Below are positions 1 through 64,000 of a stretch of DNA of 64,000 bases, piece by piece; position 1 is the stretch's first letter, and every line of letters starts with the position of its first letter. The notes under the pieces are model-generated. The model was given only the letters and a program-made list of their open reading frames with translations, was not told the DNA's origin and made no database searches. The position numbers were made by a program, and so were the translations under genes. The stretch is taken from assembly GCF_004216475.1 (NCBI RefSeq), contig NZ_CP022303.1, positions 2,604,001 through 2,668,000 of the forward strand. The letters run 5' to 3'. The stretch is from Thalassococcus sp. S3. Lineage in GTDB: Bacteria > Pseudomonadota > Alphaproteobacteria > Rhodobacterales > Rhodobacteraceae.

Positions 1-126
1 TGCGAGGCATGCGAACACTCGTTTTTAAGACTTGGCAAGGCAAATGAAACCGAAATCTATGTCGCTTCATCGGCGAACATGGAGCGTCATGTGAGCCGCT
101 GCATATCCTTCGGTCGTAAGAGCTGA
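1..126 (+). CDS. C-terminal end of an unidentified protein (partial)
   Basis: An open frame enters from the left edge and closes at TGA 124-126, giving 41 C-terminal residues. They include a Cys-x2-Cys pair at the edge and end in CISFGRKS. The fragment is too short to assign. The frame is credible because it is open from base 1 and stops 69 bases before the next gene on the same strand. It could still be a chance frame. Confidence 0.35.
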   Translation, partial: CEACEHSFLRLGKANETEIYVASSANMERHVSRCISFGRKS

Positions 127-195
127 AGCGTCTTTTTTGGTTGCCAGGATGCCTCGCCAAAACCTCAAATTAAGGGGTGAATTTCTAGAGTTAAG

Positions 196-1311
196 GTGCT
201 ATCTAAAACGGCTACGAGTCAACTGAGGTATGCACCGTTGAGCACTTCCATTTTTTCCTTTTATAACAACAAAGGCGGGGTTGGGAAAACCACGCTTTGC
301 CAAAACGTTGCCTGCCTATACGCAGAGACAAACCCTAGTGAGCTTGTGGTCGTCATAGACCTTTGCCCACAATCTAATATCTCACAGTTTCTTTTGGGCG
401 GTGGACATAGTGGGTACAGGGCCAATCAACGCCTCCAGTCTCAGTCTTCACGCAGAAATATAGTGGGGTTTATGGATTGGCTGGTGGGCGGAAATTCCGG
501 TTTCACCAGTACACCTTCAAGCTATTTGGTACAAGTTAGTAGATACAATCCAGTTATCTCACAAAATTTGCACTTGCTAGCCGGTGATACATTTCTCGAA
601 TCCCTGACTCTTGCACTAAATTTCGCTACTATGAACCCAGCGAATGTGAACGCCTGGCGCGAGTTCGTCACTGCGATTCGCAGGCTATGTGAACTCGAAC
701 TTCAGAGGTCCGAATACTCTTCGATGAAGGTCTTTATTGACTGTAATCCGAGTTTTTCAATTTATACGCAAATGGCCTTGGTTTCGTCTGATTTCTTGGT
801 CGTTCCTGTCATGGCGGACTATAGCTCGATTGAGGGTATTAAGGGCATTCTAATGCTACTTTACGGAAAGTACCCCTCTGCGGCGGTCCGGAATTATGCT
901 CAAAACGTCTTAACATTCACCAATCAAATCCAAAGTAATAACCTGACACTTCCAACAATATTTGAAATACCGTTCAATAGCTATACTAGCAACTTAGGGG
1001 CAGCGACTGCATATAATGCGGTCAGAAGCGAAATAATTGATTTTGGATGGCAGCAATATCAATCAGATAGTTCGATCTTCGCTCCTGCGGCAACGCCACC
1101 GACTACTCGCAACAGCTGGAAAAATCTCTATTTTTCTGACGTCAAGGACTTTCATACATCTGGGAAAGTGTCTGCTAGTTTAGGTATCCCGTTGCACCGT
1201 TTGCCGGACCAGAGCAACTACACGATGCCTGATGGGAGTCCAGTGTCCCTACCTAGAGGAAATTATGAAGAAGCGCTCCGGCACGTTCAAGATTTGGTCA
1301 ACAAAATATAG
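196..1311 (+). CDS. Orphan ParA/MinD-like P-loop ATPase
   Basis: A 371-residue protein with a deviant Walker A motif, KGGVGKTT, near residues 27-34. A second ATPase block, VVIDLCPQ, lies near residue 52, and a later VFIDCNPS segment fits the Walker B region of ParA ATPases. ParA enzymes dimerise on ATP, bind DNA non-specifically and position cargo such as plasmids or protein clusters. No ParB or parS candidate is visible next to it, so a partition role is not shown. The start taken is GTG 196; a TTG at 238 just before the ATPase core is an alternative. The gene has lower GC than the right-hand chromosome, consistent with accessory origin. Confidence 0.8.
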   Translation: MLSKTATSQLRYAPLSTSIFSFYNNKGGVGKTTLCQNVACLYAETNPSELVVVIDLCPQSNISQFLLGGGHSGYRANQRLQSQSSRRNIVGFMDWLVGGNSGFTSTPSSYLVQVSRYNPVISQNLHLLAGDTFLESLTLALNFATMNPANVNAWREFVTAIRRLCELELQRSEYSSMKVFIDCNPSFSIYTQMALVSSDFLVVPVMADYSSIEGIKGILMLLYGKYPSAAVRNYAQNVLTFTNQIQSNNLTLPTIFEIPFNSYTSNLGAATAYNAVRSEIIDFGWQQYQSDSSIFAPAATPPTTRNSWKNLYFSDVKDFHTSGKVSASLGIPLHRLPDQSNYTMPDGSPVSLPRGNYEEALRHVQDLVNKI

Positions 1312-1400
1312 ACCGAGACAACGCAAGAAGCAGACGAAAGCGTCAAGCAAGTTTTCCAACCAAGTGGCGAACGATATTGATGGTATGACCAGTCTATCTG

Positions 1401-1830
1401 CTAGGTAACGAGCAGACATTGGTGCGGTCGCAGCGAATGGACGCTTCGGTCCGCATAGCTGACATCAACTACACCAATCAACGGCCCGATCAGGACGCCA
1501 CTCTCGCGCATCAGAATCTCACCTGCTGTCATCCGATCAAGGTTCGTATTGACCCACAGCTTGACCAGTCGACGTTGTTGCCGTGTCTCGTCGCGAGTCC
1601 CGCTATCTTCTATAGCAACAACGGCCGGCAGAAATACCCGTAGTATATCTCGCGCGCTTGGCAGGTTTGGCCTCCGATCGGCAATCGTAGGTGCGTAGCT
1701 CTAGCGTATCAATACCAACCACGTTTGGCGTGCAGTTACCGAGGAGCCGCAGCAACTCGCCGTCACAGCGAACGGTATCCCCGTTCACAACGGTAAGATT
1801 GGCGCAGGTGATTGGAGCCAGTGGGCTCAT
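1401..1830 (-). pseudogene. Frameshifted staphylococcal-nuclease-like (thermonuclease) gene
   Basis: The first frame, from ATG 1830, carries the SNase-type opening VVNGDTVRCDGELLRLLG followed by GIDTLELRTYDC, then runs into an early stop. The next frame continues the family pattern with ARDILRVFLP, VVAIEDSGTRD, RLVKLWVNTNLDR and AGEILMRE, stopping at 1401-1403. The switch point falls in the CGCGCGC run at 1651-1657, so a one-base slippage there would explain the break. SNase-fold enzymes cut DNA or RNA with Ca2+. As read, no full nuclease can be made. A sequencing error in the run is the alternative explanation. Confidence 0.6.
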
Positions 1831-1956
1831 AATCTGACAAAATGGTTCTGGCTATTGAAATTCGGTTGACGTGGTCATTGACAGGTCTTGCCGTCTTTCT
1901 TTCACACAATACCGATGTCTGATATTAACGCGCCTAGGTCAGTGACATGTGTTTGT

Positions 1957-2151
1957 TTACCTAAACCACCAGCGAAAAATACTCATCGACGCGATTTGTA
2001 CCAATACGCATACTAGAATTGAAACCAATAGTATGAGCACTGTACCTGCAGATGTGTTAGGGGCTATCCAAGCTGACAATGCGAGCCCCAACAAAAAACC
2101 TATAATACTACCGATAGCGGCACGCTCGAAAAGAAACTTGAGTACTTCCAT
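1957..2151 (-). CDS. Small two-helix membrane protein
   Basis: A 64-residue protein with two hydrophobic segments, about residues 12-30 and 36-57, separated by a short polar turn, and a basic aromatic tail ending FRWWFR. The start codon at 2151 lies three bases after the stop of the upstream secreted-protein gene, so the two are almost certainly one transcript and probably translationally coupled. No family was recognised. The pairing with an exported protein suggests a membrane partner or anchor, but that is inference from position only. Confidence 0.55.
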   Translation of the reverse strand: MEVLKFLFERAAIGSIIGFLLGLALSAWIAPNTSAGTVLILLVSILVCVLVQIASMSIFRWWFR

Positions 2152-2154
2152 CGA

Positions 2155-3444
2155 TTAAAACCCGAAAACCTTCAAAACGTTCTCACCAAGATCATCGGCT
2201 AGGTCCCTTAGATTGTCGCGAAGGGTCAATTCCGGCTCATCTTCCATTGTCGCGGCGGAATAAATCTTGTTTCCCCATGCACGGAAGAGTGAAAAAGCAT
2301 CGTTGTAAGTCTCAGCCTCCGATAAATCCAAGCTCACAAATCGCTGATCAGGAGCACCAATTTTTGAAGATGGCACCCATCCAATCAACCAAGGTCCCCG
2401 CGTATCATCGGAAAAACCTGCGCGACGGGCTGCGACCATAGCCAACTCGGCGGCAACATGACCATAACTAAGCAGGGCCGTTTCACAATCGAAATTACTC
2501 AATGAGTTGAGCTTGTCTGCTATGGAGTCGCTGACTATTGGGAAAACTGTAATGAACTGTTTTTCGCTTTCAATACCTGCCTCGACCATAGTTTCAACGT
2601 CTTGCATAGATGAAAAGTACGACCGGCATATTTCAACATTTCTACTCGTCTCATCGAATACAAACGTCGTTTCGCCATAAATCAGCATTCCATAGCCGAA
2701 AAAGCCGCTTGGCGGGTACTGGGCAGGACCAGAGAAAACCCTCGTGGATACTGGCCACAGATGCTCAAATCCGCCAAACTGCAGGACAAGCTTGGGGACC
2801 CCCTCCCCCTGCCAATGAGACGGGTCGAGCGTCTGCTTGGAGTCCCAACTCGGGTCCGGTTCTCCGCCAGCGGTTAGAACAACAACACCTGACCTACCTG
2901 AAGACTTTTCAATGCCGCCGGACAACGACTGCAGGTCGTTCCAATACTCAAATGCACTTCCGCCTGGAAGCGCACTTGACAACTCAATCTCTATTAGAGC
3001 CTGCGCTTTCCCATCGGTAAAAGACCAATCGCCCGCGTCTGGCTTGCATAGCGCCCAATACTTCTCGCAAAACGATTTTTCTCCAAGAGCCCTAATTTCA
3101 CTTTCTACGCTTTTGCAGAAGCCTAGGCTATCGGAAGTGCCCGTGCACGCTGTTGTAAGAATAGAAAGCTTGGTCTTCGGCTCGACAACCATCAGGCCTA
3201 GCTCACCTGTAGCCGACATCAGCTGGGTTGGTGAGATACCCTCATCTTTGCGCTGCCCTGGACCTGAAAAATCCGCGAACGCATTCTCAGGTAGTTGCAC
3301 TGCATCTTCAAGTGGTTGCAGTGAATCTCGCAGTTGAGGGCTCAAGGACTCTTGTGCCTGAGCAAATGGACTTGAGAGGTATAAGAGCAAAAGCGCTACT
3401 AAGGGGCCGCTGATCTCGCAAAGGTGGCTTGTAGGCGTTCTCAT
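2155..3444 (-). CDS. Exported protein of unknown function
   Basis: The start chosen is ATG 3444, which has a GAGG about seven bases upstream and begins a clean signal peptide. That peptide has a polar start, the hydrophobic run PLVALLLLYLSS, and an AQA cleavage site near residue 31. A TTG start 33 bases upstream is possible but weaker. The mature part of about 400 residues has several cysteines (CTGTSDSLGFC, CEKYWALC, a later C in NFDCE) that could form periplasmic disulfides, and many acidic residues. No known domain was recognised. It heads a two-gene operon with the small membrane protein downstream. Base use is lower in GC than the prophage beside it. Confidence 0.6.
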   Translation of the reverse strand: MRTPTSHLCEISGPLVALLLLYLSSPFAQAQESLSPQLRDSLQPLEDAVQLPENAFADFSGPGQRKDEGISPTQLMSATGELGLMVVEPKTKLSILTTACTGTSDSLGFCKSVESEIRALGEKSFCEKYWALCKPDAGDWSFTDGKAQALIEIELSSALPGGSAFEYWNDLQSLSGGIEKSSGRSGVVVLTAGGEPDPSWDSKQTLDPSHWQGEGVPKLVLQFGGFEHLWPVSTRVFSGPAQYPPSGFFGYGMLIYGETTFVFDETSRNVEICRSYFSSMQDVETMVEAGIESEKQFITVFPIVSDSIADKLNSLSNFDCETALLSYGHVAAELAMVAARRAGFSDDTRGPWLIGWVPSSKIGAPDQRFVSLDLSEAETYNDAFSLFRAWGNKIYSAATMEDEPELTLRDNLRDLADDLGENVLKVFGF

Positions 3445-3688
3445 CAATGCACCTCGTAAAATGAAGCGCTGAAACAATCACATTCTGAAAAGAATAAGGC
3501 AATGATTCTGTCCTCTTTCGAGTTTAGAATCGTTTAGCGAGCCAAACGCCAACCTCTCTATCTCAAATGGCCCGAATAACGCGGCTGGACCAATGAGATT
3601 TGCGTTGCAACCATTGAAGATACATGTGCTGGGAGGCTGGGGTATCTCAGTTAACAGTTCATCAACCATGGTCCGGCTAGACAGGCTT

Positions 3689-3880
3689 ATGGGAAAATGG
3701 TCTTATACGATTGCCGTCAGCCAGGACCTGCCGCTTTTGGGTCAGGGCTTTGTTGTCGCTGAAACCGCCGCCCAAGCGGTAAAGTCGGTCGGCAATACGG
3801 ACGTGAACGTCTACCCCTTACCCGACGATGTGGGGCTAGCCGAAGGTTGCGGTCCAATATATCCGACGCTCAGCTACTGA
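3689..3880 (+). CDS. Small hypothetical protein
   Basis: A 63-residue reading from ATG 3689, with AGG six bases upstream; in-frame starts exist further up at 3668 and 3593. The product begins MGKWSYTIAV and carries VNVYPLPDDVG near its end, a coherent soluble sequence without shadow-like bias. It converges on the spanin genes and overlaps the end of the o-spanin by a few bases. Function unknown. It may be the last gene of the accessory block or a prophage-edge gene. Confidence 0.35.
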   Translation: MGKWSYTIAVSQDLPLLGQGFVVAETAAQAVKSVGNTDVNVYPLPDDVGLAEGCGPIYPTLSY

Positions 3881-4086
3881 ACGCAGCTGAAACGCTCGCA
3901 TTTCAGCTTAGTCTCGCCAATCCAGACCGCAACGGCCCGGTCATTGCGGACCAGATATTCGGCCGTTGTCCGCTTCATCACCGGCGGGGTCCGCTGCACA
4001 TCCGAGAACAGCGCTCCCGTTTCCTGAGCGCAGCCCGCCAGTGAGCAGATCGACAAGGCTGCAATCATCCATCCTGCGCGCGACAT
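3874..4086 (-). CDS. Rz1-like outer-membrane spanin lipoprotein
   Basis: A 70-residue protein from ATG 4086 with a short signal sequence and the lipobox LAGC, so it should be lipidated and held in the outer membrane. It starts inside the preceding i-spanin gene in another frame and ends 67 bases beyond it, the overlapped Rz/Rz1 layout. O-spanins join i-spanins across the periplasm and fuse the two membranes in the last step of lysis. Spanins are too variable for a call from sequence alone; position next to the endolysin, the lipobox and the overlap support it. Confidence 0.7.
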   Translation of the reverse strand: MSRAGWMIAALSICSLAGCAQETGALFSDVQRTPPVMKRTTAEYLVRNDRAVAVWIGETKLKCERFSCVQ

Positions 4087-4225
4087 TCTCCACCTCCCTC
4101 GCACCTGCGACCGCCTCCAGACGGTCTTTCAACATCCGGTTTTCTGCGCGCTCGCGAGCAATCTGCTGGGATAGCAAGATGATGACCGCCAGCAGCACCG
4201 CGCCATAGGCCAGCGTGCGGATCAC
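3941..4225 (-). CDS. Rz-like inner-membrane spanin
   Basis: The GTG start at 4225 overlaps the endolysin stop as GTGA, which sets the start and implies translational coupling. The 94-residue product has one N-terminal membrane helix (LAYGAVLLAVIILL) followed by a charged, helical periplasmic stretch (ARERAENRMLKDRLEAVAG), the form of a type II i-spanin. The o-spanin gene is partly nested within it in another frame. Together they would complete lysis after the endolysin has cut the wall. Confidence 0.7.
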   Translation of the reverse strand: MIRTLAYGAVLLAVIILLSQQIARERAENRMLKDRLEAVAGAREVENVARRMDDCSLVDLLTGGLRSGNGSAVLGCAADPAGDEADNGRISGPQ

Positions 4226-5037
4226 GCGACCAGCCCTTGCAGGCAGAGCGCGCGCTCCTCTGCTCGCCGGTTGACCAGGCCCCGGATCACCCGGCCCCCA
4301 GCACGGTTCCACCACGTGAGCGCCTCACAGGCGCCGGAAACGTTTCCGGCGTTCAGACGGCGCACGGCGGTGCTGTTGCTCGCCCCTGAGATACCCACGT
4401 TGTAGGCAAGGCTGACAAAGGCGAGGTCGCGGGGGATCGGCAGGCGCTCCGAAACTGTCTCATCCGTGAAGAACCGATGCAGCCCCGCGCGATAGGCCAG
4501 CACCTCACGGGCCAACATCGCGTCACATTCCGCGCGGGTGTAGCTGTCGCCGGGTCGCACGCCCTTCGTCTCGCCATAGCAAACAGTCCAGACGCCTACG
4601 ATGTCCTGATAGGCTTCCAGCCGCAGGCCCTCCCATCGGCCGATGAAGGGGACAGCCGCATCGAGGAAGGCGTCAGAGCTGGACGTGTGGCTTTGCGATG
4701 GCGCTTCTGCCGGCGCGACGATCTCTCCAGCATGCTCGCGGGCGATATCCGTCACCCCACCGTGCAGGACGATGACCATAAACCCGAGCAAGACCACGAG
4801 ACCGATCCAAGCCGGGCTGCGCGTGGTGTCCCGGTCGATGCCCTGATCCGCGAGCCGTCCGACGATGCCGTAGATCAGCAACGCAAGCCCCATCCCCCAC
4901 CAGAGGCGGGGCGAGGTGTCCATGCCCCAGATCAGATAGATGGCGTCTGGTGCGATCAGCGCCAGGACACTCAGGATAAACGCCCAGGACGAATGCGCCC
5001 GGACAAGAATGGCCTTCCAGTTTGGCAGAAGCTTCAT
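4222..5037 (-). CDS. Endolysin (GH24-type lysozyme) with N-terminal holin-like membrane domain
   Basis: A 271-residue protein from ATG 5037, preceded by GGGAG with eight bases of spacing. The first 110 residues hold about three hydrophobic segments (near 17-37, 45-58 and 80-95). The MKLLPNWKAIL opening resembles small holin-like phage proteins of the DUF7940 type, as far as memory allows. After a Ser/Pro-rich linker, the lysozyme domain begins near residue 130 with GRWEGLRLEAYQD and CYGET, matching the Glu-Asp-Thr catalytic triad of phage T4/P22-type lysozymes. It would cleave peptidoglycan. A separate holin gene was not found, so one polypeptide may supply both membrane and muralytic functions. 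A terminator lies just upstream of the gene. Confidence 0.85.
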   Translation of the reverse strand: MKLLPNWKAILVRAHSSWAFILSVLALIAPDAIYLIWGMDTSPRLWWGMGLALLIYGIVGRLADQGIDRDTTRSPAWIGLVVLLGFMVIVLHGGVTDIAREHAGEIVAPAEAPSQSHTSSSDAFLDAAVPFIGRWEGLRLEAYQDIVGVWTVCYGETKGVRPGDSYTRAECDAMLAREVLAYRAGLHRFFTDETVSERLPIPRDLAFVSLAYNVGISGASNSTAVRRLNAGNVSGACEALTWWNRAGGRVIRGLVNRRAEERALCLQGLVA

Positions 5038-5054
5038 GTGTGGATCTCCCATAG

Positions 5055-5078
5055 AAAAAGCCCGCGCAATGGCGGGCT
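5055..5078 (-). terminator. Rho-independent terminator between tcmP and the endolysin gene
   Basis: The stem AGCCCGC/GCGGGCT (5059-5065 with 5072-5078) has a six-base loop and is followed on the minus strand by five T. It lies downstream of the TcmP gene and just before the endolysin ribosome site, so lysis genes need read-through or anti-termination, or the cassette upstream is insulated from them. Confidence 0.8.
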
Positions 5079-5227
5079 GGTGAATGTGTGGTGATGTCAG
5101 TCTAGTAGGCTGTGCAGACCCGATATCCTGTCGCTCTGGATCAACGACTTAGTTGCGCGAAACGATGGCGAGAAACGACGATCTTGTGCTTGCTTCAATT
5201 GGCAGCGGGACCGCTTCGATGAACCTT

Positions 5228-6202
5228 TCAGGGCTCTTTGAAACAGCTATTTGTCGGGATCGCTACCTCGGGAAGGTTTGCAGGAAGCAACTTTTGACTG
5301 TCCACCGGTGAGCCAGCGCGGTCACCGCATATCTTTGCATAGGCGCGATACATAAGCTTAGGCGCTTCGGGGTGATCGCTCGCATGGATTAAGTGGAATG
5401 ATTTCCGCTTGCCATCATCACTCTGGTAAATCGGATATGGTTTCACAAAAGCATACCCAAGTTCGTCTGCGAACCGATCAACAACACGTTGGACCATATC
5501 ATGTTTGGTTAGTTTCCTTAGATCAACCCAGCTTCGATCTCCCCACCACTTGTCTATCTCAGCTAACCGCTCAGGTTTCTTTGAAGCCTTCATTGAGCGA
5601 TGCGCCCAGCCTGAGCCAAAGAAATAGAGTTGTTCAATCTTCATCCCGCTGGAGCGCTTTGCGATGGCTTGGACAGTTGCCCAGTGACACTCCGTATTTC
5701 GCTGGTCTAGAAGTGCGAAGATTGCAGCCCTTCGAGTCAGACGATTACTCTTCAGCAATGTATGGACTGTGACGTTGAAGTCCCCGGGCATAACAAAAAC
5801 ACGTCGAAATCGAGGATTGCGATGGTGCAAGGTTTTAAGCTTCTCCAGCTGCTGCAATCCGTTAGGGTCGTTGTCGCACAACCAAAACGTTCTTAGGCGG
5901 GGCGGTGCAATTTCGAGAACGCGCCGAGCCGTCCAGGCTTCTTCATGTCTCCTACTCTGCGGTGCCGCGAACCCATCTATGTACAAACCGCCCTGTGTCA
6001 CTCTCTGGAATAGTGCGATGTACTCGGCGATAAGCTTGCTTTTGGCATTCGTTTGATCGGGCGGTTGACCCAATCCGCGTTCTGGAATCCTAACTCCCTC
6101 CACGACGAAATCGTTCGCAGAGTTGATGCTGTGTAGATCGACTTCCCCAAATAGCGGGAGCTGTTCGTCTACATCATTCTTGTTTTCGGGAGCTGGTCCC
6201 AC
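5228..6202 (-). CDS. tcmP: Three-Cys-motif partner protein (TcmP-like)
   Basis: A 324-residue reading from GTG 6202; the only longer start is a TTG at 6319 deep inside the upstream gene. The region with AKSKLIAEYIALFQ, GLYIDGFAAP and later WLCDNDPNGLQQLEKL, then YFFGSGWAHRSM fits TcmP proteins. These are encoded beside Gp37/Gp68-type three-Cys proteins and may have a methyltransferase-like core. It overlaps the Gp37/Gp68 gene upstream by 34 bases, so the two form one unit. Biochemical function is not established for the pair. It is followed by its own terminator. Base use is less GC-rich than the tail and lysis genes around it, which suggests a later insertion into the late operon. Confidence 0.75.
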   Translation of the reverse strand: MGPAPENKNDVDEQLPLFGEVDLHSINSANDFVVEGVRIPERGLGQPPDQTNAKSKLIAEYIALFQRVTQGGLYIDGFAAPQSRRHEEAWTARRVLEIAPPRLRTFWLCDNDPNGLQQLEKLKTLHHRNPRFRRVFVMPGDFNVTVHTLLKSNRLTRRAAIFALLDQRNTECHWATVQAIAKRSSGMKIEQLYFFGSGWAHRSMKASKKPERLAEIDKWWGDRSWVDLRKLTKHDMVQRVVDRFADELGYAFVKPYPIYQSDDGKRKSFHLIHASDHPEAPKLMYRAYAKICGDRAGSPVDSQKLLPANLPEVAIPTNSCFKEP

Positions 6203-6993
6203 TCCTTGCCATCCAAAACTCTTCCGGCATTCTTTTTGCCAATTCTCATCATGCTTGTTCCATCGTGTGCAGTTTTCTTTCTGGCAGCAGGAAGATTTGC
6301 TCCGTCGCCTGGTGCCCAATCACCCCACTGCTTAAAATGGAAAGCAACCTCGTTTTCCATGCATTGACGGTGTAAATCGCGAAACCATTTCGGTGACGCG
6401 GGACGCGCCTTCGGGCCGCTTTCTCCACCTGTAATTACCCAATCAATAGTGTTACCCAGCCATCTATTGATGTCTAGCGGTCCGAGTAGAGGTTCTGCGG
6501 AAATGAAGCGGACCTTTGCGGGAGTAGCGGCGAGATAGGGAAGCAATTCGTCAGCTCTCTTTTGCATTTCGATGGTGGTTCCCAACCAGACATGCCAAGG
6601 CCAATCATTGCCCCAGCGCGCCATTCGATCCACGTTTTGAGGACGCTTAGTAAGAAGAAGCCAGTCTAGGTTTGGGGTCTGCTCTATCAGGTCGAACAAT
6701 CTGCTTCGGTGTTCCTGCAGCTCATCTCGGTCTTCAAACACATCTGCCATTGACGCGCAGAAAACTCGTGGTCGCTCGCCATCTCGCTCAGCCTTCTTGT
6801 TCCATGCAATGGGTTGTTTCCAGTGCGCATCACTGAGAAGCCGACGCTGCGGCTTGGGTCCCCAGACGTTCTGCCCTACACGCTTGGCCCATGCCTCGGC
6901 ATAGCAGTTTTTGCATGCCTCAGAGACCTTGGTACAGCCCCACCAAGGATTAAAAGTGTGCGTGGTCCACTCGATTTTTGAGTTCGCGCCCAT
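6169..6993 (-). CDS. Phage Gp37/Gp68-type three-Cys-motif protein (DUF5131)
   Basis: A 274-residue protein opening KIEWTTHTFNPWWGC, followed by SEACKNCYAE, so Cys-x6-Cys-x2-Cys near residues 20-30. This is the family hallmark and is reminiscent of a radical-SAM cluster. Further family blocks are VFCASMADVFED, WLLLTKRPQN, WLGTTIE, RFISAEPLLGP and WVITGGESG. The family is known in mycobacteriophages and as a partner of TcmP, encoded directly downstream here. A 225-base gap lies upstream, so it probably has its own promoter. Confidence 0.85.
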   Translation of the reverse strand: MGANSKIEWTTHTFNPWWGCTKVSEACKNCYAEAWAKRVGQNVWGPKPQRRLLSDAHWKQPIAWNKKAERDGERPRVFCASMADVFEDRDELQEHRSRLFDLIEQTPNLDWLLLTKRPQNVDRMARWGNDWPWHVWLGTTIEMQKRADELLPYLAATPAKVRFISAEPLLGPLDINRWLGNTIDWVITGGESGPKARPASPKWFRDLHRQCMENEVAFHFKQWGDWAPGDGANLPAARKKTAHDGTSMMRIGKKNAGRVLDGKEWDQLPKTRMM

Positions 6994-7218
6994 GTCACAG
7001 CTCCGACCAATCTCGCTCCAACGAACGTCGCATGTTTTCTTTGTGATGCAAAGTGTTATGACTTGAAGCTAAAACTATTTTCTGAAGCAATGTTATGGCT
7101 TGGCTCACTGATCGCCGGTATTTTTGAAAAGACCGGCTTCTAGTTCTGCAATAGGATTGCAAACAAAAGGGTTCAAGACTGTGATCGCTACGTTTGACCT
7201 CAAAAACACACTTCTCCC

Positions 7219-7479
7219 TCACTTCGGCCATGGATTGAGGCTCTTGATCGCCCCGACGACAGCCGCGAGGAGCACGATCAACGCCCCGATGGCTTTCAGC
7301 GTAGCCATCATCCGACGGTTCGTCTTGTAGGCCAGGATGATCTGTTTCAGGGTCACGCCCTCTTCCAACAAGCGGCGGAGATGATCCCGGTCTTCCTTCT
7401 CGGAGAACATCTCGGCGAGCTGGTGCAGGACCGCGCGCTCAGACGCTGTGAAGGGTGAGCCGTTTGGCTTATCGACCAT
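7219..7479 (-). CDS. Small tail-anchored membrane protein of the lysis region
   Basis: An 86-residue protein: a charged helical N-terminal part (FTASERAVLHQLAEMFSEKED) and one membrane helix near residues 62-79 (LKAIGALIVLLAAVVGAI), then a short tail. The start follows the stop of the heme-oxygenase-like gene by two bases. The one-helix, C-terminal topology resembles XhlA-type lysis accessory proteins, and its place between tail and endolysin genes would suit a holin or lysis regulator. That role is inferred only from topology and position. Confidence 0.7.
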   Translation of the reverse strand: MVDKPNGSPFTASERAVLHQLAEMFSEKEDRDHLRRLLEEGVTLKQIILAYKTNRRMMATLKAIGALIVLLAAVVGAIKSLNPWPK

Positions 7480-7481
7480 AC

Positions 7482-8003
7482 TCAGCCGGCCTCCTCTCCG
7501 TGGATCTCATCCATGATGTCGATGATGGCGGCAAAGGTGCGGTAAGCGGCATCGCCCAGATCGCGCCTCTCGCGCAGCCGCGTCACAAAGCGCTCCGCAT
7601 CGGCATTGTCCTCAAACCGCACATGGCTGCTCGGCAGATCGAGCCCCTTGGCTTGCATGGCTTTCTCAATGACCCGCCCGCCGCGCTTGTAGGAGCCGAT
7701 CAGGATATAGGCCGCCCCGAAGACAGACTGGATGTCGGTCAGGCGCTCCGCATGATCCTGTGCGGCCTTGTTGGGTCGGGCCACAATTGGCAGCATGGAC
7801 AGCAGATCCCCGGCCAGGGCTGCGCTGCGCTGGACGGCGGGCGGCAGATAGGGATCAAGGACGCGCTGCAAGGTGAGCTGGGCATTCAACCAGTCCGCCC
7901 AATGCTGCGGCGAGATCGTGCCATCCATCATCGCCTTGGCCAAAGGATGCTGTTCGGCTCGATGGTGCACGTCCCGCGTGCGCTGCCAGAGCGGTCCCAT
8001 CAC
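7482..8003 (-). CDS. Heme-oxygenase-like protein in the phage late operon
   Basis: A 173-residue protein. Near residues 8-17, TRDVHHRAEQHP matches the proximal-histidine block of heme oxygenases (T-x-x-V-H-x-x-A-E), and GTISPQHWADWLNAQLTL follows as the next helix. Near residue 98, AAYILIGSYKRGGRVI fits the distal Gly-rich helix (Y-V/I-L-x-G-S-x-x-G-G). Length is slightly below the usual 190-220. True enzymes open heme to biliverdin, iron and CO; whether this one still binds heme is unknown. Its start overlaps the upstream gene as ATGA, so it is translated with the tail genes. An all-helical protein with a similar fold but no heme role is the alternative. Confidence 0.6.
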   Translation of the reverse strand: MMGPLWQRTRDVHHRAEQHPLAKAMMDGTISPQHWADWLNAQLTLQRVLDPYLPPAVQRSAALAGDLLSMLPIVARPNKAAQDHAERLTDIQSVFGAAYILIGSYKRGGRVIEKAMQAKGLDLPSSHVRFEDNADAERFVTRLRERRDLGDAAYRTFAAIIDIMDEIHGEEAG

Positions 8004-8587
8004 GTCCCCTCCCCCATGTCCGCCGCGATCCGCGCAAAGGCGGTATCAAAGGCGCGCTCTGGCGGGTCCTTGAGGGTGCCCGCGTCGATCAAAGCGGCCA
8101 CCTCTTTCTCGGCCCGGAAACAGGTCTGCACATGGCGGGAGACTGCAAAGAGGATGGCTTCGAGGCGTTCGAGATCGACGGTGAGGAAGGCGCCGTGGCT
8201 GAACTTCCATTCGACCGTTGTCCCTGGCGCTTCCAGCTTCAGCGCGGCGACACCGGAGGTGATGGCCAGCCTTGTGCGCTCATCTGTCCGCACCGGCGTG
8301 CCGTCCGGAAGACTGATCCCCGCTGTCTCTCTTTCCCAGCGATGGGCCGCGAGGATGGCGCGGGGGTTCGTAGGGATCTCTCTTGCCGCGCGGATCGCAG
8401 CCGGTAGATCAAAGCCGATCTCCGACAGCCGCGCATCGCGTTCTTCGGCATCGGTGAACACTTCCAGGAACTCTTGCCCGGTCTCGATGCGCTCTCCCGG
8501 CGCCACTTGCCCGTGGAGAAGCGCGGGACCATAGGCAATCCAGAAGCAGGACGTGTTGTCCTGGCTGATACGGTCATGGATCATCAT
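8000..8587 (-). CDS. DUF4376-type tail-fibre-associated protein
   Basis: A 195-residue protein with the block AAHRWERETAGISLPDGTPV, then TDERTRLAIT, the pattern of DUF4376 proteins found beside tail-fibre genes, and a helical C-terminal half. It overlaps both neighbours by ATGA. DUF4376 is often the C-terminal domain of fibre-assembly or fibre-linked proteins; here it stands alone, downstream of the predicted fibre, suggesting a fibre chaperone or tip component. Confidence 0.7.
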   Translation of the reverse strand: MMIHDRISQDNTSCFWIAYGPALLHGQVAPGERIETGQEFLEVFTDAEERDARLSEIGFDLPAAIRAAREIPTNPRAILAAHRWERETAGISLPDGTPVRTDERTRLAITSGVAALKLEAPGTTVEWKFSHGAFLTVDLERLEAILFAVSRHVQTCFRAEKEVAALIDAGTLKDPPERAFDTAFARIAADMGEGT

Positions 8588-10971
8588 GCGGGGCTGTCTC
8601 CCGTGATCGTCCAGCCCTGCGCGATCAGATAGGCGCGGGCCTCGGCCGCAGTGGGGAAAGCCCCGCCGGGATCGCGCGGGGTCGCGTCATAGAGGCAATT
8701 GGAATTGGTGAAGGTGACGTTTTGTGGCGCGCCGTTCGTGGCGACCTGATTGGCAAAGCGAATGAGCGTGTCGGAATAGGCCCCCACCGGCAGGGTCCAG
8801 CGCAGGTCGAGATCCACCAGGTTCGGATTGAGCGTCCAGCCCGCCCCGCCCGCCTCATAGGTCGAAGAGAACATCGCCTCGAAGTCGATGCCGGCGGAGA
8901 CATTCCACTGCGACAGATCGAGATCGCGGATCGAAGACCGCACCTCGCCCAGCATGCGTTCGAAGTTCACACAGGAGCGCGTGTCCCAGAGCGAGAGATC
9001 CGGCACGCTCAGGGCCTTCTGGAAGGTGCGGCTCAGCGTGGCGACGTTGGAGACGGTCCAGGTCTCGACCGGCGGGGCCGACTCGATGTCTTCGAACATG
9101 CTGGCCATGTTCTCGAGCTGGCTGGTCTCCCAATTGGCAATGCCGCTGGCCGAGATGGTGAAGGCAAACATCGCCCGCGCATTGCGCAGGCGGGACGTAT
9201 TCCAGGTCTCCAGGCCCGTGATCGCCGTCTCGGTGCCCCGGAAGAGCCCCTCCCCATTGATCATATTGCCCGTATCCCAGCCCGAGACATCGCCGGGATA
9301 GTTCGTCCGCGCCAGCATGTTGCCGAAGTCGCTCACCTGCGCCACATCCCATTGCGAGAGATCAAAGGAGAAGGCCGCACAGCCCTCGAACATCTGCCGC
9401 ATCGTGGTGGCCGCCCCCGTATTCCAATCGCTCAGATCCTGGTTGAAGGCCGTGTTGCGGAACATGCCCGCGAAGGTGGTGACCTTTGCCACATTCCAGC
9501 CGCTCAGATCCTGATTGAAGGGCGTGCCCGCGCTGGGACCGGCAAACATCTCGCTCATATTAGTGGCAGACCCCGTGTCCCAGCCTTGGATGCCGGGATG
9601 GTTGAAGACGAGGTTCTCACGGAACATAGCGGCGAAGGTGGTGACATTGGAGACGATCCAGCCCGAGAGATCGCCGTTGAAGTCGCAGCCGTCGCTGAAC
9701 ATCCAGGCCATGTTGGTGACATTACCGGTCTCGAAGCCTTCGACGGCGGCATAGAGGCCCGGCGCGAAGGGCGTGCCCTGGAAGAGATAGGAGATGTCGG
9801 TGACATCGCTGGGCAAGGCCCCGTTGATCACGGTGAGGTTTTGGGCGCGCCGGAAGGCGCCCCGCAGCGAGCGCAGCGCCATCTTGGTGCCGATGGCTTC
9901 GACCCGGATCAGGCCCGGCTGGCTGCGGTCGAGATCGCCGAAGCTGCCGATCTGGCCGTTCAGCGTGACGGTGACAACATCGGTCATCTCCGGGGCATAG
10001 GCATGGGCATAGCGCCCGGCGGTCGTGACCTCCTCGACCGCGCCATCGCCCCAATCAATGGTGGCAAAGAGATCGGCCCCGCCGGCATAGAGATTGAGCC
10101 CGAGCGAGATCTCGCGACTGACCGCAAGGTTCGGATCATAGACCAGCACCATCGCAGCGGCGCCGTTGAAGACCGATTGCAGATCGGTCCAGTCCGTATA
10201 GGTGATCGGTCCCGCGATCACCTCTCGGCCGCCGTAACGCGCGCGCCAGAGATACTCCTGTCCTTCGATGAGGCTGGTGGGGATGGTGATTGTGCCGCCA
10301 GTGATCTCGGTCACGCTCAGAAGCGGCGTGGCGGGATCGGCAGGGTCGTAGAACTCCACCTGTGTCTCGGCATAGAGAAAGCCAAAGGCGCTGTCGAACG
10401 GCGTGATCTGCACCACGCCTGACGTAATCCCGTTGCGGGTGATCGGCTCCGGGATCTGGATGAAGTCCGGATAGGTCTGCTGGAAGGGCACGGAGAAGGC
10501 CGACCGCTGGCCTTCCGTGCCGGTGTAAAGCCCGCGCCACCAGAAGACATCGCCGGGCACCAGCCCGTCTTCGGGAAAGCGTGTGGTGTAGCTGGAGGCG
10601 AGATTGTCCAGGATCGTGCGCTCGAACAGAGGCGCATCAAAGCCCGTCTCGCTCCGCGCCACCTGGACCAGCAGACCGGTCTGCAACAGGCCCGAGGGCG
10701 AGAAGAAGGGCGTGAGCCGAAGCTGGCGTTGCTCCAGCGCATTGGTGGGCGGCAGCGCGCGGGGTCTTGTGATGGTCACGTCCTGCGCCGGGACCGACCA
10801 GGTCTGGCCATCGCTGTAATAGATCTGGCCATCGGCCCCATAGACCTGCACGCCTTCATAATCGGCCGGGTCCAGCGTGGCATCGAGGGGCTGGCGGATC
10901 GGCTCGAGCGGCGCATTGTTGCGGACCCGACCGCTCACGAAGGGCCGGGCGGAGATCAGACCGGCGCTCAT
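8584..10971 (-). CDS. Tail fibre with BspA/DUF285-type leucine-rich repeats
   Basis: A 795-residue protein. The first 380 residues are beta-rich domains, including SRPFVSGRVRNNAPL near the start and a PKD-like part (ATIDWGDGAVEEVTTAGRY). From about residue 395 to 720 it carries repeats of roughly 24 residues with the signature NVTxMxxMFxxxxxFNxDLSGW, typical of BspA surface proteins (DUF285). A C-terminal part near residue 775 reads TAAEARAYLIAQGW. BspA repeats mediate binding to host surfaces and matrix proteins, so this is a plausible receptor-binding fibre. Repeats of this type on a phage tail are uncommon to my knowledge. Confidence 0.8.
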   Translation of the reverse strand: MSAGLISARPFVSGRVRNNAPLEPIRQPLDATLDPADYEGVQVYGADGQIYYSDGQTWSVPAQDVTITRPRALPPTNALEQRQLRLTPFFSPSGLLQTGLLVQVARSETGFDAPLFERTILDNLASSYTTRFPEDGLVPGDVFWWRGLYTGTEGQRSAFSVPFQQTYPDFIQIPEPITRNGITSGVVQITPFDSAFGFLYAETQVEFYDPADPATPLLSVTEITGGTITIPTSLIEGQEYLWRARYGGREVIAGPITYTDWTDLQSVFNGAAAMVLVYDPNLAVSREISLGLNLYAGGADLFATIDWGDGAVEEVTTAGRYAHAYAPEMTDVVTVTLNGQIGSFGDLDRSQPGLIRVEAIGTKMALRSLRGAFRRAQNLTVINGALPSDVTDISYLFQGTPFAPGLYAAVEGFETGNVTNMAWMFSDGCDFNGDLSGWIVSNVTTFAAMFRENLVFNHPGIQGWDTGSATNMSEMFAGPSAGTPFNQDLSGWNVAKVTTFAGMFRNTAFNQDLSDWNTGAATTMRQMFEGCAAFSFDLSQWDVAQVSDFGNMLARTNYPGDVSGWDTGNMINGEGLFRGTETAITGLETWNTSRLRNARAMFAFTISASGIANWETSQLENMASMFEDIESAPPVETWTVSNVATLSRTFQKALSVPDLSLWDTRSCVNFERMLGEVRSSIRDLDLSQWNVSAGIDFEAMFSSTYEAGGAGWTLNPNLVDLDLRWTLPVGAYSDTLIRFANQVATNGAPQNVTFTNSNCLYDATPRDPGGAFPTAAEARAYLIAQGWTITGDSPA

Positions 10972-11429
10972 GGCTGATCCTCCTCTGTTGCCCCCTTGGT
11001 GGCCGAGGCCATGACCTGCAGCACATTGGCCTTCGACGCGGTCGCGCGCAGCCGGTCGCCGAATGCGGCATCGGGGTCCAGCTTCAAGAGCCGTTGGCCT
11101 GCGATGGGGAGGCTCGCCGTCTCGCCGGGCGGGATGCGGGTCACGCTGTGGACGATCACGGTACCGTCTTCCAGCTCCACATCCAGCGTGATCGTCACCG
11201 CCTCCCCTGGATCGCCGTTATAGACAAAGAGCGGGCTTTCGATCAGCGCCTCGCCGGGCTGGATGCGCCGGTTGATGTCGCCGGGATCGCGGTGCGGCCA
11301 GACCTGCTGGGCGTCCGGGACACTGTAATCATCGGCTTCGGCCAGCACGGTCGGGATGGACGGCACGGCATTGAGCGAGAGTTTGACCGGACGGGCAACC
11401 GCCGGGCCTTGCGTGGAGATACGGGCCAT
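10968..11429 (-). CDS. Tail-associated structural protein, unknown
   Basis: A 153-residue protein, beta-rich by composition, with VAVRP-like opening, NGDPGEAVTITLDVELEDG and a central SVTRIPPGETASLP. No cysteine, membrane helix or signal is visible. It overlaps the next gene by ATGA and the previous stop by one base (TAATG), so it belongs to the tail-tip/fibre translation chain. Probably a virion protein between the baseplate protein and the fibre. Confidence 0.7.
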   Translation of the reverse strand: MARISTQGPAVARPVKLSLNAVPSIPTVLAEADDYSVPDAQQVWPHRDPGDINRRIQPGEALIESPLFVYNGDPGEAVTITLDVELEDGTVIVHSVTRIPPGETASLPIAGQRLLKLDPDAAFGDRLRATASKANVLQVMASATKGATEEDQP

Positions 11430-13876
11430 TATTGTCCTCCCTGGATGATGGCGGCGCGGCGCGCGATGGGATTGATGGTGCGGTTGACGGGCGGGCCTTC
11501 GAACTTGCCGGTGAGCGCATTCACGAGCGCGCCGCCGGTGAAGAATTGCTTGCCGCTGTCCTCGTAGCCCGAGAAGACGACCCGCCCGAGATCGCGCTCC
11601 ACGATGGCCTGCCGCGCATCCCGTGGCGGACGGTAGAAGGCCCGCAGGTTCACGCCCGCAAAAGGCAGCGACATCTTCACCGGGCTCGCATTGATCACGC
11701 TGGGCTGCTGGCGGAACCGCGGGTTCTGCACGCTGTCGAGGATCAGGTCGATGAGGCTCGCGACTTCCGCGCCCGGCTGGCCCGGCAGGATCGATCCGGT
11801 GATGGCGTTCTTCATGCCGACCCAGCCGGCGATAAAGGCCCCCTCCTGCCCGGCCCCGACGAACGCCCCGTCGCGGTGGATGCCCTGAATGAAGATCTCG
11901 GTGCTTTCCTGCCGGCCGGCTTCCAGATCATAGGCCAGCGCATCCACGAGAAAGCCCGCGTCTCGGCGCGACAGCACCTCATCGACCTGGCCCCAGCCCG
12001 CATCGAGAACGGCGGCCCACATCGCGTCTTCCAGCGCGGCTTTGGCCTCTCGCAGCGTTTGCGCCGCAGCGGGCCGGGCCAAGAGCGGCACGCCCGCGGT
12101 GCCGATCAGCGGCACCGGGCGCGCGCCTTCGGACCAGAGCGCGTAATCGCCCATCTGCGTCTCGCAATTGGTCAGCGCAAGCAGCGCCCCGCCTTCCGCG
12201 CGGTAATGGATATGCGCCCACATCGTCACCGCATTGATCGCATTCACATAGGTGTTGCCGCGCGCCACCACCCCGATCCCATTGGGCGCGGAGACAGTCG
12301 AGGCTTCGATCATCACCTGCGCGAAGGGGGAATAGGGCGAGGCCGTATTGGCATCGGCCAGGACCAGGCCCGGCCCATTGCCCACGGCAGGGTTCTGCGC
12401 CTCCGGGTTGAGATTGGGCGGGATCAGCACCGGTGGCCTGTCCCGATACATCACGCAATGCTCGATATAGAGCGTGCGCAGGATCAGCGCGTCCTGCCGG
12501 AAGGCCGCGAGGAACCCCGAACGCGGATGGCTTAGATCATCCACCTGCCAGCCCACGGCGGAGAGATTGCGCAACATGCCCCCCGATCCGAGATTAAACA
12601 CATTGTTCGTCTCATTGCCCGGCGTGGGTCGGAGCACCACGGAGCGTTGTCCCTGCACGCCGACGATCTCCACATTGTCCGGCACGTCGAGATTGCCCGG
12701 CGTGGCATAGAGACCGGGCCACATCTGGATCGACCAGTCGGTCTCCGGCGCGGCAGCGGCAATCTCAATGGCCCGGTCGATGTCGCGCACGGGTGCGGTC
12801 AGGCTGCGCCCGTCATTACTGTTCTCGCCCCCGCCCGAGACAAAGAGCGTGCCCGCCATCTCGTAATCGCCCACCCAGGATCGCGGCAGGATCACCTCTA
12901 GCGCGGGCTGATAGAGGCCTGGCCCCGTCTGGCCCGCCCCGTCCAGCGGGGTGATCGGGATGGGCTTGACCCAATCCGCCGGGATCTGCGTCTCCGGGTC
13001 CGGCTGGTAGAGGCCCGGTTCCGATCCGTTCCGATGGGTGGCCGTGATCGGGATCGGTCGGATCACCTCTTCGGGCCATTGGAACCCCTCCTGGAAGAGC
13101 ACGTCGCTGGCATTGACCAGTTCGGAGACCTGCGCGCCGATCAGATCCGCGCCGGTCACATGATCCACCCCGAACGTCTCCAGATAGGGCCGGAGATAGG
13201 CCGCATTGGCCGGCGCCTCGATCTCGGCCCCTTGCGTGCCGAAAGGCTCCACCAGACGCCGCACCACGCGCCGGCCATCCGCTTCCCGCAGGGTCGTGTC
13301 GGTGCGGATGAGCTCGCGTTTGATCAGGCCTTTGTCGGCCTTGTACCATTCGATCCCCAGCCCCACCGCATCGCCGGCCGGATCGACCGGATCGCTCACC
13401 CGGAAGAAGCCGTAGATCACAGAGGCCAGCGTGTCCGGCAGGATCGGCGTGAAGGATCGCTGCACGATCCGCGTGGGGGTACTGGTCTGCACCGCCGCGC
13501 CATAGGCGCTGATGAAGAGCGTGGCCCCGCCGAGCTCAAAATTGTCCGGCGCATCGCCGGGACGGTTGATCATCTGCCCGTTGCGCAGAGAGGTGATCAG
13601 CGCCTGCAGCTCCGGCGGCACCAGGTCGTCGGTGTAATTGGACGCAAAGAGCAACAGGAAGGCGTCCACGTCAGACCAGCTCAGTGGATAGGGGCCGTAA
13701 AGCGGATCACCCCCATCGCGCAGAAGGCCGTTCACGGCTGGCGTGATTCCGTCGCCGCGATAGCGCAGGAAGCGCCGGCGCAGATGGTGATAGGCAAAAT
13801 AGGGCAGCGTCCAGCCGTCCGGGTTTGCGCCCGGTGTTCCATCGAACACGGCGTGAGCAGCGACATAGTCGATCAT
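11429..13876 (-). CDS. Large tail-tip protein with a beta-helix (pectin-lyase-like) segment
   Basis: The start is ATG 13876, one base after the upstream stop; a longer frame reaching 13942 would overlap that gene. The 815-residue product has the segment LFVSGGGENSNDGRSL near residue 345, then PVRDIDRAIEIAAAA, and GNLDVPDNVEIVGVQGQ. This is the pattern that opens parallel beta-helix folds of tailspikes and pectin-lyase-like phage proteins. Earlier it has two near copies of an RPIPIT/KPIPIT...GLYQP motif. No catalytic site was recognised. It is likely a baseplate or spike component. Confidence 0.75.
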   Translation of the reverse strand: MIDYVAAHAVFDGTPGANPDGWTLPYFAYHHLRRRFLRYRGDGITPAVNGLLRDGGDPLYGPYPLSWSDVDAFLLLFASNYTDDLVPPELQALITSLRNGQMINRPGDAPDNFELGGATLFISAYGAAVQTSTPTRIVQRSFTPILPDTLASVIYGFFRVSDPVDPAGDAVGLGIEWYKADKGLIKRELIRTDTTLREADGRRVVRRLVEPFGTQGAEIEAPANAAYLRPYLETFGVDHVTGADLIGAQVSELVNASDVLFQEGFQWPEEVIRPIPITATHRNGSEPGLYQPDPETQIPADWVKPIPITPLDGAGQTGPGLYQPALEVILPRSWVGDYEMAGTLFVSGGGENSNDGRSLTAPVRDIDRAIEIAAAAPETDWSIQMWPGLYATPGNLDVPDNVEIVGVQGQRSVVLRPTPGNETNNVFNLGSGGMLRNLSAVGWQVDDLSHPRSGFLAAFRQDALILRTLYIEHCVMYRDRPPVLIPPNLNPEAQNPAVGNGPGLVLADANTASPYSPFAQVMIEASTVSAPNGIGVVARGNTYVNAINAVTMWAHIHYRAEGGALLALTNCETQMGDYALWSEGARPVPLIGTAGVPLLARPAAAQTLREAKAALEDAMWAAVLDAGWGQVDEVLSRRDAGFLVDALAYDLEAGRQESTEIFIQGIHRDGAFVGAGQEGAFIAGWVGMKNAITGSILPGQPGAEVASLIDLILDSVQNPRFRQQPSVINASPVKMSLPFAGVNLRAFYRPPRDARQAIVERDLGRVVFSGYEDSGKQFFTGGALVNALTGKFEGPPVNRTINPIARRAAIIQGGQ

Positions 13877-13877
13877 G

Positions 13878-15620
13878 TCAGATCTCCGTGAGGGTTCCGG
13901 CCAACGTGTCGAATTGGCGGGTGATCCAGGGGCCGCGCCCATGCTGCCGGAAGCGCAGGCGCAGAAGATAAAGCCCTTCCGAGAGGGGCTGGGAGGTGAG
14001 GATCTGATCGGGCTGGCTTAGCGTCAGGTCCGCCCAGCCCGTCTCAGGCGGGCTGGCGGGATCGAATGGGACCGGCATGGGCTGGATCTGGCCCTGCACC
14101 TGCCCGTCATAGTCGGACAGGTCCGGGGTGATCGTGAGGATGTCATTTGCGAACGTATAGGCACTGATCGCAATCACCACATCGACCCGGCTCGACACAC
14201 CCAGATCATCCACATTCTTCGGCGCGTCTTTCTCTTCGGTTGCCGGGTCCCAGGTCCAGGCGGCGGGATCGAAGCTCCGCGCCTCGATGCCCAGCCGCAC
14301 GCCCCGCTCCGCGCTCCAGTCCAGCCGCAGCCCGTCGATCTCATAATCCGCGTCGATCCCTGCCACCTCAGACGTGAGCCGCAGCATGTGATAGCCCGCC
14401 TCCGGCGGCAGCGCCGCCTTGATGGCCGAGAGCCGGCCCCGGATGCTCACCGTTTCCTTCGGATTGGCGCGCGCCAGGTTGATCTTGCCCAGCACCTGCG
14501 CCTGGGCATGATCGGGACACATCGACAGGTCCACATCGAGCCGACGCTCGCCATAGTGCGCGAGCAGGACCGCGTTCTCGTATTCCGGGAAGTCGGTCTC
14601 CTGATAACCGGCCTCGGCGCTGTAATACATGCCCGAGGCAATCGTCGTCAGATCCGTCTCCTCCACCCCGATCCCCTGCTCCACCTCGAGGATATCATCA
14701 TCGGTCAGCACCACATCGACCGGGCCGGGCACCCCGCCGGCAAGGCTGAACTTGCCCTCTGCGGTGATATAGGGCCGGGCATCCGCCGCACGCGCCATGC
14801 GCAGCAGGATATCAATCGGGTCCTGCTCTTCGTGATAGATGCCGCCGATCCGGTAGCGCGGGCGCAGGCCGGTCTTGGACGGGACATCTTCATCGCAGAG
14901 CGTGGCGAAGGCCGCGATCCCATCCCAATCGATCTGCGCCACGTCGAGATCGAAGGCCCAGGGCTTCTGTACGAAGTCCGCCATGGCCAGAGCCGGATTG
15001 TCCGAGAAGGCCATGGATTGGCTGCGCGGATCGGAGATGGGCGCCGCCTCACAAATGGCGGTGATGGCCGTGTATTGCTGGTTCGGATAGATCTCCTGCA
15101 CATCTTCATTGCGCGCCGCCACCATCTCCGCCAGCACCGTGGCCAGCCCATCGCAGCGGTGATCCACGGTCCAGACATCGTCTTCGGCGAAGCGCTCGAT
15201 CAGCACCGGATAATCCCCGCCCGGCCCGTCGCCCAGGCGGTGGCTGATCCGCATATAGCCCGCCAGCTTCTCCGTCGTGACCAGCCCGTTCCCATCGACG
15301 CCCACCCGCCGCGCATCCACCACGAAAGACACGACGCGCCCGATGGCGCTGGAGGAGATCACCGCGATCTTGTGCAGGATGTTGTCCCCCGTCCCTTCGC
15401 CCACGAGGCTGGCCCGTTTGGTCTGGGCGAAGATCAATTGCGTGGGTGTCGAGAAGGTGCCCACCCCGTGATAGCGCGGCCCGGTGGCCTCCCGGATCTC
15501 GTTGGGGCCTTCCTGTTTGGGCGCATCCGGCAGCTTGGGCCGGAAGATCAGCGAGGCAATGAAGTTGAGCACCAGCCCCGCAACAATGCGCAGGAGCGAG
15601 CCCAGAACCGCCTGCCCCAT
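13878..15620 (-). CDS. Tail-tip (gpJ-like) protein
   Basis: A 580-residue protein with a hydrophobic N-terminus (LGSLLRIVAGLVLNFIASLI) and RPKLPDAPKQEG, then ATGPRYHGVGTF and QTKRASLVGEG, features of tip-attachment/host-specificity proteins of siphophages. The middle has paired beta segments, and IDILLRMARAADARPYIT matches the block often found in J-like proteins. The gene order tape measure, three tail proteins, J-like, fibre supports this. The hydrophobic start may plug the tail tube or interact with the host membrane. Confidence 0.8.
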   Translation of the reverse strand: MGQAVLGSLLRIVAGLVLNFIASLIFRPKLPDAPKQEGPNEIREATGPRYHGVGTFSTPTQLIFAQTKRASLVGEGTGDNILHKIAVISSSAIGRVVSFVVDARRVGVDGNGLVTTEKLAGYMRISHRLGDGPGGDYPVLIERFAEDDVWTVDHRCDGLATVLAEMVAARNEDVQEIYPNQQYTAITAICEAAPISDPRSQSMAFSDNPALAMADFVQKPWAFDLDVAQIDWDGIAAFATLCDEDVPSKTGLRPRYRIGGIYHEEQDPIDILLRMARAADARPYITAEGKFSLAGGVPGPVDVVLTDDDILEVEQGIGVEETDLTTIASGMYYSAEAGYQETDFPEYENAVLLAHYGERRLDVDLSMCPDHAQAQVLGKINLARANPKETVSIRGRLSAIKAALPPEAGYHMLRLTSEVAGIDADYEIDGLRLDWSAERGVRLGIEARSFDPAAWTWDPATEEKDAPKNVDDLGVSSRVDVVIAISAYTFANDILTITPDLSDYDGQVQGQIQPMPVPFDPASPPETGWADLTLSQPDQILTSQPLSEGLYLLRLRFRQHGRGPWITRQFDTLAGTLTEI

Positions 15621-15623
15621 CTC

Positions 15624-15980
15624 CTACACCGTCCGCCATTTGAGGCTGTGCAGCGTATAGCCCAGACGATCCAGCCGCTTGCCCGGTTCCGTACAGACCT
15701 CGACCGCATCCGCGCCCTGCTCGGCCGCCCAGGCCTCAAAGCCGCGCAGGCGGGCCACGCCTTGCCCATCCTCGGCATACCAGCCGATCTCCTGCGCGAT
15801 CACTGCCCCGCTAGCGATGTCCCGCCCCAGCCGCCCAACGATGCCGCTGCTCGCACGCAGATCGACATAGGCGAGCGGATCAATGCAGAGCATCTCATAG
15901 ACTTGACGCAGGCGTGCGGGATCGGCCTGTCCCATGCCGCGCCGCGCGTTGAGGGCCAGCGCCATCTCTACCGCGTCCAT
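15624..15980 (-). CDS. Small tail-module protein, possibly with an acetyltransferase-like C-terminus
   Basis: A 118-residue protein that overlaps the upstream gene by 13 bases. The C-terminal half (RLRGFEAWAAEQGADAVEV, then LGYTLHSLKW) resembles the last strands of GNAT acetyltransferases, where a helix follows the acetyl-CoA loop and LG[FY] closes the fold. The usual R/Q-x-x-G-x-G/A loop is only weakly seen, so enzyme activity is doubtful. Conserved placement in the tail-tip region suggests a structural or assembly role. Confidence 0.6.
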   Translation of the reverse strand: MDAVEMALALNARRGMGQADPARLRQVYEMLCIDPLAYVDLRASSGIVGRLGRDIASGAVIAQEIGWYAEDGQGVARLRGFEAWAAEQGADAVEVCTEPGKRLDRLGYTLHSLKWRTV

Positions 15981-16612
15981 CCCGGCTCCAGCGTCTGGTT
16001 CTTCGCGAGCGGGGCCACGTATTCCAGCCCCCGGTCGCCCGGCGCGCGGACCTTCTGGGCTGCATCGGTCAGCCGCCCATTGCCGGGCTTACGCACGCGC
16101 GTGAGCGGGCCTTCGGCCGTGACCGTGATCCGGCTGATCTGGCGCTCCCGGTCGCGGGCAATGCGGATGCGCGGATGGCTCAGCACATTGCTTTTGAAGA
16201 GCGTGATGGGCGGGCAAAGCAGGGCCAGCCCATCCAGAGCCAGCAAGTCCGCAAAGCCGAGAAACAGCCGACATTCCCGCCCGACGATGCCCTCCGGTTC
16301 GGCCTGGATACGGCGCGTCAGATCCCGGAACGGCCCGCCCCGCGTGACATCGCCCCGGATCTCGAAATCCACGAACCGCGCGCCGGCAATGTGGCCCAGC
16401 TGGATCTCCGACACACCCACCATCTCGCCGAAGCCCAGGAAGGTCTGCGAGAGGGCCCTCACCTCGCCCGTCCCGGTCCACCAATAGGCGGGCGCATCGA
16501 ACACATCCATCGCGCCGAAGAGGACCGGTGCAATATGCGGGCGGTTGAGCTCCGCAGAGGGGATTGCGAGCAGATCCGCCCGCGTCCCGCCGTCATCCAA
16601 GGCCAAAGCCAT
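15968..16612 (-). CDS. Tail protein, unknown
   Basis: A 214-residue reading from ATG 16612, nine bases after GAGG; another ATG lies nine bases upstream. It contains YWWTGTGEVRALSQTFLGFG and VSEIQLGHIA, the style of siphophage tail proteins between tape measure and tip that read out as a compact beta domain (W-x-G-x-G, then G-x-x-x-x-I). The C-terminal part has many Arg residues. It overlaps the preceding gene by 20 bases. Confidence 0.7.
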   Translation of the reverse strand: MALALDDGGTRADLLAIPSAELNRPHIAPVLFGAMDVFDAPAYWWTGTGEVRALSQTFLGFGEMVGVSEIQLGHIAGARFVDFEIRGDVTRGGPFRDLTRRIQAEPEGIVGRECRLFLGFADLLALDGLALLCPPITLFKSNVLSHPRIRIARDRERQISRITVTAEGPLTRVRKPGNGRLTDAAQKVRAPGDRGLEYVAPLAKNQTLEPGWTR

Positions 16613-17258
16613 AGCGCACATCCTCCGTCAGTGTGATCGTCAGCCGCGTGGCCCCGTCCGGGGTCTCCGTCCCCACCGGGACCGCGCCGCGCAGATAGGC
16701 ATGCGGTGTCTCGCAATAGAGCGGCTCTCCCGCCGGGAGCGACCGGCGCAGACGAGGTTGGAACTCCACATGCTGGACACCGGCATCCGCCTGCACCTGA
16801 GTGACGCGGTAAGCCGCGAAGCCGATCTCGAACCACGTGCCCGCTTGCAGGGTCAGATCAGCCGCCACATGCAGGCGGGTGGATTGCGCCTGCGCATCTT
16901 CGACCAGCGCGCCGTTGGCGATGTGATCGCCCCAATAGAGGCCCTGTCCGTCTGCCAGTGGCGCAACAAAAGGTGTCCGGGTGGCCGCGACCCCACCCGC
17001 CGCCCGGCCCATGCCGAAGCGCGTGAGGATCGGCACCTGCAGGGTGCGAAACGGGGCCTGCGCGGTGAAGGCCCGCCAGGCTTTATGGGCGGGCTCGCCG
17101 TAGATCAGCAGAGACAGTTCCGCCTGCACATGGCCCAGAGGGGAGCCGCGCCCGCCAGGGACACCAGAGAGCGCCGTGTCCTCGCGGGTGAAGGCGCCGA
17201 TAATGTCGAACCAGCCGGAGGTGACATGGACGGAGGGCGGGAAACGGAGGGGTGTCAA
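16593..17258 (-). CDS. Distal-tail-type protein, unknown
   Basis: A 221-residue protein with ATGA overlap to the tape-measure gene. The product is beta-rich (VQAELSLLIYGEPAHKAWRA, LHVAADLTLQAGTWFEIG), has no cysteine-rich site, and lies directly after the tape measure, where siphophages encode the distal tail protein. No specific family could be named. Confidence 0.7.
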   Translation of the reverse strand: MTPLRFPPSVHVTSGWFDIIGAFTREDTALSGVPGGRGSPLGHVQAELSLLIYGEPAHKAWRAFTAQAPFRTLQVPILTRFGMGRAAGGVAATRTPFVAPLADGQGLYWGDHIANGALVEDAQAQSTRLHVAADLTLQAGTWFEIGFAAYRVTQVQADAGVQHVEFQPRLRRSLPAGEPLYCETPHAYLRGAVPVGTETPDGATRLTITLTEDVRYGFGLG

Positions 17259-19447
17259 GCGCCAAGCCCCTGGTTCAAGCCCCGATCCTGCGCGCGCTGA
17301 CGTTCCTGTATGTGGACATTGGCGGCATTGGCCCCGGCTGTCGCAGCGGTCTGATGCAGATCCTCACTGGTCGTTATGGACACAAGCAATTCCGCGAACC
17401 AGGGCGTTGGATCATTGTCGAACATACGGGCCGTGTCGCGCCGCGAGATGATATTGGCCGGACCTTCGACAATCTCCGGGCCGTACTCTCCCACAATCCC
17501 CCATTGATTGGAGCCCAGCCGACCTCCCTCATCGAAGAACCCACCGAAGACATTGCCGAAGAGGCCGCTCAGAAAACCGCCCCCTCCGCCACCGCCAATG
17601 CCGGATAGAGGACTGAACACAGAGGACAGCAAGTTCTGCAGTCCCGATGAAATCAGGTCGCGCGACATCCGCTTGAAGACTTGTCCAAGCGTTTCGCCTG
17701 CGTCCCGGCCATCGACCGCCACATCAGCGAGCGCATCGCTGATGCTGCGAATGCCCGAGGTGACGGAGCGAAACGCGCCGTTGTTTTGCAGCGGGGCCAT
17801 CGCGTTGCCGAGACCACTAAAGCCCGTCTCGGCCGCCTGGATCATATCGTCTGCGACACTCCCGATCTTCGCGACAGCGGTGGGCGCCTCCTGGTCGATG
17901 CCGAGTTTCAGGCCCTCCATCATCTGACGCCCGATCCGCATGAACTCGCGAGACGGTGATTGAATTCCAGCGGCTTGCTCTGCGGCGTTGATCGCGGCAT
18001 CGCCCGCACTCGCACCGGCGGCTTCTACCTCTGGAACGCCCGCATTGATGCCTTCTGCGAGGCCGTCCGTCATGGCCTTGCCAGTTCTACGACCGGCATT
18101 GCGCCCTCGGCTTACCCCAGCAACGCCGTCAAAAATCCGCTCCCAAGAGAAGTTGAAGGAGAATTTCGACCAATCGATACGCGGGATGAACCGACCCCAA
18201 TTCAGAGGCTTGATCAGAAACTCCCAAGCCAGTTGACCGGCCAAAACAGCCCAGCCAATCACCGGGATAAAGCGCGCGCTCCAAACAAGCGGTTTGATCA
18301 GCACCGTCCAGGCCAGCTTCTTTGCCAAGCTGAGCCACGGAATAGCTTTGATGAAGAGACCCCATTTCAGAGCCGGGATCAGCAGAGCCCATTTGATCGG
18401 TGGAAGGTCGGCCCAATACTTTGCAAGATCCGACGCAACATCCACGAGGCCCTCCAACGCGGGCAGCCGAGCCGTCAACTCATCCCATTGCGTCACGAGA
18501 TATCCCACGGCACCCGCGACAACCCCGAAACCGAAAATGGCGATGCCAATCGGAGAGGCCAGCGCCGCCAGCCCTGATACCAGAAATCCAAGCCCCATGA
18601 GCACCGGGCCAAGCGCCGCCGCCAACGTCGCGGATACCGCAACAAACCTCTGGGTTTCGGGGGTCAGATTGTTGAACCAGGCAACCGCATCGGCCAGAGC
18701 TTCAGCCAATCGTTGGATTGTCGGAGCCAGCGCAACGGTCACCTGATTGCCAAGGCCGCGCACCGCCAACGCCATGGCCGATATCGCATCATTGGTCTGT
18801 TCGATCTGATCGGCATCAACTTCGGAAATCACGATACCGAAGCGCTCGACCTCCTCTCTGGCAGTCTCGATGACATCCGCATTCAAGCGCAGCATCGCCA
18901 AACCGGTCAGATCGCCGAACATTTGCGAGGCCACACCTGCGCGCTCGGCTTCCGGCACGTATTCGGCAAGCCGCTCCTGAATGAGTTTGATCCGCTCATC
19001 CATGTCTAGATCGGCGAAGTCAGCCGCCGTGAGCCCCAGCCGTTCAAAGGCCTTGGCGCCGGCCCCGGTCCCCTGTTCGGCAAGACTGATCCGGCGGGTC
19101 AGCCGGCGCATAGACCCTTCCAGATCGCCTTGCGAGATCCCGGCGATATCGGCGGCACGTGACAGCACCTGCAGAGACCCGACACTGGTGTCGAAACTCT
19201 CCCCCATCTTGGCCTGCGCATCGACCGTCTTGAGAGACGAGCGCACTGCTACCGTCGCGATCCCGGCAAGCGGGGCCGTCACGCGCGTGCTGAGCGTGGA
19301 CCCGGCCTTTGACAGTTTCCGTGAGGCGCGCTCCATCGACTTGCGAAAGCCTGCGAGCCGCTTTTCGGCCACGCCGACGCCCTGTTCGAACGCAGCCGTA
19401 TCCAGGCCCAGGACAGCGCGGAGTGCGCCGATGATCGCATTCGCCAT
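17255..19447 (-). CDS. Tail tape-measure protein
   Basis: A 730-residue protein. The N-terminus (GVGVAEKRLAGFRKSM, SKAGSTLSTRVTAPLAGI) and the block DLDMDERIKLIQERLAEY with MFGDLTGLAMLRL are typical of lambda/TP901-type tape measures. A hydrophobic double segment lies near residues 275-315 (AALGPVLMGLGFLVSGLAAL). It is followed by a Trp-rich region near 345-435, where W recurs about every 8-10 residues. A Gly-rich hinge, GGGGGGFLSGLFGN, comes near 645. It sets tail length and would span the membrane during DNA entry. It follows the G/GT chaperones by three bases, the usual order. Confidence 0.9.
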   Translation of the reverse strand: MANAIIGALRAVLGLDTAAFEQGVGVAEKRLAGFRKSMERASRKLSKAGSTLSTRVTAPLAGIATVAVRSSLKTVDAQAKMGESFDTSVGSLQVLSRAADIAGISQGDLEGSMRRLTRRISLAEQGTGAGAKAFERLGLTAADFADLDMDERIKLIQERLAEYVPEAERAGVASQMFGDLTGLAMLRLNADVIETAREEVERFGIVISEVDADQIEQTNDAISAMALAVRGLGNQVTVALAPTIQRLAEALADAVAWFNNLTPETQRFVAVSATLAAALGPVLMGLGFLVSGLAALASPIGIAIFGFGVVAGAVGYLVTQWDELTARLPALEGLVDVASDLAKYWADLPPIKWALLIPALKWGLFIKAIPWLSLAKKLAWTVLIKPLVWSARFIPVIGWAVLAGQLAWEFLIKPLNWGRFIPRIDWSKFSFNFSWERIFDGVAGVSRGRNAGRRTGKAMTDGLAEGINAGVPEVEAAGASAGDAAINAAEQAAGIQSPSREFMRIGRQMMEGLKLGIDQEAPTAVAKIGSVADDMIQAAETGFSGLGNAMAPLQNNGAFRSVTSGIRSISDALADVAVDGRDAGETLGQVFKRMSRDLISSGLQNLLSSVFSPLSGIGGGGGGGFLSGLFGNVFGGFFDEGGRLGSNQWGIVGEYGPEIVEGPANIISRRDTARMFDNDPTPWFAELLVSITTSEDLHQTAATAGANAANVHIQERQRAQDRGLNQGLGA

Positions 19448-19450
19448 GTC

Positions 19451-20130
19451 TCAGAGAACCTTTCCACCAAAGGCCGCATTCAGAACCTGAACAACCGCCT
19501 TTTGCTCTTGCCACGTCTGGCGCTCCCGCTTGCGTTTGGCGGAAGACACTTTCTTGAAGGCTGGGAATTTCTTGGGTTTGTGAAAGCCGATCATCATAAG
19601 CTGCGCGGCCATCCAGGCATTGGCCTGGGATCGCTCTTGCTCACGACTAACGCGCCGCACGGCGCCTGCCATCACGATGTCGATCTCACGGGGCGTGAGA
19701 TGCCAGAAGAGCGCCGGGTCCTGCCCGAGATCTACCCAGCTTTCGAGGAGCGCCGACCAGTCTGTGTCCGCTTCGCCGGCTTTTTTCCAGCTTTGCCTTT
19801 GCCCCCCTTTGGCGCGTCTGGCATGGAAAGGTTCACCGCTTCTCCCAGCTTTTCGAGCGCGACGACGATGCCGCCGATATCGGTGATCAAGCGCCCCGCA
19901 TCCCGCTGCGTCAGATCCTCGTGATGCTCTTGCAAGCCCGCCCAGAACAGCAACCGGACATCCTTGAAGGACAGATCCTCGTCGCCTCGATCCTCCAGCC
20001 GTTTGAGAAACTGGCCGGGCGTGAGACCCGACTCCGCCTCCAGTTCGCAGAAGCCGTTTGCTGTGAATTGCAGAGTGTAGGTTTCCCCATCGACGTCGAA
20101 GTCGATCTTGCCTTTGACTTTGTTGCTCAT
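19451..20130 (-). CDS. Tail assembly chaperone GT (fusion by -1 frameshift)
   Basis: The same start as the G protein, shifted into the -1 frame at 19780-19786, gives about 226 residues. The T part begins AGEADTDWSALLESW and continues LGQDPALFWHLTPREIDIV, a pattern common in siphophage tail chaperones (F-W-x-L-T-P-x-E), with a basic C-terminus. In lambda, G and GT bind the tape measure and recruit tail-tube subunits in a set ratio. The T frame has no start of its own at the right place, so fusion is the reasonable reading. Confidence 0.75.
19732..20130 (-). CDS. Tail assembly chaperone G
   Basis: The start is ATG 20130, overlapping the tail-tube stop as ATGA. The 132-residue product opens MSNKVKGKIDFDVDGETYTL and carries FCELEAESGLTPGQFL. 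This resembles gene-transfer-agent-type and siphophage chaperones that precede tape measures. Its last 20 residues, after the Lys-rich GKAGKK, are the zero-frame tail made when the ribosome does not slip. It works with the GT fusion. Confidence 0.8.
   Translation of the reverse strand: MSNKVKGKIDFDVDGETYTLQFTANGFCELEAESGLTPGQFLKRLEDRGDEDLSFKDVRLLFWAGLQEHHEDLTQRDAGRLITDIGGIVVALEKLGEAVNLSMPDAPKGGKGKAGKKPAKRTQTGRRSSKAG
19780..19786 (-). promoter_or_regulatory. Programmed -1 frameshift slippery heptamer A AAA AAG
   Basis: On the minus strand the zero frame reads GGA AAA AAG, exactly the X XXY YYZ form. Slipping back one base gives AAA AAA GCC and enters the downstream T frame, which stays open to 19451. 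The zero frame ends 48 bases later. A GC-rich stretch follows that could form a stimulatory stem, but none was proved. Confidence 0.8.
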
Positions 20131-20540
20131 GGTGCCGGCACCGTGAAGACGGGCTGTCCCGTGATCTTGAAAGTGGCCGAGGTTTCGATCTTGTCTTCGA
20201 GCGGGTCGGACGTCTCCATCCCGGTGATGAAGGCCGAAAACGACCATTTGGATCCGTCCGGAAATTCGATGGCGTAAGCGACCGGATCGTCATTGTCGAA
20301 GTCCGCCACCATTGCCTGATAGGCCGCAGTCGACGGCTTCGACTGGATATCGCAGGACACCTCGCCGCCATCCTTGAGCCCGGCAATGAACTCGCGCCAC
20401 TTGCCCGGCGATTCCATATGGGTCGCGTCGATAGTGTCGCGGCTGAGTGATGGTGGGCCGATGCTTGTCACCTCGCCCACCGATTCCGTCCCGCGTTTGA
20501 ACTTAGAGCCGTACCCGATCTGCGCGTCCGTCATGGTCAA
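20127..20540 (-). CDS. Major tail (tube) protein
   Basis: A 137-residue protein: GYGSKFKRGTESVGEVTSIG, then IDATHMESPGKWREFIAGLKDGGEVSCDI, and later KWSFSAFITGMET. This is the standard pattern of phage tail-tube proteins (D-x-T-x-x-x-S...F-x-x-G-L-x-D-x-G). The gene lies between the DUF3168 completion protein and the G chaperone and overlaps both by ATGA. It would polymerise into the tail tube around the tape measure. Confidence 0.9.
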   Translation of the reverse strand: MTMTDAQIGYGSKFKRGTESVGEVTSIGPPSLSRDTIDATHMESPGKWREFIAGLKDGGEVSCDIQSKPSTAAYQAMVADFDNDDPVAYAIEFPDGSKWSFSAFITGMETSDPLEDKIETSATFKITGQPVFTVPAP

Positions 20541-20944
20541 ACCTCCTCATTCCAGCTGATGTCCAGATCAACGCTGGCGCGGAATAGCTGGCGCTCCCCG
20601 CCGGTTGTTTCGTCATTGAAGTCGCGGGCCTCGCCCACGAAGATCCCTTGAAACCGGATTGCCCCCTCGCGCCCGCGAAAGCCGGAGAGGTGATCGGTCA
20701 AAGCGCGCCTGACAGACGTCGCAGTGCCGTAGGTCTCAGCCCAGGTATCGGTTTGCACACGCGTCCGGTGCAGGCCGGACGGCCCCTCCATGTGATAGGC
20801 ATGCAGGTCCGACACCAGGGTCAGGTTCACATACGGAAACCCCTCCGCATCGCGCGGCTGCCGCAACCAATGGACCCGACCACCCACAAGATCCCGTAGA
20901 GGCGCGTGTCCCAGTACGAGCGTCGTCAAAGCCTCTTCCATCAC
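20537..20944 (-). CDS. DUF3168-type tail completion protein
   Basis: A 135-residue protein: LVLGHAPLRDLVGGRVHW near the start, PYVNLTLVSD, and TDTWAETYGTATSVRRALTDHL, the DUF3168 pattern. These proteins terminate the tail at the head-proximal end. It overlaps the HK97 gp10-like gene and the tube gene by ATGA. Confidence 0.85.
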   Translation of the reverse strand: MMEEALTTLVLGHAPLRDLVGGRVHWLRQPRDAEGFPYVNLTLVSDLHAYHMEGPSGLHRTRVQTDTWAETYGTATSVRRALTDHLSGFRGREGAIRFQGIFVGEARDFNDETTGGERQLFRASVDLDISWNEEV

Positions 20945-21378
20945 CGGCCTCGTTTCGCCACGCGCTTCCGGTACCGGGCGACGGACTTCACAATATCGGC
21001 CCAGAGCTCCTCTTTGATGATCCTCAGCACCTCGGCCTTCTTGGCCTCCCAGGCAGGGCGCAGATGCGGTTCTGCCGCCTGCCGGCGGTTGCCGAACTCC
21101 GTCTGCACCGCCGCCGGGTCGTTCGGGCCGACATAGACCTCCACTTCGCTCTGCTTTGGCGACACCCGGCGCTGTCGCTTCGTGAGGCGCGTGCCGACGC
21201 CATAGCTCTCTTTCAGGTTTCCGTCTTTCTCCGGCGCATTGGCCCGACCCGCATCGGCAACGGGCTGCGCGGCTTTCTTCAGCACGCGGCGCACGCTGGC
21301 TTTGGCCGTGGCTTTCGGAAGCGCCATCAGCGCCCGCTCCATCTCGCGGAAACCTTCAACTTTGAACGTCGGTTTCAC
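20941..21378 (-). CDS. HK97 gp10-like neck/tail-completion protein
   Basis: A 145-residue, basic protein: EMERALMALPKATAKASVRRVLKKAAQPVADAGRANAP followed by a variable loop and VQTEFGNRRQAAEPHLRPAWEA, the classic HK97 gp10 layout (helix, then E-F-G...A-x-P-x-L-R-P-A). It is required at the head-tail joint in the family. It overlaps the head-closure gene by 22 bases. Confidence 0.9.
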   Translation of the reverse strand: MKPTFKVEGFREMERALMALPKATAKASVRRVLKKAAQPVADAGRANAPEKDGNLKESYGVGTRLTKRQRRVSPKQSEVEVYVGPNDPAAVQTEFGNRRQAAEPHLRPAWEAKKAEVLRIIKEELWADIVKSVARYRKRVAKRGR

Positions 21379-21709
21379 GATTGGTCACCGCTGTGATTTC
21401 CAGAAACCGATTGCGGCCCTGATCAAGCTCTTTCACGCCGACGATCTCCCACATGAGACCGTCACAGGTCAGCCTGTCCGCTGCCGTGATCCGCCGTACT
21501 TTCGGGCAGGACCGCACTACGAAGCGGGCTTGCAAAGCAGTGCTTTCTCGACCGGCCTGCATCTTTTCGACATCCGACACATCCCGACGCCGCGCCCGCG
21601 CGATGAGGAATATGACCAACCGACCGACGGGCTCGTTCAGCGCGCTGCGGCTGTCCTCGACGCGCTTGTAGAACACGACGCGCCGGTTCAATTCTCCGGC
21701 CCCGATCAT
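21356..21709 (-). CDS. Head-closure (head-tail adaptor) protein
   Basis: A 117-residue protein: GELNRRVVFYKRVEDSRSALNEP is the opening of SPP1 gp16-type head-closure proteins (L-x-x-R-V-x-x-x-x), with a final DQGRNRFLEITAV strand. The family plugs the connector after packaging. It sits between the gp6-like connector and gp10-like genes, with an ATGA overlap upstream. Confidence 0.85.
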   Translation of the reverse strand: MIGAGELNRRVVFYKRVEDSRSALNEPVGRLVIFLIARARRRDVSDVEKMQAGRESTALQARFVVRSCPKVRRITAADRLTCDGLMWEIVGVKELDQGRNRFLEITAVTNRETDVQS

Positions 21710-21996
21710 GTGAACGACCGAAAGTCAGCCATGAGTGCATCGAAGCCGAGCGGCACACCGACCTTTGCCCCTGCCGCCACGGCTTCGCGATGGGCATAAA
21801 AATGCGCGGTCAGCATGGTTTGCGCCACGAGAAGATCGGGCGGATAGTTCGGGCCAAACTCCGCATCGATATCGCGCCGCAGATGCCGCGCCATATGGGC
21901 CTTTGCCCCGTCCAGAAAGAACTGGATCAGCGCGTCGTCAAAGGTCTGATCCTCCTCGATACCGAGGACCGGTCTCATATCCGCTACGGTCAACAT
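21706..21996 (-). CDS. gp6-like head-tail connector
   Basis: The start is ATG 21996, preceded by GAGAGGA; a longer open frame upstream runs through a terminator and is not used. The 96-residue product opens MLTVADMRPVLGIEEDQTFDD and has an all-helical pattern (LIQFFLDGAKAHMARHL, MLTAHFYAHREA), typical of gp6/gp15 connector proteins that ring the portal. It is the first gene after the terminator at 22017. Confidence 0.85.
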   Translation of the reverse strand: MLTVADMRPVLGIEEDQTFDDALIQFFLDGAKAHMARHLRRDIDAEFGPNYPPDLLVAQTMLTAHFYAHREAVAAGAKVGVPLGFDALMADFRSFT

Positions 21997-22016
21997 CACG
22001 TTCCTCTCCCAAGCTG

Positions 22017-22042
22017 AAAGACCGGGCACCGGCCCGGTCTTT
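22017..22042. terminator. Bidirectional-type hairpin terminator
   Basis: The arms AAAGACCGGGC and GCCCGGTCTTT (22017-22027 and 22032-22042) are a perfect 11-bp repeat with a four-base loop. Because the stem carries A and T runs at its ends, it can act on either strand. It separates the capsid-side coiled-coil gene from the connector genes and may tune their relative output. Confidence 0.75.
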
Positions 22043-22051
22043 CGTGCGTGA

Positions 22052-22642
22052 TCAGCCCTTGGCGTTCTTCGCGCCGTCGTCGCTATCGGCTGGCGCTGCC
22101 TTCGCGCGCGCCGCGTCCAGATCAGCCGACAACGCGGCGATCTTCGCTTCCGCTTCGGCGAGGTGCCCTTCCAAGGTTGCCTTCGCCTCTGCAACGGCTT
22201 CGGAGTCTTTCTCCGCCGCCGCGAGCCGTTCGGCGAGGTCCGTCACCTTCTCGCCATTCGCCTGGGCCAGCGCTTCCGCCTTGTCGAGTTGCTCCAGGGC
22301 CTTGTTGGCGGACGCCGTCTTTTCCGCCGCGACGGCCTCGGCTTTGTCGGCCCGCGTCTCCGCTTCGTCCTGCGCCGCTTCCGCTTTGGCCAGGGCAGAC
22401 CGCAGATCGGCAGCGGTTGCATCGGCGTCCGGGGGCGTGATGCCCGGCGTAAACTGCTCAGGTTGCGCGCGCTCCTTTTCCGCCTGCGCCTTGGGCAACT
22501 TTTCCAGAGCGGGGTTTTTGCCCTCCAGCAGGGGCAGAACGTGCTTTCGGACGCGATGGTCCTTTTCATCGACCGTGTAGACCACCCCATAGCGAAACGT
22601 GCCGATAGCGGTGTGCCGGGTCGAAAGTCCTTTTACGAACAT
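22052..22642 (-). CDS. Coiled-coil head-module protein, unknown
   Basis: A 196-residue protein with a short N-terminal domain (GLSTRHTAIGTFRYGVVYTV), then an Ala/Glu/Lys-rich coiled coil from about residue 75 to the end (repeats such as AEAAQDEAETRADKAEAV). It lies between two terminators downstream of the capsid gene. It might be an accessory head or decoration protein, since the N-terminal part resembles small head-module proteins downstream of capsids. No family was confirmed. Confidence 0.65.
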   Translation of the reverse strand: MFVKGLSTRHTAIGTFRYGVVYTVDEKDHRVRKHVLPLLEGKNPALEKLPKAQAEKERAQPEQFTPGITPPDADATAADLRSALAKAEAAQDEAETRADKAEAVAAEKTASANKALEQLDKAEALAQANGEKVTDLAERLAAAEKDSEAVAEAKATLEGHLAEAEAKIAALSADLDAARAKAAPADSDDGAKNAKG

Positions 22643-22656
22643 GAGTGCTCTCCTAA

Positions 22657-22683
22657 GAAAAACGGCGCCCCGAAGAGCGCCGT
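22657..22683 (-). terminator. Rho-independent terminator after the capsid gene
   Basis: The arms ACGGCGC and GCGCCGT (22662-22668 with 22677-22683) enclose an eight-base loop; on the minus strand a T-run follows. It lies 23 bases past the capsid stop. Partial termination would give an excess of capsid message over the genes downstream. Confidence 0.8.
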
Positions 22684-22705
22684 AGAGTTTCGAAACCGCC
22701 GCCGA

Positions 22706-24025
22706 TCAGACGAAGACGAAGTCACCGCGCACCATCGCCAGCGCGCGCTTGATGATCAGCGCGACCCGCTTGCGGGCCTTCATCGTTACCATGTCTTCGA
22801 CAAAGTTCTGATCGTGTTCGGTGGAGAGGATCACCTCGGTCTCTTGCCGGTCGTAATAGGTCGCGGCCATCGCCAAATCACCCGCCAGCCATTCGCCGAT
22901 GGACATCGTATTGGTCTCGACCACATCCTTGCCCCAGAGGCGCGGCATGGCCTGTGCGCCCGGATCGCCATAGACATAGCGATTGTCTGCCCCACCCACC
23001 TTGAGCAATTCGATGGCTGTCCAGTCGGTGGGGTTCAGCAAGATCTCCGCCGGCATGTAGTCTTCCAGCGTGACCTGCAGAAGGCCCAGGCGCAGGCGGT
23101 CGATGCGATTAGCATTCGGCAACCCGGCAGCGGCAACAAAGGCCGGGGCTTCGGTGAGAAGCCCGGTCAGGTTTTCGCCGACACCATCTCCCGCCACGAT
23201 CTGCTTTTCTTCCTCAAGGTTGATGAGGTAGCGCAACTCGCCATCGACTTCGGATTGAAGCTGATCCGCATCGGCCAACGCCTCTTCACTGGTGTTGGTA
23301 TGCGTGGCGATTTTCTTCACCCGCTCCACGGCCTTTTCCCAGCCGAAGGACGATGCGCCGCTAGGTGTGGTCTCGGCAACCATGCCAGCCCCGCTTTGGC
23401 GCAGCACCTGCCGGCGGTAATGCACTTGATCGGACCCGACCGTGGCCTGGGTCAGAAGTGCGCGGACCAAGAGCCGGCGGCGCGGAATGCGGATGGGGTC
23501 GCGTTCCTCTTCATGATAGATGAGCCCGCCGCCAGATCCCGGCGCGGTCGTGATCGCATTGGAGATCCGCATTGACGTTGTGCCACTGCACCCACCTTCG
23601 ATATAGGCCTTGATCTTGTCCTCCTCGGCCGCGACGGCTTGGCCCAGAGAAAGGATCTTGTCGCCGCCACCTCGCCCGGTGCCAGACGCCACCTGCTGCG
23701 AGATTTCAAGCGTCTTGCTGTCCAGCCCCTCAACCAGGGCTTTCAGGTCTTCGACCGCCTTCATCGTGGCGGTCTGTTCGGCCAGCAGTTTGTCGGCTGC
23801 AGCCTTGGTTTCAGCAGACACATCGCCCGCTGCCTTGGCCTGTTTGAGAGCATCCTCCGCCGTTTGCTTGGCCTCCCCATTCAGCTGTTCAAGCTGCTGG
23901 CTCACCTTTTTGAGCAGCACTTCGGGATCATCAATGGTCTCCGCGCGCACAGTGCCGATCACGGCTTTCGGGCGCGCGGCTTCCAGCGCCGCCACCGAAA
24001 TGGCGGGCGTCATCAACTTGGTCAT
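22706..24025 (-). CDS. HK97-family major capsid protein
   Basis: A 439-residue protein. Residues 30-115 are a charged coiled coil (VLLKKVSQQLEQLNGEAKQ), the delta/scaffolding domain that the prohead protease removes. The HK97 fold follows, with IRIPRRRLLVRALLTQATV, SFGWEKAVERVKKIATHTN and SEVDGELRYLINLEEEKQIV (the E-loop/spine region). The C-terminal TYYDRQETEVILSTEHDQNF completes it. It forms the shell of the head. The gene is preceded by the ClpP-type protease and followed by a terminator. Confidence 0.95.
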   Translation of the reverse strand: MTKLMTPAISVAALEAARPKAVIGTVRAETIDDPEVLLKKVSQQLEQLNGEAKQTAEDALKQAKAAGDVSAETKAAADKLLAEQTATMKAVEDLKALVEGLDSKTLEISQQVASGTGRGGGDKILSLGQAVAAEEDKIKAYIEGGCSGTTSMRISNAITTAPGSGGGLIYHEEERDPIRIPRRRLLVRALLTQATVGSDQVHYRRQVLRQSGAGMVAETTPSGASSFGWEKAVERVKKIATHTNTSEEALADADQLQSEVDGELRYLINLEEEKQIVAGDGVGENLTGLLTEAPAFVAAAGLPNANRIDRLRLGLLQVTLEDYMPAEILLNPTDWTAIELLKVGGADNRYVYGDPGAQAMPRLWGKDVVETNTMSIGEWLAGDLAMAATYYDRQETEVILSTEHDQNFVEDMVTMKARKRVALIIKRALAMVRGDFVFV

Positions 24026-24035
24026 AAGTGTCTCC

Positions 24036-24878
24036 TCAGATGGAGTTGAGTTTATCCAGCGCGGTACGCGCGATCTGCGAAACGGCAGCGCTCGGCATGC
24101 CGGATGAGGCAGCGCCCGGCTTGCCTCCGTTCAGCGCAGCGAGAAGTCCCCGCCGCTCCGATCTCGTCAGGCCAGCCCGACCCAAGTGAATGTCGATTTT
24201 TGTCAGAGCCGCAGCCTCACTCTCCGACGTCCCGGACCCGCCGCCCGTGGTCACGTCGTGAGACCCCAGCAGATCATCGGCGAAGCCTTGTTCAACAGCA
24301 TCCGATCCGCCGATCCATGTCTCTTTGTCGAGCATGGCCGCAATCTCTTTGGCCGCAACGCCAGAGCGCGCCTCGTAGACATCCACCGACGCCGCATCGA
24401 ACGGCTCCAACCAGTCGGCCACGTCGCGGAACGCGTGACGGTCGCCTGCCGCCAGCACCCATGTGTTGTGGATCATCAGAAACCCGGCCCGCGCCATCAA
24501 GATCCGGTCTCCGCTCATCGCGATCAGCGAGGCGGCCGATGCTGCCAGGCCCAGAACCTTGACCGTCACTGCTCCGGGATGCTCATTCAGCAGGTTGTAA
24601 ATCGCCAAACCTTCGAAGAAATCCCCGCCAGGCGAGTTGATGTTCACGACAACGTCGCGCTCGCCGATGTTGCGCAAAGCCCCTGCGATCCGCTTGGCCG
24701 TCACACCGTTGCCAAACCAATCCGCGCCGATGGGCTCAAGGATTGAGATCGACGCGTCCTCCTCGTCTTGCGCCGCGCGGATATCCGGGTTCCAGCGTTT
24801 CAGAACCACATCGGAGATGTCGGATTTCAGGCCGGGCCGTGTGGGAACGGCTGCAATCGGCAGATCGCGTTTGGTCAT
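24036..24878 (-). CDS. ClpP-type head maturation protease
   Basis: A 280-residue protein with the ClpP fold: VVVNINSPGGDFFEGLAIYN, the serine block GLAASAASLIAMSGD, and the histidine block RAGFLMIHNTWVLAAGDRH, with Asp expected near DVADWLEP. Phage versions cut the capsid delta domain and scaffold during maturation. The start overlaps the portal stop by ATGA. The C-terminal 70 residues are an extra region (TSESEAAALTKIDIHLG, LTRSERRGLL) that could include scaffolding. Confidence 0.92.
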   Translation of the reverse strand: MTKRDLPIAAVPTRPGLKSDISDVVLKRWNPDIRAAQDEEDASISILEPIGADWFGNGVTAKRIAGALRNIGERDVVVNINSPGGDFFEGLAIYNLLNEHPGAVTVKVLGLAASAASLIAMSGDRILMARAGFLMIHNTWVLAAGDRHAFRDVADWLEPFDAASVDVYEARSGVAAKEIAAMLDKETWIGGSDAVEQGFADDLLGSHDVTTGGGSGTSESEAAALTKIDIHLGRAGLTRSERRGLLAALNGGKPGAASSGMPSAAVSQIARTALDKLNSI

Positions 24879-26098
24879 GTGCTGTCCTTTCCGAGAAGCT
24901 CCAGCGGCGAGAGCGCGGTTTGCGCCAGCAGCGCATCCGCATTTGGATCGTCATGGCGCGGCAGGTTCATCCGGGCGCGGCGCTCATTCGCGGTCATCGT
25001 CCCGCTCATGCCCAGCTTTTGCAGCAAGTCACCCTTGGCCTTGCTGTCCATCTGGATCATGGCCTCGCGGTTATACTCGACATAGTGGCGGCGACGGTTC
25101 TGCGGCGGGATCAGGTCTTTCTTGATCCGCATTTCCAGACGGATCAGAAACGGGTTGATCCCAAGCGTGCGCCAGGCCAGCAGGATCGCCTCGACCCCGG
25201 TGCCCCACATCGTCTGCCCCTCGGCGGCATGGCCGATCACGATGGGCGGCACGCCAAACCAGCGGCAGATATCCTCGACGCCGAAGCGCCGGGTTTCCAG
25301 AAGCTGGGCGTCTTCCGGGTTCATCTGCAATTGCTGGTATTTCAGCCCCGCCTCGAGAACCATCGTCTTGCCAGCTTTCGAAGACTGAGAGTAAGCCTCC
25401 AGCAAAGCCTGAAGCTGCGACCGCTGCTCTGAGTTCAACGTTTGATCTGCCGACAGCACCCCGCTCGGCATCGCGGCGTTTGAGAAGATCTTGCCCGCCG
25501 TCTCATCCGCAGCCAGTGCCGCGCCAATCGAATTGGCCCCATACCGCACCGTGGACATGCCGAGCCCGTCGCCCGCGCCAAAGCCGCGCAAATGGAACAC
25601 CTTCTCCGCCGGCATGAACTCCGTCTTGCCGCGATCCGTCACCGCATAGCGCATCGTGCCGTCCTGACGGCGCTCCGGGCGGCAGTCCAGCAGCGGACGC
25701 AGGCCGACCAGGCGCGACCCCATATAGAGCTTTTCCGAACAGGCATTCCCCTGCAGGCAGGTCTGCGCGACCATGCCTTCCCAATACTCAGGCGCAGTCT
25801 GTTCCGGGTTCGGCGATTCCTTAATGATCTCGGCAAGATCATCGTCCAGCCGTTCCCGGCTATCCCCGGACCCCTTGCGATAGTGATCGACGGGCAGCGT
25901 CGAGATCATCTCCGCCGTCTTACGCACACAGGCCCAGACCGCAGACACTTCCAGCGAGGTGCGGGCGTTGACGGTCTTACCGGCATGCGAGCGCGTGCCG
26001 CCAAGCGCCCAATTCATGTTCCCGAAATACGACCGCCAGCCGGTGCCCGCATATTCGGCGCGCGCGCCCCGCGCCGCCGCGCGCAACAGCCGGATCAA
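24875..26098 (-). CDS. HK97-family portal protein
   Basis: A 407-residue protein. NARTSLEVSAVWACVRKTAEMISTLPV is the typical opening helix region. YRKGSG, LRPLLDCRPERRQDGTMRY, EKVFHLRGFGAGDGLGMSTV and LRRFGVEDICRWFGVPPIVIG-type blocks follow, as does MTANERRARMNLPRHDD near the end. It forms the dodecameric DNA channel at one vertex. It overlaps TerL and the protease by ATGA. Confidence 0.95.
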   Translation of the reverse strand: MIRLLRAAARGARAEYAGTGWRSYFGNMNWALGGTRSHAGKTVNARTSLEVSAVWACVRKTAEMISTLPVDHYRKGSGDSRERLDDDLAEIIKESPNPEQTAPEYWEGMVAQTCLQGNACSEKLYMGSRLVGLRPLLDCRPERRQDGTMRYAVTDRGKTEFMPAEKVFHLRGFGAGDGLGMSTVRYGANSIGAALAADETAGKIFSNAAMPSGVLSADQTLNSEQRSQLQALLEAYSQSSKAGKTMVLEAGLKYQQLQMNPEDAQLLETRRFGVEDICRWFGVPPIVIGHAAEGQTMWGTGVEAILLAWRTLGINPFLIRLEMRIKKDLIPPQNRRRHYVEYNREAMIQMDSKAKGDLLQKLGMSGTMTANERRARMNLPRHDDPNADALLAQTALSPLELLGKDST

Positions 26099-27819
26099 AA
26101 CGCGGTCACCGGATTGGCCAGAAACTCATCCAGGCCACGCCCAGACGGTTCTGGATTGTTGAACATCAACTGCGCCGCGTTGAGCAGCGCAATCACCACG
26201 TCGATCTTCGCAGCCCCTGCAAGCGCCTTGTCGATATACTGGTTCGACCGCACGATCTCGACACGTGCATTGCCGACCGACCACGCGAAGATCGGTTGTG
26301 CGGCGTGCAGCATCAGCTTGGCTTTAAGCCGCAGCGGCAAGGATCGGATGGCCGATTGCAACCGCCAGCCCTGTTGCACCGCCGTAATGAAGGGCTCGAC
26401 AAAGCCGTCCAGCTCCAATTCGGTTTGCAATTCCGGCAGGCCCGCCTTGTCCAGACCGACCGCATATTCCTCCGGCATCTTGCCCGTCGCGGCAACCTGA
26501 GCGACGATCTCCACCACTTCCGCCACATGCTGGAAGGCCTCTTTGCAGAGGGTCAGATCGCCATCCTTCGCGAAGGTCTCCAGCGCCGGCGCGATGGCTT
26601 TGCGGCGTTTCAGGACAGAGGGTTGCGCCCAGGCCTTGCACCACGCGAGATAGCGACCCGTCCCGATCTCTTTGCCCAGCACCACCAGCCCGCAAAGATC
26701 GTCATCGCCGCCGCCATCCACGCCGATGGTGCAGACATAGGAGCGCTCCAGAAGCGTCTCCAAAGTCAGGGTTTCGTCAGCCCCGCCATCCCAATAAAGC
26801 TGCGCAGCCCAGCCATCATCCCCCTGCCCCGTGCCGATCTCCACGTTGAAATGCTGGCTCGCCACCAGCGACAGGGCTTCTTCTCCCTCCTCTTCCGCCG
26901 TGCGCACCTGATCGCGAAGGAACCCGAGATCGACGCTCCGGTTCAGATGCGGGTTCACCAGCGGCCAGGTGTCTTCGTTCTTCCAGCCACCATCCTTCAC
27001 CATGTCGAGCGGCAATTCGTAGATCAGGGCCAGAAGCGGGCGAGCCAGCTTGCCGTCTCGCACCGCCCGCGCCGTCTGTACCTCGCTGCGGAATACGCCC
27101 ACGGGCGGCTTTTTAGATTGCGTCGTGATCTGCAACAGGAAGTGCTTGTTCTGCGGATGCGACAGCGCCCCCCGGATCTCCAGAAAGATGCCTTTGGCTG
27201 CCGGCTTCTTGGCGAAGACATGGGTTTCGTCGATCAGCACCGTGGCGTTCTTCAAGCCGGTGACGATGTCGTCATCCGCCGCCTTGATCATGATCTTTGA
27301 CGGGATCTTCGGGTTCAGGTTGCGGATCGTCCGCGTCGATTCCTGCGGATCGCCGAAGAGCGGCTTGATGCGAGGCGTGCGCTTGATGATCCCGGCAGCC
27401 TGGTCGAAGGCGTTGCGGGCCAGATCAATCGACGGGGCGATGAGAATGAACTGCGCCGCCGGGCTCATGTTGAGGATGCAAGCGGTCACGATGATCGCGG
27501 CCGCGATGGCTGTCTTGCCGTTCTTCTTCGGGATCATCACGAAGAATTCGCGAAGGTAGCGCCGTTTGATCTCGGGGTCGAAGCTGCCGAAGATCACCCG
27601 AACAAGGTCGAACACCCATTCGTCGCAGATCTCGCCGTAGGTCGGGAAGCCATCCAGATCCGGGGCGCGGAGCCCTTTGAAGATCTTGAGCGCCTTCTCC
27701 GCATAGGGATCGTGCAAGGGCAACGCGGGAAAGAGCGAGCGGCCCTCCCGCACCCGATCCTTCCAATCCGGGACCGCCGTTGACCAATCATCAAAGGCGT
27801 CCGGGGCGAGCATGCTCAT
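26095..27819 (-). CDS. Terminase large subunit
   Basis: A 574-residue protein. The ATPase has Walker A MIPKKNGKTAIAAA and Walker B ATVLIDETHVF. The nuclease half has IGVDGGGDDDLCGLVV near residue 370 and later acidic residues, with AQVAATGKMPEEYAVGLDKAG toward the C-terminus. It pumps DNA into the head and cuts it. The ATG follows the TerS stop directly. Confidence 0.95.
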   Translation of the reverse strand: MSMLAPDAFDDWSTAVPDWKDRVREGRSLFPALPLHDPYAEKALKIFKGLRAPDLDGFPTYGEICDEWVFDLVRVIFGSFDPEIKRRYLREFFVMIPKKNGKTAIAAAIIVTACILNMSPAAQFILIAPSIDLARNAFDQAAGIIKRTPRIKPLFGDPQESTRTIRNLNPKIPSKIMIKAADDDIVTGLKNATVLIDETHVFAKKPAAKGIFLEIRGALSHPQNKHFLLQITTQSKKPPVGVFRSEVQTARAVRDGKLARPLLALIYELPLDMVKDGGWKNEDTWPLVNPHLNRSVDLGFLRDQVRTAEEEGEEALSLVASQHFNVEIGTGQGDDGWAAQLYWDGGADETLTLETLLERSYVCTIGVDGGGDDDLCGLVVLGKEIGTGRYLAWCKAWAQPSVLKRRKAIAPALETFAKDGDLTLCKEAFQHVAEVVEIVAQVAATGKMPEEYAVGLDKAGLPELQTELELDGFVEPFITAVQQGWRLQSAIRSLPLRLKAKLMLHAAQPIFAWSVGNARVEIVRSNQYIDKALAGAAKIDVVIALLNAAQLMFNNPEPSGRGLDEFLANPVTAF

Positions 27820-28308
27820 TTAGTGGGTCCACTCCGGGTTCAAGAGATCGTCCTCTTCCAGCGCGGCCGCAGCGGCAGCGGTCAGTTGGGCTTTCTTGCC
27901 CGGCGGGATCGGGGCGGCGCGTTTCTTCTCGGGCTTGCCCTCGCCCGCCGCATCGCGCGCCGCCTGCTTGATGTCCTCTTCGTCCAGGATCACCTTGAGC
28001 GCCCGCATGGCCGAGACATTGCCGGCCGAGACCGCCTCATCGAGTTTGAGCATCAGGCGCGCCCGCTGATCGGCCCGCGCCGCTTCCTTCGCGGCCTCGA
28101 CCTTCACCCGGCCAGAACGAAAATAATGCTTGTTCAACGTGGGCAGTGTGATGCCCAGCTCCTCCGCGATCCGCGCCTTGGTCAGACCCGCGACCAGTAA
28201 CACCCTGACTTTACGACAGGTTTCCGCGTTGGGTGTATGACCGTTCGCACCGGGCTTCCCGAAATTCTCCGGGATCGGGTCGCCAAGAAGGTCAAATTCT
28301 CGTGCCAC
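27820..28308 (-). CDS. Terminase small subunit
   Basis: A 162-residue protein with an N-terminal helix-turn-helix (GLTKARIAEELGITLPTLNKHYF), then a helical oligomerisation region and an acidic C-terminus ending LLNPEWTH, expected to contact TerL. It would recognise the packaging site on phage DNA. Its TAA stop abuts the TerL ATG. Confidence 0.85.
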   Translation of the reverse strand: MAREFDLLGDPIPENFGKPGANGHTPNAETCRKVRVLLVAGLTKARIAEELGITLPTLNKHYFRSGRVKVEAAKEAARADQRARLMLKLDEAVSAGNVSAMRALKVILDEEDIKQAARDAAGEGKPEKKRAAPIPPGKKAQLTAAAAAALEEDDLLNPEWTH

Positions 28309-28405
28309 AGAAAAAATTCTCCGAATGCGATGGCCGCGGGTCTAGAAAGCCAGGCCTTCCTGACTTTCGACCCACCCCCCCGCATGTGATGATTGGATAC
28401 TGGCA

Positions 28406-28753
28406 CTAGGCCAGGCCGCGCCGTTCCAGGCTTTGCTTGTGCGTGTCGTGCCAAGCTTTAGACACGGCGCGCAGATTGCTCTCATCCCAGAACAGGTCGA
28501 GATCGCCCCGATGGGGACGGATGTGGTCTACTACTGCGCTGTTCGGGGCGTTCTTACCGCCCACAAGCCTCGCGCCCGTAATTTGGCAAATCCAGCCGTC
28601 CCGCTTCAGGATCTTCAGCCGAAGGCGCTGCCACCGGGCGGTGTTGATCGGACCTTCCGAACGGCGCATGCCCCTGGCCATGCGATCAGCCGTTCGGCCC
28701 AGCCGGGACGGCATGGAGCCGAGGCGGGGCTTTGCGGTGGACAGACGCGTCAT
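28406..28753 (-). CDS. HNH endonuclease beside the terminase
   Basis: The start taken is ATG 28753, giving 115 residues that open MTRLSTAKPRLGS. The HNH core is near the C-terminus: SAVVDHIRPHRGDLDLFWD, SNLRAVSKAWHDTHKQ. An upstream ATG adds 20 non-family residues. HNH proteins next to TerS are needed for DNA cutting in cos-type packaging in HK97-like phages. It is the first gene of the leftward late operon. Confidence 0.85.
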   Translation of the reverse strand: MTRLSTAKPRLGSMPSRLGRTADRMARGMRRSEGPINTARWQRLRLKILKRDGWICQITGARLVGGKNAPNSAVVDHIRPHRGDLDLFWDESNLRAVSKAWHDTHKQSLERRGLA

Positions 28754-29020
28754 ACAATCTCCCGTGTGTTGAGTGCGGGCCTGCCACCCGCTCGGGCACC
28801 GGGACCGCCGCACACCTCAGTGCCGGGGTCTGTGTCAGGTTCGGGGCCAGGTGCCTTCCCCAATGTGTCCACATTCATTCGCAGTTGAGCGTGCAATCCT
28901 CAAGCTCGGTGATCGCCTTCCGCGCATCACATCGATGGGGGTTAATTGTTGCCAATGGTCTCCGGGCCTGCTTTGCTTAAAGTGAGTTGGTCGGTAATCG
29001 AGGACCGCGAAGGAGCAAAA

Positions 29021-29434
29021 TTGAAGCCGTTTTTCAGATTTGGTTTAGCAGTACTGATTGCCGGCGCTCCGACTGCTTCCGTTTCGTATTGCATTGAACC
29101 ATCCATTTATGCATCGGAACCGTCTTTTTCTGGGCATGAGCCGAGCGCACCATCTAGTTTTCAAAAACCTGACGTTCCGTACTGCCTGTCTTCATACAGC
29201 TACTCTGGAACGCACGCCTGCGAAGAATATGAACTCAACGCCTATTTCGATGAGGTTGAGGAATACGTCGAGGCTCTAGAAGAGTACTACGAGGAGGCGC
29301 TTTCTTTTGCGCGAGAAGCCATTGACTACGCTAACGAAGCGAAGGCCTTTTCGAATGAAATCCAGCAGTTTGCGGATGAAGTCTTAGAATACGCCAAGTG
29401 CGAAGCCGAAGACGTGAGCACCCAGCACGAATAG
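29021..29434 (+). CDS. Secreted helical protein, lone plus-strand moron gene
   Basis: The start is TTG 29021, five bases after a perfect AAGGAG; longer in-frame starts lack such a site. The 137-residue product has a signal peptide (FFRFGLAVLIAGAPTASV), several cysteines (VPYCLSS, THACEEYELNAYF, YAKCE) and a long acidic helix with Tyr/Glu repeats (VEEYVEALEEYYEEAL). Similar small exported proteins with a final YA-x-C-E occur in alphaproteobacteria, from memory. It is on the opposite strand to all neighbours and has its own terminator, the layout of a lysogenic-conversion moron. Confidence 0.65.
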   Translation: MKPFFRFGLAVLIAGAPTASVSYCIEPSIYASEPSFSGHEPSAPSSFQKPDVPYCLSSYSYSGTHACEEYELNAYFDEVEEYVEALEEYYEEALSFAREAIDYANEAKAFSNEIQQFADEVLEYAKCEAEDVSTQHE

Positions 29435-29459
29435 ATTAACGCTACATTTCATTCAGATA

Positions 29460-29498
29460 GCTTGCGGCACCAGAGCAATCCCACGCAAAGCATTTTTT
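29460..29498 (+). terminator. Terminator of the moron gene
   Basis: The arms GCTTGCG and CGCAAAGC (one bulged A) enclose a loop of about 18 bases, followed by ATTTTTTC. It lies 26 bases after the stop of the plus-strand gene. Confidence 0.65.
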
Positions 29499-29646
29499 CA
29501 ATGGTTAACGTGCCACGGCAGCTTAATCCACCATACCAGACATTCTATAAAAGTTCCTGCCTCCTCAACCAACGCGGACTCTGACTGAGTCCCTTGTTAT
29601 AGCAAGGTGAAGTTAGCGTCGCATCATGGCAACCGCCCAAACAAAA

Positions 29647-29671
29647 GCGCCCGACAGTTTCCTGCGGGCGC
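29647..29671 (-). terminator. Terminator of the early leftward operon
   Basis: The arms GCGCCCG (29647-29653) and CGGGCGC (29665-29671) form a perfect seven-base stem with an 11-base loop. On the minus strand it is followed by TTTTGTTTG. It lies 72 bases past the stop of the last early gene. Confidence 0.75.
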
Positions 29672-29742
29672 ATTTAGTGATGATAGGAATAGAAATGAAT
29701 CCGGTGGTCCTAAATGTCAACAACATTTTGTAACACCCACAG

Positions 29743-30516
29743 TCAGATGCCCTGCATACGCCCCAAGGCGGCGCATAGAGCGGCCTTCAAGCTACTTCTG
29801 TTTTTTCCGGTCGCGCGCCAGCCATGCGCCCTGAGAACCTCGCTCAGCGCCCGCTCACGGATGCAGACATCGTCCACCAATCGACGCGCTGTGATCAACT
29901 CTCGACCGATCTGTCGAAGCTGGACCCTACCCACCTTCACGGTACCCTCCATTGCAGGCACCTTGCGCTTTGTGTCTTTCGCCACCCCGTCTCCAATGGC
30001 GTCATGAAACATCGCGAGACGACGGGTGTCGGTTGCGTAGGCCTCCATGAAGTCGGCATTGCCATGACCGCCCGCCTGCAGATCAAAAGCCCTTGAGCAT
30101 CTGATGCCCGCAGACTGGACCCGCTCGTGGAGCGCGCGATAGTCACGCGCCGCACCGACCTGCGCTGTCGTAAACGGTGCCTTTCCACCCCGACGCATCG
30201 CTTGATCTGTCATAGTGTCGAAGATGTCACGGGTCCGACCGGGACAGCCCGACCGGTACGGGACCTCGCGCCATTCAGTTTTGCCGTCTTTCTCATGCCA
30301 ATAGCCCTCGCGGAAAGCGGACAACGCGCCGCGCGCGGGCGCAGGGACAATTTCGTCGCTGCAGGCTTCAGGGTTGGCTGCGCCGTCGCGGATCGCGTTG
30401 AGGCGGGCTTGCTCTTCCTCGCTGTAGCGAAAGATATCCGCCGGTCGATCCCGTTCCGCCTTGATGTCCTCCTGCGCCCATGTGGTTTCCCACGCCTTGG
30501 GTATTCTGGTGCTCAT
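29743..30516 (-). CDS. Last early-operon phage protein, unknown
   Basis: A 257-residue protein with no recognised domain. The middle part (TTAQVGAARDYRALHERVQ) and the C-terminal segment (ELITARRLVDDVCIRERALSEVLRAHGW, then LKAALCAALGRM) look like short DNA-binding-type helices. The last helix pair could be a helix-turn-helix (ALSEVLRAHGWRATG). Position at the end of the replication operon, next to the late operon, would suit a late-gene regulator. That is inference. Confidence 0.65.
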   Translation of the reverse strand: MSTRIPKAWETTWAQEDIKAERDRPADIFRYSEEEQARLNAIRDGAANPEACSDEIVPAPARGALSAFREGYWHEKDGKTEWREVPYRSGCPGRTRDIFDTMTDQAMRRGGKAPFTTAQVGAARDYRALHERVQSAGIRCSRAFDLQAGGHGNADFMEAYATDTRRLAMFHDAIGDGVAKDTKRKVPAMEGTVKVGRVQLRQIGRELITARRLVDDVCIRERALSEVLRAHGWRATGKNRSSLKAALCAALGRMQGI

Positions 30517-30600
30517 TACCTCACCTATTTTCCAGATCTTGTTGTTTCGGAAGAAGGGAAATCAAAAGGTTGATTTCGGGCAGTGACGGACGGGGCCGTC

Positions 30601-30910
30601 GGGGCAGAACGCAGAAGAACGGGGCAGAACCCTACTGCGAACGCTAGGCCGTCAACCTGTTGAGAAATCGCGAATAATGGGAATGGCGGGGCACGCGGGG
30701 CGCATAGGGCAGATCTGCGCCGCTTACACGTAAAAACGCTCCCCCCCACACCCCCCAATTTACGCGCGCGCACGTACCTTGAACTTTTCTGCCCTATGCG
30801 CCCCGAGCGCCCCAAAACATGCGCAAGCCTCCGAAACCATTTCCTTTTTTCGGGCACGTGATCATCGAAGATGCGCCCCAATACGGGGCAGAAGTCGCAA
30901 ATCTGCCCCG
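30601..30910. repeat. GGGGCAGA repeat cluster between helicase and last early gene (candidate origin or operator)
   Basis: This lies within a 460-base stretch with no convincing gene. GGGGCAGA occurs at 30601-30608, 30621-30628 and 30885-30892, and inverted at 30902-30909. The variant GGGCAGA occurs at 30707-30713 and inverted at 30788-30794. The 30884-30892 and 30902-30910 copies form a perfect 9-bp inverted repeat with a nine-base loop. Repeated short motifs next to a primase-helicase pair are what a replication origin looks like. Confidence 0.6.
30696..30805. repeat. 18-bp perfect inverted repeat, 74-bp spacer
   Basis: The left arm 30696-30713 reads CGGGGCGCATAGGGCAGA, and 30788-30805 is its exact reverse complement. 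The similarity extends about 13 further bases outward with two mismatches. The spacer includes a C-run, a G/C alternating stretch and TTACACGTAAA. It belongs to the same motif cluster as the GGGGCAGA repeats. Confidence 0.8.
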
Positions 30911-30976
30911 ATTTTCGAAGAATGGAGGTGTAGGGGTGCGGGGGGTTGGCGGCTTGGTTATGAGCCGCCGGGCGCG

Positions 30977-32839
30977 TCACAGAGGGTATTCCTCAGGATG
31001 TGGCGGCGAGCCAGTGCCTCCGTCCTTCCGCAACATCGGAAGTCCTTTGGCGTCACGCGGGGCCTCGGCAAGGCGATGGCGCATGTCGTCGGTCAGGCGA
31101 ATGCCAGAATAGCCCCAGGTGCCGTTGCGCTTGTGGCGCGTGTAGGATTTGCCTGTGGCTGGATGCTTGTATTTGCCGCTGCGCTCTTTCAGCTTGCGCT
31201 GCAGGTTGCCCGGCTGCCAGGCATGGGCCGTGTTCGCCAGCAGGTAGAGATAGCAGCCATCGACAAGCTCGCGTGCAGGAAGAAAATAGGTGCCACCATC
31301 TATTTCGCAGGCAGATGCAAGGAAGTCGCCAATGGGATCGCTGTCCTTGCGGTACTCCTCCGTCGCTTCAAGCACCTGAGCGGGTTCTTGCAATCCGCCT
31401 TCGAGATAGTCCAGCAGCCCTGCGATCATCCAGTTCAGGATGCCTGACCGCTCCTCTGCGAACAGCGTGTCGCCCAGATCGTTATCGCGTTCGTGTTCCG
31501 GGATCTGGACGTTGAATTCACAAAGCAACGGTCGCCGCCAGATACCGTCATCGGTGCCGCGTATCTCAAGCTTGTGGTTGCCGATGAACAGCATCTTGAA
31601 ATACGGCGTGAAACGCACGAAATCGGCGTGCAGCGCGCGCACCAGCATTTCATCGCCGCCGGTGAGCTCTTTGATTTTCTGCTCCTGCAGCCGCTCCCCT
31701 TCATCCGGCTCATTTGTGAAGGCCGCGCGGGCGCCAATGAGGGGCATCATATCGGGCGTTGCGTCGGACCCTGACTTGCGGTTCTTACCTGTCAGGCTTT
31801 CGATGCGCACCATCGTGGCATAGTCGCCTAACATGCGCCGCATCAGACCGCCCAAGAGGGATTTGCCGTTCGCGCCCGTTCCATAGCAATAAAGAAACTT
31901 TTGAACGGGCAAGGCTGTCATGCTCAACCCGAACCAACGCTGCAAAAAGGCACGCATCTCCAGGTCAGGCTGTACCCGCTCCATGAACGCATCGAATTTC
32001 GGGCATGTCGCATCCGGGTCGTAAGCAACCGGCATCATCTTCGTGATGTATTGCGGACGGTTTCTTCCCTCGATCGACACAAACCGTTCATGCGGCTGCA
32101 GCTTTAGATCGGCCTGCTTTCCCGCGCCATCGTCCCGCATGTCCATTACATTGAATCGGAGAATTCCCGTTTCGGTGTTGACCGTGAGCGGGTCGGCATC
32201 CAGGTCTTCCACATCGCGGTGAAGGCTGGTCACAGCCTCACCCAGCATGTTCTTGATGGCGTTGCTGTTGCCGGCCGATCTCGCGAAGGCCTTGTGGCGC
32301 TGCCGTGTGGACCCGCGCCCCCAAAGCTCAGCGTTCAGCTTGTCCTTTTCGCCCACCAAGTTCTGGCGCTTCTCGACGCGGTCATCATCGGACAACTCAG
32401 CATAGGTTTTGTCGAAATCCCGCAGATCGAGGCGAATAGCCTCGAGCCGATCCACGCGGCGCTGCTCGGCCGAGTTGAGCCGAAGGTGCGGGATCTCCTT
32501 TTCGATCCGTTCATGGATGGTTTGGGCATGCCGGCGGACAGCGATATCATCGGGATCCAGCTTCCAGCGTTTGCCATCCCAGATATGCCAGCCGACGCGC
32601 GGCACGAACATGGCGTCATCGCCGCAGTACAAGGCAAAGCGCTGGCCGTTGCCGGTGTCGTTCAAGGGCAGCTTCGCCCCTTCGATCTCGGGCGGTCCAT
32701 CATCCGGGGTGCGGGGTGGCACCGACCCGCCATCGCCGTTGCCGTTGCCGACGTTGTCGGGAGGCGTCAGACCTTCAGCCGGTGCAACATCCTCTGCCGC
32801 GTCGAACTTGCCCCTGACATTCTCGAGGTTGCTGGTCAT
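30977..32839 (-). CDS. Phage replicative helicase, D5/P4-type primase-helicase C-terminal family
   Basis: A 620-residue protein. Near residue 150 begins the D5-type N-terminal domain (LRLNSAEQRRVDRLEAI), followed by DPLTVNTETGILRFNVMDM and the family block CPKFDAFMERVQPDLEMRAFLQRWFG. The SF3 helicase Walker A is CYGTGANGKSLLGGLMRR, with MLFIGNHKLEIRGTDDGIWRR as the sensor/arginine part. It unwinds phage DNA. It has no primase site of its own; the Toprim primase is encoded just upstream and overlaps it by ATGA. Confidence 0.9.
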   Translation of the reverse strand: MTSNLENVRGKFDAAEDVAPAEGLTPPDNVGNGNGDGGSVPPRTPDDGPPEIEGAKLPLNDTGNGQRFALYCGDDAMFVPRVGWHIWDGKRWKLDPDDIAVRRHAQTIHERIEKEIPHLRLNSAEQRRVDRLEAIRLDLRDFDKTYAELSDDDRVEKRQNLVGEKDKLNAELWGRGSTRQRHKAFARSAGNSNAIKNMLGEAVTSLHRDVEDLDADPLTVNTETGILRFNVMDMRDDGAGKQADLKLQPHERFVSIEGRNRPQYITKMMPVAYDPDATCPKFDAFMERVQPDLEMRAFLQRWFGLSMTALPVQKFLYCYGTGANGKSLLGGLMRRMLGDYATMVRIESLTGKNRKSGSDATPDMMPLIGARAAFTNEPDEGERLQEQKIKELTGGDEMLVRALHADFVRFTPYFKMLFIGNHKLEIRGTDDGIWRRPLLCEFNVQIPEHERDNDLGDTLFAEERSGILNWMIAGLLDYLEGGLQEPAQVLEATEEYRKDSDPIGDFLASACEIDGGTYFLPARELVDGCYLYLLANTAHAWQPGNLQRKLKERSGKYKHPATGKSYTRHKRNGTWGYSGIRLTDDMRHRLAEAPRDAKGLPMLRKDGGTGSPPHPEEYPL

Positions 32840-33957
32840 CCTGACCCCATCAACACATCGTTCAGGTCAAGGCCCCTTCCGGCCTGCACAATTTGCCCCT
32901 TCAAACCCGGACGCAGCGCCATGGCACGGCGCAGCCCGCATTCGAGTTTGGCGCGGGTCATAACCGGATCGCTGTCCCCATCCATGATGAAAATTAGCCG
33001 CTTAACCCAAGACGGCGGAACGAAAGCGTCGGCATCACTCATATCGGGCACGCCCGAATAGCGTTTGCCCTTCACCCTCTGCATCCGGCCGGCCATGTTC
33101 CCCAGATCCACACCCGCCCAATAGGCGGCATTTGCAAACGGCTCCGCCACGAGTCCGGCCAGCGTCGTTTCAATCCCCTCGCCCATGACCAGAATGTCTG
33201 CACCCTGCGGCGTGTGCAGCCGGATAGCACCGGATTTCTTGGAGCCGCGCACCAGTTTCGGGGGCAGGCTCTCGCCCTGCCAGGTAACCTTGGCCTTGCC
33301 GTGGGGTGGCTCAACATCGACCCAGGTCTGGTGTACAGCCGTGAGCTCACCGGCCATGTTCAGGATACCTGCGATCATGCACGGACCACGATGTGCCGTA
33401 ACGAATTGCCCATCAACTTTCTTGACGTAGGGATGATCCACGATGAAGCGCAGAGCGCGCGGGATCTCAGGCAAAAGGAAGGGATCAATGCCCCGCGCCT
33501 CTAGATAGGCGGGCACGACGCCAAGATGACCGAGGCGCGCCGTGCTCCAGATCCGTCGGGCATCCGAAACAGCTTTCCGCCGATAGTAGTCCTGGGCCTG
33601 ACGATCTTTGCGTCTGACCTCTTCTGCGCGTTTTCGACGCCGCTCCAGTTCGGCGACATCAACAACCGCTGGCCGCTCGCCGCAAAGCCAGTCAAGCGCC
33701 TCTTTGAAACCGAGGTTCAGAACGCCGCGCGTGAGCGCGATTTGATCCCCACCGCGCAGGTTGCATTTCCGGCATAGGAACGCGTTGCTGCGCAGGTTGA
33801 TCCCAAACCGATCACGACCTCCGCACAGCGGACAGGGGCCAATCAGCTCATCCGAAGCCGGCTTAAGCCCTGCGATTCCCAAGCGATCGACGAGTTCCGA
33901 CATGGGTATTGCCTTGGCGTCCAGGAGCCGGGGATCATCTTTCATCCGTTCAGGCAA
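32836..33957 (-). CDS. Zinc-binding Toprim DNA primase
   Basis: A 373-residue protein. The CHC2-type zinc finger is at about residues 40-70 (IGPCPLCGGRDRFGINLRSN, FLCRKCNLRGGDQIA), a Lys/Arg-rich helix follows (AELERRRKRAEEVRRKDRQ), and the Toprim-like core has DILVMGEGIETTLAGL near residue 255 and LIFIMDGDSDPVMTRAK near 330. It primes replication together with the helicase. The pair is the phage's own replication module. Confidence 0.9.
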   Translation of the reverse strand: MPERMKDDPRLLDAKAIPMSELVDRLGIAGLKPASDELIGPCPLCGGRDRFGINLRSNAFLCRKCNLRGGDQIALTRGVLNLGFKEALDWLCGERPAVVDVAELERRRKRAEEVRRKDRQAQDYYRRKAVSDARRIWSTARLGHLGVVPAYLEARGIDPFLLPEIPRALRFIVDHPYVKKVDGQFVTAHRGPCMIAGILNMAGELTAVHQTWVDVEPPHGKAKVTWQGESLPPKLVRGSKKSGAIRLHTPQGADILVMGEGIETTLAGLVAEPFANAAYWAGVDLGNMAGRMQRVKGKRYSGVPDMSDADAFVPPSWVKRLIFIMDGDSDPVMTRAKLECGLRRAMALRPGLKGQIVQAGRGLDLNDVLMGSG

Positions 33958-33968
33958 GGCTGACCCCC

Positions 33969-34877
33969 TCAGTGCGTGATGAACACAATCGGCGCGTCAG
34001 ACGCCCAGCAGATGCTGCAATTTCCGCAATGACGTTTGCGCTCGGGCGCGCTGATCGCCTCACGTTGTTCGGGGCAAACGATGGCATCGCCCAAGCGTTT
34101 TTCTTCTGTCGGGAAGTCGATGGTGAACGACCCCCAGCGACCGGTGCGCCCACTCCGGCGGATCATGAAGCGCAAGGGGAACCGGTCGCGCGCATCCACA
34201 ATAGCGGCGCCGATTTCCGTGTTCTCTGGCCAGGCCGTGAAGCCGAACACCGTAAGGTTCGGATGCGCCACCAGAAGTTCGCGCCACAAATCGACGTATC
34301 CGGTACTGTAGAAGTCGCCCAGGATGTGCAGGCGGATCAGCACGAGGGCGTGTTTCGCGCAGGCCTCCGCAACCTCGACCCTGAGCCGGTCTTCGAGCGC
34401 GGGACCATGGACCCAGCGGGTCGAGTGGGGCATTGCGTTGCCGTAGCATGTCCGCCAATGCGCGCACGAAGACGGGCAAGTCGCCCGCTCCTCTAACGTG
34501 AGTGTGAATATGCGTGCGCCCTTGAGACGCCCGACCAACACATCTCCGCCGATCTTGCTGTTGTGCGAGCCGTCCTTAAGGACCGCCTTCCCCTCTTTGA
34601 CCTGCGCGATGCGGCTGGGAAACACCGTGCCGTTCATATCGGCATCAGCGACCACACAGGCCTGCCCTAACGGGATCGGTGTGTCTTTGAAGCGGCGGCG
34701 GTCTCGAATGTGCTGGACCTGAGCGCGCTTTGCCTCTGCCCGCCGGCTGCGCGCCTGCGCGGCCTTGTCCGATGCAGCGGCAACAGGTCCAGACACCCCG
34801 ATTGGCACATGCTTCGTACGGCCTGCAGCCCGCGCGTCGTCGATCAGCCGCCGCTCCTCTGGAGTGATGACGCTCAT
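33969..34877 (-). CDS. Gp88-like Cys-motif protein
   Basis: A 302-residue protein. After a basic, helical N-terminus it has RIFTLTLEERATCPSSCAHW, then RTCYGNAMPHSTRW, the Cys cluster of Gp88-type phage proteins (T-C-P-x-x-C-x-x-W-x-x-C-Y-G-N). The C-terminus has HCGNCSICW, a second Cys-x2-Cys-x2-Cys cluster. The two clusters may hold one metal or Fe-S centre. The family's role is unknown. It lies in the early leftward operon between the regulators and the primase. Confidence 0.75.
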   Translation of the reverse strand: MSVITPEERRLIDDARAAGRTKHVPIGVSGPVAAASDKAAQARSRRAEAKRAQVQHIRDRRRFKDTPIPLGQACVVADADMNGTVFPSRIAQVKEGKAVLKDGSHNSKIGGDVLVGRLKGARIFTLTLEERATCPSSCAHWRTCYGNAMPHSTRWVHGPALEDRLRVEVAEACAKHALVLIRLHILGDFYSTGYVDLWRELLVAHPNLTVFGFTAWPENTEIGAAIVDARDRFPLRFMIRRSGRTGRWGSFTIDFPTEEKRLGDAIVCPEQREAISAPERKRHCGNCSICWASDAPIVFITH

Positions 34878-35086
34878 GACCGACGCTGCAGTTCCGGGAT
34901 GGCCAATCCCAGCTTCACTGCCTCCCGCAGCCGATTGCGAATTCGCTCTGTGCCGTGGCTCTTATTAGAACGACATGGACAGGGTGCCAGCGCCACTTGA
35001 AGCTCAAGCGCATCATCCTTGTGGATTGATATGACGATCATCTCGCCTTCGCGCCTGACTGAACCTCTGGCAGCACCCGTTTGCAT
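34874..35086 (-). CDS. Small early protein, unknown
   Basis: The start is ATG 35086, overlapping the upstream stop as TGATG, giving 70 residues. It has MIVISIHKDDALELQVALA, PCPCRSNKSHGTERIRNRL and a helical end (EAVKLGLAIPELQRRS). No function recognised. It overlaps the Gp88-like start by four bases. Coupling to both neighbours is the main evidence that it is real. Confidence 0.6.
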   Translation of the reverse strand: MQTGAARGSVRREGEMIVISIHKDDALELQVALAPCPCRSNKSHGTERIRNRLREAVKLGLAIPELQRRS

Positions 35087-35214
35087 CACCCACCTCCAAG
35101 ACGGAGGAAAAATTTTTCCGCGCGGCTCAACCATTTACGATGCGCTTTAAGCGCCGCAGCGGCGCGCCATTCGCAGAACCGGGAAGCGATGTAGAGAGAG
35201 ACGCGCCGGATCAT
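35086..35214 (-). CDS. Very small basic early protein
   Basis: From ATG 35214, which overlaps the upstream stop as ATGA, 42 residues with Arg/Lys and Trp (MIRRVSLYIASRF, AHRKWLSRAEKFFLRLGGG). The overlap with both neighbours supports translation. Function unknown. Confidence 0.5.
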   Translation of the reverse strand: MIRRVSLYIASRFCEWRAAAALKAHRKWLSRAEKFFLRLGGG

Positions 35215-35540
35215 GCGCACCTCCCACCATCCGAGAAAACGACCTCGGCGCCCGCGACAGCCATGACTGCGGCGACGTAGTGCCACGCGGCGGAGTTTTC
35301 GCAGCGCAGCCAGTTTTTCACTTGGCGTGGCGACACATCGAGAACGACTGCCGCTTTCTGCGCCAACTCGGCCTCAGATCGTGCTGGGAAAGCCTGCCAA
35401 AGCAGGCTGGCGAACATCTTTCGAGACGCGGAAACCTGATCCACGTCAGAATGGGCAAGATTTTTCCGCATAACTACTCCATGTTTCCGGTGTGCTTGGG
35501 AAACAGGAACAGGATCAGAAAAGGAGGGGGCGCGGGTCAT
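35211..35540 (-). CDS. Helix-turn-helix early regulator
   Basis: A 109-residue protein; an internal ATG would remove the first 23 residues. ARSEAELAQKAAVVLDVSPRQVKNWLRC is a helix-turn-helix, followed by a short hydrophobic C-terminus. It overlaps its neighbours by ATGA on both sides. It is the second gene of the leftward early operon; a CII-like or second Cro-like role is plausible. Confidence 0.65.
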   Translation of the reverse strand: MTRAPSFSDPVPVSQAHRKHGVVMRKNLAHSDVDQVSASRKMFASLLWQAFPARSEAELAQKAAVVLDVSPRQVKNWLRCENSAAWHYVAAVMAVAGAEVVFSDGGRCA

Positions 35541-35818
35541 TGGCTTGCGCCCTCAATGGGTGAGTGCAGGCGCGCGATCATTTCAGCGGTAATCTCGAAT
35601 TGGCGGCGACGGCCAGCCAGCAAAACGCTGTGGTGATACCTTGACGGGATTGAACACTTCTCAGCCCACTTGTGAACCTGGTGTGTTGTCACCTGCAGAT
35701 CGGGCGATAGGCTGCAGATATCCGATGCCAACTCAGCGCGCGTCGGCCAAAGGTTCACAAGTTCGCGTATAGTTGACACATGTTTCACGCCCATTTCGAT
35801 AATGGACATAAGTTCCAT
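35537..35818 (-). CDS. Cro-like early regulator
   Basis: A 93-residue protein: RAELASDICSLSPDLQVTTHQVHKWAEKCSIPSRYHHSVL is a Cro/YdaS-type helix-turn-helix with the residues that follow the recognition helix. It is the first gene of the leftward operon, divergent from the Xre repressor. The operator at 35803-35817 lies across its first codons, so the annotated start may be upstream of the true one (an ATG four codons in is possible). Confidence 0.75.
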   Translation of the reverse strand: MELMSIIEMGVKHVSTIRELVNLWPTRAELASDICSLSPDLQVTTHQVHKWAEKCSIPSRYHHSVLLAGRRRQFEITAEMIARLHSPIEGASQ

Positions 35819-35857
35819 TCGTCAAGTGTCAAAACAAACCTATGGACGTTTTTTCCA
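35803..35857. promoter_or_regulatory. Operator pair between repressor and Cro-like gene
   Basis: Two copies of the 15-bp dyad TGGA-N7-TCCA: TGGACATAAGTTCCA at 35803-35817 and TGGACGTTTTTTCCA at 35843-35857. On the minus strand the first one falls in the 17-base spacer between TTGACG and a weak -10, so a bound repressor would block the leftward promoter. The second lies just ahead of the repressor start, suiting autoregulation. Confidence 0.7.
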
Positions 35858-35877
35858 CTGTGCCGGACAATTGCCGC

Positions 35878-36189
35878 ATGAAGAAGATAATTGAGTCCCT
35901 CGTTCCGCGAGAGAGTTCGCCTGAACGCGTTGGCCCCAGAATCACCGGGGCTCGTATGGTTTTGGACCTATCAAAGGCACAGTTTGCTGACGCTATTGAG
36001 CTAGACAGGAGCACACTGACTAAGGTCGAGAAGGGCGAAAAAGGTCTTGATATCGCAAAGGGCGTGCGGATTGCTGACCTCTACGGATTTGGTCTGGACT
36101 ACATTTATCGCGGGGACCTTTCGGATGTTCCTCTCGATTTGCGACCAAAGCTGGTCAAAGCTCTCGAGAGCTTGACCGACACGGCATAG
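35878..36189 (+). CDS. Xre-family lysogeny repressor
   Basis: The start is ATG 35878; an ATG at 35842 would place an operator inside the coding sequence. The 103-residue product is MKKIIESLVPRESSPERVG, then a Xre helix-turn-helix (LDLSKAQFADAIELDRSTLTKVEKGEKGL) and a short C-terminus without a RecA-type cleavage domain. So induction would not be by standard LexA-like autocleavage. It is divergent from the Cro-like gene and lies between two operator pairs. Confidence 0.8.
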   Translation: MKKIIESLVPRESSPERVGPRITGARMVLDLSKAQFADAIELDRSTLTKVEKGEKGLDIAKGVRIADLYGFGLDYIYRGDLSDVPLDLRPKLVKALESLTDTA

Positions 36190-36316
36190 GCCCGAGCAAT
36201 TCGCCAACCCGTGATCCGCGCCAAGATCAGGGTCATCGCATCACTAAACTTGTATTTCATTCTCGCTCCTCCCGTTTGCGAATGCCCATCCGGCCTTTGA
36301 TGTAGGGAGTCTTTGA

Positions 36317-36361
36317 TGGAACTTTTGTCCACTTCGTACTTGACAGTGGAACAAATGTCCA
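36317..36361. promoter_or_regulatory. Second operator pair, ahead of the rightward operon
   Basis: Two more copies of the same dyad, TGGAACTTTTGTCCA at 36317-36331 and TGGAACAAATGTCCA at 36347-36361. They are 30 bases apart, about three helical turns. A -35-like TTGACA at 36340-36345 sits directly before the second copy, matching the arrangement at the leftward promoter. The site would let the repressor also silence the zinc-finger, methyltransferase, AlpA and integrase operon. Confidence 0.7.
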
Positions 36362-36380
36362 TTCTCTTCGTAGGCATTAG

Positions 36381-36401
36381 ATGCCTGAAGCGTTCAGGCA
36401 T
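36381..36401. repeat. 9-bp perfect dyad downstream of the operators
   Basis: ATGCCTGAA (36381-36389), a GCG loop, then TTCAGGCAT (36393-36401). No T-run follows, so it is not a terminator; a second regulator site or an RNA hairpin in the leader is more likely. Confidence 0.6.
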
Positions 36402-36447
36402 GGAAAGGCCACACTTCTTTCAATCCCGCTGAACAGAGGCAGCCACC

Positions 36448-36477
36448 ATGATGATCGAAGACATAGCGAAAGCATGA
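36448..36477 (+). CDS. Nine-codon leader reading frame
   Basis: MMIEDIAKA then TGA, with GAGG eight bases before the first ATG. The stop is three bases before the next gene's ATG at 36481, which has no ribosome site of its own, so reinitiation after the leader is plausible. The frame may also be a remnant. Short and uncertain. Confidence 0.3.
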   Translation: MMIEDIAKA

Positions 36478-36480
36478 CTC

Positions 36481-36813
36481 ATGCAAACGCAGATATCGCC
36501 CGCCAGCGGCAGAGGCCGAAAAAAGCACCAAGGGGAGGCTGAGGCCCTGCCCTCGCTGCGCAACGGCTTTTGTGACTACTGCGGTGATCCGCTCCCTAAG
36601 TCATCCCGCGCCCGTCACGCGCGGTTTTGCTCACCCACATGCCGCAAGAACTGGTGGATCGTTGCGCGCAATCGAGGAGCGCAGCTCTATCAGCTTCTCT
36701 TAATCTGGCGTTTGCATCGCGGTCGGCGCGGGACACCCGGCCAAGGCATGATCAATCTGATCTCCGCGCAGATCGACCGCTGGATCAGCGAGGACCGCCG
36801 AGGTGCAGAATGA
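36481..36813 (+). CDS. Small zinc-finger phage protein
   Basis: A 110-residue protein with [12 protein letters not shown] and [14 protein letters not shown] near residues 30-60, a Cys2-Cys2 zinc ribbon. It has a basic N-terminus and a helical C-terminus ([16 protein letters not shown]). It is the first substantial gene of the rightward operon and overlaps the methyltransferase start by about ten bases. Zinc-ribbon proteins of this kind often regulate or accompany phage DNA enzymes; the role here is unknown. Confidence 0.65.
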
Positions 36814-38029
36814 CTGGTCCTACTACAACGAATTCGATCCGCACGCCGCTGAGTGGCTTCGGCGCCTCATTGAGGCCAAGGTTATTGCCCCCGGTCTGGT
36901 CGATGAGCGAGATATTCGAGACGTGTGCCCGCGCGATCTTGAAGGCTTCACCCAATGTCATTTCTTCGCTGGCGTGGGAATTTGGTCCTATTGTCTTCGA
37001 CAAGCCGGATGGCGCGACGATCAACCCGTCTGGACAGCATCTGCTCCCTGTCAACCTTTCAGCGCGGCAGGCGCAGGCGATGGGTTTGATGATGAGCGGC
37101 ACCTATGGCCCGCCTTCCACTGGCTCCTCCAGCAGTGTCGCCCTGAAAAGGTGGTTGGAGAGCAGGTTGCAAGCAAAGACGGCCTCAACTGGCTCGACCT
37201 TGTATCGGCTGACTTGGAAGGAACGCTTTACGCCATCGGGGCAGTCGATACCTGCGCTGCGGGCTTCGGTGCTCCGCACATCCGGCAAAGGCTCTTCTGG
37301 GCGGCCGAGGATCTGCGACCTGCCACAGGCTGGATGGGCCACAACGGCGGCCCGGGACTGGAAATCGGAGAGCGCGTCGAGCGAATTCAACCGGGAAAGA
37401 TGGGCACATTCGAGAGGCAAGCCTTTGTCGGCAGAAGCGCAGCTTGCGAGCTGGCCAACGCCGAAGGCATCGATCGGGGACTATCAGAGGGACAGGAGAG
37501 GTGCGAAGGTCATGAACCTGTCGGGCATCGCCAAGATGGCGGGTTGGCCAACTCCGATGGCGGGCACACCAGCCCAGAACGGAAACAACGCGGCGGGCAA
37601 CACGGACAGCAGTCGCAGTACTGTAGAGCTCGCGGGATGGCCAACACCAGTGGCAAAGGACGACAACAAGTCGCCGGACGCCCACTTGGCGATGAAACTG
37701 AGAATGGGCGAGCGCGACGGGACACACTCCAGACGCAGCACGATCACATCTCTCAACGTCATGGCGAAGACAGTCGGCCCGGCCCGACTAACGGTTTCTG
37801 GCGAGATGCTGACTGGCTCTTCTGCCAGGATGGATACTGGAGGCCAGTTGAACCCGGCACATCCCCGCTGGCTACAGGGGCTACCGCACGCATGGGACGC
37901 CTTAGCGCCTACGGAAACGGCCTCAACACTGCGCAAGCAACGGCGTTCATTGAAGCCTACATGGAGCGGCACATTGTGGACCTGACCGAAACCATTGCAG
38001 GCAACCTGTTTGAGTGGAGTGGGATATGA
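36803..38029 (+). CDS. C5-cytosine DNA methyltransferase
   Basis: The start is GTG 36803. The 408-residue product has motif [12 protein letters not shown], motif [15 protein letters not shown] with the catalytic Cys, motif VI as VVGEQVAS (ENV replaced by EQV), motif [18 protein letters not shown] and motif [13 protein letters not shown]. The region between about 200 and 320 is low-complexity, rich in Gly/Arg/Gln ([16 protein letters not shown]), and would be the target-recognition part. It methylates cytosine, protecting phage DNA from restriction or marking it. A different frame of the same DNA is also open (see next). Confidence 0.85.
36903..37985 (+). CDS. Long overlapping frame within the methyltransferase gene
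   Basis: Open from at least 36903 (ATG, 360 residues; the frame is open from 36627) to 37985, in a different frame from the methyltransferase. Its product has [32 protein letters not shown] and repeated GWPTP motifs, and ends with [21 protein letters not shown] recall these as a recurring family in phage databases; here each WPTP lies over the methyltransferase's LAN-type segments. Either a true overprinted gene or a recurring misannotated shadow of these methyltransferase genes. Kept at low confidence as a gene. Confidence 0.3.
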
Positions 38030-38307
38030 GCGAGAGCGAGACCAAGCTGGAAGACCGAACCTTTGATAACGTTTCGGCGTTCGGATCGCGCCTTTGGGTT
38101 GCGTCTCGTTTGGGTGTGAGCCTCGATACATTCTATCGAAAACGTGAGAGTCTTGAGGAGAAGGGTTTTCCGAAACCGGACCCATTGCTCAACCTTTACA
38201 ACAAGGCAGATGTTGACGCCTGGAACGAGACGAGGCGACAAATCAAAAATGCGAACGGCTCCTCGTCAACAGGGAGCGAAGCGGGACCCAGACTCAATGC
38301 CGTATAG
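38026..38307 (+). CDS. AlpA/excisionase-like DNA-binding protein
   Basis: The start is ATG 38026, overlapping the methyltransferase stop as ATGA. The 93-residue product has WVASRLGVSLDTFYRKRESL and GFPKPDPLLNLYNKADVDAW, a winged-helix/MerR-like pattern of AlpA-type regulators and excisionases. It precedes and overlaps the integrase, as expected for a recombination directionality factor. Confidence 0.75.
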   Translation: MSESETKLEDRTFDNVSAFGSRLWVASRLGVSLDTFYRKRESLEEKGFPKPDPLLNLYNKADVDAWNETRRQIKNANGSSSTGSEAGPRLNAV

Positions 38308-39499
38308 ATCTGCCCTTTGGGATGACAGCGATCCTGACTACGCCCCCGGGATAAACTATGCCAAGGGCTTGGCGTACTGGCGCCCGAGCAACACTTACAC
38401 CGCAGTTGGATTTCCAAAAGACAGCATCAAACTGCCGGGTCGGAAAGGAGACCATCTCCATCGCGTCCGCGCAGCCGAATGCCGACGCCTAACCAGAGAC
38501 ATGATCCGCGCTGTCAGCGCGGATGACACGGCAGAGATAGGAACATGGGATTGGGTGATGCAGTCTTGGGTAGCCGACAAGTATTCCCGCTATCACCAAG
38601 GCAAACAAAACACCCGCGAAAGTCATGACTACGTCTTGCGGAAGCTGTCCAGCATCATTGGCCATATGAGGATCGAGCAACTCACCTACAGAGAGATGTG
38701 TCAAATCCGCGAGGCGATGGAGATCAAAAAGCGATCATCATCTTACAAGAAGAAGATGTTCGGTATGATTTCCACCTTGGCCCGTTACGCGGCTGGACCT
38801 CTTAGGCAGCACCAGGCTCGTGACGTTCTGCAGGACCATGGTGAGATCGTGATTCAGTCGGACCCCAAACGTCACTCGGCTCCAGACGCCGCGATGATAC
38901 GTGCGATTGTTGACGAAGCAGATGGTCGAGGTCTATTCGCCTTCGCAACCGGTCTTCTCATCCAGTGGACCTACATGCTTCGCGCCGTGGATGTGCGGGG
39001 GCAGTGGCTCGATGCCGAGGAAGCAGACGGAGGTTTGTATCGCAACGGGAAGCGTTGGCAGGATGGCCTTACGTGGGACATGTTCGACGCGGATCTGACA
39101 AAGTTCGAGAAGGTGATCAGTAAGACACGCAATAGCCTTCCGGAGACAATGACATTCACGGTAACGCCGGAGATCCGGTCGAGACTTGCTCTTCTCAGCA
39201 ACGACTGCAGGCGCGTTGGACCTGTTATCGTGTCAGAACGCTATCGGCGGCCATACACGCGTTATAGCTGGTCTCAGGCCTTCAGGCGCATCAGGGATGA
39301 CCTGAAGCTGCCCGAGACAGTCTGGATGATGGACACACGTGCGGGCGCAATTACTGAAGCGCAGGGATTGGTCTCCGACCCTTTCACCTTGCGCGATGCC
39401 GCACAGCATCTTCACGTTGAAACCACAGACGGTTATGCCCGTGCGCGCTCGGAGAACATCAATAAGGTTGTTCAGTTACGGTCATCCAAGAAAAAATGA
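38249..39499 (+). CDS. Tyrosine-recombinase integrase of prophage 1
   Basis: The start is ATG 38249 inside the preceding gene's end, giving 416 residues. The catalytic domain has YMLRAVDVRG (first Arg), MMDTRAGAITEAQ (second Arg; the usual His of H-x-x-R is Met), RDAAQHLHVETTDGYARA (final His and Tyr). An RAGAITEA variant of this box is seen in some alphaproteobacterial phage integrases. It would integrate and excise prophage 1, and it lies next to the tRNA-derived att repeat. Confidence 0.88.
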   Translation: MRTAPRQQGAKRDPDSMPYRSALWDDSDPDYAPGINYAKGLAYWRPSNTYTAVGFPKDSIKLPGRKGDHLHRVRAAECRRLTRDMIRAVSADDTAEIGTWDWVMQSWVADKYSRYHQGKQNTRESHDYVLRKLSSIIGHMRIEQLTYREMCQIREAMEIKKRSSSYKKKMFGMISTLARYAAGPLRQHQARDVLQDHGEIVIQSDPKRHSAPDAAMIRAIVDEADGRGLFAFATGLLIQWTYMLRAVDVRGQWLDAEEADGGLYRNGKRWQDGLTWDMFDADLTKFEKVISKTRNSLPETMTFTVTPEIRSRLALLSNDCRRVGPVIVSERYRRPYTRYSWSQAFRRIRDDLKLPETVWMMDTRAGAITEAQGLVSDPFTLRDAAQHLHVETTDGYARARSENINKVVQLRSSKKK

Positions 39500-39597
39500 A
39501 TCGGAACACCTGCAAACGCAGCTTCCAACTCTTGATCCAACCACTGAATTACTTACAACCAGCCGATAAGCTAAAGCACTGATTTACTTTAAGAAAG

Positions 39598-39644
39598 TGG
39601 TCGGGGCGGCAGGATTCGAACCTACGACCCCCTGTACCCAAAAC
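39598..39644. repeat. attL-type 47-bp copy of the tRNA-Pro 3' part
   Basis: Identical over 47 bases to 50411-50457, from the encoded CCA end back through the T-arm and variable region into the anticodon loop. It carries no 5' tRNA half, so it is an att remnant rather than a gene. It lies between integrase 1 and integrase 2, within a 309-base stretch (39500-39808) without a gene. Confidence 0.9.
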
Positions 39645-39774
39645 CGATATAGGTCATCTGTGCGGTTAAACGCCATTCGGTTTGATACGGCTCAATACGT
39701 TGAATTTATTTACTGAATCTCTCCTTCCTGACTCTTGTAAGCGATTCGTTCGGTGCCATATGGTGTCAAAGCGT

Positions 39775-39794
39775 AGTAGCTCATTTGGTAGCTG
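39775..39794. promoter_or_regulatory. Left arm-type integrase sites
   Basis: AGTAGCT at 39775-39781 and GTAGCTG at 39788-39794, 13 bases apart, just ahead of the integrase ribosome site. The same core occurs three times inside the other end of the element. Such paired arm sites would bind the integrase and may also let it control its own promoter. Confidence 0.5.
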
Positions 39795-39808
39795 GAACGG
39801 AGACACCC

Positions 39809-41107
39809 ATGCCCAAGATCGAATTTACCGCCCCCGCAGTGAAGGCCCTGAGGGAGAACACAGACACCACTCCGGGCACCTACTTTGACACCAAGTTGCC
39901 GGGGTTCGGTCTGAGGGTGAGCAAGCGGACACGCAAATTCGTCGTCGTGGGGTACGTTGCAGGGAAAAAGGTTTGGGTCACTCAAGGGCCGTCCGAGTTG
40001 ACACTCCCCAAGGCGCGCAAGTGGGCTGAGGGTGTGCTGGGTGATCTGGCGAGAGGCATAAACCCGAACGCCGCCAAGGCGGAGCAGCGGGCGGCTGCCA
40101 TGAAGCTGAGCGAGGCGCTGGACACCTACCTAAATGACAACGACCTAAAGGAGTCCACCGCCACCGAAAACCGCCGCTTGATCGAGCGGGACTTGAAAGA
40201 CTGGTTGAACAAAGACGTGAAACACATCACGCGCCAAATGGTTGTCAACCGCTTTGACAAGCTGACAGAGCGAAGCCCTGCCATAGCTAACCATGTGTTT
40301 TGGGTGCTGCGGGCGATCCTGAACCACACGCGCGTTGTCACCAAGAATGAACAAGGTGAGTTTACCCTGCCCCCAAACCCGTGCGACCGCTTGACCGACC
40401 TCAAACGCTGGCACAAGCCCCAAGCCCGCAAAGGGACGGTCGCAATAGATCAGTTTCCGGCGCTGATGGATGCTCTGGTGGAGATGGACCAGACATTTGC
40501 AGACTACATCATGGTGTTGCTGCGAACAGGTATGAGGCGGACTGAGGCCGCGTCCCTCCGATGGACCGACATTAGCTTTGATGCCTCCACCTTCACAATC
40601 CGGGCTGAGGTGGCCAAGAACAAGAAAGCAGTCACCCTGCCCGCTTCTAAACAGGTCATGGCGATATTCGAACGTCGCAGCGATGCCGCACCAGACACGC
40701 TTCACGTCTTTGGCGACTCCAAGCGATACGACCCAAGAAAGTCGCTCTTAAAGCTGCGTAAGGCCCTGGGGTCGGACCTCACCTATCATGACTGCCGCCG
40801 CACCTTCTTACAGTTGGCAGAAAACCAAGAGGTGCCCACGGGTTTCATCAAGAAGCTGGCGAACCACACAGACAGTCGTGACGTGACCGCCGCTCACTAT
40901 ACGAACCAATCCGATGCTGAGGCCCTGAGGCCGTACACGCAGCGGATCAGCGATCAGATTGACCGCCTCGGGCACCTCGACAATCCTGATCTTGCGGCAC
41001 GCGATGCGCTGGAAAGCCTTAAGAAGGCGATAGAAGGCATTGAAGAATTTGAACAGTTTGCGCCTGCTGCGGATCGTTTGAAGCGGATAATGACGGAACT
41101 TGCCTAA
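39809..41107 (+). CDS. Tyrosine-recombinase integrase of the satellite
   Basis: The start is ATG 39809 with ACGGAG upstream; a TTG 24 bases earlier lies in the arm sites. The 432-residue product begins with an arm-binding domain (YFDTKLPGFGLRVSKRTRKF, the DUF4102-like pattern). The catalytic domain has LLRTGMRRTEAASLRW, YHDCRRTFLQLAE (H-x-x-R), LANHTDSRDVTAAHYTN (His and Tyr). All key residues are present. It should insert the element at tRNA-Pro. Confidence 0.92.
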   Translation: MPKIEFTAPAVKALRENTDTTPGTYFDTKLPGFGLRVSKRTRKFVVVGYVAGKKVWVTQGPSELTLPKARKWAEGVLGDLARGINPNAAKAEQRAAAMKLSEALDTYLNDNDLKESTATENRRLIERDLKDWLNKDVKHITRQMVVNRFDKLTERSPAIANHVFWVLRAILNHTRVVTKNEQGEFTLPPNPCDRLTDLKRWHKPQARKGTVAIDQFPALMDALVEMDQTFADYIMVLLRTGMRRTEAASLRWTDISFDASTFTIRAEVAKNKKAVTLPASKQVMAIFERRSDAAPDTLHVFGDSKRYDPRKSLLKLRKALGSDLTYHDCRRTFLQLAENQEVPTGFIKKLANHTDSRDVTAAHYTNQSDAEALRPYTQRISDQIDRLGHLDNPDLAARDALESLKKAIEGIEEFEQFAPAADRLKRIMTELA

Positions 41108-41289
41108 TCAAACCGCATGGACCCGGATATGAACCACCCTTCGCCAAACCGATTGAAAACGTTCGCAATGGCAGCTAGTTGCAGGGTGCATCCGTACACG
41201 GAGGATGGGCGAACAGGCTGCGGTCAGAAAGCGTCCCGGAAGCGTTAAGCCCGCATTCTGCGGGGTAACCGTTCTGTGGAGGTGCAATC

Positions 41290-41514
41290 ATGCCCCTGAC
41301 AAAGAAGCCGTCTGACCGCCCGTCCCTGTCCCCCAAGCAAGCCGCTGAATACACCGGCGGCGCTTTATCTTATCAATTCTTGAAACGCGACCGCGCCGAA
41401 GCTGAGGCCAATGGCGTTCCCCCTCAAATTCCTTACTACCGCGTGTCCTATCGGGTAGTCCGGTATCGCCCATCAGACCTAGACGCTTACCTAGAAGCAC
41501 TGCGGGTGGGCTGA
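41290..41514 (+). CDS. AlpA-like satellite regulator
   Basis: A 74-residue protein from ATG 41290, seven bases after GGAGG. PSLSPKQAAEYTGGALSYQFLKRDR is a winged-helix recognition region, and YRVVRYRPSDLDAYLEAL is the AlpA-type end. In PICIs, AlpA is the master activator or the excisionase. It lies 182 bases after the integrase; a CCCGC/GCGGG hairpin lies in that gap at 41250-41264. Confidence 0.8.
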   Translation: MPLTKKPSDRPSLSPKQAAEYTGGALSYQFLKRDRAEAEANGVPPQIPYYRVSYRVVRYRPSDLDAYLEALRVG

Positions 41515-41517
41515 GTC

Positions 41518-42489
41518 ATGGCCAAGAAATCCGAAATTGTTTCATGGGATGCCCTGCGACGCGACGTAGCTGCTTTAGACCAGATATGCCTCGCCCTCGT
41601 TCCAAAACGCCAGAAACGGCAATCTGCGGCGGTGCTGCGTTATCTCATACGCTCTTGGAACACGCGGACCACCCGCTACAACGGTGCCGTGCCGGGGGAG
41701 TGGATATCGCGATCTATCGACCAGATGTTGAAAGCTAACCTGGCCAATTCGCGCAACCCGCTCAACGAATACCTGCAAAGACTTGGACCGCCCCGAGAGT
41801 CTGCAAATTGCGTGCGCGATGAATGTGCTAATCTGATCGTGCGTAAGCGGATGAAGTATGGCGCAAAATCGAAGGTGGTGGTTCCGCATTTCCAACTGTC
41901 TCGCGAACTGTTGGATTTGTTGGAGGCCATCGACTTCGCAAGGCGTAAAATGCCCGAAAAGACATTCAAGGCGTTCCGTGACCTCATTTGTGAGCCGATC
42001 AATGATGCCACACCCAAAGAGGCATACGACTACGGGCCAACCTACCATCTCGCCCGGATTGCGTTCAAACACCGGGCCTCGCATCGCTACAACTTCGATG
42101 ACTTCAAAGCCGATATTGAGGCCTTGCACACAAAGGCAAACACCTTCGATCCAAAGGCATCGTCAAATCCTGTTTCAGGACAATCTGTAGGTTATCCTGA
42201 TTCAGGACATCCTTTAGGTTATCCTGTTTCAGGACAACCTGATCTGATTACAGGGCCTTCTAAGGAAGTTGGTACAGAGGGATTGAAAACAGAGTGCGGA
42301 CAAGCCGCTCCCACGTCTGTTTCAACCGAGGAGATTTTTCAGGCTGTAGATGTTGGAAAAGACACGCTGTCTGACAATGAGAAGCTGAAGGTTCAAGAGG
42401 CTGCATCACAAGCAAAGAAGGAAGCTGCGCAAGATGCCAAACACGCTGCCCTGATGGCAAAGTACAAGAAGTCGGGGGCGAAAGCATGA
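41518..42489 (+). CDS. Satellite replication-type protein with internal iterons
   Basis: A 323-residue protein, four bases after AlpA. The N-terminal 210 residues are helical and basic (RQKRQSAAVLRYLIRSWNTR, FKAFRDLICEPINDAT), with no recognised helicase or primase motif. The middle carries nine-residue repeats (PVSGQSVGY, PDSGHPLGY, PVSGQPDL), encoded by 27-base iterons. The C-terminal end is charged (AASQAKKEAAQDAKHAALMAKYKK). Iterons within a gene are known for initiators such as lambda O. I infer an initiator role from that; it is not shown by domain. Confidence 0.6.
   Translation: MAKKSEIVSWDALRRDVAALDQICLALVPKRQKRQSAAVLRYLIRSWNTRTTRYNGAVPGEWISRSIDQMLKANLANSRNPLNEYLQRLGPPRESANCVRDECANLIVRKRMKYGAKSKVVVPHFQLSRELLDLLEAIDFARRKMPEKTFKAFRDLICEPINDATPKEAYDYGPTYHLARIAFKHRASHRYNFDDFKADIEALHTKANTFDPKASSNPVSGQSVGYPDSGHPLGYPVSGQPDLITGPSKEVGTEGLKTECGQAAPTSVSTEEIFQAVDVGKDTLSDNEKLKVQEAASQAKKEAAQDAKHAALMAKYKKSGAKA
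42169..42249. repeat. Three 27-bp iterons, candidate satellite origin
   Basis: Units start at 42169, 42196 and 42223, each opening with the palindrome CCTGTTTCAGG or CCTGATTCAGG, followed by ACAATCTGTAGGTTAT or close variants. The spacing is exactly 27 bases, so the repeats fall in the same reading frame. They are followed by a stretch richer in A and T. Confidence 0.75.
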
Positions 42490-42701
42490 AAGAGCGATAC
42501 CAGCCCGATCTATCTGGTCGGACCAGAGAGTCCGTGATCCGTGTGCGGATGCCAAGAAACATGAACAACGCATGGCGAACGATCTGCAAGGCCAAGGGTG
42601 CCAATCCCTGCGAAGCCATCCGCGATCTGGTGGAACGCGAAATTCGAATGCACCACCAAATGGATGATGCTGGACCCGATCTGATACCAGATGACAAGTG
42701 A
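42486..42701 (+). CDS. Ribbon-helix-helix DNA-binding protein
   Basis: A 71-residue protein, ATGA overlap with the replication gene. ESVIRVRMPRNMNNAWRTICKAKGANPCEAIRDLVEREI fits the ribbon-helix-helix fold (Arc/CopG-like). It could control the replication gene or the packaging operon. Alternatively it might serve as a small terminase subunit, since none was found elsewhere, but that is speculative. Confidence 0.6.
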   Translation: MKERYQPDLSGRTRESVIRVRMPRNMNNAWRTICKAKGANPCEAIRDLVEREIRMHHQMDDAGPDLIPDDK

Positions 42702-42740
42702 TGGATTCACCGCAACGCCCCAGCCTGTTACTCTCACCTT

Positions 42741-42832
42741 ATCACCGGGCGCTGATCTTCTATCCCGTGTTTGATCATGGCAACGCCGATAGGTTTCAGA
42801 CTCCACGCGCAATCGCCATAGCGCCCGGTGAT
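42741..42832. repeat. 13-bp perfect inverted repeat in the gap before the accessory gene
   Basis: ATCACCGGGCGCT (42741-42753) and AGCGCCCGGTGAT (42820-42832) with 66 bases between. It lies in the 275-base gap between the early and packaging parts of the satellite. It could be a packaging site, a control site or a structured RNA. No T-run makes a terminator unlikely. Confidence 0.65.
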
Positions 42833-42976
42833 CCTCACCCAAGCCCATAGGGAACCCTGCCGCCTGGGGGGGAACCCACGCAACGATCGGAGGGGCGGGG
42901 CGTAAACACTCAATTCCCTGTTGTAACACTTTTGCAGGTGATACTGTCTGTCTGCTTAACTTATTCAGGGGGGCCG

Positions 42977-43633
42977 ATGGACAGAAATCACGAGACGATA
43001 CTGGAGAACGCTCAGCAAGAAGTAGATTATGTCAAAGACTATTTAGATGATCTTGCGGCAGAGGAGGAAACGAGGAAACTATGGCGTGCATGGTTTGGCG
43101 TGCTCACGCACTATGTCAACGCTGTTTCTGCGCTACGCCGTGCAACTTCTTGTGGTGCGTCGAAAGGTTGGTCGGATAACCTTAAGAACGAGCAAAAACA
43201 AGATGAGTGGTTACGGTTTGCGTTCCAAGCAAGGGATGCAGCGAACCACGTCTTTGAATCTAAGCGACATACAGAGCCTCGAAGAGCGAGCGTAGGTGTT
43301 ATCTCAATGTCCAATGCTGCGCACGTTCACATTTCCGACTACACTGAACTTGACCACGAAGGAAATGTGGTAACTCGATACTCTGGAGCGCTTGACGTAG
43401 CCGATGGCCGGTACACTCACGGTACTTTTCCTCGAGACAAAGTCGAAGAACACGAGCATCAGCTTGTGCTTACGGAAGTAAAAACTCGCAGCGGTACCTA
43501 CGCACCACCGAAAACTGAGAGTACAGGCACGCAGCAAGCGATTGAGATAGGGAATTACCTGTTGGACTGGCTACGTCAGAAGTTGTTTGAGGCACAAAAC
43601 CTAGCCGAACAAGACAGGAAAAAGAACCGTTAA
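42977..43633 (+). CDS. Satellite accessory protein, unknown
   Basis: From ATG 42977, with AGGGGGG upstream, 218 residues. No known domain: helical N-terminus (ILENAQQEVDYVKDYLDDLAAEEETRKLW), RFAFQARDAANHVFESKR, a middle beta-like part (HVHISDYTELDHEGNVV) and a helical end (IEIGNYLLDWLRQKLFEAQ). The gene is less GC-rich than its neighbours and lies between replication and packaging modules, the spot where satellites carry accessory or anti-phage genes. Function not assigned. Confidence 0.6.
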   Translation: MDRNHETILENAQQEVDYVKDYLDDLAAEEETRKLWRAWFGVLTHYVNAVSALRRATSCGASKGWSDNLKNEQKQDEWLRFAFQARDAANHVFESKRHTEPRRASVGVISMSNAAHVHISDYTELDHEGNVVTRYSGALDVADGRYTHGTFPRDKVEEHEHQLVLTEVKTRSGTYAPPKTESTGTQQAIEIGNYLLDWLRQKLFEAQNLAEQDRKKNR

Positions 43634-43746
43634 GGCTAGTATGATACATCCAAACTGACCAAACTGGTCACCCCCTTGAACCACTAGCCCTCTAATCTGG
43701 CCTTGCCCCGTTGACCGTCTGGACTCATGGGGCTTAGGCCAGATGT

Positions 43747-45270
43747 ATGGCCCTGCGACTGCGTAAACCCAAGGTATTGACGAAAACCGATCTGTTGGCG
43801 GATTGGGTGGCAGATACCTTTGTGGATCAGAACGGGGCACCGCTTACGCTCTGCCAGTTTCAGTATGACTTTCTATCTGATCACTTTGCGGATGATCCGG
43901 CTGGCGGGCCGCTCTACAGAACCACCGTTCTTAGCACCGGGCGCAAGAACGGCAAGACGGTCACGCTGGCCTTGCTGGTGGCGGGCTATCTTGATCCGTC
44001 CAGCCCCTTACACGTGCCCTTTGCTCAAGTGGCCATCAACGCCCCCACCTCCCGTCATGCTGAGTTTCTGCCAGAGGCCATCAAGCTGTTGTATGACCGG
44101 ATCGACCGGGGCAGCGACTGGTCATTCAACAAAGCCCCGCCACCCACGTTCCGGCACAAGGGCGGCAAGGGCAAGCTGACCTGTCTATCGGGTGCCCGTG
44201 CCTCAGGGCATGGCCTCGACCTCGACCTTGCGCTTGTGGACGAAACGGGCCTTATGCCCAAATCCAATGAAACGGTGCAAAACACCTTTGACGCTGTGGC
44301 CTCGAAAGACGGGCGCGTGATCCTGACTGGCACGCGGGGCGACTCCGACACCTACAACGAGATCATCAACAACCCCGACGCCCGCACAAAGGTGCATCTG
44401 TATGGCGTGGACAAAGACGCCAACGCCTCTGACCCTGCGACGTGGGCACAAGCGAACCCCGGCCTAGGCGTCACAAAGTCTCGCCGCTTCATGGAAGATG
44501 CCCACGCCAAGGGTGAGCAAGCGGGTTCCCTAACAGAGTTTCGTGTGTGGCACCTCAACATGCCGCTCAGCCCAACCCGGCAACTCTTACTGGAATATGG
44601 GGACTTAACCAAAGCCTATGACGAAACCGCCGACCCCATTTCGGGTGAGCCGTGTTTTGTGGGCATGGACCTAGGCGGGTCCAGCGCCATGACCGCCGCC
44701 GTAGTGATGTATCAGGAAAGCGGCGTGATCCGGTGCATCGGCGCTTTTCCCGGTGAGGGCACCCTTGATCTGGCCAAGCGCGGCAAGCGTGACGGTGTAG
44801 GCAATGCTTACGTGACTGCTGCTGAGCGCGGGGAACTGTTTGAAACCTCAGGTGCGGTGACAGACGTTGCTGAGTTTCTGGACCGTCTACGGGACTTCAT
44901 CGGGCCTCACCCGGTCCTGTCTGTCTCTGCCGACCGCTACCGCGATGCTGAGTTTCGCACGGCTATGGCGCGGGCCAAGATTGATTGGCCGATTATCACC
45001 CGTGGCACCGGACCAAAAGACGGGGACAATGACATTCGGGCCACGCGCCGAGTGTTCCTGTCTGGCAAGGCCAAGCTACGGCGCAACCTGCTACTAGAGG
45101 CGGGGCTGACTGAGGCGGATGTGAAGGTGTCCACCACGGGCGCGATGCAAATCGACAAGTCGCACCGCAACGCCCGGATTGACGTTGCCCAAGCCCTCAC
45201 GCTGGCCTGTGCGGCCTTTGTCGCTGATCTGGATGCACCCGCCGCCGAAATGGAGGTGACGGTGCTATGA
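43747..45270 (+). CDS. Satellite terminase large subunit
   Basis: A 507-residue protein with Walker A VLSTGRKNGKTVTLAL, Walker B DLALVDETG, motor block RVILTGTRGDSDTY, and nuclease residues in CFVGMDLGGSSAM, VSADRYRDAEF and RIDVAQAL. It differs clearly from the prophage 1 TerL in sequence and length. So the satellite packages its own DNA. It is the first gene of the packaging and head operon and overlaps the HNH gene by ATGA. Confidence 0.92.
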   Translation: MALRLRKPKVLTKTDLLADWVADTFVDQNGAPLTLCQFQYDFLSDHFADDPAGGPLYRTTVLSTGRKNGKTVTLALLVAGYLDPSSPLHVPFAQVAINAPTSRHAEFLPEAIKLLYDRIDRGSDWSFNKAPPPTFRHKGGKGKLTCLSGARASGHGLDLDLALVDETGLMPKSNETVQNTFDAVASKDGRVILTGTRGDSDTYNEIINNPDARTKVHLYGVDKDANASDPATWAQANPGLGVTKSRRFMEDAHAKGEQAGSLTEFRVWHLNMPLSPTRQLLLEYGDLTKAYDETADPISGEPCFVGMDLGGSSAMTAAVVMYQESGVIRCIGAFPGEGTLDLAKRGKRDGVGNAYVTAAERGELFETSGAVTDVAEFLDRLRDFIGPHPVLSVSADRYRDAEFRTAMARAKIDWPIITRGTGPKDGDNDIRATRRVFLSGKAKLRRNLLLEAGLTEADVKVSTTGAMQIDKSHRNARIDVAQALTLACAAFVADLDAPAAEMEVTVL

Positions 45271-45611
45271 CCCGCAAACAGGACCGTTCCACCATTGACC
45301 TGGCCGACTGGCGCAAACGCATCCGTCCCGCCATAGCCGAACGTGCCGAATACCGTTGCGAGTCTTGTGGCCTGTTTGTCGGGATGCACGGGGACGTTGA
45401 CCACAAGGTGCCGCGCCATCGGTGTGAGGCTGAGGGCATAAACCCGCGTGACCCTGAAAACCTCCAATATCTCTGTAAGTCCTGCCACTCGATCAAGACC
45501 AACCGTGAACGCTGGGACGGGCATAAGCGGAAGGATCGGCAAGAGGTACGCCGCGCCCGCGTGACTGGCAGAGGTGCCTTTCTGCAAGCCCTGCAAGAGG
45601 GGGGTGCGTGA
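45267..45611 (+). CDS. Satellite HNH endonuclease
   Basis: A 114-residue protein with CESCG, VDHKVPRHRCEAEGINPRDPENLQYLCKSCHSIKTNR, the complete zinc-binding HNH fold with both Cys pairs. HNH proteins accompany TerL in cos packaging. It overlaps TerL upstream by ATGA and the next gene by four bases. Confidence 0.9.
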   Translation: MTRKQDRSTIDLADWRKRIRPAIAERAEYRCESCGLFVGMHGDVDHKVPRHRCEAEGINPRDPENLQYLCKSCHSIKTNRERWDGHKRKDRQEVRRARVTGRGAFLQALQEGGA

Positions 45612-46255
45612 TGGCCCATACAGTCACCCTTGAAACTGAATTTGACGGCAAGCGGTATCAGCGGGCCAGTGTAGGTCTCAGGGCCTTGGCTGATAGCGTG
45701 GGCGCTGACTTCGATCAGCTTGGCCTTGTCGTGTCCCATGAGATGCGCCTGTTTCTGAAAACCGAACTGGACAAGCTGGCCAAGCATCATTCCGGGTCTG
45801 CCACCACGTCCAACCGACTGGCCAAGCGAACCGGGGAACTAGTCCGGGCACTTCAAAAAGGCGGGCGGGTCACAGAGACGCCGACGCTTGCCGATGTGAA
45901 GGGTGAGGTTTTTCTGCCCTCGAAATATCGCATCCATGAATACGGCGGCTCAATCCGCCCCCAGAAGGGCGGCTACGTCTTTGTGCCGTTGCCTGCTGCC
46001 CTGAAATCAGACGGCACGCCTAAGCATATGAACCCGCGCCAGTGGCACGGCACGTTCATTGCCGAAAGCCGCAAGGGCAACCTGCTGTTGTTCCAACGGC
46101 AAGGGCCAAAGCTGATCCCGCTCTACGCCCTGAAACCCCGCGTCTCAGTCAAACGCCGCCTTGGGCTTGGGGCCAGTATCCGCCGGGGCGTGCCCGCCTT
46201 TGCAGACCGTGCCTTTGAAGCCCTCTTAAACGAAATCCTCCAGAACGAAAGCTGA
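45608..46255 (+). CDS. Satellite head-completion (gp10-like) protein
   Basis: A 215-residue protein. FLPSKYRIHEYGGSIRPQKG is the marker of gp10-like and Mu virion-morphogenesis-type neck proteins (Y-A/I-x-x-H-E-x-G), and FADRAFEALLNEI is the terminal helix. It likely joins head to tail, so it may be the adaptor that accepts a helper tail. No tail-tube gene follows. Domain assignment is by pattern only. Confidence 0.65.
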   Translation: MMAHTVTLETEFDGKRYQRASVGLRALADSVGADFDQLGLVVSHEMRLFLKTELDKLAKHHSGSATTSNRLAKRTGELVRALQKGGRVTETPTLADVKGEVFLPSKYRIHEYGGSIRPQKGGYVFVPLPAALKSDGTPKHMNPRQWHGTFIAESRKGNLLLFQRQGPKLIPLYALKPRVSVKRRLGLGASIRRGVPAFADRAFEALLNEILQNES

Positions 46256-46259
46256 CAAC

Positions 46260-47519
46260 ATGTTGAAATCCCAAGAGATCACCCTTGCGCAGTCCAAACG
46301 CCGGGAACGCATGGCCGAAATCCAAAAGGCCGATGAAATCACCGATGACGCCCGCACCGAACTGCGGTCACTCACCGATGCCTACCAAGGGGCTGAGGTG
46401 GAATTGCGGGCGGCGCTGATCCTCGAAGATCAGGAACGCGACAAGATCAAAGAGCCTGACAACGCCGAACGCTCTTTTGAGGCTGAGTGCCGCCAATTCG
46501 ATCTGTCCAGCTTCATTTCTGACCTGAGCGCCGACAAGGCTCTGACGGGCCGTGAAGCGGAGGTTTCCGCCGAATTGGAGCAACGCCACGGCAGGGCGCA
46601 AAAAGGTGGTGATCGGTTCCCGTGGGAAGCCCTGACCCTTGAAACTCGCGCTGATGTGGAAACCACGCAATCCGCGTCCGGTGATCTGGCCAGTCGTCCG
46701 ACCATGACCGCGCTGGAACGGTTCTTTGAAGCCTCTGCCGCGCAACGTTTTGGCGTCCAGACGATCCAAGCGACGGGCAACCCGTCATTCCCTGAGATCA
46801 CCGGGGGCACGGGCCTGTCATGGGTATCTGAGGGGACCGGGGCCGATGCTGCGGCCATCACCACCACCGCCCAAAGCCCTGACCTGCACACGGCAACCGG
46901 GCGCTATCTGCTGAGCCGTCAAGCCATCCGCAAGAACCCCGCGCTGGATGCGATGCTGCGGCGCGATCTGGCAGAGGTAATGCGGGAAGGAATTGACCTT
47001 GCCGTGTTCCAAGGCACCGGGGCCTCAGAAGAACCCGCTGGCCTTGCCACTATTCTGGACGGCCAAGCCATTGACGTGAGCGACAAGGCGTCATTCTCGA
47101 CGCTGTTGCTGCACGCCACCGAACTGCAAGAGACGGCCAAACTGTCTGACCCGTCTCAGGTGCGTATTGCCGGGGCGCCGATCCTTCACCAGACGCTTGC
47201 AGATACCCTGATCACGGGCACCGCCGTGTCCGAATTGGACCGCCTGAAAAGTGCTGGGTTCTCGCCCATGTTCTCGCAACAGGTATCTACGCGCGGCAAC
47301 CGTGACGCCACCGACAAGGGCGCATCTACCGTCTACATGAGCGCCGGTGGTGGCCGTGCCTATCTGGTGAACTGGGGAAGCCCAGAATTGCTGGTGGACC
47401 CTTACAGCGAAAGCAAGACTGGCAAGGTGGCCCTGACCATGTTCGCATTCGTGGACGTGCTGGTGCAGCGGGCGGCAACGCACTTTGCGAAGCTGGAAAA
47501 CGTGCAGGACCGCGCATAA
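46260..47519 (+). CDS. Satellite HK97-family major capsid protein
   Basis: A 419-residue protein with a charged N-terminal helix region (RRERMAEIQKADEITDDARTELRSLTDAYQ) that is probably the delta/scaffold part. The capsid fold shows TALERFFEASAAQRFGVQT, TGLSWVSEGTG, LLSRQAIRKNPALDAMLRR and AFVDVLVQRAATHFAKLENV at the end. It would form the satellite's own capsid, likely smaller than the helper's. The protease lies downstream, not upstream. Confidence 0.9.
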   Translation: MLKSQEITLAQSKRRERMAEIQKADEITDDARTELRSLTDAYQGAEVELRAALILEDQERDKIKEPDNAERSFEAECRQFDLSSFISDLSADKALTGREAEVSAELEQRHGRAQKGGDRFPWEALTLETRADVETTQSASGDLASRPTMTALERFFEASAAQRFGVQTIQATGNPSFPEITGGTGLSWVSEGTGADAAAITTTAQSPDLHTATGRYLLSRQAIRKNPALDAMLRRDLAEVMREGIDLAVFQGTGASEEPAGLATILDGQAIDVSDKASFSTLLLHATELQETAKLSDPSQVRIAGAPILHQTLADTLITGTAVSELDRLKSAGFSPMFSQQVSTRGNRDATDKGASTVYMSAGGGRAYLVNWGSPELLVDPYSESKTGKVALTMFAFVDVLVQRAATHFAKLENVQDRA

Positions 47520-48106
47520 TGGAACGCCGCGCCATCTGGGCCGCGTCTGACCTAGAGGTGCGGCAACAGGATAAGCGCCCCGTAATTGCGGGCCGCTTTC
47601 CTTACAACGAATGGGCGGTGCTGTCTGATCGGGGCACCGTCCGCAAAGAAGAGATCATGCCGGGGGCCTTTGACTTCACTCTGTCCAACCCTCTGGCAGA
47701 AGTGAACCTGCTGTTTGGGCATTCCTTCGACAAACCCTTGGCCAGCCGTCAATCGGGCACTCTCGAACTCAAAGACGGGGCCAAGTTTCTGGAATTCTTC
47801 GCCACCATTCCTGAGGGGGCCGAACGGGCCAGCCATGTGGTGGATGCTCTTGCTCTGATCGGCTCTGGATTGGCCACTGGGATTAGCCCCGGTTTTCGTG
47901 TGCCGCCCAAAGACGTGGTGCCCGATGCTGAAAAGCTGGTGCCAGAACCCGGCAACGCGGGCGTGATGATCCGGCAACTCGCCAAGCTGGTGCTTTACGA
48001 ACTCAGTATTGTGACGCGACCAGCTTATCCCACCACATCTGCGGAACTGCGCAGCATGTCGTGCAATCAATTGCACGGCGGTCAACATAAGGTGTTGCTG
48101 CCATGA
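47519..48106 (+). CDS. Satellite HK97-type prohead protease
   Basis: A 195-residue protein: LLFGHSFDKPLASRQSG (His), ATGISPGFRVPP (Ser), and LYELSIVTRPAYPTT (Glu), the herpesvirus-type triad of HK97 proteases. It processes the capsid delta domain. It starts at the last base of the capsid stop (TAATG) and overlaps the connector by ATGA. The order capsid then protease is reversed compared with prophage 1. Confidence 0.92.
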   Translation: MERRAIWAASDLEVRQQDKRPVIAGRFPYNEWAVLSDRGTVRKEEIMPGAFDFTLSNPLAEVNLLFGHSFDKPLASRQSGTLELKDGAKFLEFFATIPEGAERASHVVDALALIGSGLATGISPGFRVPPKDVVPDAEKLVPEPGNAGVMIRQLAKLVLYELSIVTRPAYPTTSAELRSMSCNQLHGGQHKVLLP

Positions 48107-48663
48107 TTGAACACTTTGAGACCAAATGGAGCTTCGGCGCTGACCCTATGGACCCTCAGGCCAGCGACATTGCCCTAGAGGCGGGCACCTCAGAACTCAC
48201 CGCGCAAGGTATGCTGAGCGCGTCCTGGGCCATGGTGGAGGCCTTCACGGGTAAGACCTACCGGGACACCACTGCGGGCCAAGTCATTGTCAAAGTGAGC
48301 GCGCCAATGGTCTGGACGTGGCCCCGGTATCCGTTCCCTGAGGAACTGACCTTTGAAGCCTACGCCCAAGGCTCTTGGGTGCAACACGCAGAAACTTACA
48401 TCCCGTCTGCCGGGTTGATCGAACTTGAGCCGTTCACGCTCTACAGGATCGGACACACCACCACTACGCCGGGGGCAACCGTCACGCCCGCCGTTGAACA
48501 GGCCGTCTACAATCTGACGCTTTACCAACTGCTGCAATCGCCCGCGCGGCGCGAGTTTAAGAGCCAAGCCGCTGGTGATAGTAGCCTGACCCGCGAAACC
48601 CTTATGCCCGTGTTCTATGGGTCTGGCGCGGGCGCGATGCTGGCAGGGGAGATGCGGTTATGA
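48103..48663 (+). CDS. Satellite head-tail connector, gp6-like
   Basis: A 186-residue protein: LSASWAMVEAFTGKTY near the start, then beta segments (QVIVKVSAPMVWTWPRYPF), and helical C-terminal part (VEQAVYNLTLYQLLQSPARRE). This pattern, helix with G-K-T-Y then strands and a helix, occurs in gp6-like connectors. It overlaps the portal gene by ATGA. Confidence 0.75.
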   Translation: MIEHFETKWSFGADPMDPQASDIALEAGTSELTAQGMLSASWAMVEAFTGKTYRDTTAGQVIVKVSAPMVWTWPRYPFPEELTFEAYAQGSWVQHAETYIPSAGLIELEPFTLYRIGHTTTTPGATVTPAVEQAVYNLTLYQLLQSPARREFKSQAAGDSSLTRETLMPVFYGSGAGAMLAGEMRL

Positions 48664-49664
48664 TCTGGCCCTTCAAGCGCAAGATCGAAACACGGGCCGC
48701 CATGGGCGTGACCCTCGACTACATGGATCACCGCCGCAAACAGGTGCTGACCGATGCGGGCGTGAACCTGACCGCGACAACGGGCACTGCGCTGCACTAC
48801 TGGCAGTCAGGCTTTGCGATGCTCACCGATGAAAGCACCACTTTGCGTGCCGACACGCTTGCCGCCATCGGGCGCGACTTGTGCATGAAGGGTGAAAGTT
48901 GCTGGCACATCCGGGCGGATGGATCGGCCCTTGATCTGGTGCCTGTGGCCTACTGGGATGAACTGGGCAACGGGCGGTATCACCTTCACATCGCCCGCGT
49001 GAACACCACTGAGACGGTGAAGGCGCTGGCAGATGAAGTGCTTCACCTCAAGATCAACACCGATCCTGTCCAGCCTTGGAAAGGCCGTAGCCCGTGGCAG
49101 ATGATGGGGCTGACCCCGGCCTTGCTGGCAGAGATCGAATCCGCTTTCTCGACTGCCAGCCGATACGCCGGGAAAGGTGTCCTGCCGTTTCCGTCTGCCG
49201 TGGCAGAGGATCAAAAGGCAAAGGCCGTGTCAGGGCTTCAAAACGGGGCTTTGGCGGTTCTAACCAGCAAGAGCGACTTTGCGCACCAGACAGGCGGGCA
49301 CTCAGCCGAATGGCGGCGCGTTGATTTGTCCCCCGATCTGCAAAAAACAGAATTTCGAGATGTAAGCCGCGATCTGCACATTCGACTGTTGACCGGGTGC
49401 GGTATTCCGCCCGCCTTGATGACCGAAAATGGCAACGCCGGGGCAATGCGGGAAGCCTACCGCCTGTTTGTGCTGCAAACGGTCCAGCCCTTAGCCCGCC
49501 AAATCCTGCCCGAACTCACGGCCAAGCTGGGCCTCACCAGCCTGTCTACGGCTGACATGATGTCCGCTGATATTGCGGGCCGTGCCCGTGCCGTGGGCAT
49601 TTTGACAGGGGCAGGCGTTGACCTTCAAAAGGCGCTGGCCATGGCGGGGTGGGACAGTGAATAG
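48660..49664 (+). CDS. Satellite portal protein, HK97-type
   Basis: A 334-residue protein, short for the family. ALHYWQSGFAMLTDESTTLR and LRADTLAAIGRDLCMKGES come first. DEVLHLKINTDPVQPWKGRSPW follows, a family block. KSDFAHQTGGHSAEWRRVDLSPD, FRDVSRDLHIRLLTGCGIPPAL and MREAYRLFVLQTVQPLARQILPEL close it. It forms the portal vertex. The portal is at the end of the head operon, unlike the usual TerL-portal-protease order. Confidence 0.9.
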   Translation: MIWPFKRKIETRAAMGVTLDYMDHRRKQVLTDAGVNLTATTGTALHYWQSGFAMLTDESTTLRADTLAAIGRDLCMKGESCWHIRADGSALDLVPVAYWDELGNGRYHLHIARVNTTETVKALADEVLHLKINTDPVQPWKGRSPWQMMGLTPALLAEIESAFSTASRYAGKGVLPFPSAVAEDQKAKAVSGLQNGALAVLTSKSDFAHQTGGHSAEWRRVDLSPDLQKTEFRDVSRDLHIRLLTGCGIPPALMTENGNAGAMREAYRLFVLQTVQPLARQILPELTAKLGLTSLSTADMMSADIAGRARAVGILTGAGVDLQKALAMAGWDSE

Positions 49665-50040
49665 CCCGATTGATACAGCCCTGCGCATGGCCAAGGTGTC
49701 GCCCCTCTACTCTGAGGCGGTGCTGTATGGCGTAGCAGAGGAAAGCGGTGCTGCCGTGTTTGATGCCGCTGGCGAGATGCAGTTTGACCGAATTGGCCAG
49801 ACCTACGGCTACGCGGACAAGAGCAAAGAAACTGTGTTCACTGCCAGCCAAACCTATGAAGGGTCACATCTGGTTACGGTGATCACCGACTATGCTCCCA
49901 ACGGGTTAGCGCTGATCCTGCTAGGCCATGTGTTCTACGCCGTGCATTCGGTGCATTCGTCCGATGTGCTGGGAGTGTCTCTTACCCTCGATTGCACCAG
50001 CTTGCCCGCCGATGAACCCCCAAACATTCGGAATGCATGA
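49657..50040 (+). CDS. Satellite small head-joining candidate, unknown
   Basis: The start is GTG 49657, overlapping the portal stop by eight bases, 127 residues. Beta-rich: EAVLYGVAEESGAAVFDAAG and YEGSHLVTVITDYAPNGLAL. The topology fits a head-closure or tail-joining protein, but no motif confirms it. It overlaps the next gene by ATGA. Confidence 0.55.
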   Translation: MNSPIDTALRMAKVSPLYSEAVLYGVAEESGAAVFDAAGEMQFDRIGQTYGYADKSKETVFTASQTYEGSHLVTVITDYAPNGLALILLGHVFYAVHSVHSSDVLGVSLTLDCTSLPADEPPNIRNA

Positions 50041-50315
50041 TGCCAGTCACAAAATCCACACTACCCTTCCGCCCAACCGCCGACATGACGCTTCTGGAAA
50101 TCACCGCCTGCATGGGCGAACTCTTGGAATGGGCTGCAAGCGCCCGCACCAAACAGTTGCTCGATGCTGGCCTGACTGCCACCGATGTGATGCGTCTACG
50201 CCGGATCGGGACGCGCTACCAGCAAGGCAACCGCACCTACTCCGATGCCAGCTTCATCTGGGAGATACTCCCCGCGCTGGAAAACGTGCATATCACCAAA
50301 CCTGCGGATTCGTAG
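50037..50315 (+). CDS. Satellite last small protein, unknown
   Basis: A 92-residue protein: MTLLEITACMGELLEWAASARTKQLL, then GLTATDVMRLRRIGTRYQQG, helical and basic. It could be a packaging or size-control protein or a regulator; the helix-turn-helix-like GLTATDVMRLRRIG would also suit DNA binding. It is the last gene before the right att. Confidence 0.55.
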   Translation: MMPVTKSTLPFRPTADMTLLEITACMGELLEWAASARTKQLLDAGLTATDVMRLRRIGTRYQQGNRTYSDASFIWEILPALENVHITKPADS

Positions 50316-50346
50316 CTGGTGCCGTTTAGTAGCTGTATAGTAGCTG
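50311..50346. promoter_or_regulatory. Right arm-type integrase sites
   Basis: The core GTAGCTG occurs at 50312-50318, 50329-50335 and 50340-50346; the last two are 11 bases apart, one helical turn. They lie 65-99 bases inside the right att copy. The same core appears near the left att. Confidence 0.5.
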
Positions 50347-50410
50347 GAAGTATCTCAGGAAAAATCAGCCCCAAGCTAAATCAGTAAATTACTGATTTTA
50401 TTTTGAAAAA

Positions 50411-50487
50411 TGGTCGGGGCGGCAGGATTCGAACCTACGACCCCCTGTACCCAAAACAGGTGCGCTACCAGACTGCGCCACGCCCCG
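50411..50487 (-). tRNA. tRNA-Pro(UGG)
   Basis: On the minus strand: acceptor CGGGGCG pairs with CGCCCCG, then A and encoded CCA. The anticodon arm CCTGT-TTTGGGT-ACAGG gives the anticodon TGG. The T-arm has GTTCGAATC. 77 bases, all stems intact. The 3' half is the target of the satellite; its copy at 39598-39644 keeps the gene restored after integration. Confidence 0.97.
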
Positions 50488-50530
50488 GACCGTGCGCCTT
50501 CCTAGCGGCCTCCCTCGGCTTTGAAAAGCC

Positions 50531-50989
50531 CTAACAGGGCCAAATCGCAGGACCACCCTCAAAAACCGGATGCCGCATCTGAGTGCCGGTCGAAATTCCC
50601 ATCCGTCGGGATAGGCCGCCATTGATTTCGAGCACCGCAAAGATGTCACGCCCTCCCGGAATAGGGGTCAGATCCCCCGGTATGGCCTCGTGATGCACAC
50701 CGCGGACAAGACCCGTGCGATCCACAAAGATCATGTCGAGCGGGATCAGAGTGTTCTTCATCCAGAAACTGACGGTCTGCGGATATTCATAGACAAACAG
50801 CATCCCCGACATGGTTGGCAGATCTTCGCGGAACATCAGCCCCCGCGACCGCTCCTGCGGCGTATCCGCCAGTTCGACCTGAAACCGGGCCTCGCCCCAC
50901 TCGCCGCGCATCGACACGCGATCGGATGCGCAGTTTGCCAAAACCTGCCCCGCCCAAAGCAACGCGCAAAGGACCGCCAATACGCGCAT
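50531..50989 (-). CDS. DUF192 family exported protein
   Basis: The start is ATG 50989 (a longer frame overlaps the cold-shock gene), giving 152 residues with a signal peptide (LAVLCALLWAGQVLAN). ERSRGLMFREDLPTMSGMLF, VSFWMKNTLIPLDMIFVD and AVLEINGGLSRRMGI are the DUF192 blocks. Function of the family is unknown. It follows the cold-shock gene almost directly and probably shares its message. Confidence 0.9.
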   Translation of the reverse strand: MRVLAVLCALLWAGQVLANCASDRVSMRGEWGEARFQVELADTPQERSRGLMFREDLPTMSGMLFVYEYPQTVSFWMKNTLIPLDMIFVDRTGLVRGVHHEAIPGDLTPIPGGRDIFAVLEINGGLSRRMGISTGTQMRHPVFEGGPAIWPC

Positions 50990-50990
50990 G

Positions 50991-51533
50991 TTAGCCAAGA
51001 TCGGGGATTGTCGCGGTTTCCCAGGCGAAAACCTCGGCCGCCATGCGCCCGCGCCGTCCATCGATCACCCGGATGGCAAGTGCCTCACCAGGCTGCAGGT
51101 CCGACAGGCCCGAGCCGCGCAGCACCTCGATATGCAAAAAGACATCTTCCGGTTTGCCGAAGACATTGGCAAAGCCAAAGCCCTTCGACTTGTCGAACCA
51201 CTTCACCCGCGCAGGCTCCAGCGGCGCGTTGCTGACCGTGTCAGGCGACAATTCCGCGATGTCGGTCAACATCGGTGTGCCGTCTCTCACCGGCGGTTCG
51301 ATACTGACCACCTCGACAGCCTGCACACCGCGTTCAGTGCGATGGGTGACCACCTCGATCCGCGCGGAATCAACGACGGAGTTCTGTCCGAAGTTTCTCA
51401 GCACGTTCACATGCAGCAGGATATCCGGCCCACCTTCGTCGGCGACGACAAAGCCAAACCCCTTGGCCGGGTCGAACCATTTCACATGCCCGCGCACCTG
51501 ATGAAGATTGTTGAGGTCGTCAGCCAAGGTCAC
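50991..51533 (-). CDS. Double cold-shock-domain protein
   Basis: A 180-residue protein with two cold-shock domains: HVKWFDPAKGFGFVVAD near residue 18 and VKWFDKSKGFGFANVFGKPE near residue 110, with an acidic linker. RNA- and single-strand-DNA-binding aromatic residues (KWF, GFGF) are kept in both. Two-domain versions are usual in Rhodobacteraceae. It acts as an RNA chaperone in the cytoplasm. Confidence 0.92.
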   Translation of the reverse strand: MTLADDLNNLHQVRGHVKWFDPAKGFGFVVADEGGPDILLHVNVLRNFGQNSVVDSARIEVVTHRTERGVQAVEVVSIEPPVRDGTPMLTDIAELSPDTVSNAPLEPARVKWFDKSKGFGFANVFGKPEDVFLHIEVLRGSGLSDLQPGEALAIRVIDGRRGRMAAEVFAWETATIPDLG

Positions 51534-51645
51534 CTCTTACACCCATACCGTGTCCCCCATCACATTAGTGCGCGAAACACGCTGTCCAATTCAAGTCCTA
51601 TAATCTTGCAGATTCCAAGGGTTTGAGCCTCACCTTGCGGAAACT

Positions 51646-52251
51646 TCACGGGCTCAGGCGGGAAATCGCCCATTTGTCATGCGCCGTTGCGCGTCTCCAA
51701 ACGAAACGGTCATGCAACCTATAGGCGCCATCGGCCCAGAATTCGATCTCTACGGGTGTAATCCGGTATCCGCCCCAAAAGGGCGGGCGTTCGGGGTTCG
51801 TTCCATGCTTGGCCGTGATCTTAGCAACCTCCGCCATCAGGGCCGTGCGAGAGCTCAGCGGCTGCGATTGTCTGGAGGCCCAGGCGCCCAGGCGGCTTTT
51901 GAGAGAGCGGCTTTTGTAATACGCATCCGCACTGGGCCCGTCCTCTTTCTCGATAAGCCCCCTGACCCGGATCTGACGCCGCAAGGACTTCCAGTGCATC
52001 ACGAACGCCGCCTTGCCCGCATTGTCCAACTCAGCGGCCTTGCGGCTTTCATAATTGGTATAGAAGACAAAGGCCCCCTCCTCGACATCCTTGAGCAGAA
52101 CCATGCGGGCATTGGGCAAACCGTCCGCGTCCACGGTCGACAATGCAATCGCGTTGGGATCATTCGGCTCGCTTTTTTCCGCCTCCGCCATCCAGCTGCG
52201 CACAATCGCAAACGGATCGTCCCCGGCGAAAAGCCCCGTTCTGTCGCTCAT
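51646..52251 (-). CDS. pdxH: Pyridoxine/pyridoxamine 5'-phosphate oxidase
   Basis: A 201-residue protein: [32 protein letters not shown] (FMN-binding), [31 protein letters not shown] and [18 protein letters not shown]. These are signature blocks of PdxH, which makes pyridoxal 5'-phosphate with FMN and oxygen. Length is usual. It is divergent from fabI, with about 100 bases between them. Confidence 0.95.
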
Positions 52252-52348
52252 ACCAAAGTCCTTTCCTGCCCCCTCGGCCGCACTTGAAGCGCATGTGGCA
52301 AATGTCTAAAGGTCTGCCGAGAACATCTAAATGGACGAGGGTGCGCGG

Positions 52349-53155
52349 ATGTCAATTGAACTCATGTCAGGCAAACGCGGGCTGATCATGGGGTTAGCCA
52401 ATGACAAGTCCATTGCCTGGGGCATCGCCAAGGCCTGCGCCAATGCCGGCGCCGAATTGGCCTTCTCCTTTCAGGGTGATGCGCTGAAAAAGCGGGTAGA
52501 GCCGCTGGCGGCTCAGCTTGGCAGCAGCATCGTGCTGCCCTGCGACGTGACCGACGAAGCCTCCATCGACGCGCTTTTCGATGCTCTGAAAGAGGAATGG
52601 GGGCAGCTCGATTTCATCGTCCATGCCATCGGCTTTTCCGACAAATCCGAATTGCGCGGCCGCTACGTCGACACGTCGCGCGCGAATTTCGCTATGTCGA
52701 TGGACATATCGGTCTACTCCTTTACCGCCGTGGTTCAGCGCGCGGAAAAGATGATGAACGAAGGCGGGTCCTGCCTCACCCTCACCTATTACGGCGCCGA
52801 ACGGGTCATGCCGCATTACAACGTGATGGGCGTGGCCAAGGCCGCTCTGGAAGCGTCGGTGCGGTATATGGCCGAAGATCTGGGCAAGGACGGCATCCGC
52901 GTGAACGCGATCTCGGCCGGTCCGATCAAGACGCTGGCCGCTTCGGGCATCGGCGATTTTCGCTACATCATGAAGTGGAACGAGTACAATTCGCCCCTGC
53001 GGCGCAACGTGACCATCGACGATGTGGGCGGCTCGGCACTCTATCTGCTCAGCGATCTGGGCGCCGGCGTGACCGGAGAGGTGCTGCATGTCGATGCCGG
53101 CTACCACGTGGTCGGCATGAAAGCCGTCGACGCCCCCGACATGACCAAGGGCTAG
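52349..53155 (+). CDS. fabI: Enoyl-[acyl-carrier-protein] reductase (NADH)
   Basis: From ATG 52349, a better fit to the family N-terminus than the in-frame ATG at 52331. 268 residues: GKRGLIMGLANDKSIAWGIA (dinucleotide-binding), AIGFSDKSELRGRYV, SCLTLTYYGAERVMPHYNVMGVAKAAL with the Tyr-x6-Lys active site, and ISAGPIKTLAASGIGDF. It reduces trans-2-enoyl-ACP in fatty-acid synthesis. It stops four bases before the LysE gene. Confidence 0.95.
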   Translation: MSIELMSGKRGLIMGLANDKSIAWGIAKACANAGAELAFSFQGDALKKRVEPLAAQLGSSIVLPCDVTDEASIDALFDALKEEWGQLDFIVHAIGFSDKSELRGRYVDTSRANFAMSMDISVYSFTAVVQRAEKMMNEGGSCLTLTYYGAERVMPHYNVMGVAKAALEASVRYMAEDLGKDGIRVNAISAGPIKTLAASGIGDFRYIMKWNEYNSPLRRNVTIDDVGGSALYLLSDLGAGVTGEVLHVDAGYHVVGMKAVDAPDMTKG

Positions 53156-53159
53156 GCCG

Positions 53160-53771
53160 GTGACGCTGGCCGCCCTCCTCAGCCTCGCGCTCATGCAGGC
53201 GCTCATCGCGATCAGCCCTGGCCCCGCCGCCGTTCTGACCATCCGCACCGCCGCTGCCCAGGGGCTGCGCGCCGGACTGTTCCTGTCGGCGGGTCTGGCC
53301 GCGGCGATCCTGCTCTGGGCCTCCGCCGCTCTGGCCGGGCTGTCGCTGATCTTTGAGATCGCGCCCTGGCTGCAAACCGGCCTGCGCATCATAGGCGGGC
53401 TGTTCCTGATCTGGATCGGCTGGCAGATGTGGCGCGGCGCCGGGGCGCCTATGGCGGACGCCGCCACCACGGCCCCGCGCGGGACGTTTGCGCAATTCCG
53501 GCTGGGGGTGCTCACCAACCTCGCCAACCCAAAGGCGTTGGCCTATTTCGCCGCCGTCTTCACCGGCGTGATGCCTGTCTCCCCCACCCTCCTCGACGCG
53601 GCCCTGATCCTGTCGGTGATCTTCTTGATCGAATTTGCCTGGTACGCCTGCGTCACCCTGATCTTCAGCCGTCCCGGCCCCCGTGCCGCCTATGCCCGCG
53701 CCAAGGCGTGGATCGAGCGGACCTTCGGCGGCCTCCTCGCCCTTCTGGGCCTGCGCATCGCGGCGGGGTGA
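53160..53771 (+). CDS. LysE/RhtB-family exporter 1
   Basis: A 203-residue membrane protein starting with GTG 53160, four bases after the fabI stop. LMQALIAISPGPAAVLTIRTAAAQGLRAGL is the LysE/RhtB opening (P-G-P). GGLFLIWIGWQMWRGAG and LTNLANPKALAYFAAVF (N-P-K) are family motifs. Six hydrophobic segments. It exports amino acids or related small molecules; the substrate is unknown. Confidence 0.9.
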   Translation: MTLAALLSLALMQALIAISPGPAAVLTIRTAAAQGLRAGLFLSAGLAAAILLWASAALAGLSLIFEIAPWLQTGLRIIGGLFLIWIGWQMWRGAGAPMADAATTAPRGTFAQFRLGVLTNLANPKALAYFAAVFTGVMPVSPTLLDAALILSVIFLIEFAWYACVTLIFSRPGPRAAYARAKAWIERTFGGLLALLGLRIAAG

Positions 53772-53776
53772 CGGGG

Positions 53777-54379
53777 ATGAGCTGGGAGAACCTTCTTGCC
53801 TTCAACGCCGTCCTGATCGCGGCGCTCGCCAGCCCCGGTGCCGCCCTGCTCTACGCGATGAAGACCACCGTCGCCTCCGGTCGCGCCGCCGGGATCGCGA
53901 CGGGCATCGGCCTTGGTACGGCTGCGGCATGCTGGACGCTTGCGGCCCTTCTGGGGCTCGAAAGCCTCTTCCGCCTCTTTCCCTGGACCTACACGCTCCT
54001 CAAGATCGGTGGCGCGCTCTACCTGATCTGGCTCGCGATCCAGACCTGGCGCCATGCGAGGACCGCTCTCGGCGAAAGCCCGACACCCCATGGCCGGGCG
54101 GTCCTGTCGGGCCTTCTGGTGAATTTCGGCAACCCCAAATCGGTGCTCTTCGCCGCCGCCGTCATCGTCGTGGTCTTCCCGCAGGGCTTGACCGGCCCCG
54201 AGATCGGGCTGATCGTGGCCAATCACTGGGTGCTTGAGATCCTGTTTTACACGCTGATCGCGCTTTTGCTCGGTGCGCCTGCGGCGCGGCGGCGCTATCT
54301 GGGACTGAAGCCGGTTCTCGACCGGATCGCGGCCACGCTTCTCGGCGCGCTCGGCTTGCGGCTGCTGCTTGAAAGGTAA
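53777..54379 (+). CDS. LysE/RhtB-family exporter 2
   Basis: From ATG 53777, five bases after the first exporter, 200 residues. [42 protein letters not shown] and [18 protein letters not shown] are the family motifs. It is only a diverged paralogue of exporter 1; the pair probably arose by old duplication and is cotranscribed. Confidence 0.9.
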
Positions 54380-54383
54380 GATC

Positions 54384-54887
54384 ATGAACGACCGTCTGCC
54401 CCACGAAAAAGGCTTTCACATCAGCTGGGATCAGATCCACCGCGACAGCCGGGCGCTGGCCTGGCGTCTGGATGGTCAGGGCCCGGACAACGGCGCCTGG
54501 CGGGCCGTGGTCGCCATCACCCGCGGCGGCATGGCGCCCGCGATGATCGTCAGCCGCGAACTTGACATCCGTACGGTCGATACGATCTCCATCAAATCCT
54601 ACGACCACCAGAAACAATCCGACGCCCAGGTGCTCAAGGGCCCCGACGCCACGCTGATGGGCGATGGCACCGGCATCCTGATCATCGACGACCTTGTCGA
54701 CAGCGGCAAAACTTTGGAAGTGGTGCGCGCCCTTTATCCGAAGGCCCATTGCGCCACCGTCTATGCCAAGCCCAAGGGACGCCCGCAGGTCGATACCTTC
54801 ATCACCGAGGTCAGCCAGGACACCTGGATCTTCTTTCCCTGGGATATGGCGCTGCAATATGTCCAACCCTATCGCGGCAAGGACTGA
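54384..54887 (+). CDS. gpt: Xanthine(-guanine) phosphoribosyltransferase
   Basis: From ATG 54384, 167 residues: [50 protein letters not shown], the PRPP loop [32 protein letters not shown] and WIFFPWDM. This is the Gpt family of purine salvage. It starts four bases after exporter 2. Confidence 0.93.
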
Positions 54888-54907
54888 TCCGCCAAAAGAG
54901 ATTTGAT

Positions 54908-54990
54908 GCCTCCGGCGGCCGTATTTGGATCGAGAAGAAACAGGGGACCGGTCCAGTCTTCTTCTCGATATAAATACGGGAAAACCCGCC
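54908..54990. repeat. Palindromic intergenic repeat element
   Basis: Nested inverted pieces around GGACCGGTCC (54945-54954): TCGAGAAGAA (54930-54939) with TTCTTCTCGA (54959-54968), CCGTATTT (54919-54926) with AAATACGG (54972-54979), and outer GGCGG/CCGCC. This is a long imperfect hairpin in the 128-base gap between gpt and the aminotransferase. A CCTCCGGCGG...GTATTT start is common in Roseobacter-group intergenic repeats, from memory. It may also terminate gpt transcripts. Confidence 0.7.
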
Positions 54991-55015
54991 GCCAGCCAGA
55001 AAGCAGACCGTCCCC

Positions 55016-56191
55016 ATGACAGCGCCCCGCACCGCCACCACCTTTGCCCCGCCCGTGATGGAGGCGCGCCGCTGGATCGAAGGCATTGCCTTCCCCGATG
55101 ACCGTCCGCTGATCAACGTCTCGCAAGCCGCCCCCGTCGATCCACCGATCAAGGCGTTGCGGCAGGTCATGGCCGATGCGGCGCTTCACGACGACAGCGC
55201 GCATCTCTATGGGCCAGTGCTCGGCCTGCCCGATCTGCGCGCCGAACTGGCCATGCAATGGTCGGCGGGGTATGGGGGCGAGATCACCCCGGCCCAGGTC
55301 TGCATTACTTCCGGCTGCAACCAGGCCTTCGCCGCGGCGATCAGCACGCTGACCAGCGAAGGGGACGAGGTGATCCTGCCGACGCCCTGGTATTTCAACC
55401 ACAAAATGTGGCTCGACATGTCCGGTGTCGATGCCGTGCCTTTGCCCACCGGAGCGGGCCTTCTGCCCGATCCCCTACGCGCCGCCGCGCTGATCACCCC
55501 GCGCACCCGCGCCATCGCGCTTGTCTCGCCCAACAATCCCGGCGGTGTCGAATATCCACCCGCACTCCTGCGCGCTTTCCTTGATCTGGCCCGTGCCCGC
55601 GGCATCGCCCTGATCCTGGACGAGACCTATCGCGACTTTCACGCCGAATACGGCGCGCCCCATGACCTTTTCTCCGATCCGGACTGGTCCGATACGCTGA
55701 TCCATCTCTACTCCTTCTCCAAGGCCTACCGCCTGACCGGCCATCGGGTGGGTGCCCTGATCGCGTCCGAAGCGCGGCTGGCGGAAGTCGAGAAGTTCCT
55801 CGACACCGTCGCCATCTGCCCCTCCCAGATCGGCCAGCACGCGGCGCTCTGGGGCATGCGCAACCTAGGCGACTGGCTGGCCGGCGAACGCCGCGAGATC
55901 CTGGACCGCCGGGCCGCCATCGCCGAAGGCTTCCCCGTGCTGGAGGTTCAGGGCTGGCGCCTTCTGGGCCTTGGCGCCTACTTCGCCTATCTGGAGCACC
56001 CGTTTGACATGCCCTCGAACGCACTTGCCCCGAAACTGGTCGAGGAGGCGGGGATCTTGCTCCTCCCCGGCACCATGTTCATGCCCGATGACGACATGTC
56101 GGGCGCGCGGCACTTGCGCGTGGCCTTCGCCAATCTCGACCGTGCGGGGATCGGCGCCCTCTTCACACGTCTGAAAGGCCTCCGCTTCTGA
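55016..56191 (+). CDS. PLP-dependent class I/II aminotransferase
   Basis: A 391-residue protein: LINVSQAAPVDPPIKALRQ, LYGPVLGLPDLRAELA, CITSGCNQAFAAAISTL, VSPNNPGGVEYPPAL, ILDETYRDF, the Schiff-base SFSKAYRLTGHRVGAL (Lys), and HLRVAFANLDRAGIG near the end. Fold-type I enzyme of the aspartate/aromatic family; exact substrate is not readable from motifs. A role in amino-acid biosynthesis near trp genes is possible, not shown. Confidence 0.9.
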   Translation: MTAPRTATTFAPPVMEARRWIEGIAFPDDRPLINVSQAAPVDPPIKALRQVMADAALHDDSAHLYGPVLGLPDLRAELAMQWSAGYGGEITPAQVCITSGCNQAFAAAISTLTSEGDEVILPTPWYFNHKMWLDMSGVDAVPLPTGAGLLPDPLRAAALITPRTRAIALVSPNNPGGVEYPPALLRAFLDLARARGIALILDETYRDFHAEYGAPHDLFSDPDWSDTLIHLYSFSKAYRLTGHRVGALIASEARLAEVEKFLDTVAICPSQIGQHAALWGMRNLGDWLAGERREILDRRAAIAEGFPVLEVQGWRLLGLGAYFAYLEHPFDMPSNALAPKLVEEAGILLLPGTMFMPDDDMSGARHLRVAFANLDRAGIGALFTRLKGLRF

Positions 56192-56250
56192 CCTTGCCCC
56201 CCCTCTGTCCGCGTCGTAGAACCGGGCAGCTTGAGGCAAATGAGGGCGAT

Positions 56251-58092
56251 ATGGCAGGCAAGAACTCGATTTCCCGCACGCTGGTCTGGATCCTGATGGG
56301 CCTGCTTTTCGTGGGCCTTGCTGGTTTCGGTGCCACCAACCTTTCCGGCAATGTCCGCACCGTCGGCATGGCTGGGGAGCAGCCGATCAGCACCAGCGCC
56401 TTTGCCCGTGAGCTGCAGACCGAAATCCGCGCCGTGTCCGCCCAGACCGGCCAGCCCCTGCCGATGAGCCAGGCGCGTGCCATGGGGCTTGACCAGATCG
56501 TGCTTGGCCGCCTTGTCACGCTGGCCTCCATCGACAACGAAACCGCGCAATTGGGCATCTCGATCGGCGACGCAAATCTGCAGCGTGAGATCGTGGCGAT
56601 CCCCGCCTTTCAGGGGATCGACGGCCAGTTCGACCGCGAGGCCTACCGTTTTGCCCTGCAGCAGGCCAATATCCGTGAGGCGGAGTTTGAAGCCGACCTG
56701 CGCGCCGAAGCCGCCCGGACCCTTGTGCAAGGCGCCATCACCGGCGGCACCGACATGCCGGGCACCTTTGCCGACGTGATCGTCAACTATGTGGGCGCGC
56801 GCCGCAGCTTCACCTGGGACCGTCTGGACCAGAGCGACATGACCGCCGAGCTGCCGACACCGTCCGACGCGGATCTGCAGGCTTATTATGACGAGAACGG
56901 CGATCTCTTCATGCTGCCCGAAACCAAGCAGATCACATATGTGGTCCTGACGCCCGACGACATTCTCGATCAGGTCGAAGTGGATGAGACCGCGCTCCAG
57001 CAGCTCTACGAGGACCGCGATGCGCAATATAACCAACCCGAACGGCGCCTGATCGAACGTCTGGTCTTCTCGAACGAAGAGGCCGCGCGCTCGGCGCTGG
57101 CACAGATCGAGGTGAATGGCACCACGTTTGAACGCCTGGTCGAGGATCGTGGTCTGCAGTTGAGCGATGTCGATATGGGCGATGTGGCGCGTCCCGATAT
57201 CGGCGCGGCCGGTGAGGATGTCTTCGCCGCCGGTGTCGGCGACGTAGTGGGGCCCCACCCCACACCGCTCGGCCCCGCGCTCTTCCGCGTGAATGGCATC
57301 CTCGAGGCCCGCAACATCCCCTTCGAAGACGCACGCGACGATCTTCAGAACGAACTGGCCGCCGCCCGCGCGCGTAGGCTTGTCGAAGCAGAGGCACAGA
57401 ACATCGACGATCTTTTGGCCGGGGGCGCGACGCTGGAGGAAGTGGCGCAGGAAACCGACATGACGCTGGGCCAGATCGACTGGACCCGCGAGGCACGCGA
57501 CGATATCGCCGCCTATGACGCGTTTCGCCGGGCCGCAGCCGCAGTGACGGAAGATGATTTCCCCGAAGTAGCGTTTCTGCAGGATGGCGGCTTTTTCGCC
57601 TTGCGCCTGAACGAGACGCTGGCCGAACGGCCACAACCCTTCGAAGCGGCCCGCGCGCGGGTGGAGGAGGCCTGGACCGCAGACGCGGTGGCCGACAATC
57701 TGTCGGATCAGGCCCGCACCGCGATCAGCTCTCTGGCAGAAGGCGGTGATTTCGCCGAGGCCGGCCTGACCCCCACGGTCGAGACGGGCCTGACCCGCTC
57801 CGCCTTTATCGAGGCGGCGCCGGACGGTTTCATGGCCGATGTCTTCACTATGCAGGAAGGCGAAGTGCGCGTGATCCCCACCGGCCCTGCCGTGATGATC
57901 GTGCGTCTGGATGAGGTGCTTCCCCCGGTGGAAGGGGGCGAGACGGAACAGCTGCGCAGCGCACTTGATGCCAATCTCGATCAGACCCTGGCGCAGGCTC
58001 TTTTTGACGCCTTTGCCCGCGACGCCCAGATCCGGGCCAACCCGCAAATCGACCAGCGCGCTCTGAACGCGGTGCTTACGAGCTTCCAGTAA
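56251..58092 (+). CDS. PpiD/SurA-like periplasmic foldase
   Basis: From ATG 56251, 613 residues: an N-terminal membrane anchor (TLVWILMGLLFVGLAGFGATN) and then helical SurA/PpiD-type domain (ISTSAFARELQTEIRAVSAQTG). The central parvulin domain is degraded compared with PpiD (QITYVVLTPDDI, SALAQIEVNGTTFERLVEDRG, GPHPTPLGPALFRVNG). It would help outer-membrane protein folding. It is followed by trpE with no gap. Confidence 0.88.
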   Translation: MAGKNSISRTLVWILMGLLFVGLAGFGATNLSGNVRTVGMAGEQPISTSAFARELQTEIRAVSAQTGQPLPMSQARAMGLDQIVLGRLVTLASIDNETAQLGISIGDANLQREIVAIPAFQGIDGQFDREAYRFALQQANIREAEFEADLRAEAARTLVQGAITGGTDMPGTFADVIVNYVGARRSFTWDRLDQSDMTAELPTPSDADLQAYYDENGDLFMLPETKQITYVVLTPDDILDQVEVDETALQQLYEDRDAQYNQPERRLIERLVFSNEEAARSALAQIEVNGTTFERLVEDRGLQLSDVDMGDVARPDIGAAGEDVFAAGVGDVVGPHPTPLGPALFRVNGILEARNIPFEDARDDLQNELAAARARRLVEAEAQNIDDLLAGGATLEEVAQETDMTLGQIDWTREARDDIAAYDAFRRAAAAVTEDDFPEVAFLQDGGFFALRLNETLAERPQPFEAARARVEEAWTADAVADNLSDQARTAISSLAEGGDFAEAGLTPTVETGLTRSAFIEAAPDGFMADVFTMQEGEVRVIPTGPAVMIVRLDEVLPPVEGGETEQLRSALDANLDQTLAQALFDAFARDAQIRANPQIDQRALNAVLTSFQ

Positions 58093-59604
58093 ATGGCCCT
58101 CACACCCGACTACGACAGCTTCGCCCGCGCTTACGAGGCAGGCGAGAACCAGATCGTCTATACCCGTCTGGCCGCAGACCTCGACACGCCCGTGTCGCTG
58201 ATGCTCAAGCTCACCGGCGCGCAGACGGACGCCTTCATGCTGGAATCGGTCACCGGCGGAGAGGTGCGCGGGCGCTACTCCATCATTGGGATGAAGCCCG
58301 ATCTGATCTGGCGCTGTCATGGCGAAGGCTCCGCGCTGAACCGCACCGCCCGGTTCGACCCCGACGGGTTCGAGGATCAGACGGGCAACCCGATGGACAA
58401 TCTCCGCGCGCTTCTCGCCGAAAGCCGCATCGCCCTGCCCGACGACCTGCCGCAGGCGGCCGCCGGGCTTTTTGGCTATCTGGGCTATGACATGGTCCGC
58501 CTGGTCGAACATCTGCCCGATATCAATCCCGACCCGATGGGCCTGCCCGACGCGGTGATGATGCGCCCCTCGGTCGTGGCCGTTCTGGACGGCGTGAAGG
58601 GAGAGGTCACGGTGGTCTCCCCCGCCTGGGTCTCAGACGGCCAATCGGCCCGCGCGGCCTATGCGCAGGCCGCCGAGCGGGTGATGGACGCCGTGCGCGA
58701 CCTCGAACGCGCGATGCCGGCCGAGACGCGCGATCTGGGCGAGGCGCTGGATATCGCGCCGCCGGTGTCGAACTTCACGCCTGAGGCTTACCGGGCCGCC
58801 GTGGAAAAGGCCAAGGACTACATCGCCGCTGGCGATATCTTCCAGGTCGTCCCCTCCCAACGCTGGGCGCAGGACTTTCCGCTGCCGCCCTTCGCGCTCT
58901 ACCGCAGCCTGCGGCGCACCAACCCGTCGCCCTTCATGTTCTATTTCAATTTTGGCGGCTTCCAGGTGATCGGCGCCAGCCCCGAGATCCTGGTCCGCGT
59001 CTTCGGGCAAGAGGTTACGATCCGCCCCATCGCAGGCACCCGGCCCCGCGGCGCCACGCCCGAGGAAGACCGCGCGCTGGAGGCCGATCTGCTGGCGGAC
59101 GAGAAAGAACTCGCCGAGCACCTCATGCTGCTCGACCTGGGCCGCAACGACACGGGGCGTGTCGCCAAGATCGGCACCGTGAAACCAACCGAGCAATTCA
59201 TCATCGAACGCTACAGCCATGTGATGCACATCGTGTCGAACGTGGTCGGTGAACTGGCCGAGGACAAAGACGCGCTCGACGCCTTTTTCGCCGGCATGCC
59301 CGCAGGCACCGTCTCTGGCGCGCCCAAGGTCCGCGCGATGGAGATCATCGACGAGCTGGAGCCCGAAAAGCGCGGCGTCTATGGTGGCGGCGTGGGCTAC
59401 TTCTCCGCCGGTGGCGACATGGACATGTGTATCGCCCTCAGAACGGCGGTGGTGCAGGATGGCACGCTTTATATTCAAGCCGGGGGCGGTGTCGTCTATG
59501 ACAGTGATCCCGAGGCCGAATATCAGGAGACGGTGCACAAATCGAACGCCATCCGCCGTGCAGCCGCGGACGCGGCGCGCTTTACCGGATCGGGCAACCG
59601 CTAG
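58093..59604 (+). CDS. trpE: Anthranilate synthase component I
   Basis: A 503-residue protein starting at the base after the ppiD stop. LKLTGAQTDAFMLESVTGGEVRGRYSI (Trp-binding region), FQVVPSQRW, GFQVIGASPEILVR, RPIAGTRPRGATPEED, MLLDLGRNDTGRVAKIG, PAGTVSGAPKVRAMEIIDELEP. It makes anthranilate from chorismate with TrpG. No leader peptide or attenuator was seen before it. Confidence 0.96.
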   Translation: MALTPDYDSFARAYEAGENQIVYTRLAADLDTPVSLMLKLTGAQTDAFMLESVTGGEVRGRYSIIGMKPDLIWRCHGEGSALNRTARFDPDGFEDQTGNPMDNLRALLAESRIALPDDLPQAAAGLFGYLGYDMVRLVEHLPDINPDPMGLPDAVMMRPSVVAVLDGVKGEVTVVSPAWVSDGQSARAAYAQAAERVMDAVRDLERAMPAETRDLGEALDIAPPVSNFTPEAYRAAVEKAKDYIAAGDIFQVVPSQRWAQDFPLPPFALYRSLRRTNPSPFMFYFNFGGFQVIGASPEILVRVFGQEVTIRPIAGTRPRGATPEEDRALEADLLADEKELAEHLMLLDLGRNDTGRVAKIGTVKPTEQFIIERYSHVMHIVSNVVGELAEDKDALDAFFAGMPAGTVSGAPKVRAMEIIDELEPEKRGVYGGGVGYFSAGGDMDMCIALRTAVVQDGTLYIQAGGGVVYDSDPEAEYQETVHKSNAIRRAAADAARFTGSGNR

Positions 59605-59712
59605 GCCCGGGCAGTCTGTCCGCGTCCTCTTTTTGGGGCCGCCTGACCGGAATGTGATTGGGTCAGCGACAAGAGGGCCGGTAGACTTCGCCAAAACAGC
59701 GAGGGTTCGGTC

Positions 59713-60210
59713 ATGGCCAGGAAACGTAAGTCACCGAAAGCGCAGCGGAAAAAGCATCAACCAACCCCGGTTGTGGAAAGCCCTGATCGCCGCGTCGCCC
59801 TACGCAGGATCGGCTATGGCGCGCTTGGGCTGGCTGTGCTGGGCGGTGCCGGTCTCTTTTCGGTCAACGCGGTGCAGGCCACGATGGCCGAATACGATCT
59901 CACCCGTATCGGCAATGGCACGCCCGCCATCGTGCAGATCCACGACCCAAGCTGCACGCTCTGCACCGAGCTGCAGCGCCAGACCCGCAAGGCCTTGCGC
60001 AGCTTTGATGACAGCGAATTGACCTACCTCGTGGCCAACATCACCACCGATGAGGGCGCGGCCTTTGCCAATCGCCACGGCGTGCCGCACGTGACATTGC
60101 TGCTTTTCGATGGCGCGGGCGCTGTGCAGCAGGTCATCTCCGGCGTGCATCAAAAGCCCGACCTGGTCGAGGCGTTTACCGCTCATCTGGGCCGCGCGCC
60201 CTCGACCTGA
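59713..60210 (+). CDS. Membrane-anchored thioredoxin-like protein
   Basis: A 165-residue protein: basic N-terminus, one membrane helix (YGALGLAVLGGAGLFSVNAV), then a thioredoxin-type fold with QIHDPSCTLCTELQRQ (Cys-x2-Cys) and HGVPHVTLLLFDGAG with the cis-Pro position. It lies between trpE and trpG on the same strand. A periplasmic thiol reductase or sensor is plausible; not a trp enzyme. Confidence 0.8.
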   Translation: MARKRKSPKAQRKKHQPTPVVESPDRRVALRRIGYGALGLAVLGGAGLFSVNAVQATMAEYDLTRIGNGTPAIVQIHDPSCTLCTELQRQTRKALRSFDDSELTYLVANITTDEGAAFANRHGVPHVTLLLFDGAGAVQQVISGVHQKPDLVEAFTAHLGRAPST

Positions 60211-61752
60211 TCACTCCGCCGGTGCCTGCGTGAGCACCGCCGAGATTGGGGCCAGCGCCACCCGGCTGGCGCGGTCCTGCAATCCCCACAACAAAAGCGC
60301 GCTGATCGTGTCGGGCCGGACGCGCCCCATCATGATCACACCGCCCTGCTGGCCCGCCCGGAACGCGGCCTGGTCCAGAAACCGCCGCATCACTGTCGGC
60401 GTCTGACCTGCCCCGTCGAAATCCCGGAACACGACCGACGACGGCACGCCCTCTCGCGCGGCCAGCTTTTGTGCCGTATTCAGCCCATTGTCCTGCATGA
60501 TCAGCCCGTGGCCCGAGGCCTTGACGATCTGGGTGATCTGGTCCGACAGCGCGCGGTTGCCCTGCACGCCCTCTCCCGGCCCCTCCATCACCGCGACGGC
60601 TTCCGGCACGGCGGCGAGGCCCGCCTCGAACGCGACCTCCGCGTCACTTGGCGCGGCCGAGGCCGGGAGGTTGACCATCGCGATCACCTCGAACCCGTTG
60701 GCCCGGTGCCGGGCCATCTTTTCCTCGGCGTCGGGGGCCGTGACATCGACCGCAAAGCTTAGCGGATAGGGAAAGGTGCCAAGCGCTTCGGCACCGACCG
60801 CGTCGGCATCATCAATCAGAACGATCCCCATCAGCGGCTTCTGCTCGGGGTTTTCAAACCGGACCGCGAAAGCCTCGATGGGCGGTCCCGCCACGACCTC
60901 CGGCGGGCTCACCGGTTCGGGCGCATCTTCTGGCGGCGCATCCCCGACCGACGGCAGCCGGTTCGTCGCGCCGCCCCGTTCGGTCAGCGGCACCACGCGT
61001 TCGCCGATGCGCGGCCCCTCCCCGGCCTCCGGCAAGGCCGCGACCCTTGGCGCCTCTGGCGCTTCGGTTGCTACCTCCGGCTCATCCGGCACCGCGGCAG
61101 CGCTCTCGCTGCCAGCGGGGTCCGTGCCCTCTGCCTGCTCGGCGGCTTGCGCTTCGGCGGTGTTGTCTTCTGCCTGCACACCTTCGGCTTCTGCCGTTTC
61201 AGACGGCGCGGGATCCGGCTCCGTCACCGATGGCGCCTCGGTGTCTTCGTCAGCCGGCTCAGGATCGAAGCCAGAGTTATCCTCGACAACCTCCGGTAAG
61301 GTGGGCTGCGCCGGTTCGGTCGAAATCGAAAGCTCGGTTTCCGCTTCGGGCGCCTGCGGCGCCGTTGCAGGCGTGCCCGGCGCGGCGCGCGCACCGGCAC
61401 CTGTCGTGCTCACCTGCGGGGCATTGCCCGCCGGACCCGGTTCGCCCAGACCCTCGGCAACCTCTCCGATCTGCGGCACACCGGCCGGATCCGTATCAGG
61501 TTGCGCCATTGCATCCGGAGCCGGCACATCCGGCCCCACCGCCGATACACCATCGACCCGGCCCGCCGGCCCGCCCGGCTCCGGATTGGTTCCGGTGCCC
61601 GCCTCAAGCGGCGCGACCTGCGCGGCCCCATCCGGTGCGCGGTCGGCGACATCCGGGCTTTCCGGAAGGTCCGTCACCAGCGACGCAACCGCCGCCCCTC
61701 CGACGGCGACAACCCCGCCCCAGATCAACCCGCTGAGAAATCCCCTAGCCAC
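60211..61752 (-). CDS. Divergent polysaccharide deacetylase family protein with disordered linker
   Basis: The start is GTG 61752 (VARGFLSGLIWGG), giving 513 residues; the longer frame upstream is antisense to trpG. A membrane helix near residues 4-28 is followed by a Pro/Ala/Glu-rich region of about 230 residues. The C-terminal domain, PLMGIVLIDDADAVGAEALGT, LSFAVDVTAPDAEEKMARHRANG, is the divergent deacetylase (YibQ-like). The usual metal ligands are not obvious. It likely acts in the periplasm on the cell envelope. It lies opposite to the trp genes. Confidence 0.82.
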   Translation of the reverse strand: MARGFLSGLIWGGVVAVGGAAVASLVTDLPESPDVADRAPDGAAQVAPLEAGTGTNPEPGGPAGRVDGVSAVGPDVPAPDAMAQPDTDPAGVPQIGEVAEGLGEPGPAGNAPQVSTTGAGARAAPGTPATAPQAPEAETELSISTEPAQPTLPEVVEDNSGFDPEPADEDTEAPSVTEPDPAPSETAEAEGVQAEDNTAEAQAAEQAEGTDPAGSESAAAVPDEPEVATEAPEAPRVAALPEAGEGPRIGERVVPLTERGGATNRLPSVGDAPPEDAPEPVSPPEVVAGPPIEAFAVRFENPEQKPLMGIVLIDDADAVGAEALGTFPYPLSFAVDVTAPDAEEKMARHRANGFEVIAMVNLPASAAPSDAEVAFEAGLAAVPEAVAVMEGPGEGVQGNRALSDQITQIVKASGHGLIMQDNGLNTAQKLAAREGVPSSVVFRDFDGAGQTPTVMRRFLDQAAFRAGQQGGVIMMGRVRPDTISALLLWGLQDRASRVALAPISAVLTQAPAE

Positions 61753-61938
61753 AGCCTTGCCTTTCTTTACTGCCCGGCCGAACCCTCTCCGTCTTGGCGG
61801 CGATGAGCCCGGTCCAGTCCCTCTTCCGTCCACCGGGGCCTTGACGCTGCCCCGCAAGCCTGAACATGTGTGCACCATACCGCGAGAGGGGCCATAATCT
61901 CTAGCCCCTGAATGGATGCCTGAACGGATGTCGCCAAG

Positions 61939-62520
61939 ATGCTGCTGCTGATCGACAATTATGACAGCTTTACCTACAACCTCGTCCACTATCTGGGCGA
62001 GTTGGGGACCGAAACCAAGGTGATCCGCAACGACGCCATCGACGTCCAGCAGGCCATGGCGCTCAAACCCTCCGGCATCCTTCTTTCCCCCGGCCCCGCC
62101 ACGCCCGATGAGGCCGGGATCTGTCTGGCCCTGACCCAGGCCGCCGCCGAGACGCGTATGCCCCTGATGGGCGTTTGCCTGGGGCATCAGACCATCGGCC
62201 AGGCCTTCGGTGGCACCGTCACGCGGTGTCATGACATCGTGCATGGCAAGAAAGGCGTGATGCATCACAAGGGCACCGGCGTCTTTTCCGGCCTGCCGTC
62301 CCCGTTCGCCGCGACTCGCTATCATTCCCTGATCGTCCAGCGTGAGGGATTGCCCTCCGATCTCCAGATCACGGCCGAACTTGAAGATGGCGTGATCATG
62401 GGCCTGCAGCACCGCGACTTGCCCATCCACGGCGTGCAGTTCCACCCTGAATCCATCGCGTCCGAACATGGCCATGCGCTGTTGAAAAACTTCCTGTCCG
62501 AGCTGAAAGTCCCCGCATGA
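61939..62520 (+). CDS. trpG: Anthranilate synthase component II (glutamine amidotransferase)
   Basis: A 193-residue protein: [48 protein letters not shown] with the nucleophile Cys, and [15 protein letters not shown] with catalytic His and Glu. It supplies ammonia to TrpE. It overlaps trpD by ATGA, so trpGDC form one unit apart from trpE. Confidence 0.96.
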
Positions 62521-63536
62521 GCGACGCTCTGAAGCCGCTGATCGGTGCCGCCGCCGAACGCCCCCTCACCCGGTCCGAGGCTGAAACCGCGTTTGCCGCG
62601 CTTTTCGAGGGGGAGGCAACGCCCAGCCAGATGGGCGGTCTCCTCATGGCGCTGCGCACCCGGGGCGAGACGGTGGACGAATTCGCCGCCGCCGCCGCGG
62701 TCATGCGCGCCAAATGCAACGCCGTTCAGGCGCCTGACGGGGCGATGGACATCGTGGGCACGGGTGGCGACGGCAAGGGCACGCTGAACATCTCGACCGC
62801 CACCGCGTTCGTCGTGGCCGGCGCGGGCGTGCCCGTGGCCAAGCACGGCAACCGCAATCTCAGCTCGAAGTCCGGCGCCGCTGATGCCCTGACACAGATG
62901 GGCATCAACGTAATGATCGGCCCCGAAGTTGTTGAAAAGTCTCTCAAAGAGACGGGCATCGGCTTTATGATGGCGCCCATGCACCATCCCGCCATCGCCC
63001 ATGTCATGCCCACGCGCGCCGAACTGGGCACGCGCACGATCTTCAACATCCTCGGCCCCCTCACCAACCCCGCCGGCGTCAAACGCCAGCTGACCGGGAC
63101 CTTCTCCCGTGATCTGATCCGTCCCATGGCCGAAACGCTTCACGCCCTCGGCTCCGACCGGGCCTGGCTGGTCCATGGCAGCGATGGCACGGACGAGCTG
63201 ACCATTACTGGCATCAGTTGGGTCGCCGCGTTGGAAGACGATCAGATCAAAGACGTGGAACTTCACCCCGAAGATGCGGGTTTGCCCGTGCACCCGTTCG
63301 ATGACATCGTCGGCGGGACGCCAGAAGAGAATGCGCAGGCGTTCCGCGCATTGCTGGATGGCACGCCGTCGGCCTATCGCGACGCCGTGCTTCTGAATGC
63401 GGCGGCAGCCCTCGTAGTGGCCGATGCCGCGCCCGACCTTCGCGACGGGGTGGCCCTGGCTGCCCAAAGCATCGACAGCGGCGCCGCCCGCGACAAGATC
63501 ACCGCCCTCGCCCGCATCACGCAGGACCCGACATGA
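62517..63536 (+). CDS. trpD: Anthranilate phosphoribosyltransferase
   Basis: A 339-residue protein: [66 protein letters not shown], and [17 protein letters not shown]. All PRPP- and anthranilate-binding blocks are present. It overlaps both trpG and trpC by ATGA. Confidence 0.96.
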
Positions 63537-64000
63537 CCGACACCATCCTCGACAAGATCAAGGCCTACAAACTCGAAGAGATCGCAGCCGCAAAGGCCGA
63601 GCGCCCTCTGGAAACCGTCGAAGAGGACGCCCGCGCTGCGCCCACCGTGCGCGGGTTCTCGGACGCGCTGCACAAATCCAGCCGCACCGGATACGGCCTG
63701 ATCGCCGAGATAAAGAAAGCCAGCCCCTCCAAAGGGCTGATCCGCGAAGACTTTGACCCCGCCGCTCTGGCACAGGCCTACGAGACCGGCGGCGCCACCT
63801 GCCTTTCGGTGCTCACCGACGGGCCCAGCTTTCAGGGCGCGCCTGAGTTTCTGACCCAGGCGCGGGAGGCCTGCGCCCTGCCCGTCCTGCGCAAGGATTT
63901 CATGTACGACCCCTATCAGGTCGCCGAGGCCCGCGTCCTCGGCGCCGATTGCATCCTGATCATCATGGCCTCCGTCTCCGACGCTGAGGCCATCGCGCTT
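63533..64000 (+). CDS. trpC: Indole-3-glycerol phosphate synthase, N-terminal part
   Basis: Starts at ATG 63533, overlapping the trpD stop; cut off by the window end after 156 residues. [49 protein letters not shown] and [15 protein letters not shown] are the TrpC blocks with the catalytic Glu and Lys. It closes the indole ring. It is standalone, not fused to TrpF over the visible part. Confidence 0.95.

Follow-up and report, generated by a model that had tools for sequence, protein, structure and literature searches.

The window analyzed here, a 64,000-nt stretch of Thalassococcus sp. S3 (GCF_004216475.1, NZ_CP022303.1, positions 2,604,001-2,668,000 of the forward strand), carries a chromosomal element of about 10.8 kb (39598-50457) at a tRNA-Pro gene. 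A search of the window found an exact 47-bp repeat at both ends of the element, with the right copy corresponding to the 3' end of the tRNA gene, and the ends proposed in the original prediction were thereby borne out. The window holds just two copies of a 31-nt piece of this repeat, where 100 shuffles gave an expectation of none. The features of the element and of its left neighbor are collected in Table 1.

Table 1. Features of the element and the neighboring prophage, in window coordinates
Feature	Position	Strand	Basis or remark
Tandem, apparently complete siphovirus prophage	1..39597 (left 1.48 kb outside window)	-	10 genes scanned
Prophage endolysin	4222-5052		family scan
Prophage tape measure	17255-19447		family scan
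Left att core	39598..39644	+	exact 47-bp copy of tRNA-Pro 3' end; doubles as right att of neighboring prophage
Tyrosine integrase	39785..41107	+	Arm-DNA-bind_3 and Phage_integrase (PF00589)
AlpA/excisionase-like small HTH protein (weak)	41290..41514	+	HTH_17, E 1.5e-4, under Pfam cut-off
Putative replication protein	41518..42489	+	position only; 27% match at same place in L036
Small Arc/CopG-like putative regulator (weak)	42486..42701	+	phrog_876, phrog_582, E 0.02-0.1
Accessory protein	42932..43633	+	phrog_23516, E 1.5e-4 (family without assigned function)
Conserved non-coding block	43663..43746	+	84 bp adjoining terL; candidate packaging site (cos) or late operator
Terminase large subunit (TerL)	43747..45270	+	PF20441, E 1.4e-22; ~25% to HK97 TerL
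HNH endonuclease	45267..45611	+	PF01844
Probable HK97-gp10/Neck1-type head-tail joining protein	45608..46255	+	weak but consistent matches
HK97-fold major capsid protein	46260..47519	+	PF05065, E 2.5e-11
S78 prohead protease	47519..48106	+	PF04586, E 6e-20
Putative head-tail adaptor (connector)	48103..48663	+	position and conservation
Portal protein	48660..49664	+	PF04860
Head-closure (stopper) protein	49657..50040	+	stopper fold
Small conserved protein	50037..50315	+	28% and 48% identical in L035, L053
Right att core	50411..50457	+	inside tRNA-Pro(TGG) 50411-50487 (-)

The element had been predicted to encode a full head and packaging set, and five of these proteins (TerL, HNH, capsid, protease and portal) do have family matches. 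The predicted connector is less secure: the adaptor candidate had no Pfam or PHROG match, although it is conserved in relatives, with 37-71% identity in six close ones. The gp10-type gene has a homologue in 8 of 160 loci and is absent from L035 and L036. Of the remaining genes, the integrase was clear from its PF00589 match, as predicted. An AlpA-like HTH gene is also present, but its family match is weak; counterparts at the same place in L035 and L036 are 66% and 43% identical. Similarly, a gene lies where a replication gene would be expected, but it had no Pfam and no supportive PHROG match. PADLOC gave no match for the accessory gene.

No separate small terminase (TerS) was recognized by Pfam or PHROG in the element or in the scanned ORFs of its relatives. 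A family labelled 'terminase small subunit' (phrog_4581) matches the HNH gene (E 1e-10), ranked below three HNH families. In all 13 genomes searched, PF05119 matched nothing within the elements; the reach of this test is limited because the tandem prophage was likewise unmatched, and a divergent TerS could escape it. Directly before terL lies the conserved non-coding block, which contains an 8-bp inverted repeat (ATCTGGCC, 43695-43702, and GGCCAGAT, 43737-43744). Best local alignment with the one relative compared, L057, gave 88% identity for the block, versus 59% over 475 aligned columns for the start of terL. A different motif, [AG]GGG[AG][AC]CCCTG, precedes the terL match by 85-115 bp in nine loci of the close clade and by 308 bp in another two, and lies just within that match in a further two; neither the window nor L057, L061 or L143 shows it ahead of terL. 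It thus occurs near terL in 13 of 142 loci, compared with 6 copies in 1.83 Mb of other sequence, counts that include several duplicate records and a motif picked after inspection of the alignment. The block is taken as a candidate cos site, with an operator being equally possible.

Pfam and PHROG scans returned no match to tail, holin or endolysin families for any gene of the element. Among its relatives, the scans covered 147 of the 219 non-core ORFs and drew on 18 of the 24 att-bounded elements; the 24 Pfam families matched include head completion and none for tail or lysis. The 25 PHROG families listed, of 100 matched by the relatives' ORFs, likewise contain no tail family and include head-tail adaptor and head closure, and no tail tubes, tape measures or fibers were seen in the scanned ORFs. 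One gene (L071:5245-5652) is a clear match to 'tail completion or Neck1' (E 1e-10), while L062:6161-6652 has a non-significant match to a tail terminator (E 0.013). Because of the L071 gene and the adaptor and closure families, neck proteins can be counted as part of the repertoire of this kind of element. In phages, the gp10-type protein sits on the tail side of the head-tail joint. The prediction that every tail and lysis gene is missing therefore held at the level of family matches and has to be qualified for the probable gp10-type neck protein.

A sample of 394 genomes of the family gave capsid relatives (E <= 1e-10) in 45, that of the window included. The Rhodobacteraceae example, which was expected to be notable, is thus not a lone one. 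TerL, capsid, protease and portal occur in the same order in 18 of 20 relative regions; the exceptions are a broken remnant lacking TerL and the N-terminal part of the capsid (L053, genome G053) and a capsid-only match (L054). Twelve of the 20 regions have repeats of at least 28 nt, spaced 10.1-12.1 kb apart. Named genomes yielded 159 relatives when scanned, and among the best 80 of these all five core genes are present in 76, every one with the order TerL-HNH-capsid-protease-portal. Repeat pairs linked to a tRNA were detected in 42 of the 80 loci, spread over 13 tRNA types and 9367-11731 bp apart (median 10.4 kb). The hosts of the best 80 are mostly Rhodobacteraceae sensu lato (Tateyamaria, Phaeobacter, Shimia, Mameliella, Jannaschia, Paracoccus, Ruegeria), together with other Alphaproteobacteria, one Salinisphaera and one Oceanospirillaceae bin. 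IMG/VR yielded 415 relatives; 70 of the best 80 contigs, many IMG/VR contigs being fragments, have all five core genes, in 68 cases in the core order. The named-genome and IMG/VR collections overlap, and several loci are the same element. The relatives examined are the same tailless elements of about 10-11 kb and not full prophages.

A sample spanning the whole class gave capsid-profile matches at E 1e-15 in 7 of 385 genomes, again with the window's own genome included. Three of the seven matches are long frames (594-705 aa) that look phage-like, and those in G672 and G731 (420 and 434 aa) belong to other families. This suggests that elements of this kind are concentrated in the Rhodobacteraceae, the query and threshold of the class-wide sample being different from those of the family sample. 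The left-flank genes of the element were not found in the relatives' loci, and no empty site was identified. In Phaeobacter marinintestinus, a related satellite lies at a tRNA-Asn gene in tandem with a 20.6-kb island, whose ORFs, when read, include no apparent phage structural genes.

Several relatives carry possible signs of mobility. Contigs L089, L131, L187 and L202 have units of about 10 kb and two ends that are identical over 56-144 bp; L201 wraps around at 10,411 bp. Such ends suggest circular or concatemeric forms, but the terminal repeats may also reflect an episome or an assembly overlap. No separate att copy was found in two genomes checked genome-wide, a search that a short core could escape.

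The window capsid is far closer to those of the satellites than to those of phages. Capsids of close satellite relatives are 56-76% identical to it, and in a tree of 96 capsids it groups with satellites in a clade of 18 rows (support 100/99), a number that includes the window's own row and some duplicate records. Among 50,697 phage records, ten matched the capsid, all at or below 26.2% identity. Identities to phage proteins were 30-35% for the protease among the 25 matches listed of 67 records and about 25-26% for TerL among the 20 listed of 217. Three of the ten phage capsid matches lie in long annotated capsid genes (2.0-2.9 kb); the element, by contrast, has separate capsid and protease genes, with the portal after the capsid. 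TerL at about 25% identity to that of HK97, the HK97-fold capsid, the S78 protease and the stopper fold are all shared with HK97-like siphophages, which have full tail and lysis modules.

A whole-genome search located three copies of the att core, at G000:C1:2602518, 2643599 and 2654412. The window starts at 2604001, which puts the first copy 1483 bp beyond its left edge; the original prediction missed this copy because it is outside the window. Copies one and two have 41,080 bp in between. All ten genes scanned in this stretch belong to phage families (TerL, portal, capsid, Neck1, tail terminator, tape measure, tail protein, tail fiber/J, a baseplate/fiber-like protein and endolysin), and on this basis the 41-kb neighbor looks like a complete siphovirus prophage, standing in tandem with the element at one tRNA. 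Element and prophage have no significant protein or DNA similarity beyond a 44-bp att match, the best similarities outside att being a protein match at E 0.09 and one 16-nt match at E 0.38.

Capsid-forming PICIs (cf-PICIs) were reportedly described by Alqurainy et al. in 2023. An integrase, AlpA and an S78-type protease are among their traits. The element resembles them as a small island with an integrase (clear) and an AlpA-type regulator (weak, below the Pfam cut-off), its own PF05065 capsid, S78-type head maturation protease and portal by Pfam and PHROG scans, its own large terminase and HNH endonuclease, and its own head-tail connectors (the stopper by fold, the gp10-type protein by weak matches and the adaptor by position). 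Like them, it has no recognized tail genes, with the gp10-type neck protein as a caveat. It differs in that no small terminase was recognized. The definition in PMC10690885 comprises capsid, protease, portal, connectors, both terminases and HNH, with the helper giving tails only. The element had been said to have the defining pattern of cf-PICIs; because this definition includes the small terminase and none was recognized, the match to the pattern is incomplete. The family is also smaller, at about 10.4 kb versus the cf-PICI average of 14 kb stated in PMC10803314, and its hosts, Rhodobacteraceae and other Pseudomonadota, fall outside the main hosts listed in that paper, among which Rhodobacteraceae do not appear. 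According to PMC11389934, the capsids of cf-PICIs form three clades. The element works like a cf-PICI, but since TerS was not found and the comparison was by description rather than sequence, with only Pfam PF05065 shared, we do not file it as one.

Other head-building satellites are comparable in part. As described in PMC13230959, cf-PISP TG54 of Vibrio crassostreae likewise has a PF05065 capsid, portal, protease, adaptor, closure protein, HNH and terminases, but it is episomal, without an integrase and with a distinct tyrosine recombinase, whereas the elements here are chromosomal at tRNA genes. The Streptomyces satellites MulchRoom and MiniFlayer, in the account given in PMC10690885, also encode their own capsid and packaging genes, with MulchRoom having an integrase and an inferred use of helper tails; they differ as actinobacterial phages with TerS and scaffold, no primase and direct terminal repeats. 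According to PMC10803314 and PMC13230959, the head-building satellites described so far come chiefly from enteric bacteria, Gram-positive hosts and Vibrio. The word 'satellite' does not occur in passages of a Paracoccus prophage survey (PMC6536676).

Taken together, the gene content and the relatives make it highly probable that the element is a capsid-forming phage satellite whose DNA goes into small heads of its own making and which depends on a helper for tails and lysis, a dependence deduced from the lack of recognizable genes for either. Its integrase would insert it at the tRNA-Pro 3' end and, together with the AlpA-like protein, would also bring about its excision. Upon growth of a tailed phage in the cell, the element would replicate, and procapsids would be built from its own capsid, protease and portal. 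The TerL and HNH that it encodes would then package its genome of about 10.8 kb, with the conserved block ahead of terL as the probable starting point, and the heads would be closed by its own adaptor, stopper and gp10-type neck proteins. A helper would provide tails and cell lysis, with the tandem prophage being an obvious candidate by position and gene content.

Whether this neighbor is the helper is a separate matter. If the element is a satellite, we lean somewhat toward the prophage being unrelated to its life cycle and tRNA-Pro being a mere shared hotspot; this judgment is conditional on the satellite reading and is not to be added to those on the other readings. The lack of homology beyond the att match fits such a coincidence, as does the P. 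marinintestinus tandem, whose partner island has no apparent phage structural genes. On the other hand, the prophage could supply what the element lacks because it has tail genes and an endolysin. A tailless virus or particle resembling a gene-transfer agent, whose heads leave and enter cells without helper tails, would account for the complete-looking head, packaging and integration set and for the terminal-repeat contigs in metagenomes and isolates, but we consider it very unlikely given that portal, stopper and gp10-type neck proteins act in phages where head and tail are joined and that the Pfam scans found no lysis or receptor-binding gene. The idea of a degraded prophage, stripped of tail and lysis genes, is strongly disfavored and the least probable of all: every head gene is of phage origin and one relative, L053 (G053), is a broken remnant, but the tailless layout and size are common to scores of genomes and many tRNAs, the core ORFs of the window element are all open, no close capsid exists in the 50,697 phage records, nothing significant beyond the att core is shared with the neighboring prophage, and the relatives examined, which would have counted against the original prediction had they been full prophages, turned out to be tailless, with 76 of the best 80 in the core order.

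The satellite reading can be extended to a matched helper-satellite tandem lysogen in which three copies of a 44-bp core would allow separate or joint excision, TerL and HNH would read the block before terL for TerS-free packaging, and the satellite would belong to a separate, anciently established lineage centered on the Rhodobacteraceae; we regard this combination as doubtful. The third att copy with the tandem prophage, the lack of a recognized TerS and the conserved 84-bp block are the new points of this analysis. The missing small terminase, if real, raises the question of how packaging starts, and the tandem prophage offers a ready test system for helper choice. If the satellite reading is true, hundreds of such elements are already among public viral contigs (415 IMG/VR matches), and head-building satellites would be common in the Rhodobacteraceae, a major group of coastal bacteria.

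The gene of the neighboring, apparently complete siphoviral prophage that lies beside the att core shared with the satellite was presumed to encode its integrase, and searches of Pfam and PHROG returned no supportive match for it. Its product is perhaps a divergent tyrosine recombinase. A methyltransferase gene is also found within this prophage. Among the distant relatives of the satellite, several (L063, L070, L097, L107 and others) have an ORF of at least about 350 codons adjoining the tRNA at the right end of the element. Judged by position and length, this ORF may be the integrase in those members, replacing the left-end one.

Features of the tandem prophage and of satellite relatives
Feature	Coordinates	Location	Match
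Presumed integrase	window 38144-39499	tandem prophage, directly adjoining shared att	
Cytosine-C5 DNA methyltransferase	window 36803-38029	within tandem prophage	phrog_363, E 1e-71
Extra gene	L055:6809-7342	preceding gp10-type gene	
Extra gene	L062:6161-6652	preceding gp10-type gene	

A tandem arrangement was also observed in Phaeobacter marinintestinus (L227/L228/L036, on G213:C23), where a 20.6-kb island and a related satellite lie at tRNA-Asn with three att copies. In Gemmobacter serpentinus, contig L131 contains a 10,340-bp satellite unit with ends identical over 96 bp; its record title gives a coverage of 941, a value with no baseline coverage for comparison.

Some relatives possess an extra gene ahead of the probable head-tail joining (gp10-type) gene, and no such second gene was seen in the window element. 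For one of the two listed, it is perhaps a tail terminator, a weak assignment. Finally, among the accessory ORFs scanned in 18 relatives, one weakly matched the Pfam family Arr-ms (E 3.7e-5), a rifampin ADP-ribosyltransferase, and because of this match, some satellites of this kind may carry cargo genes.
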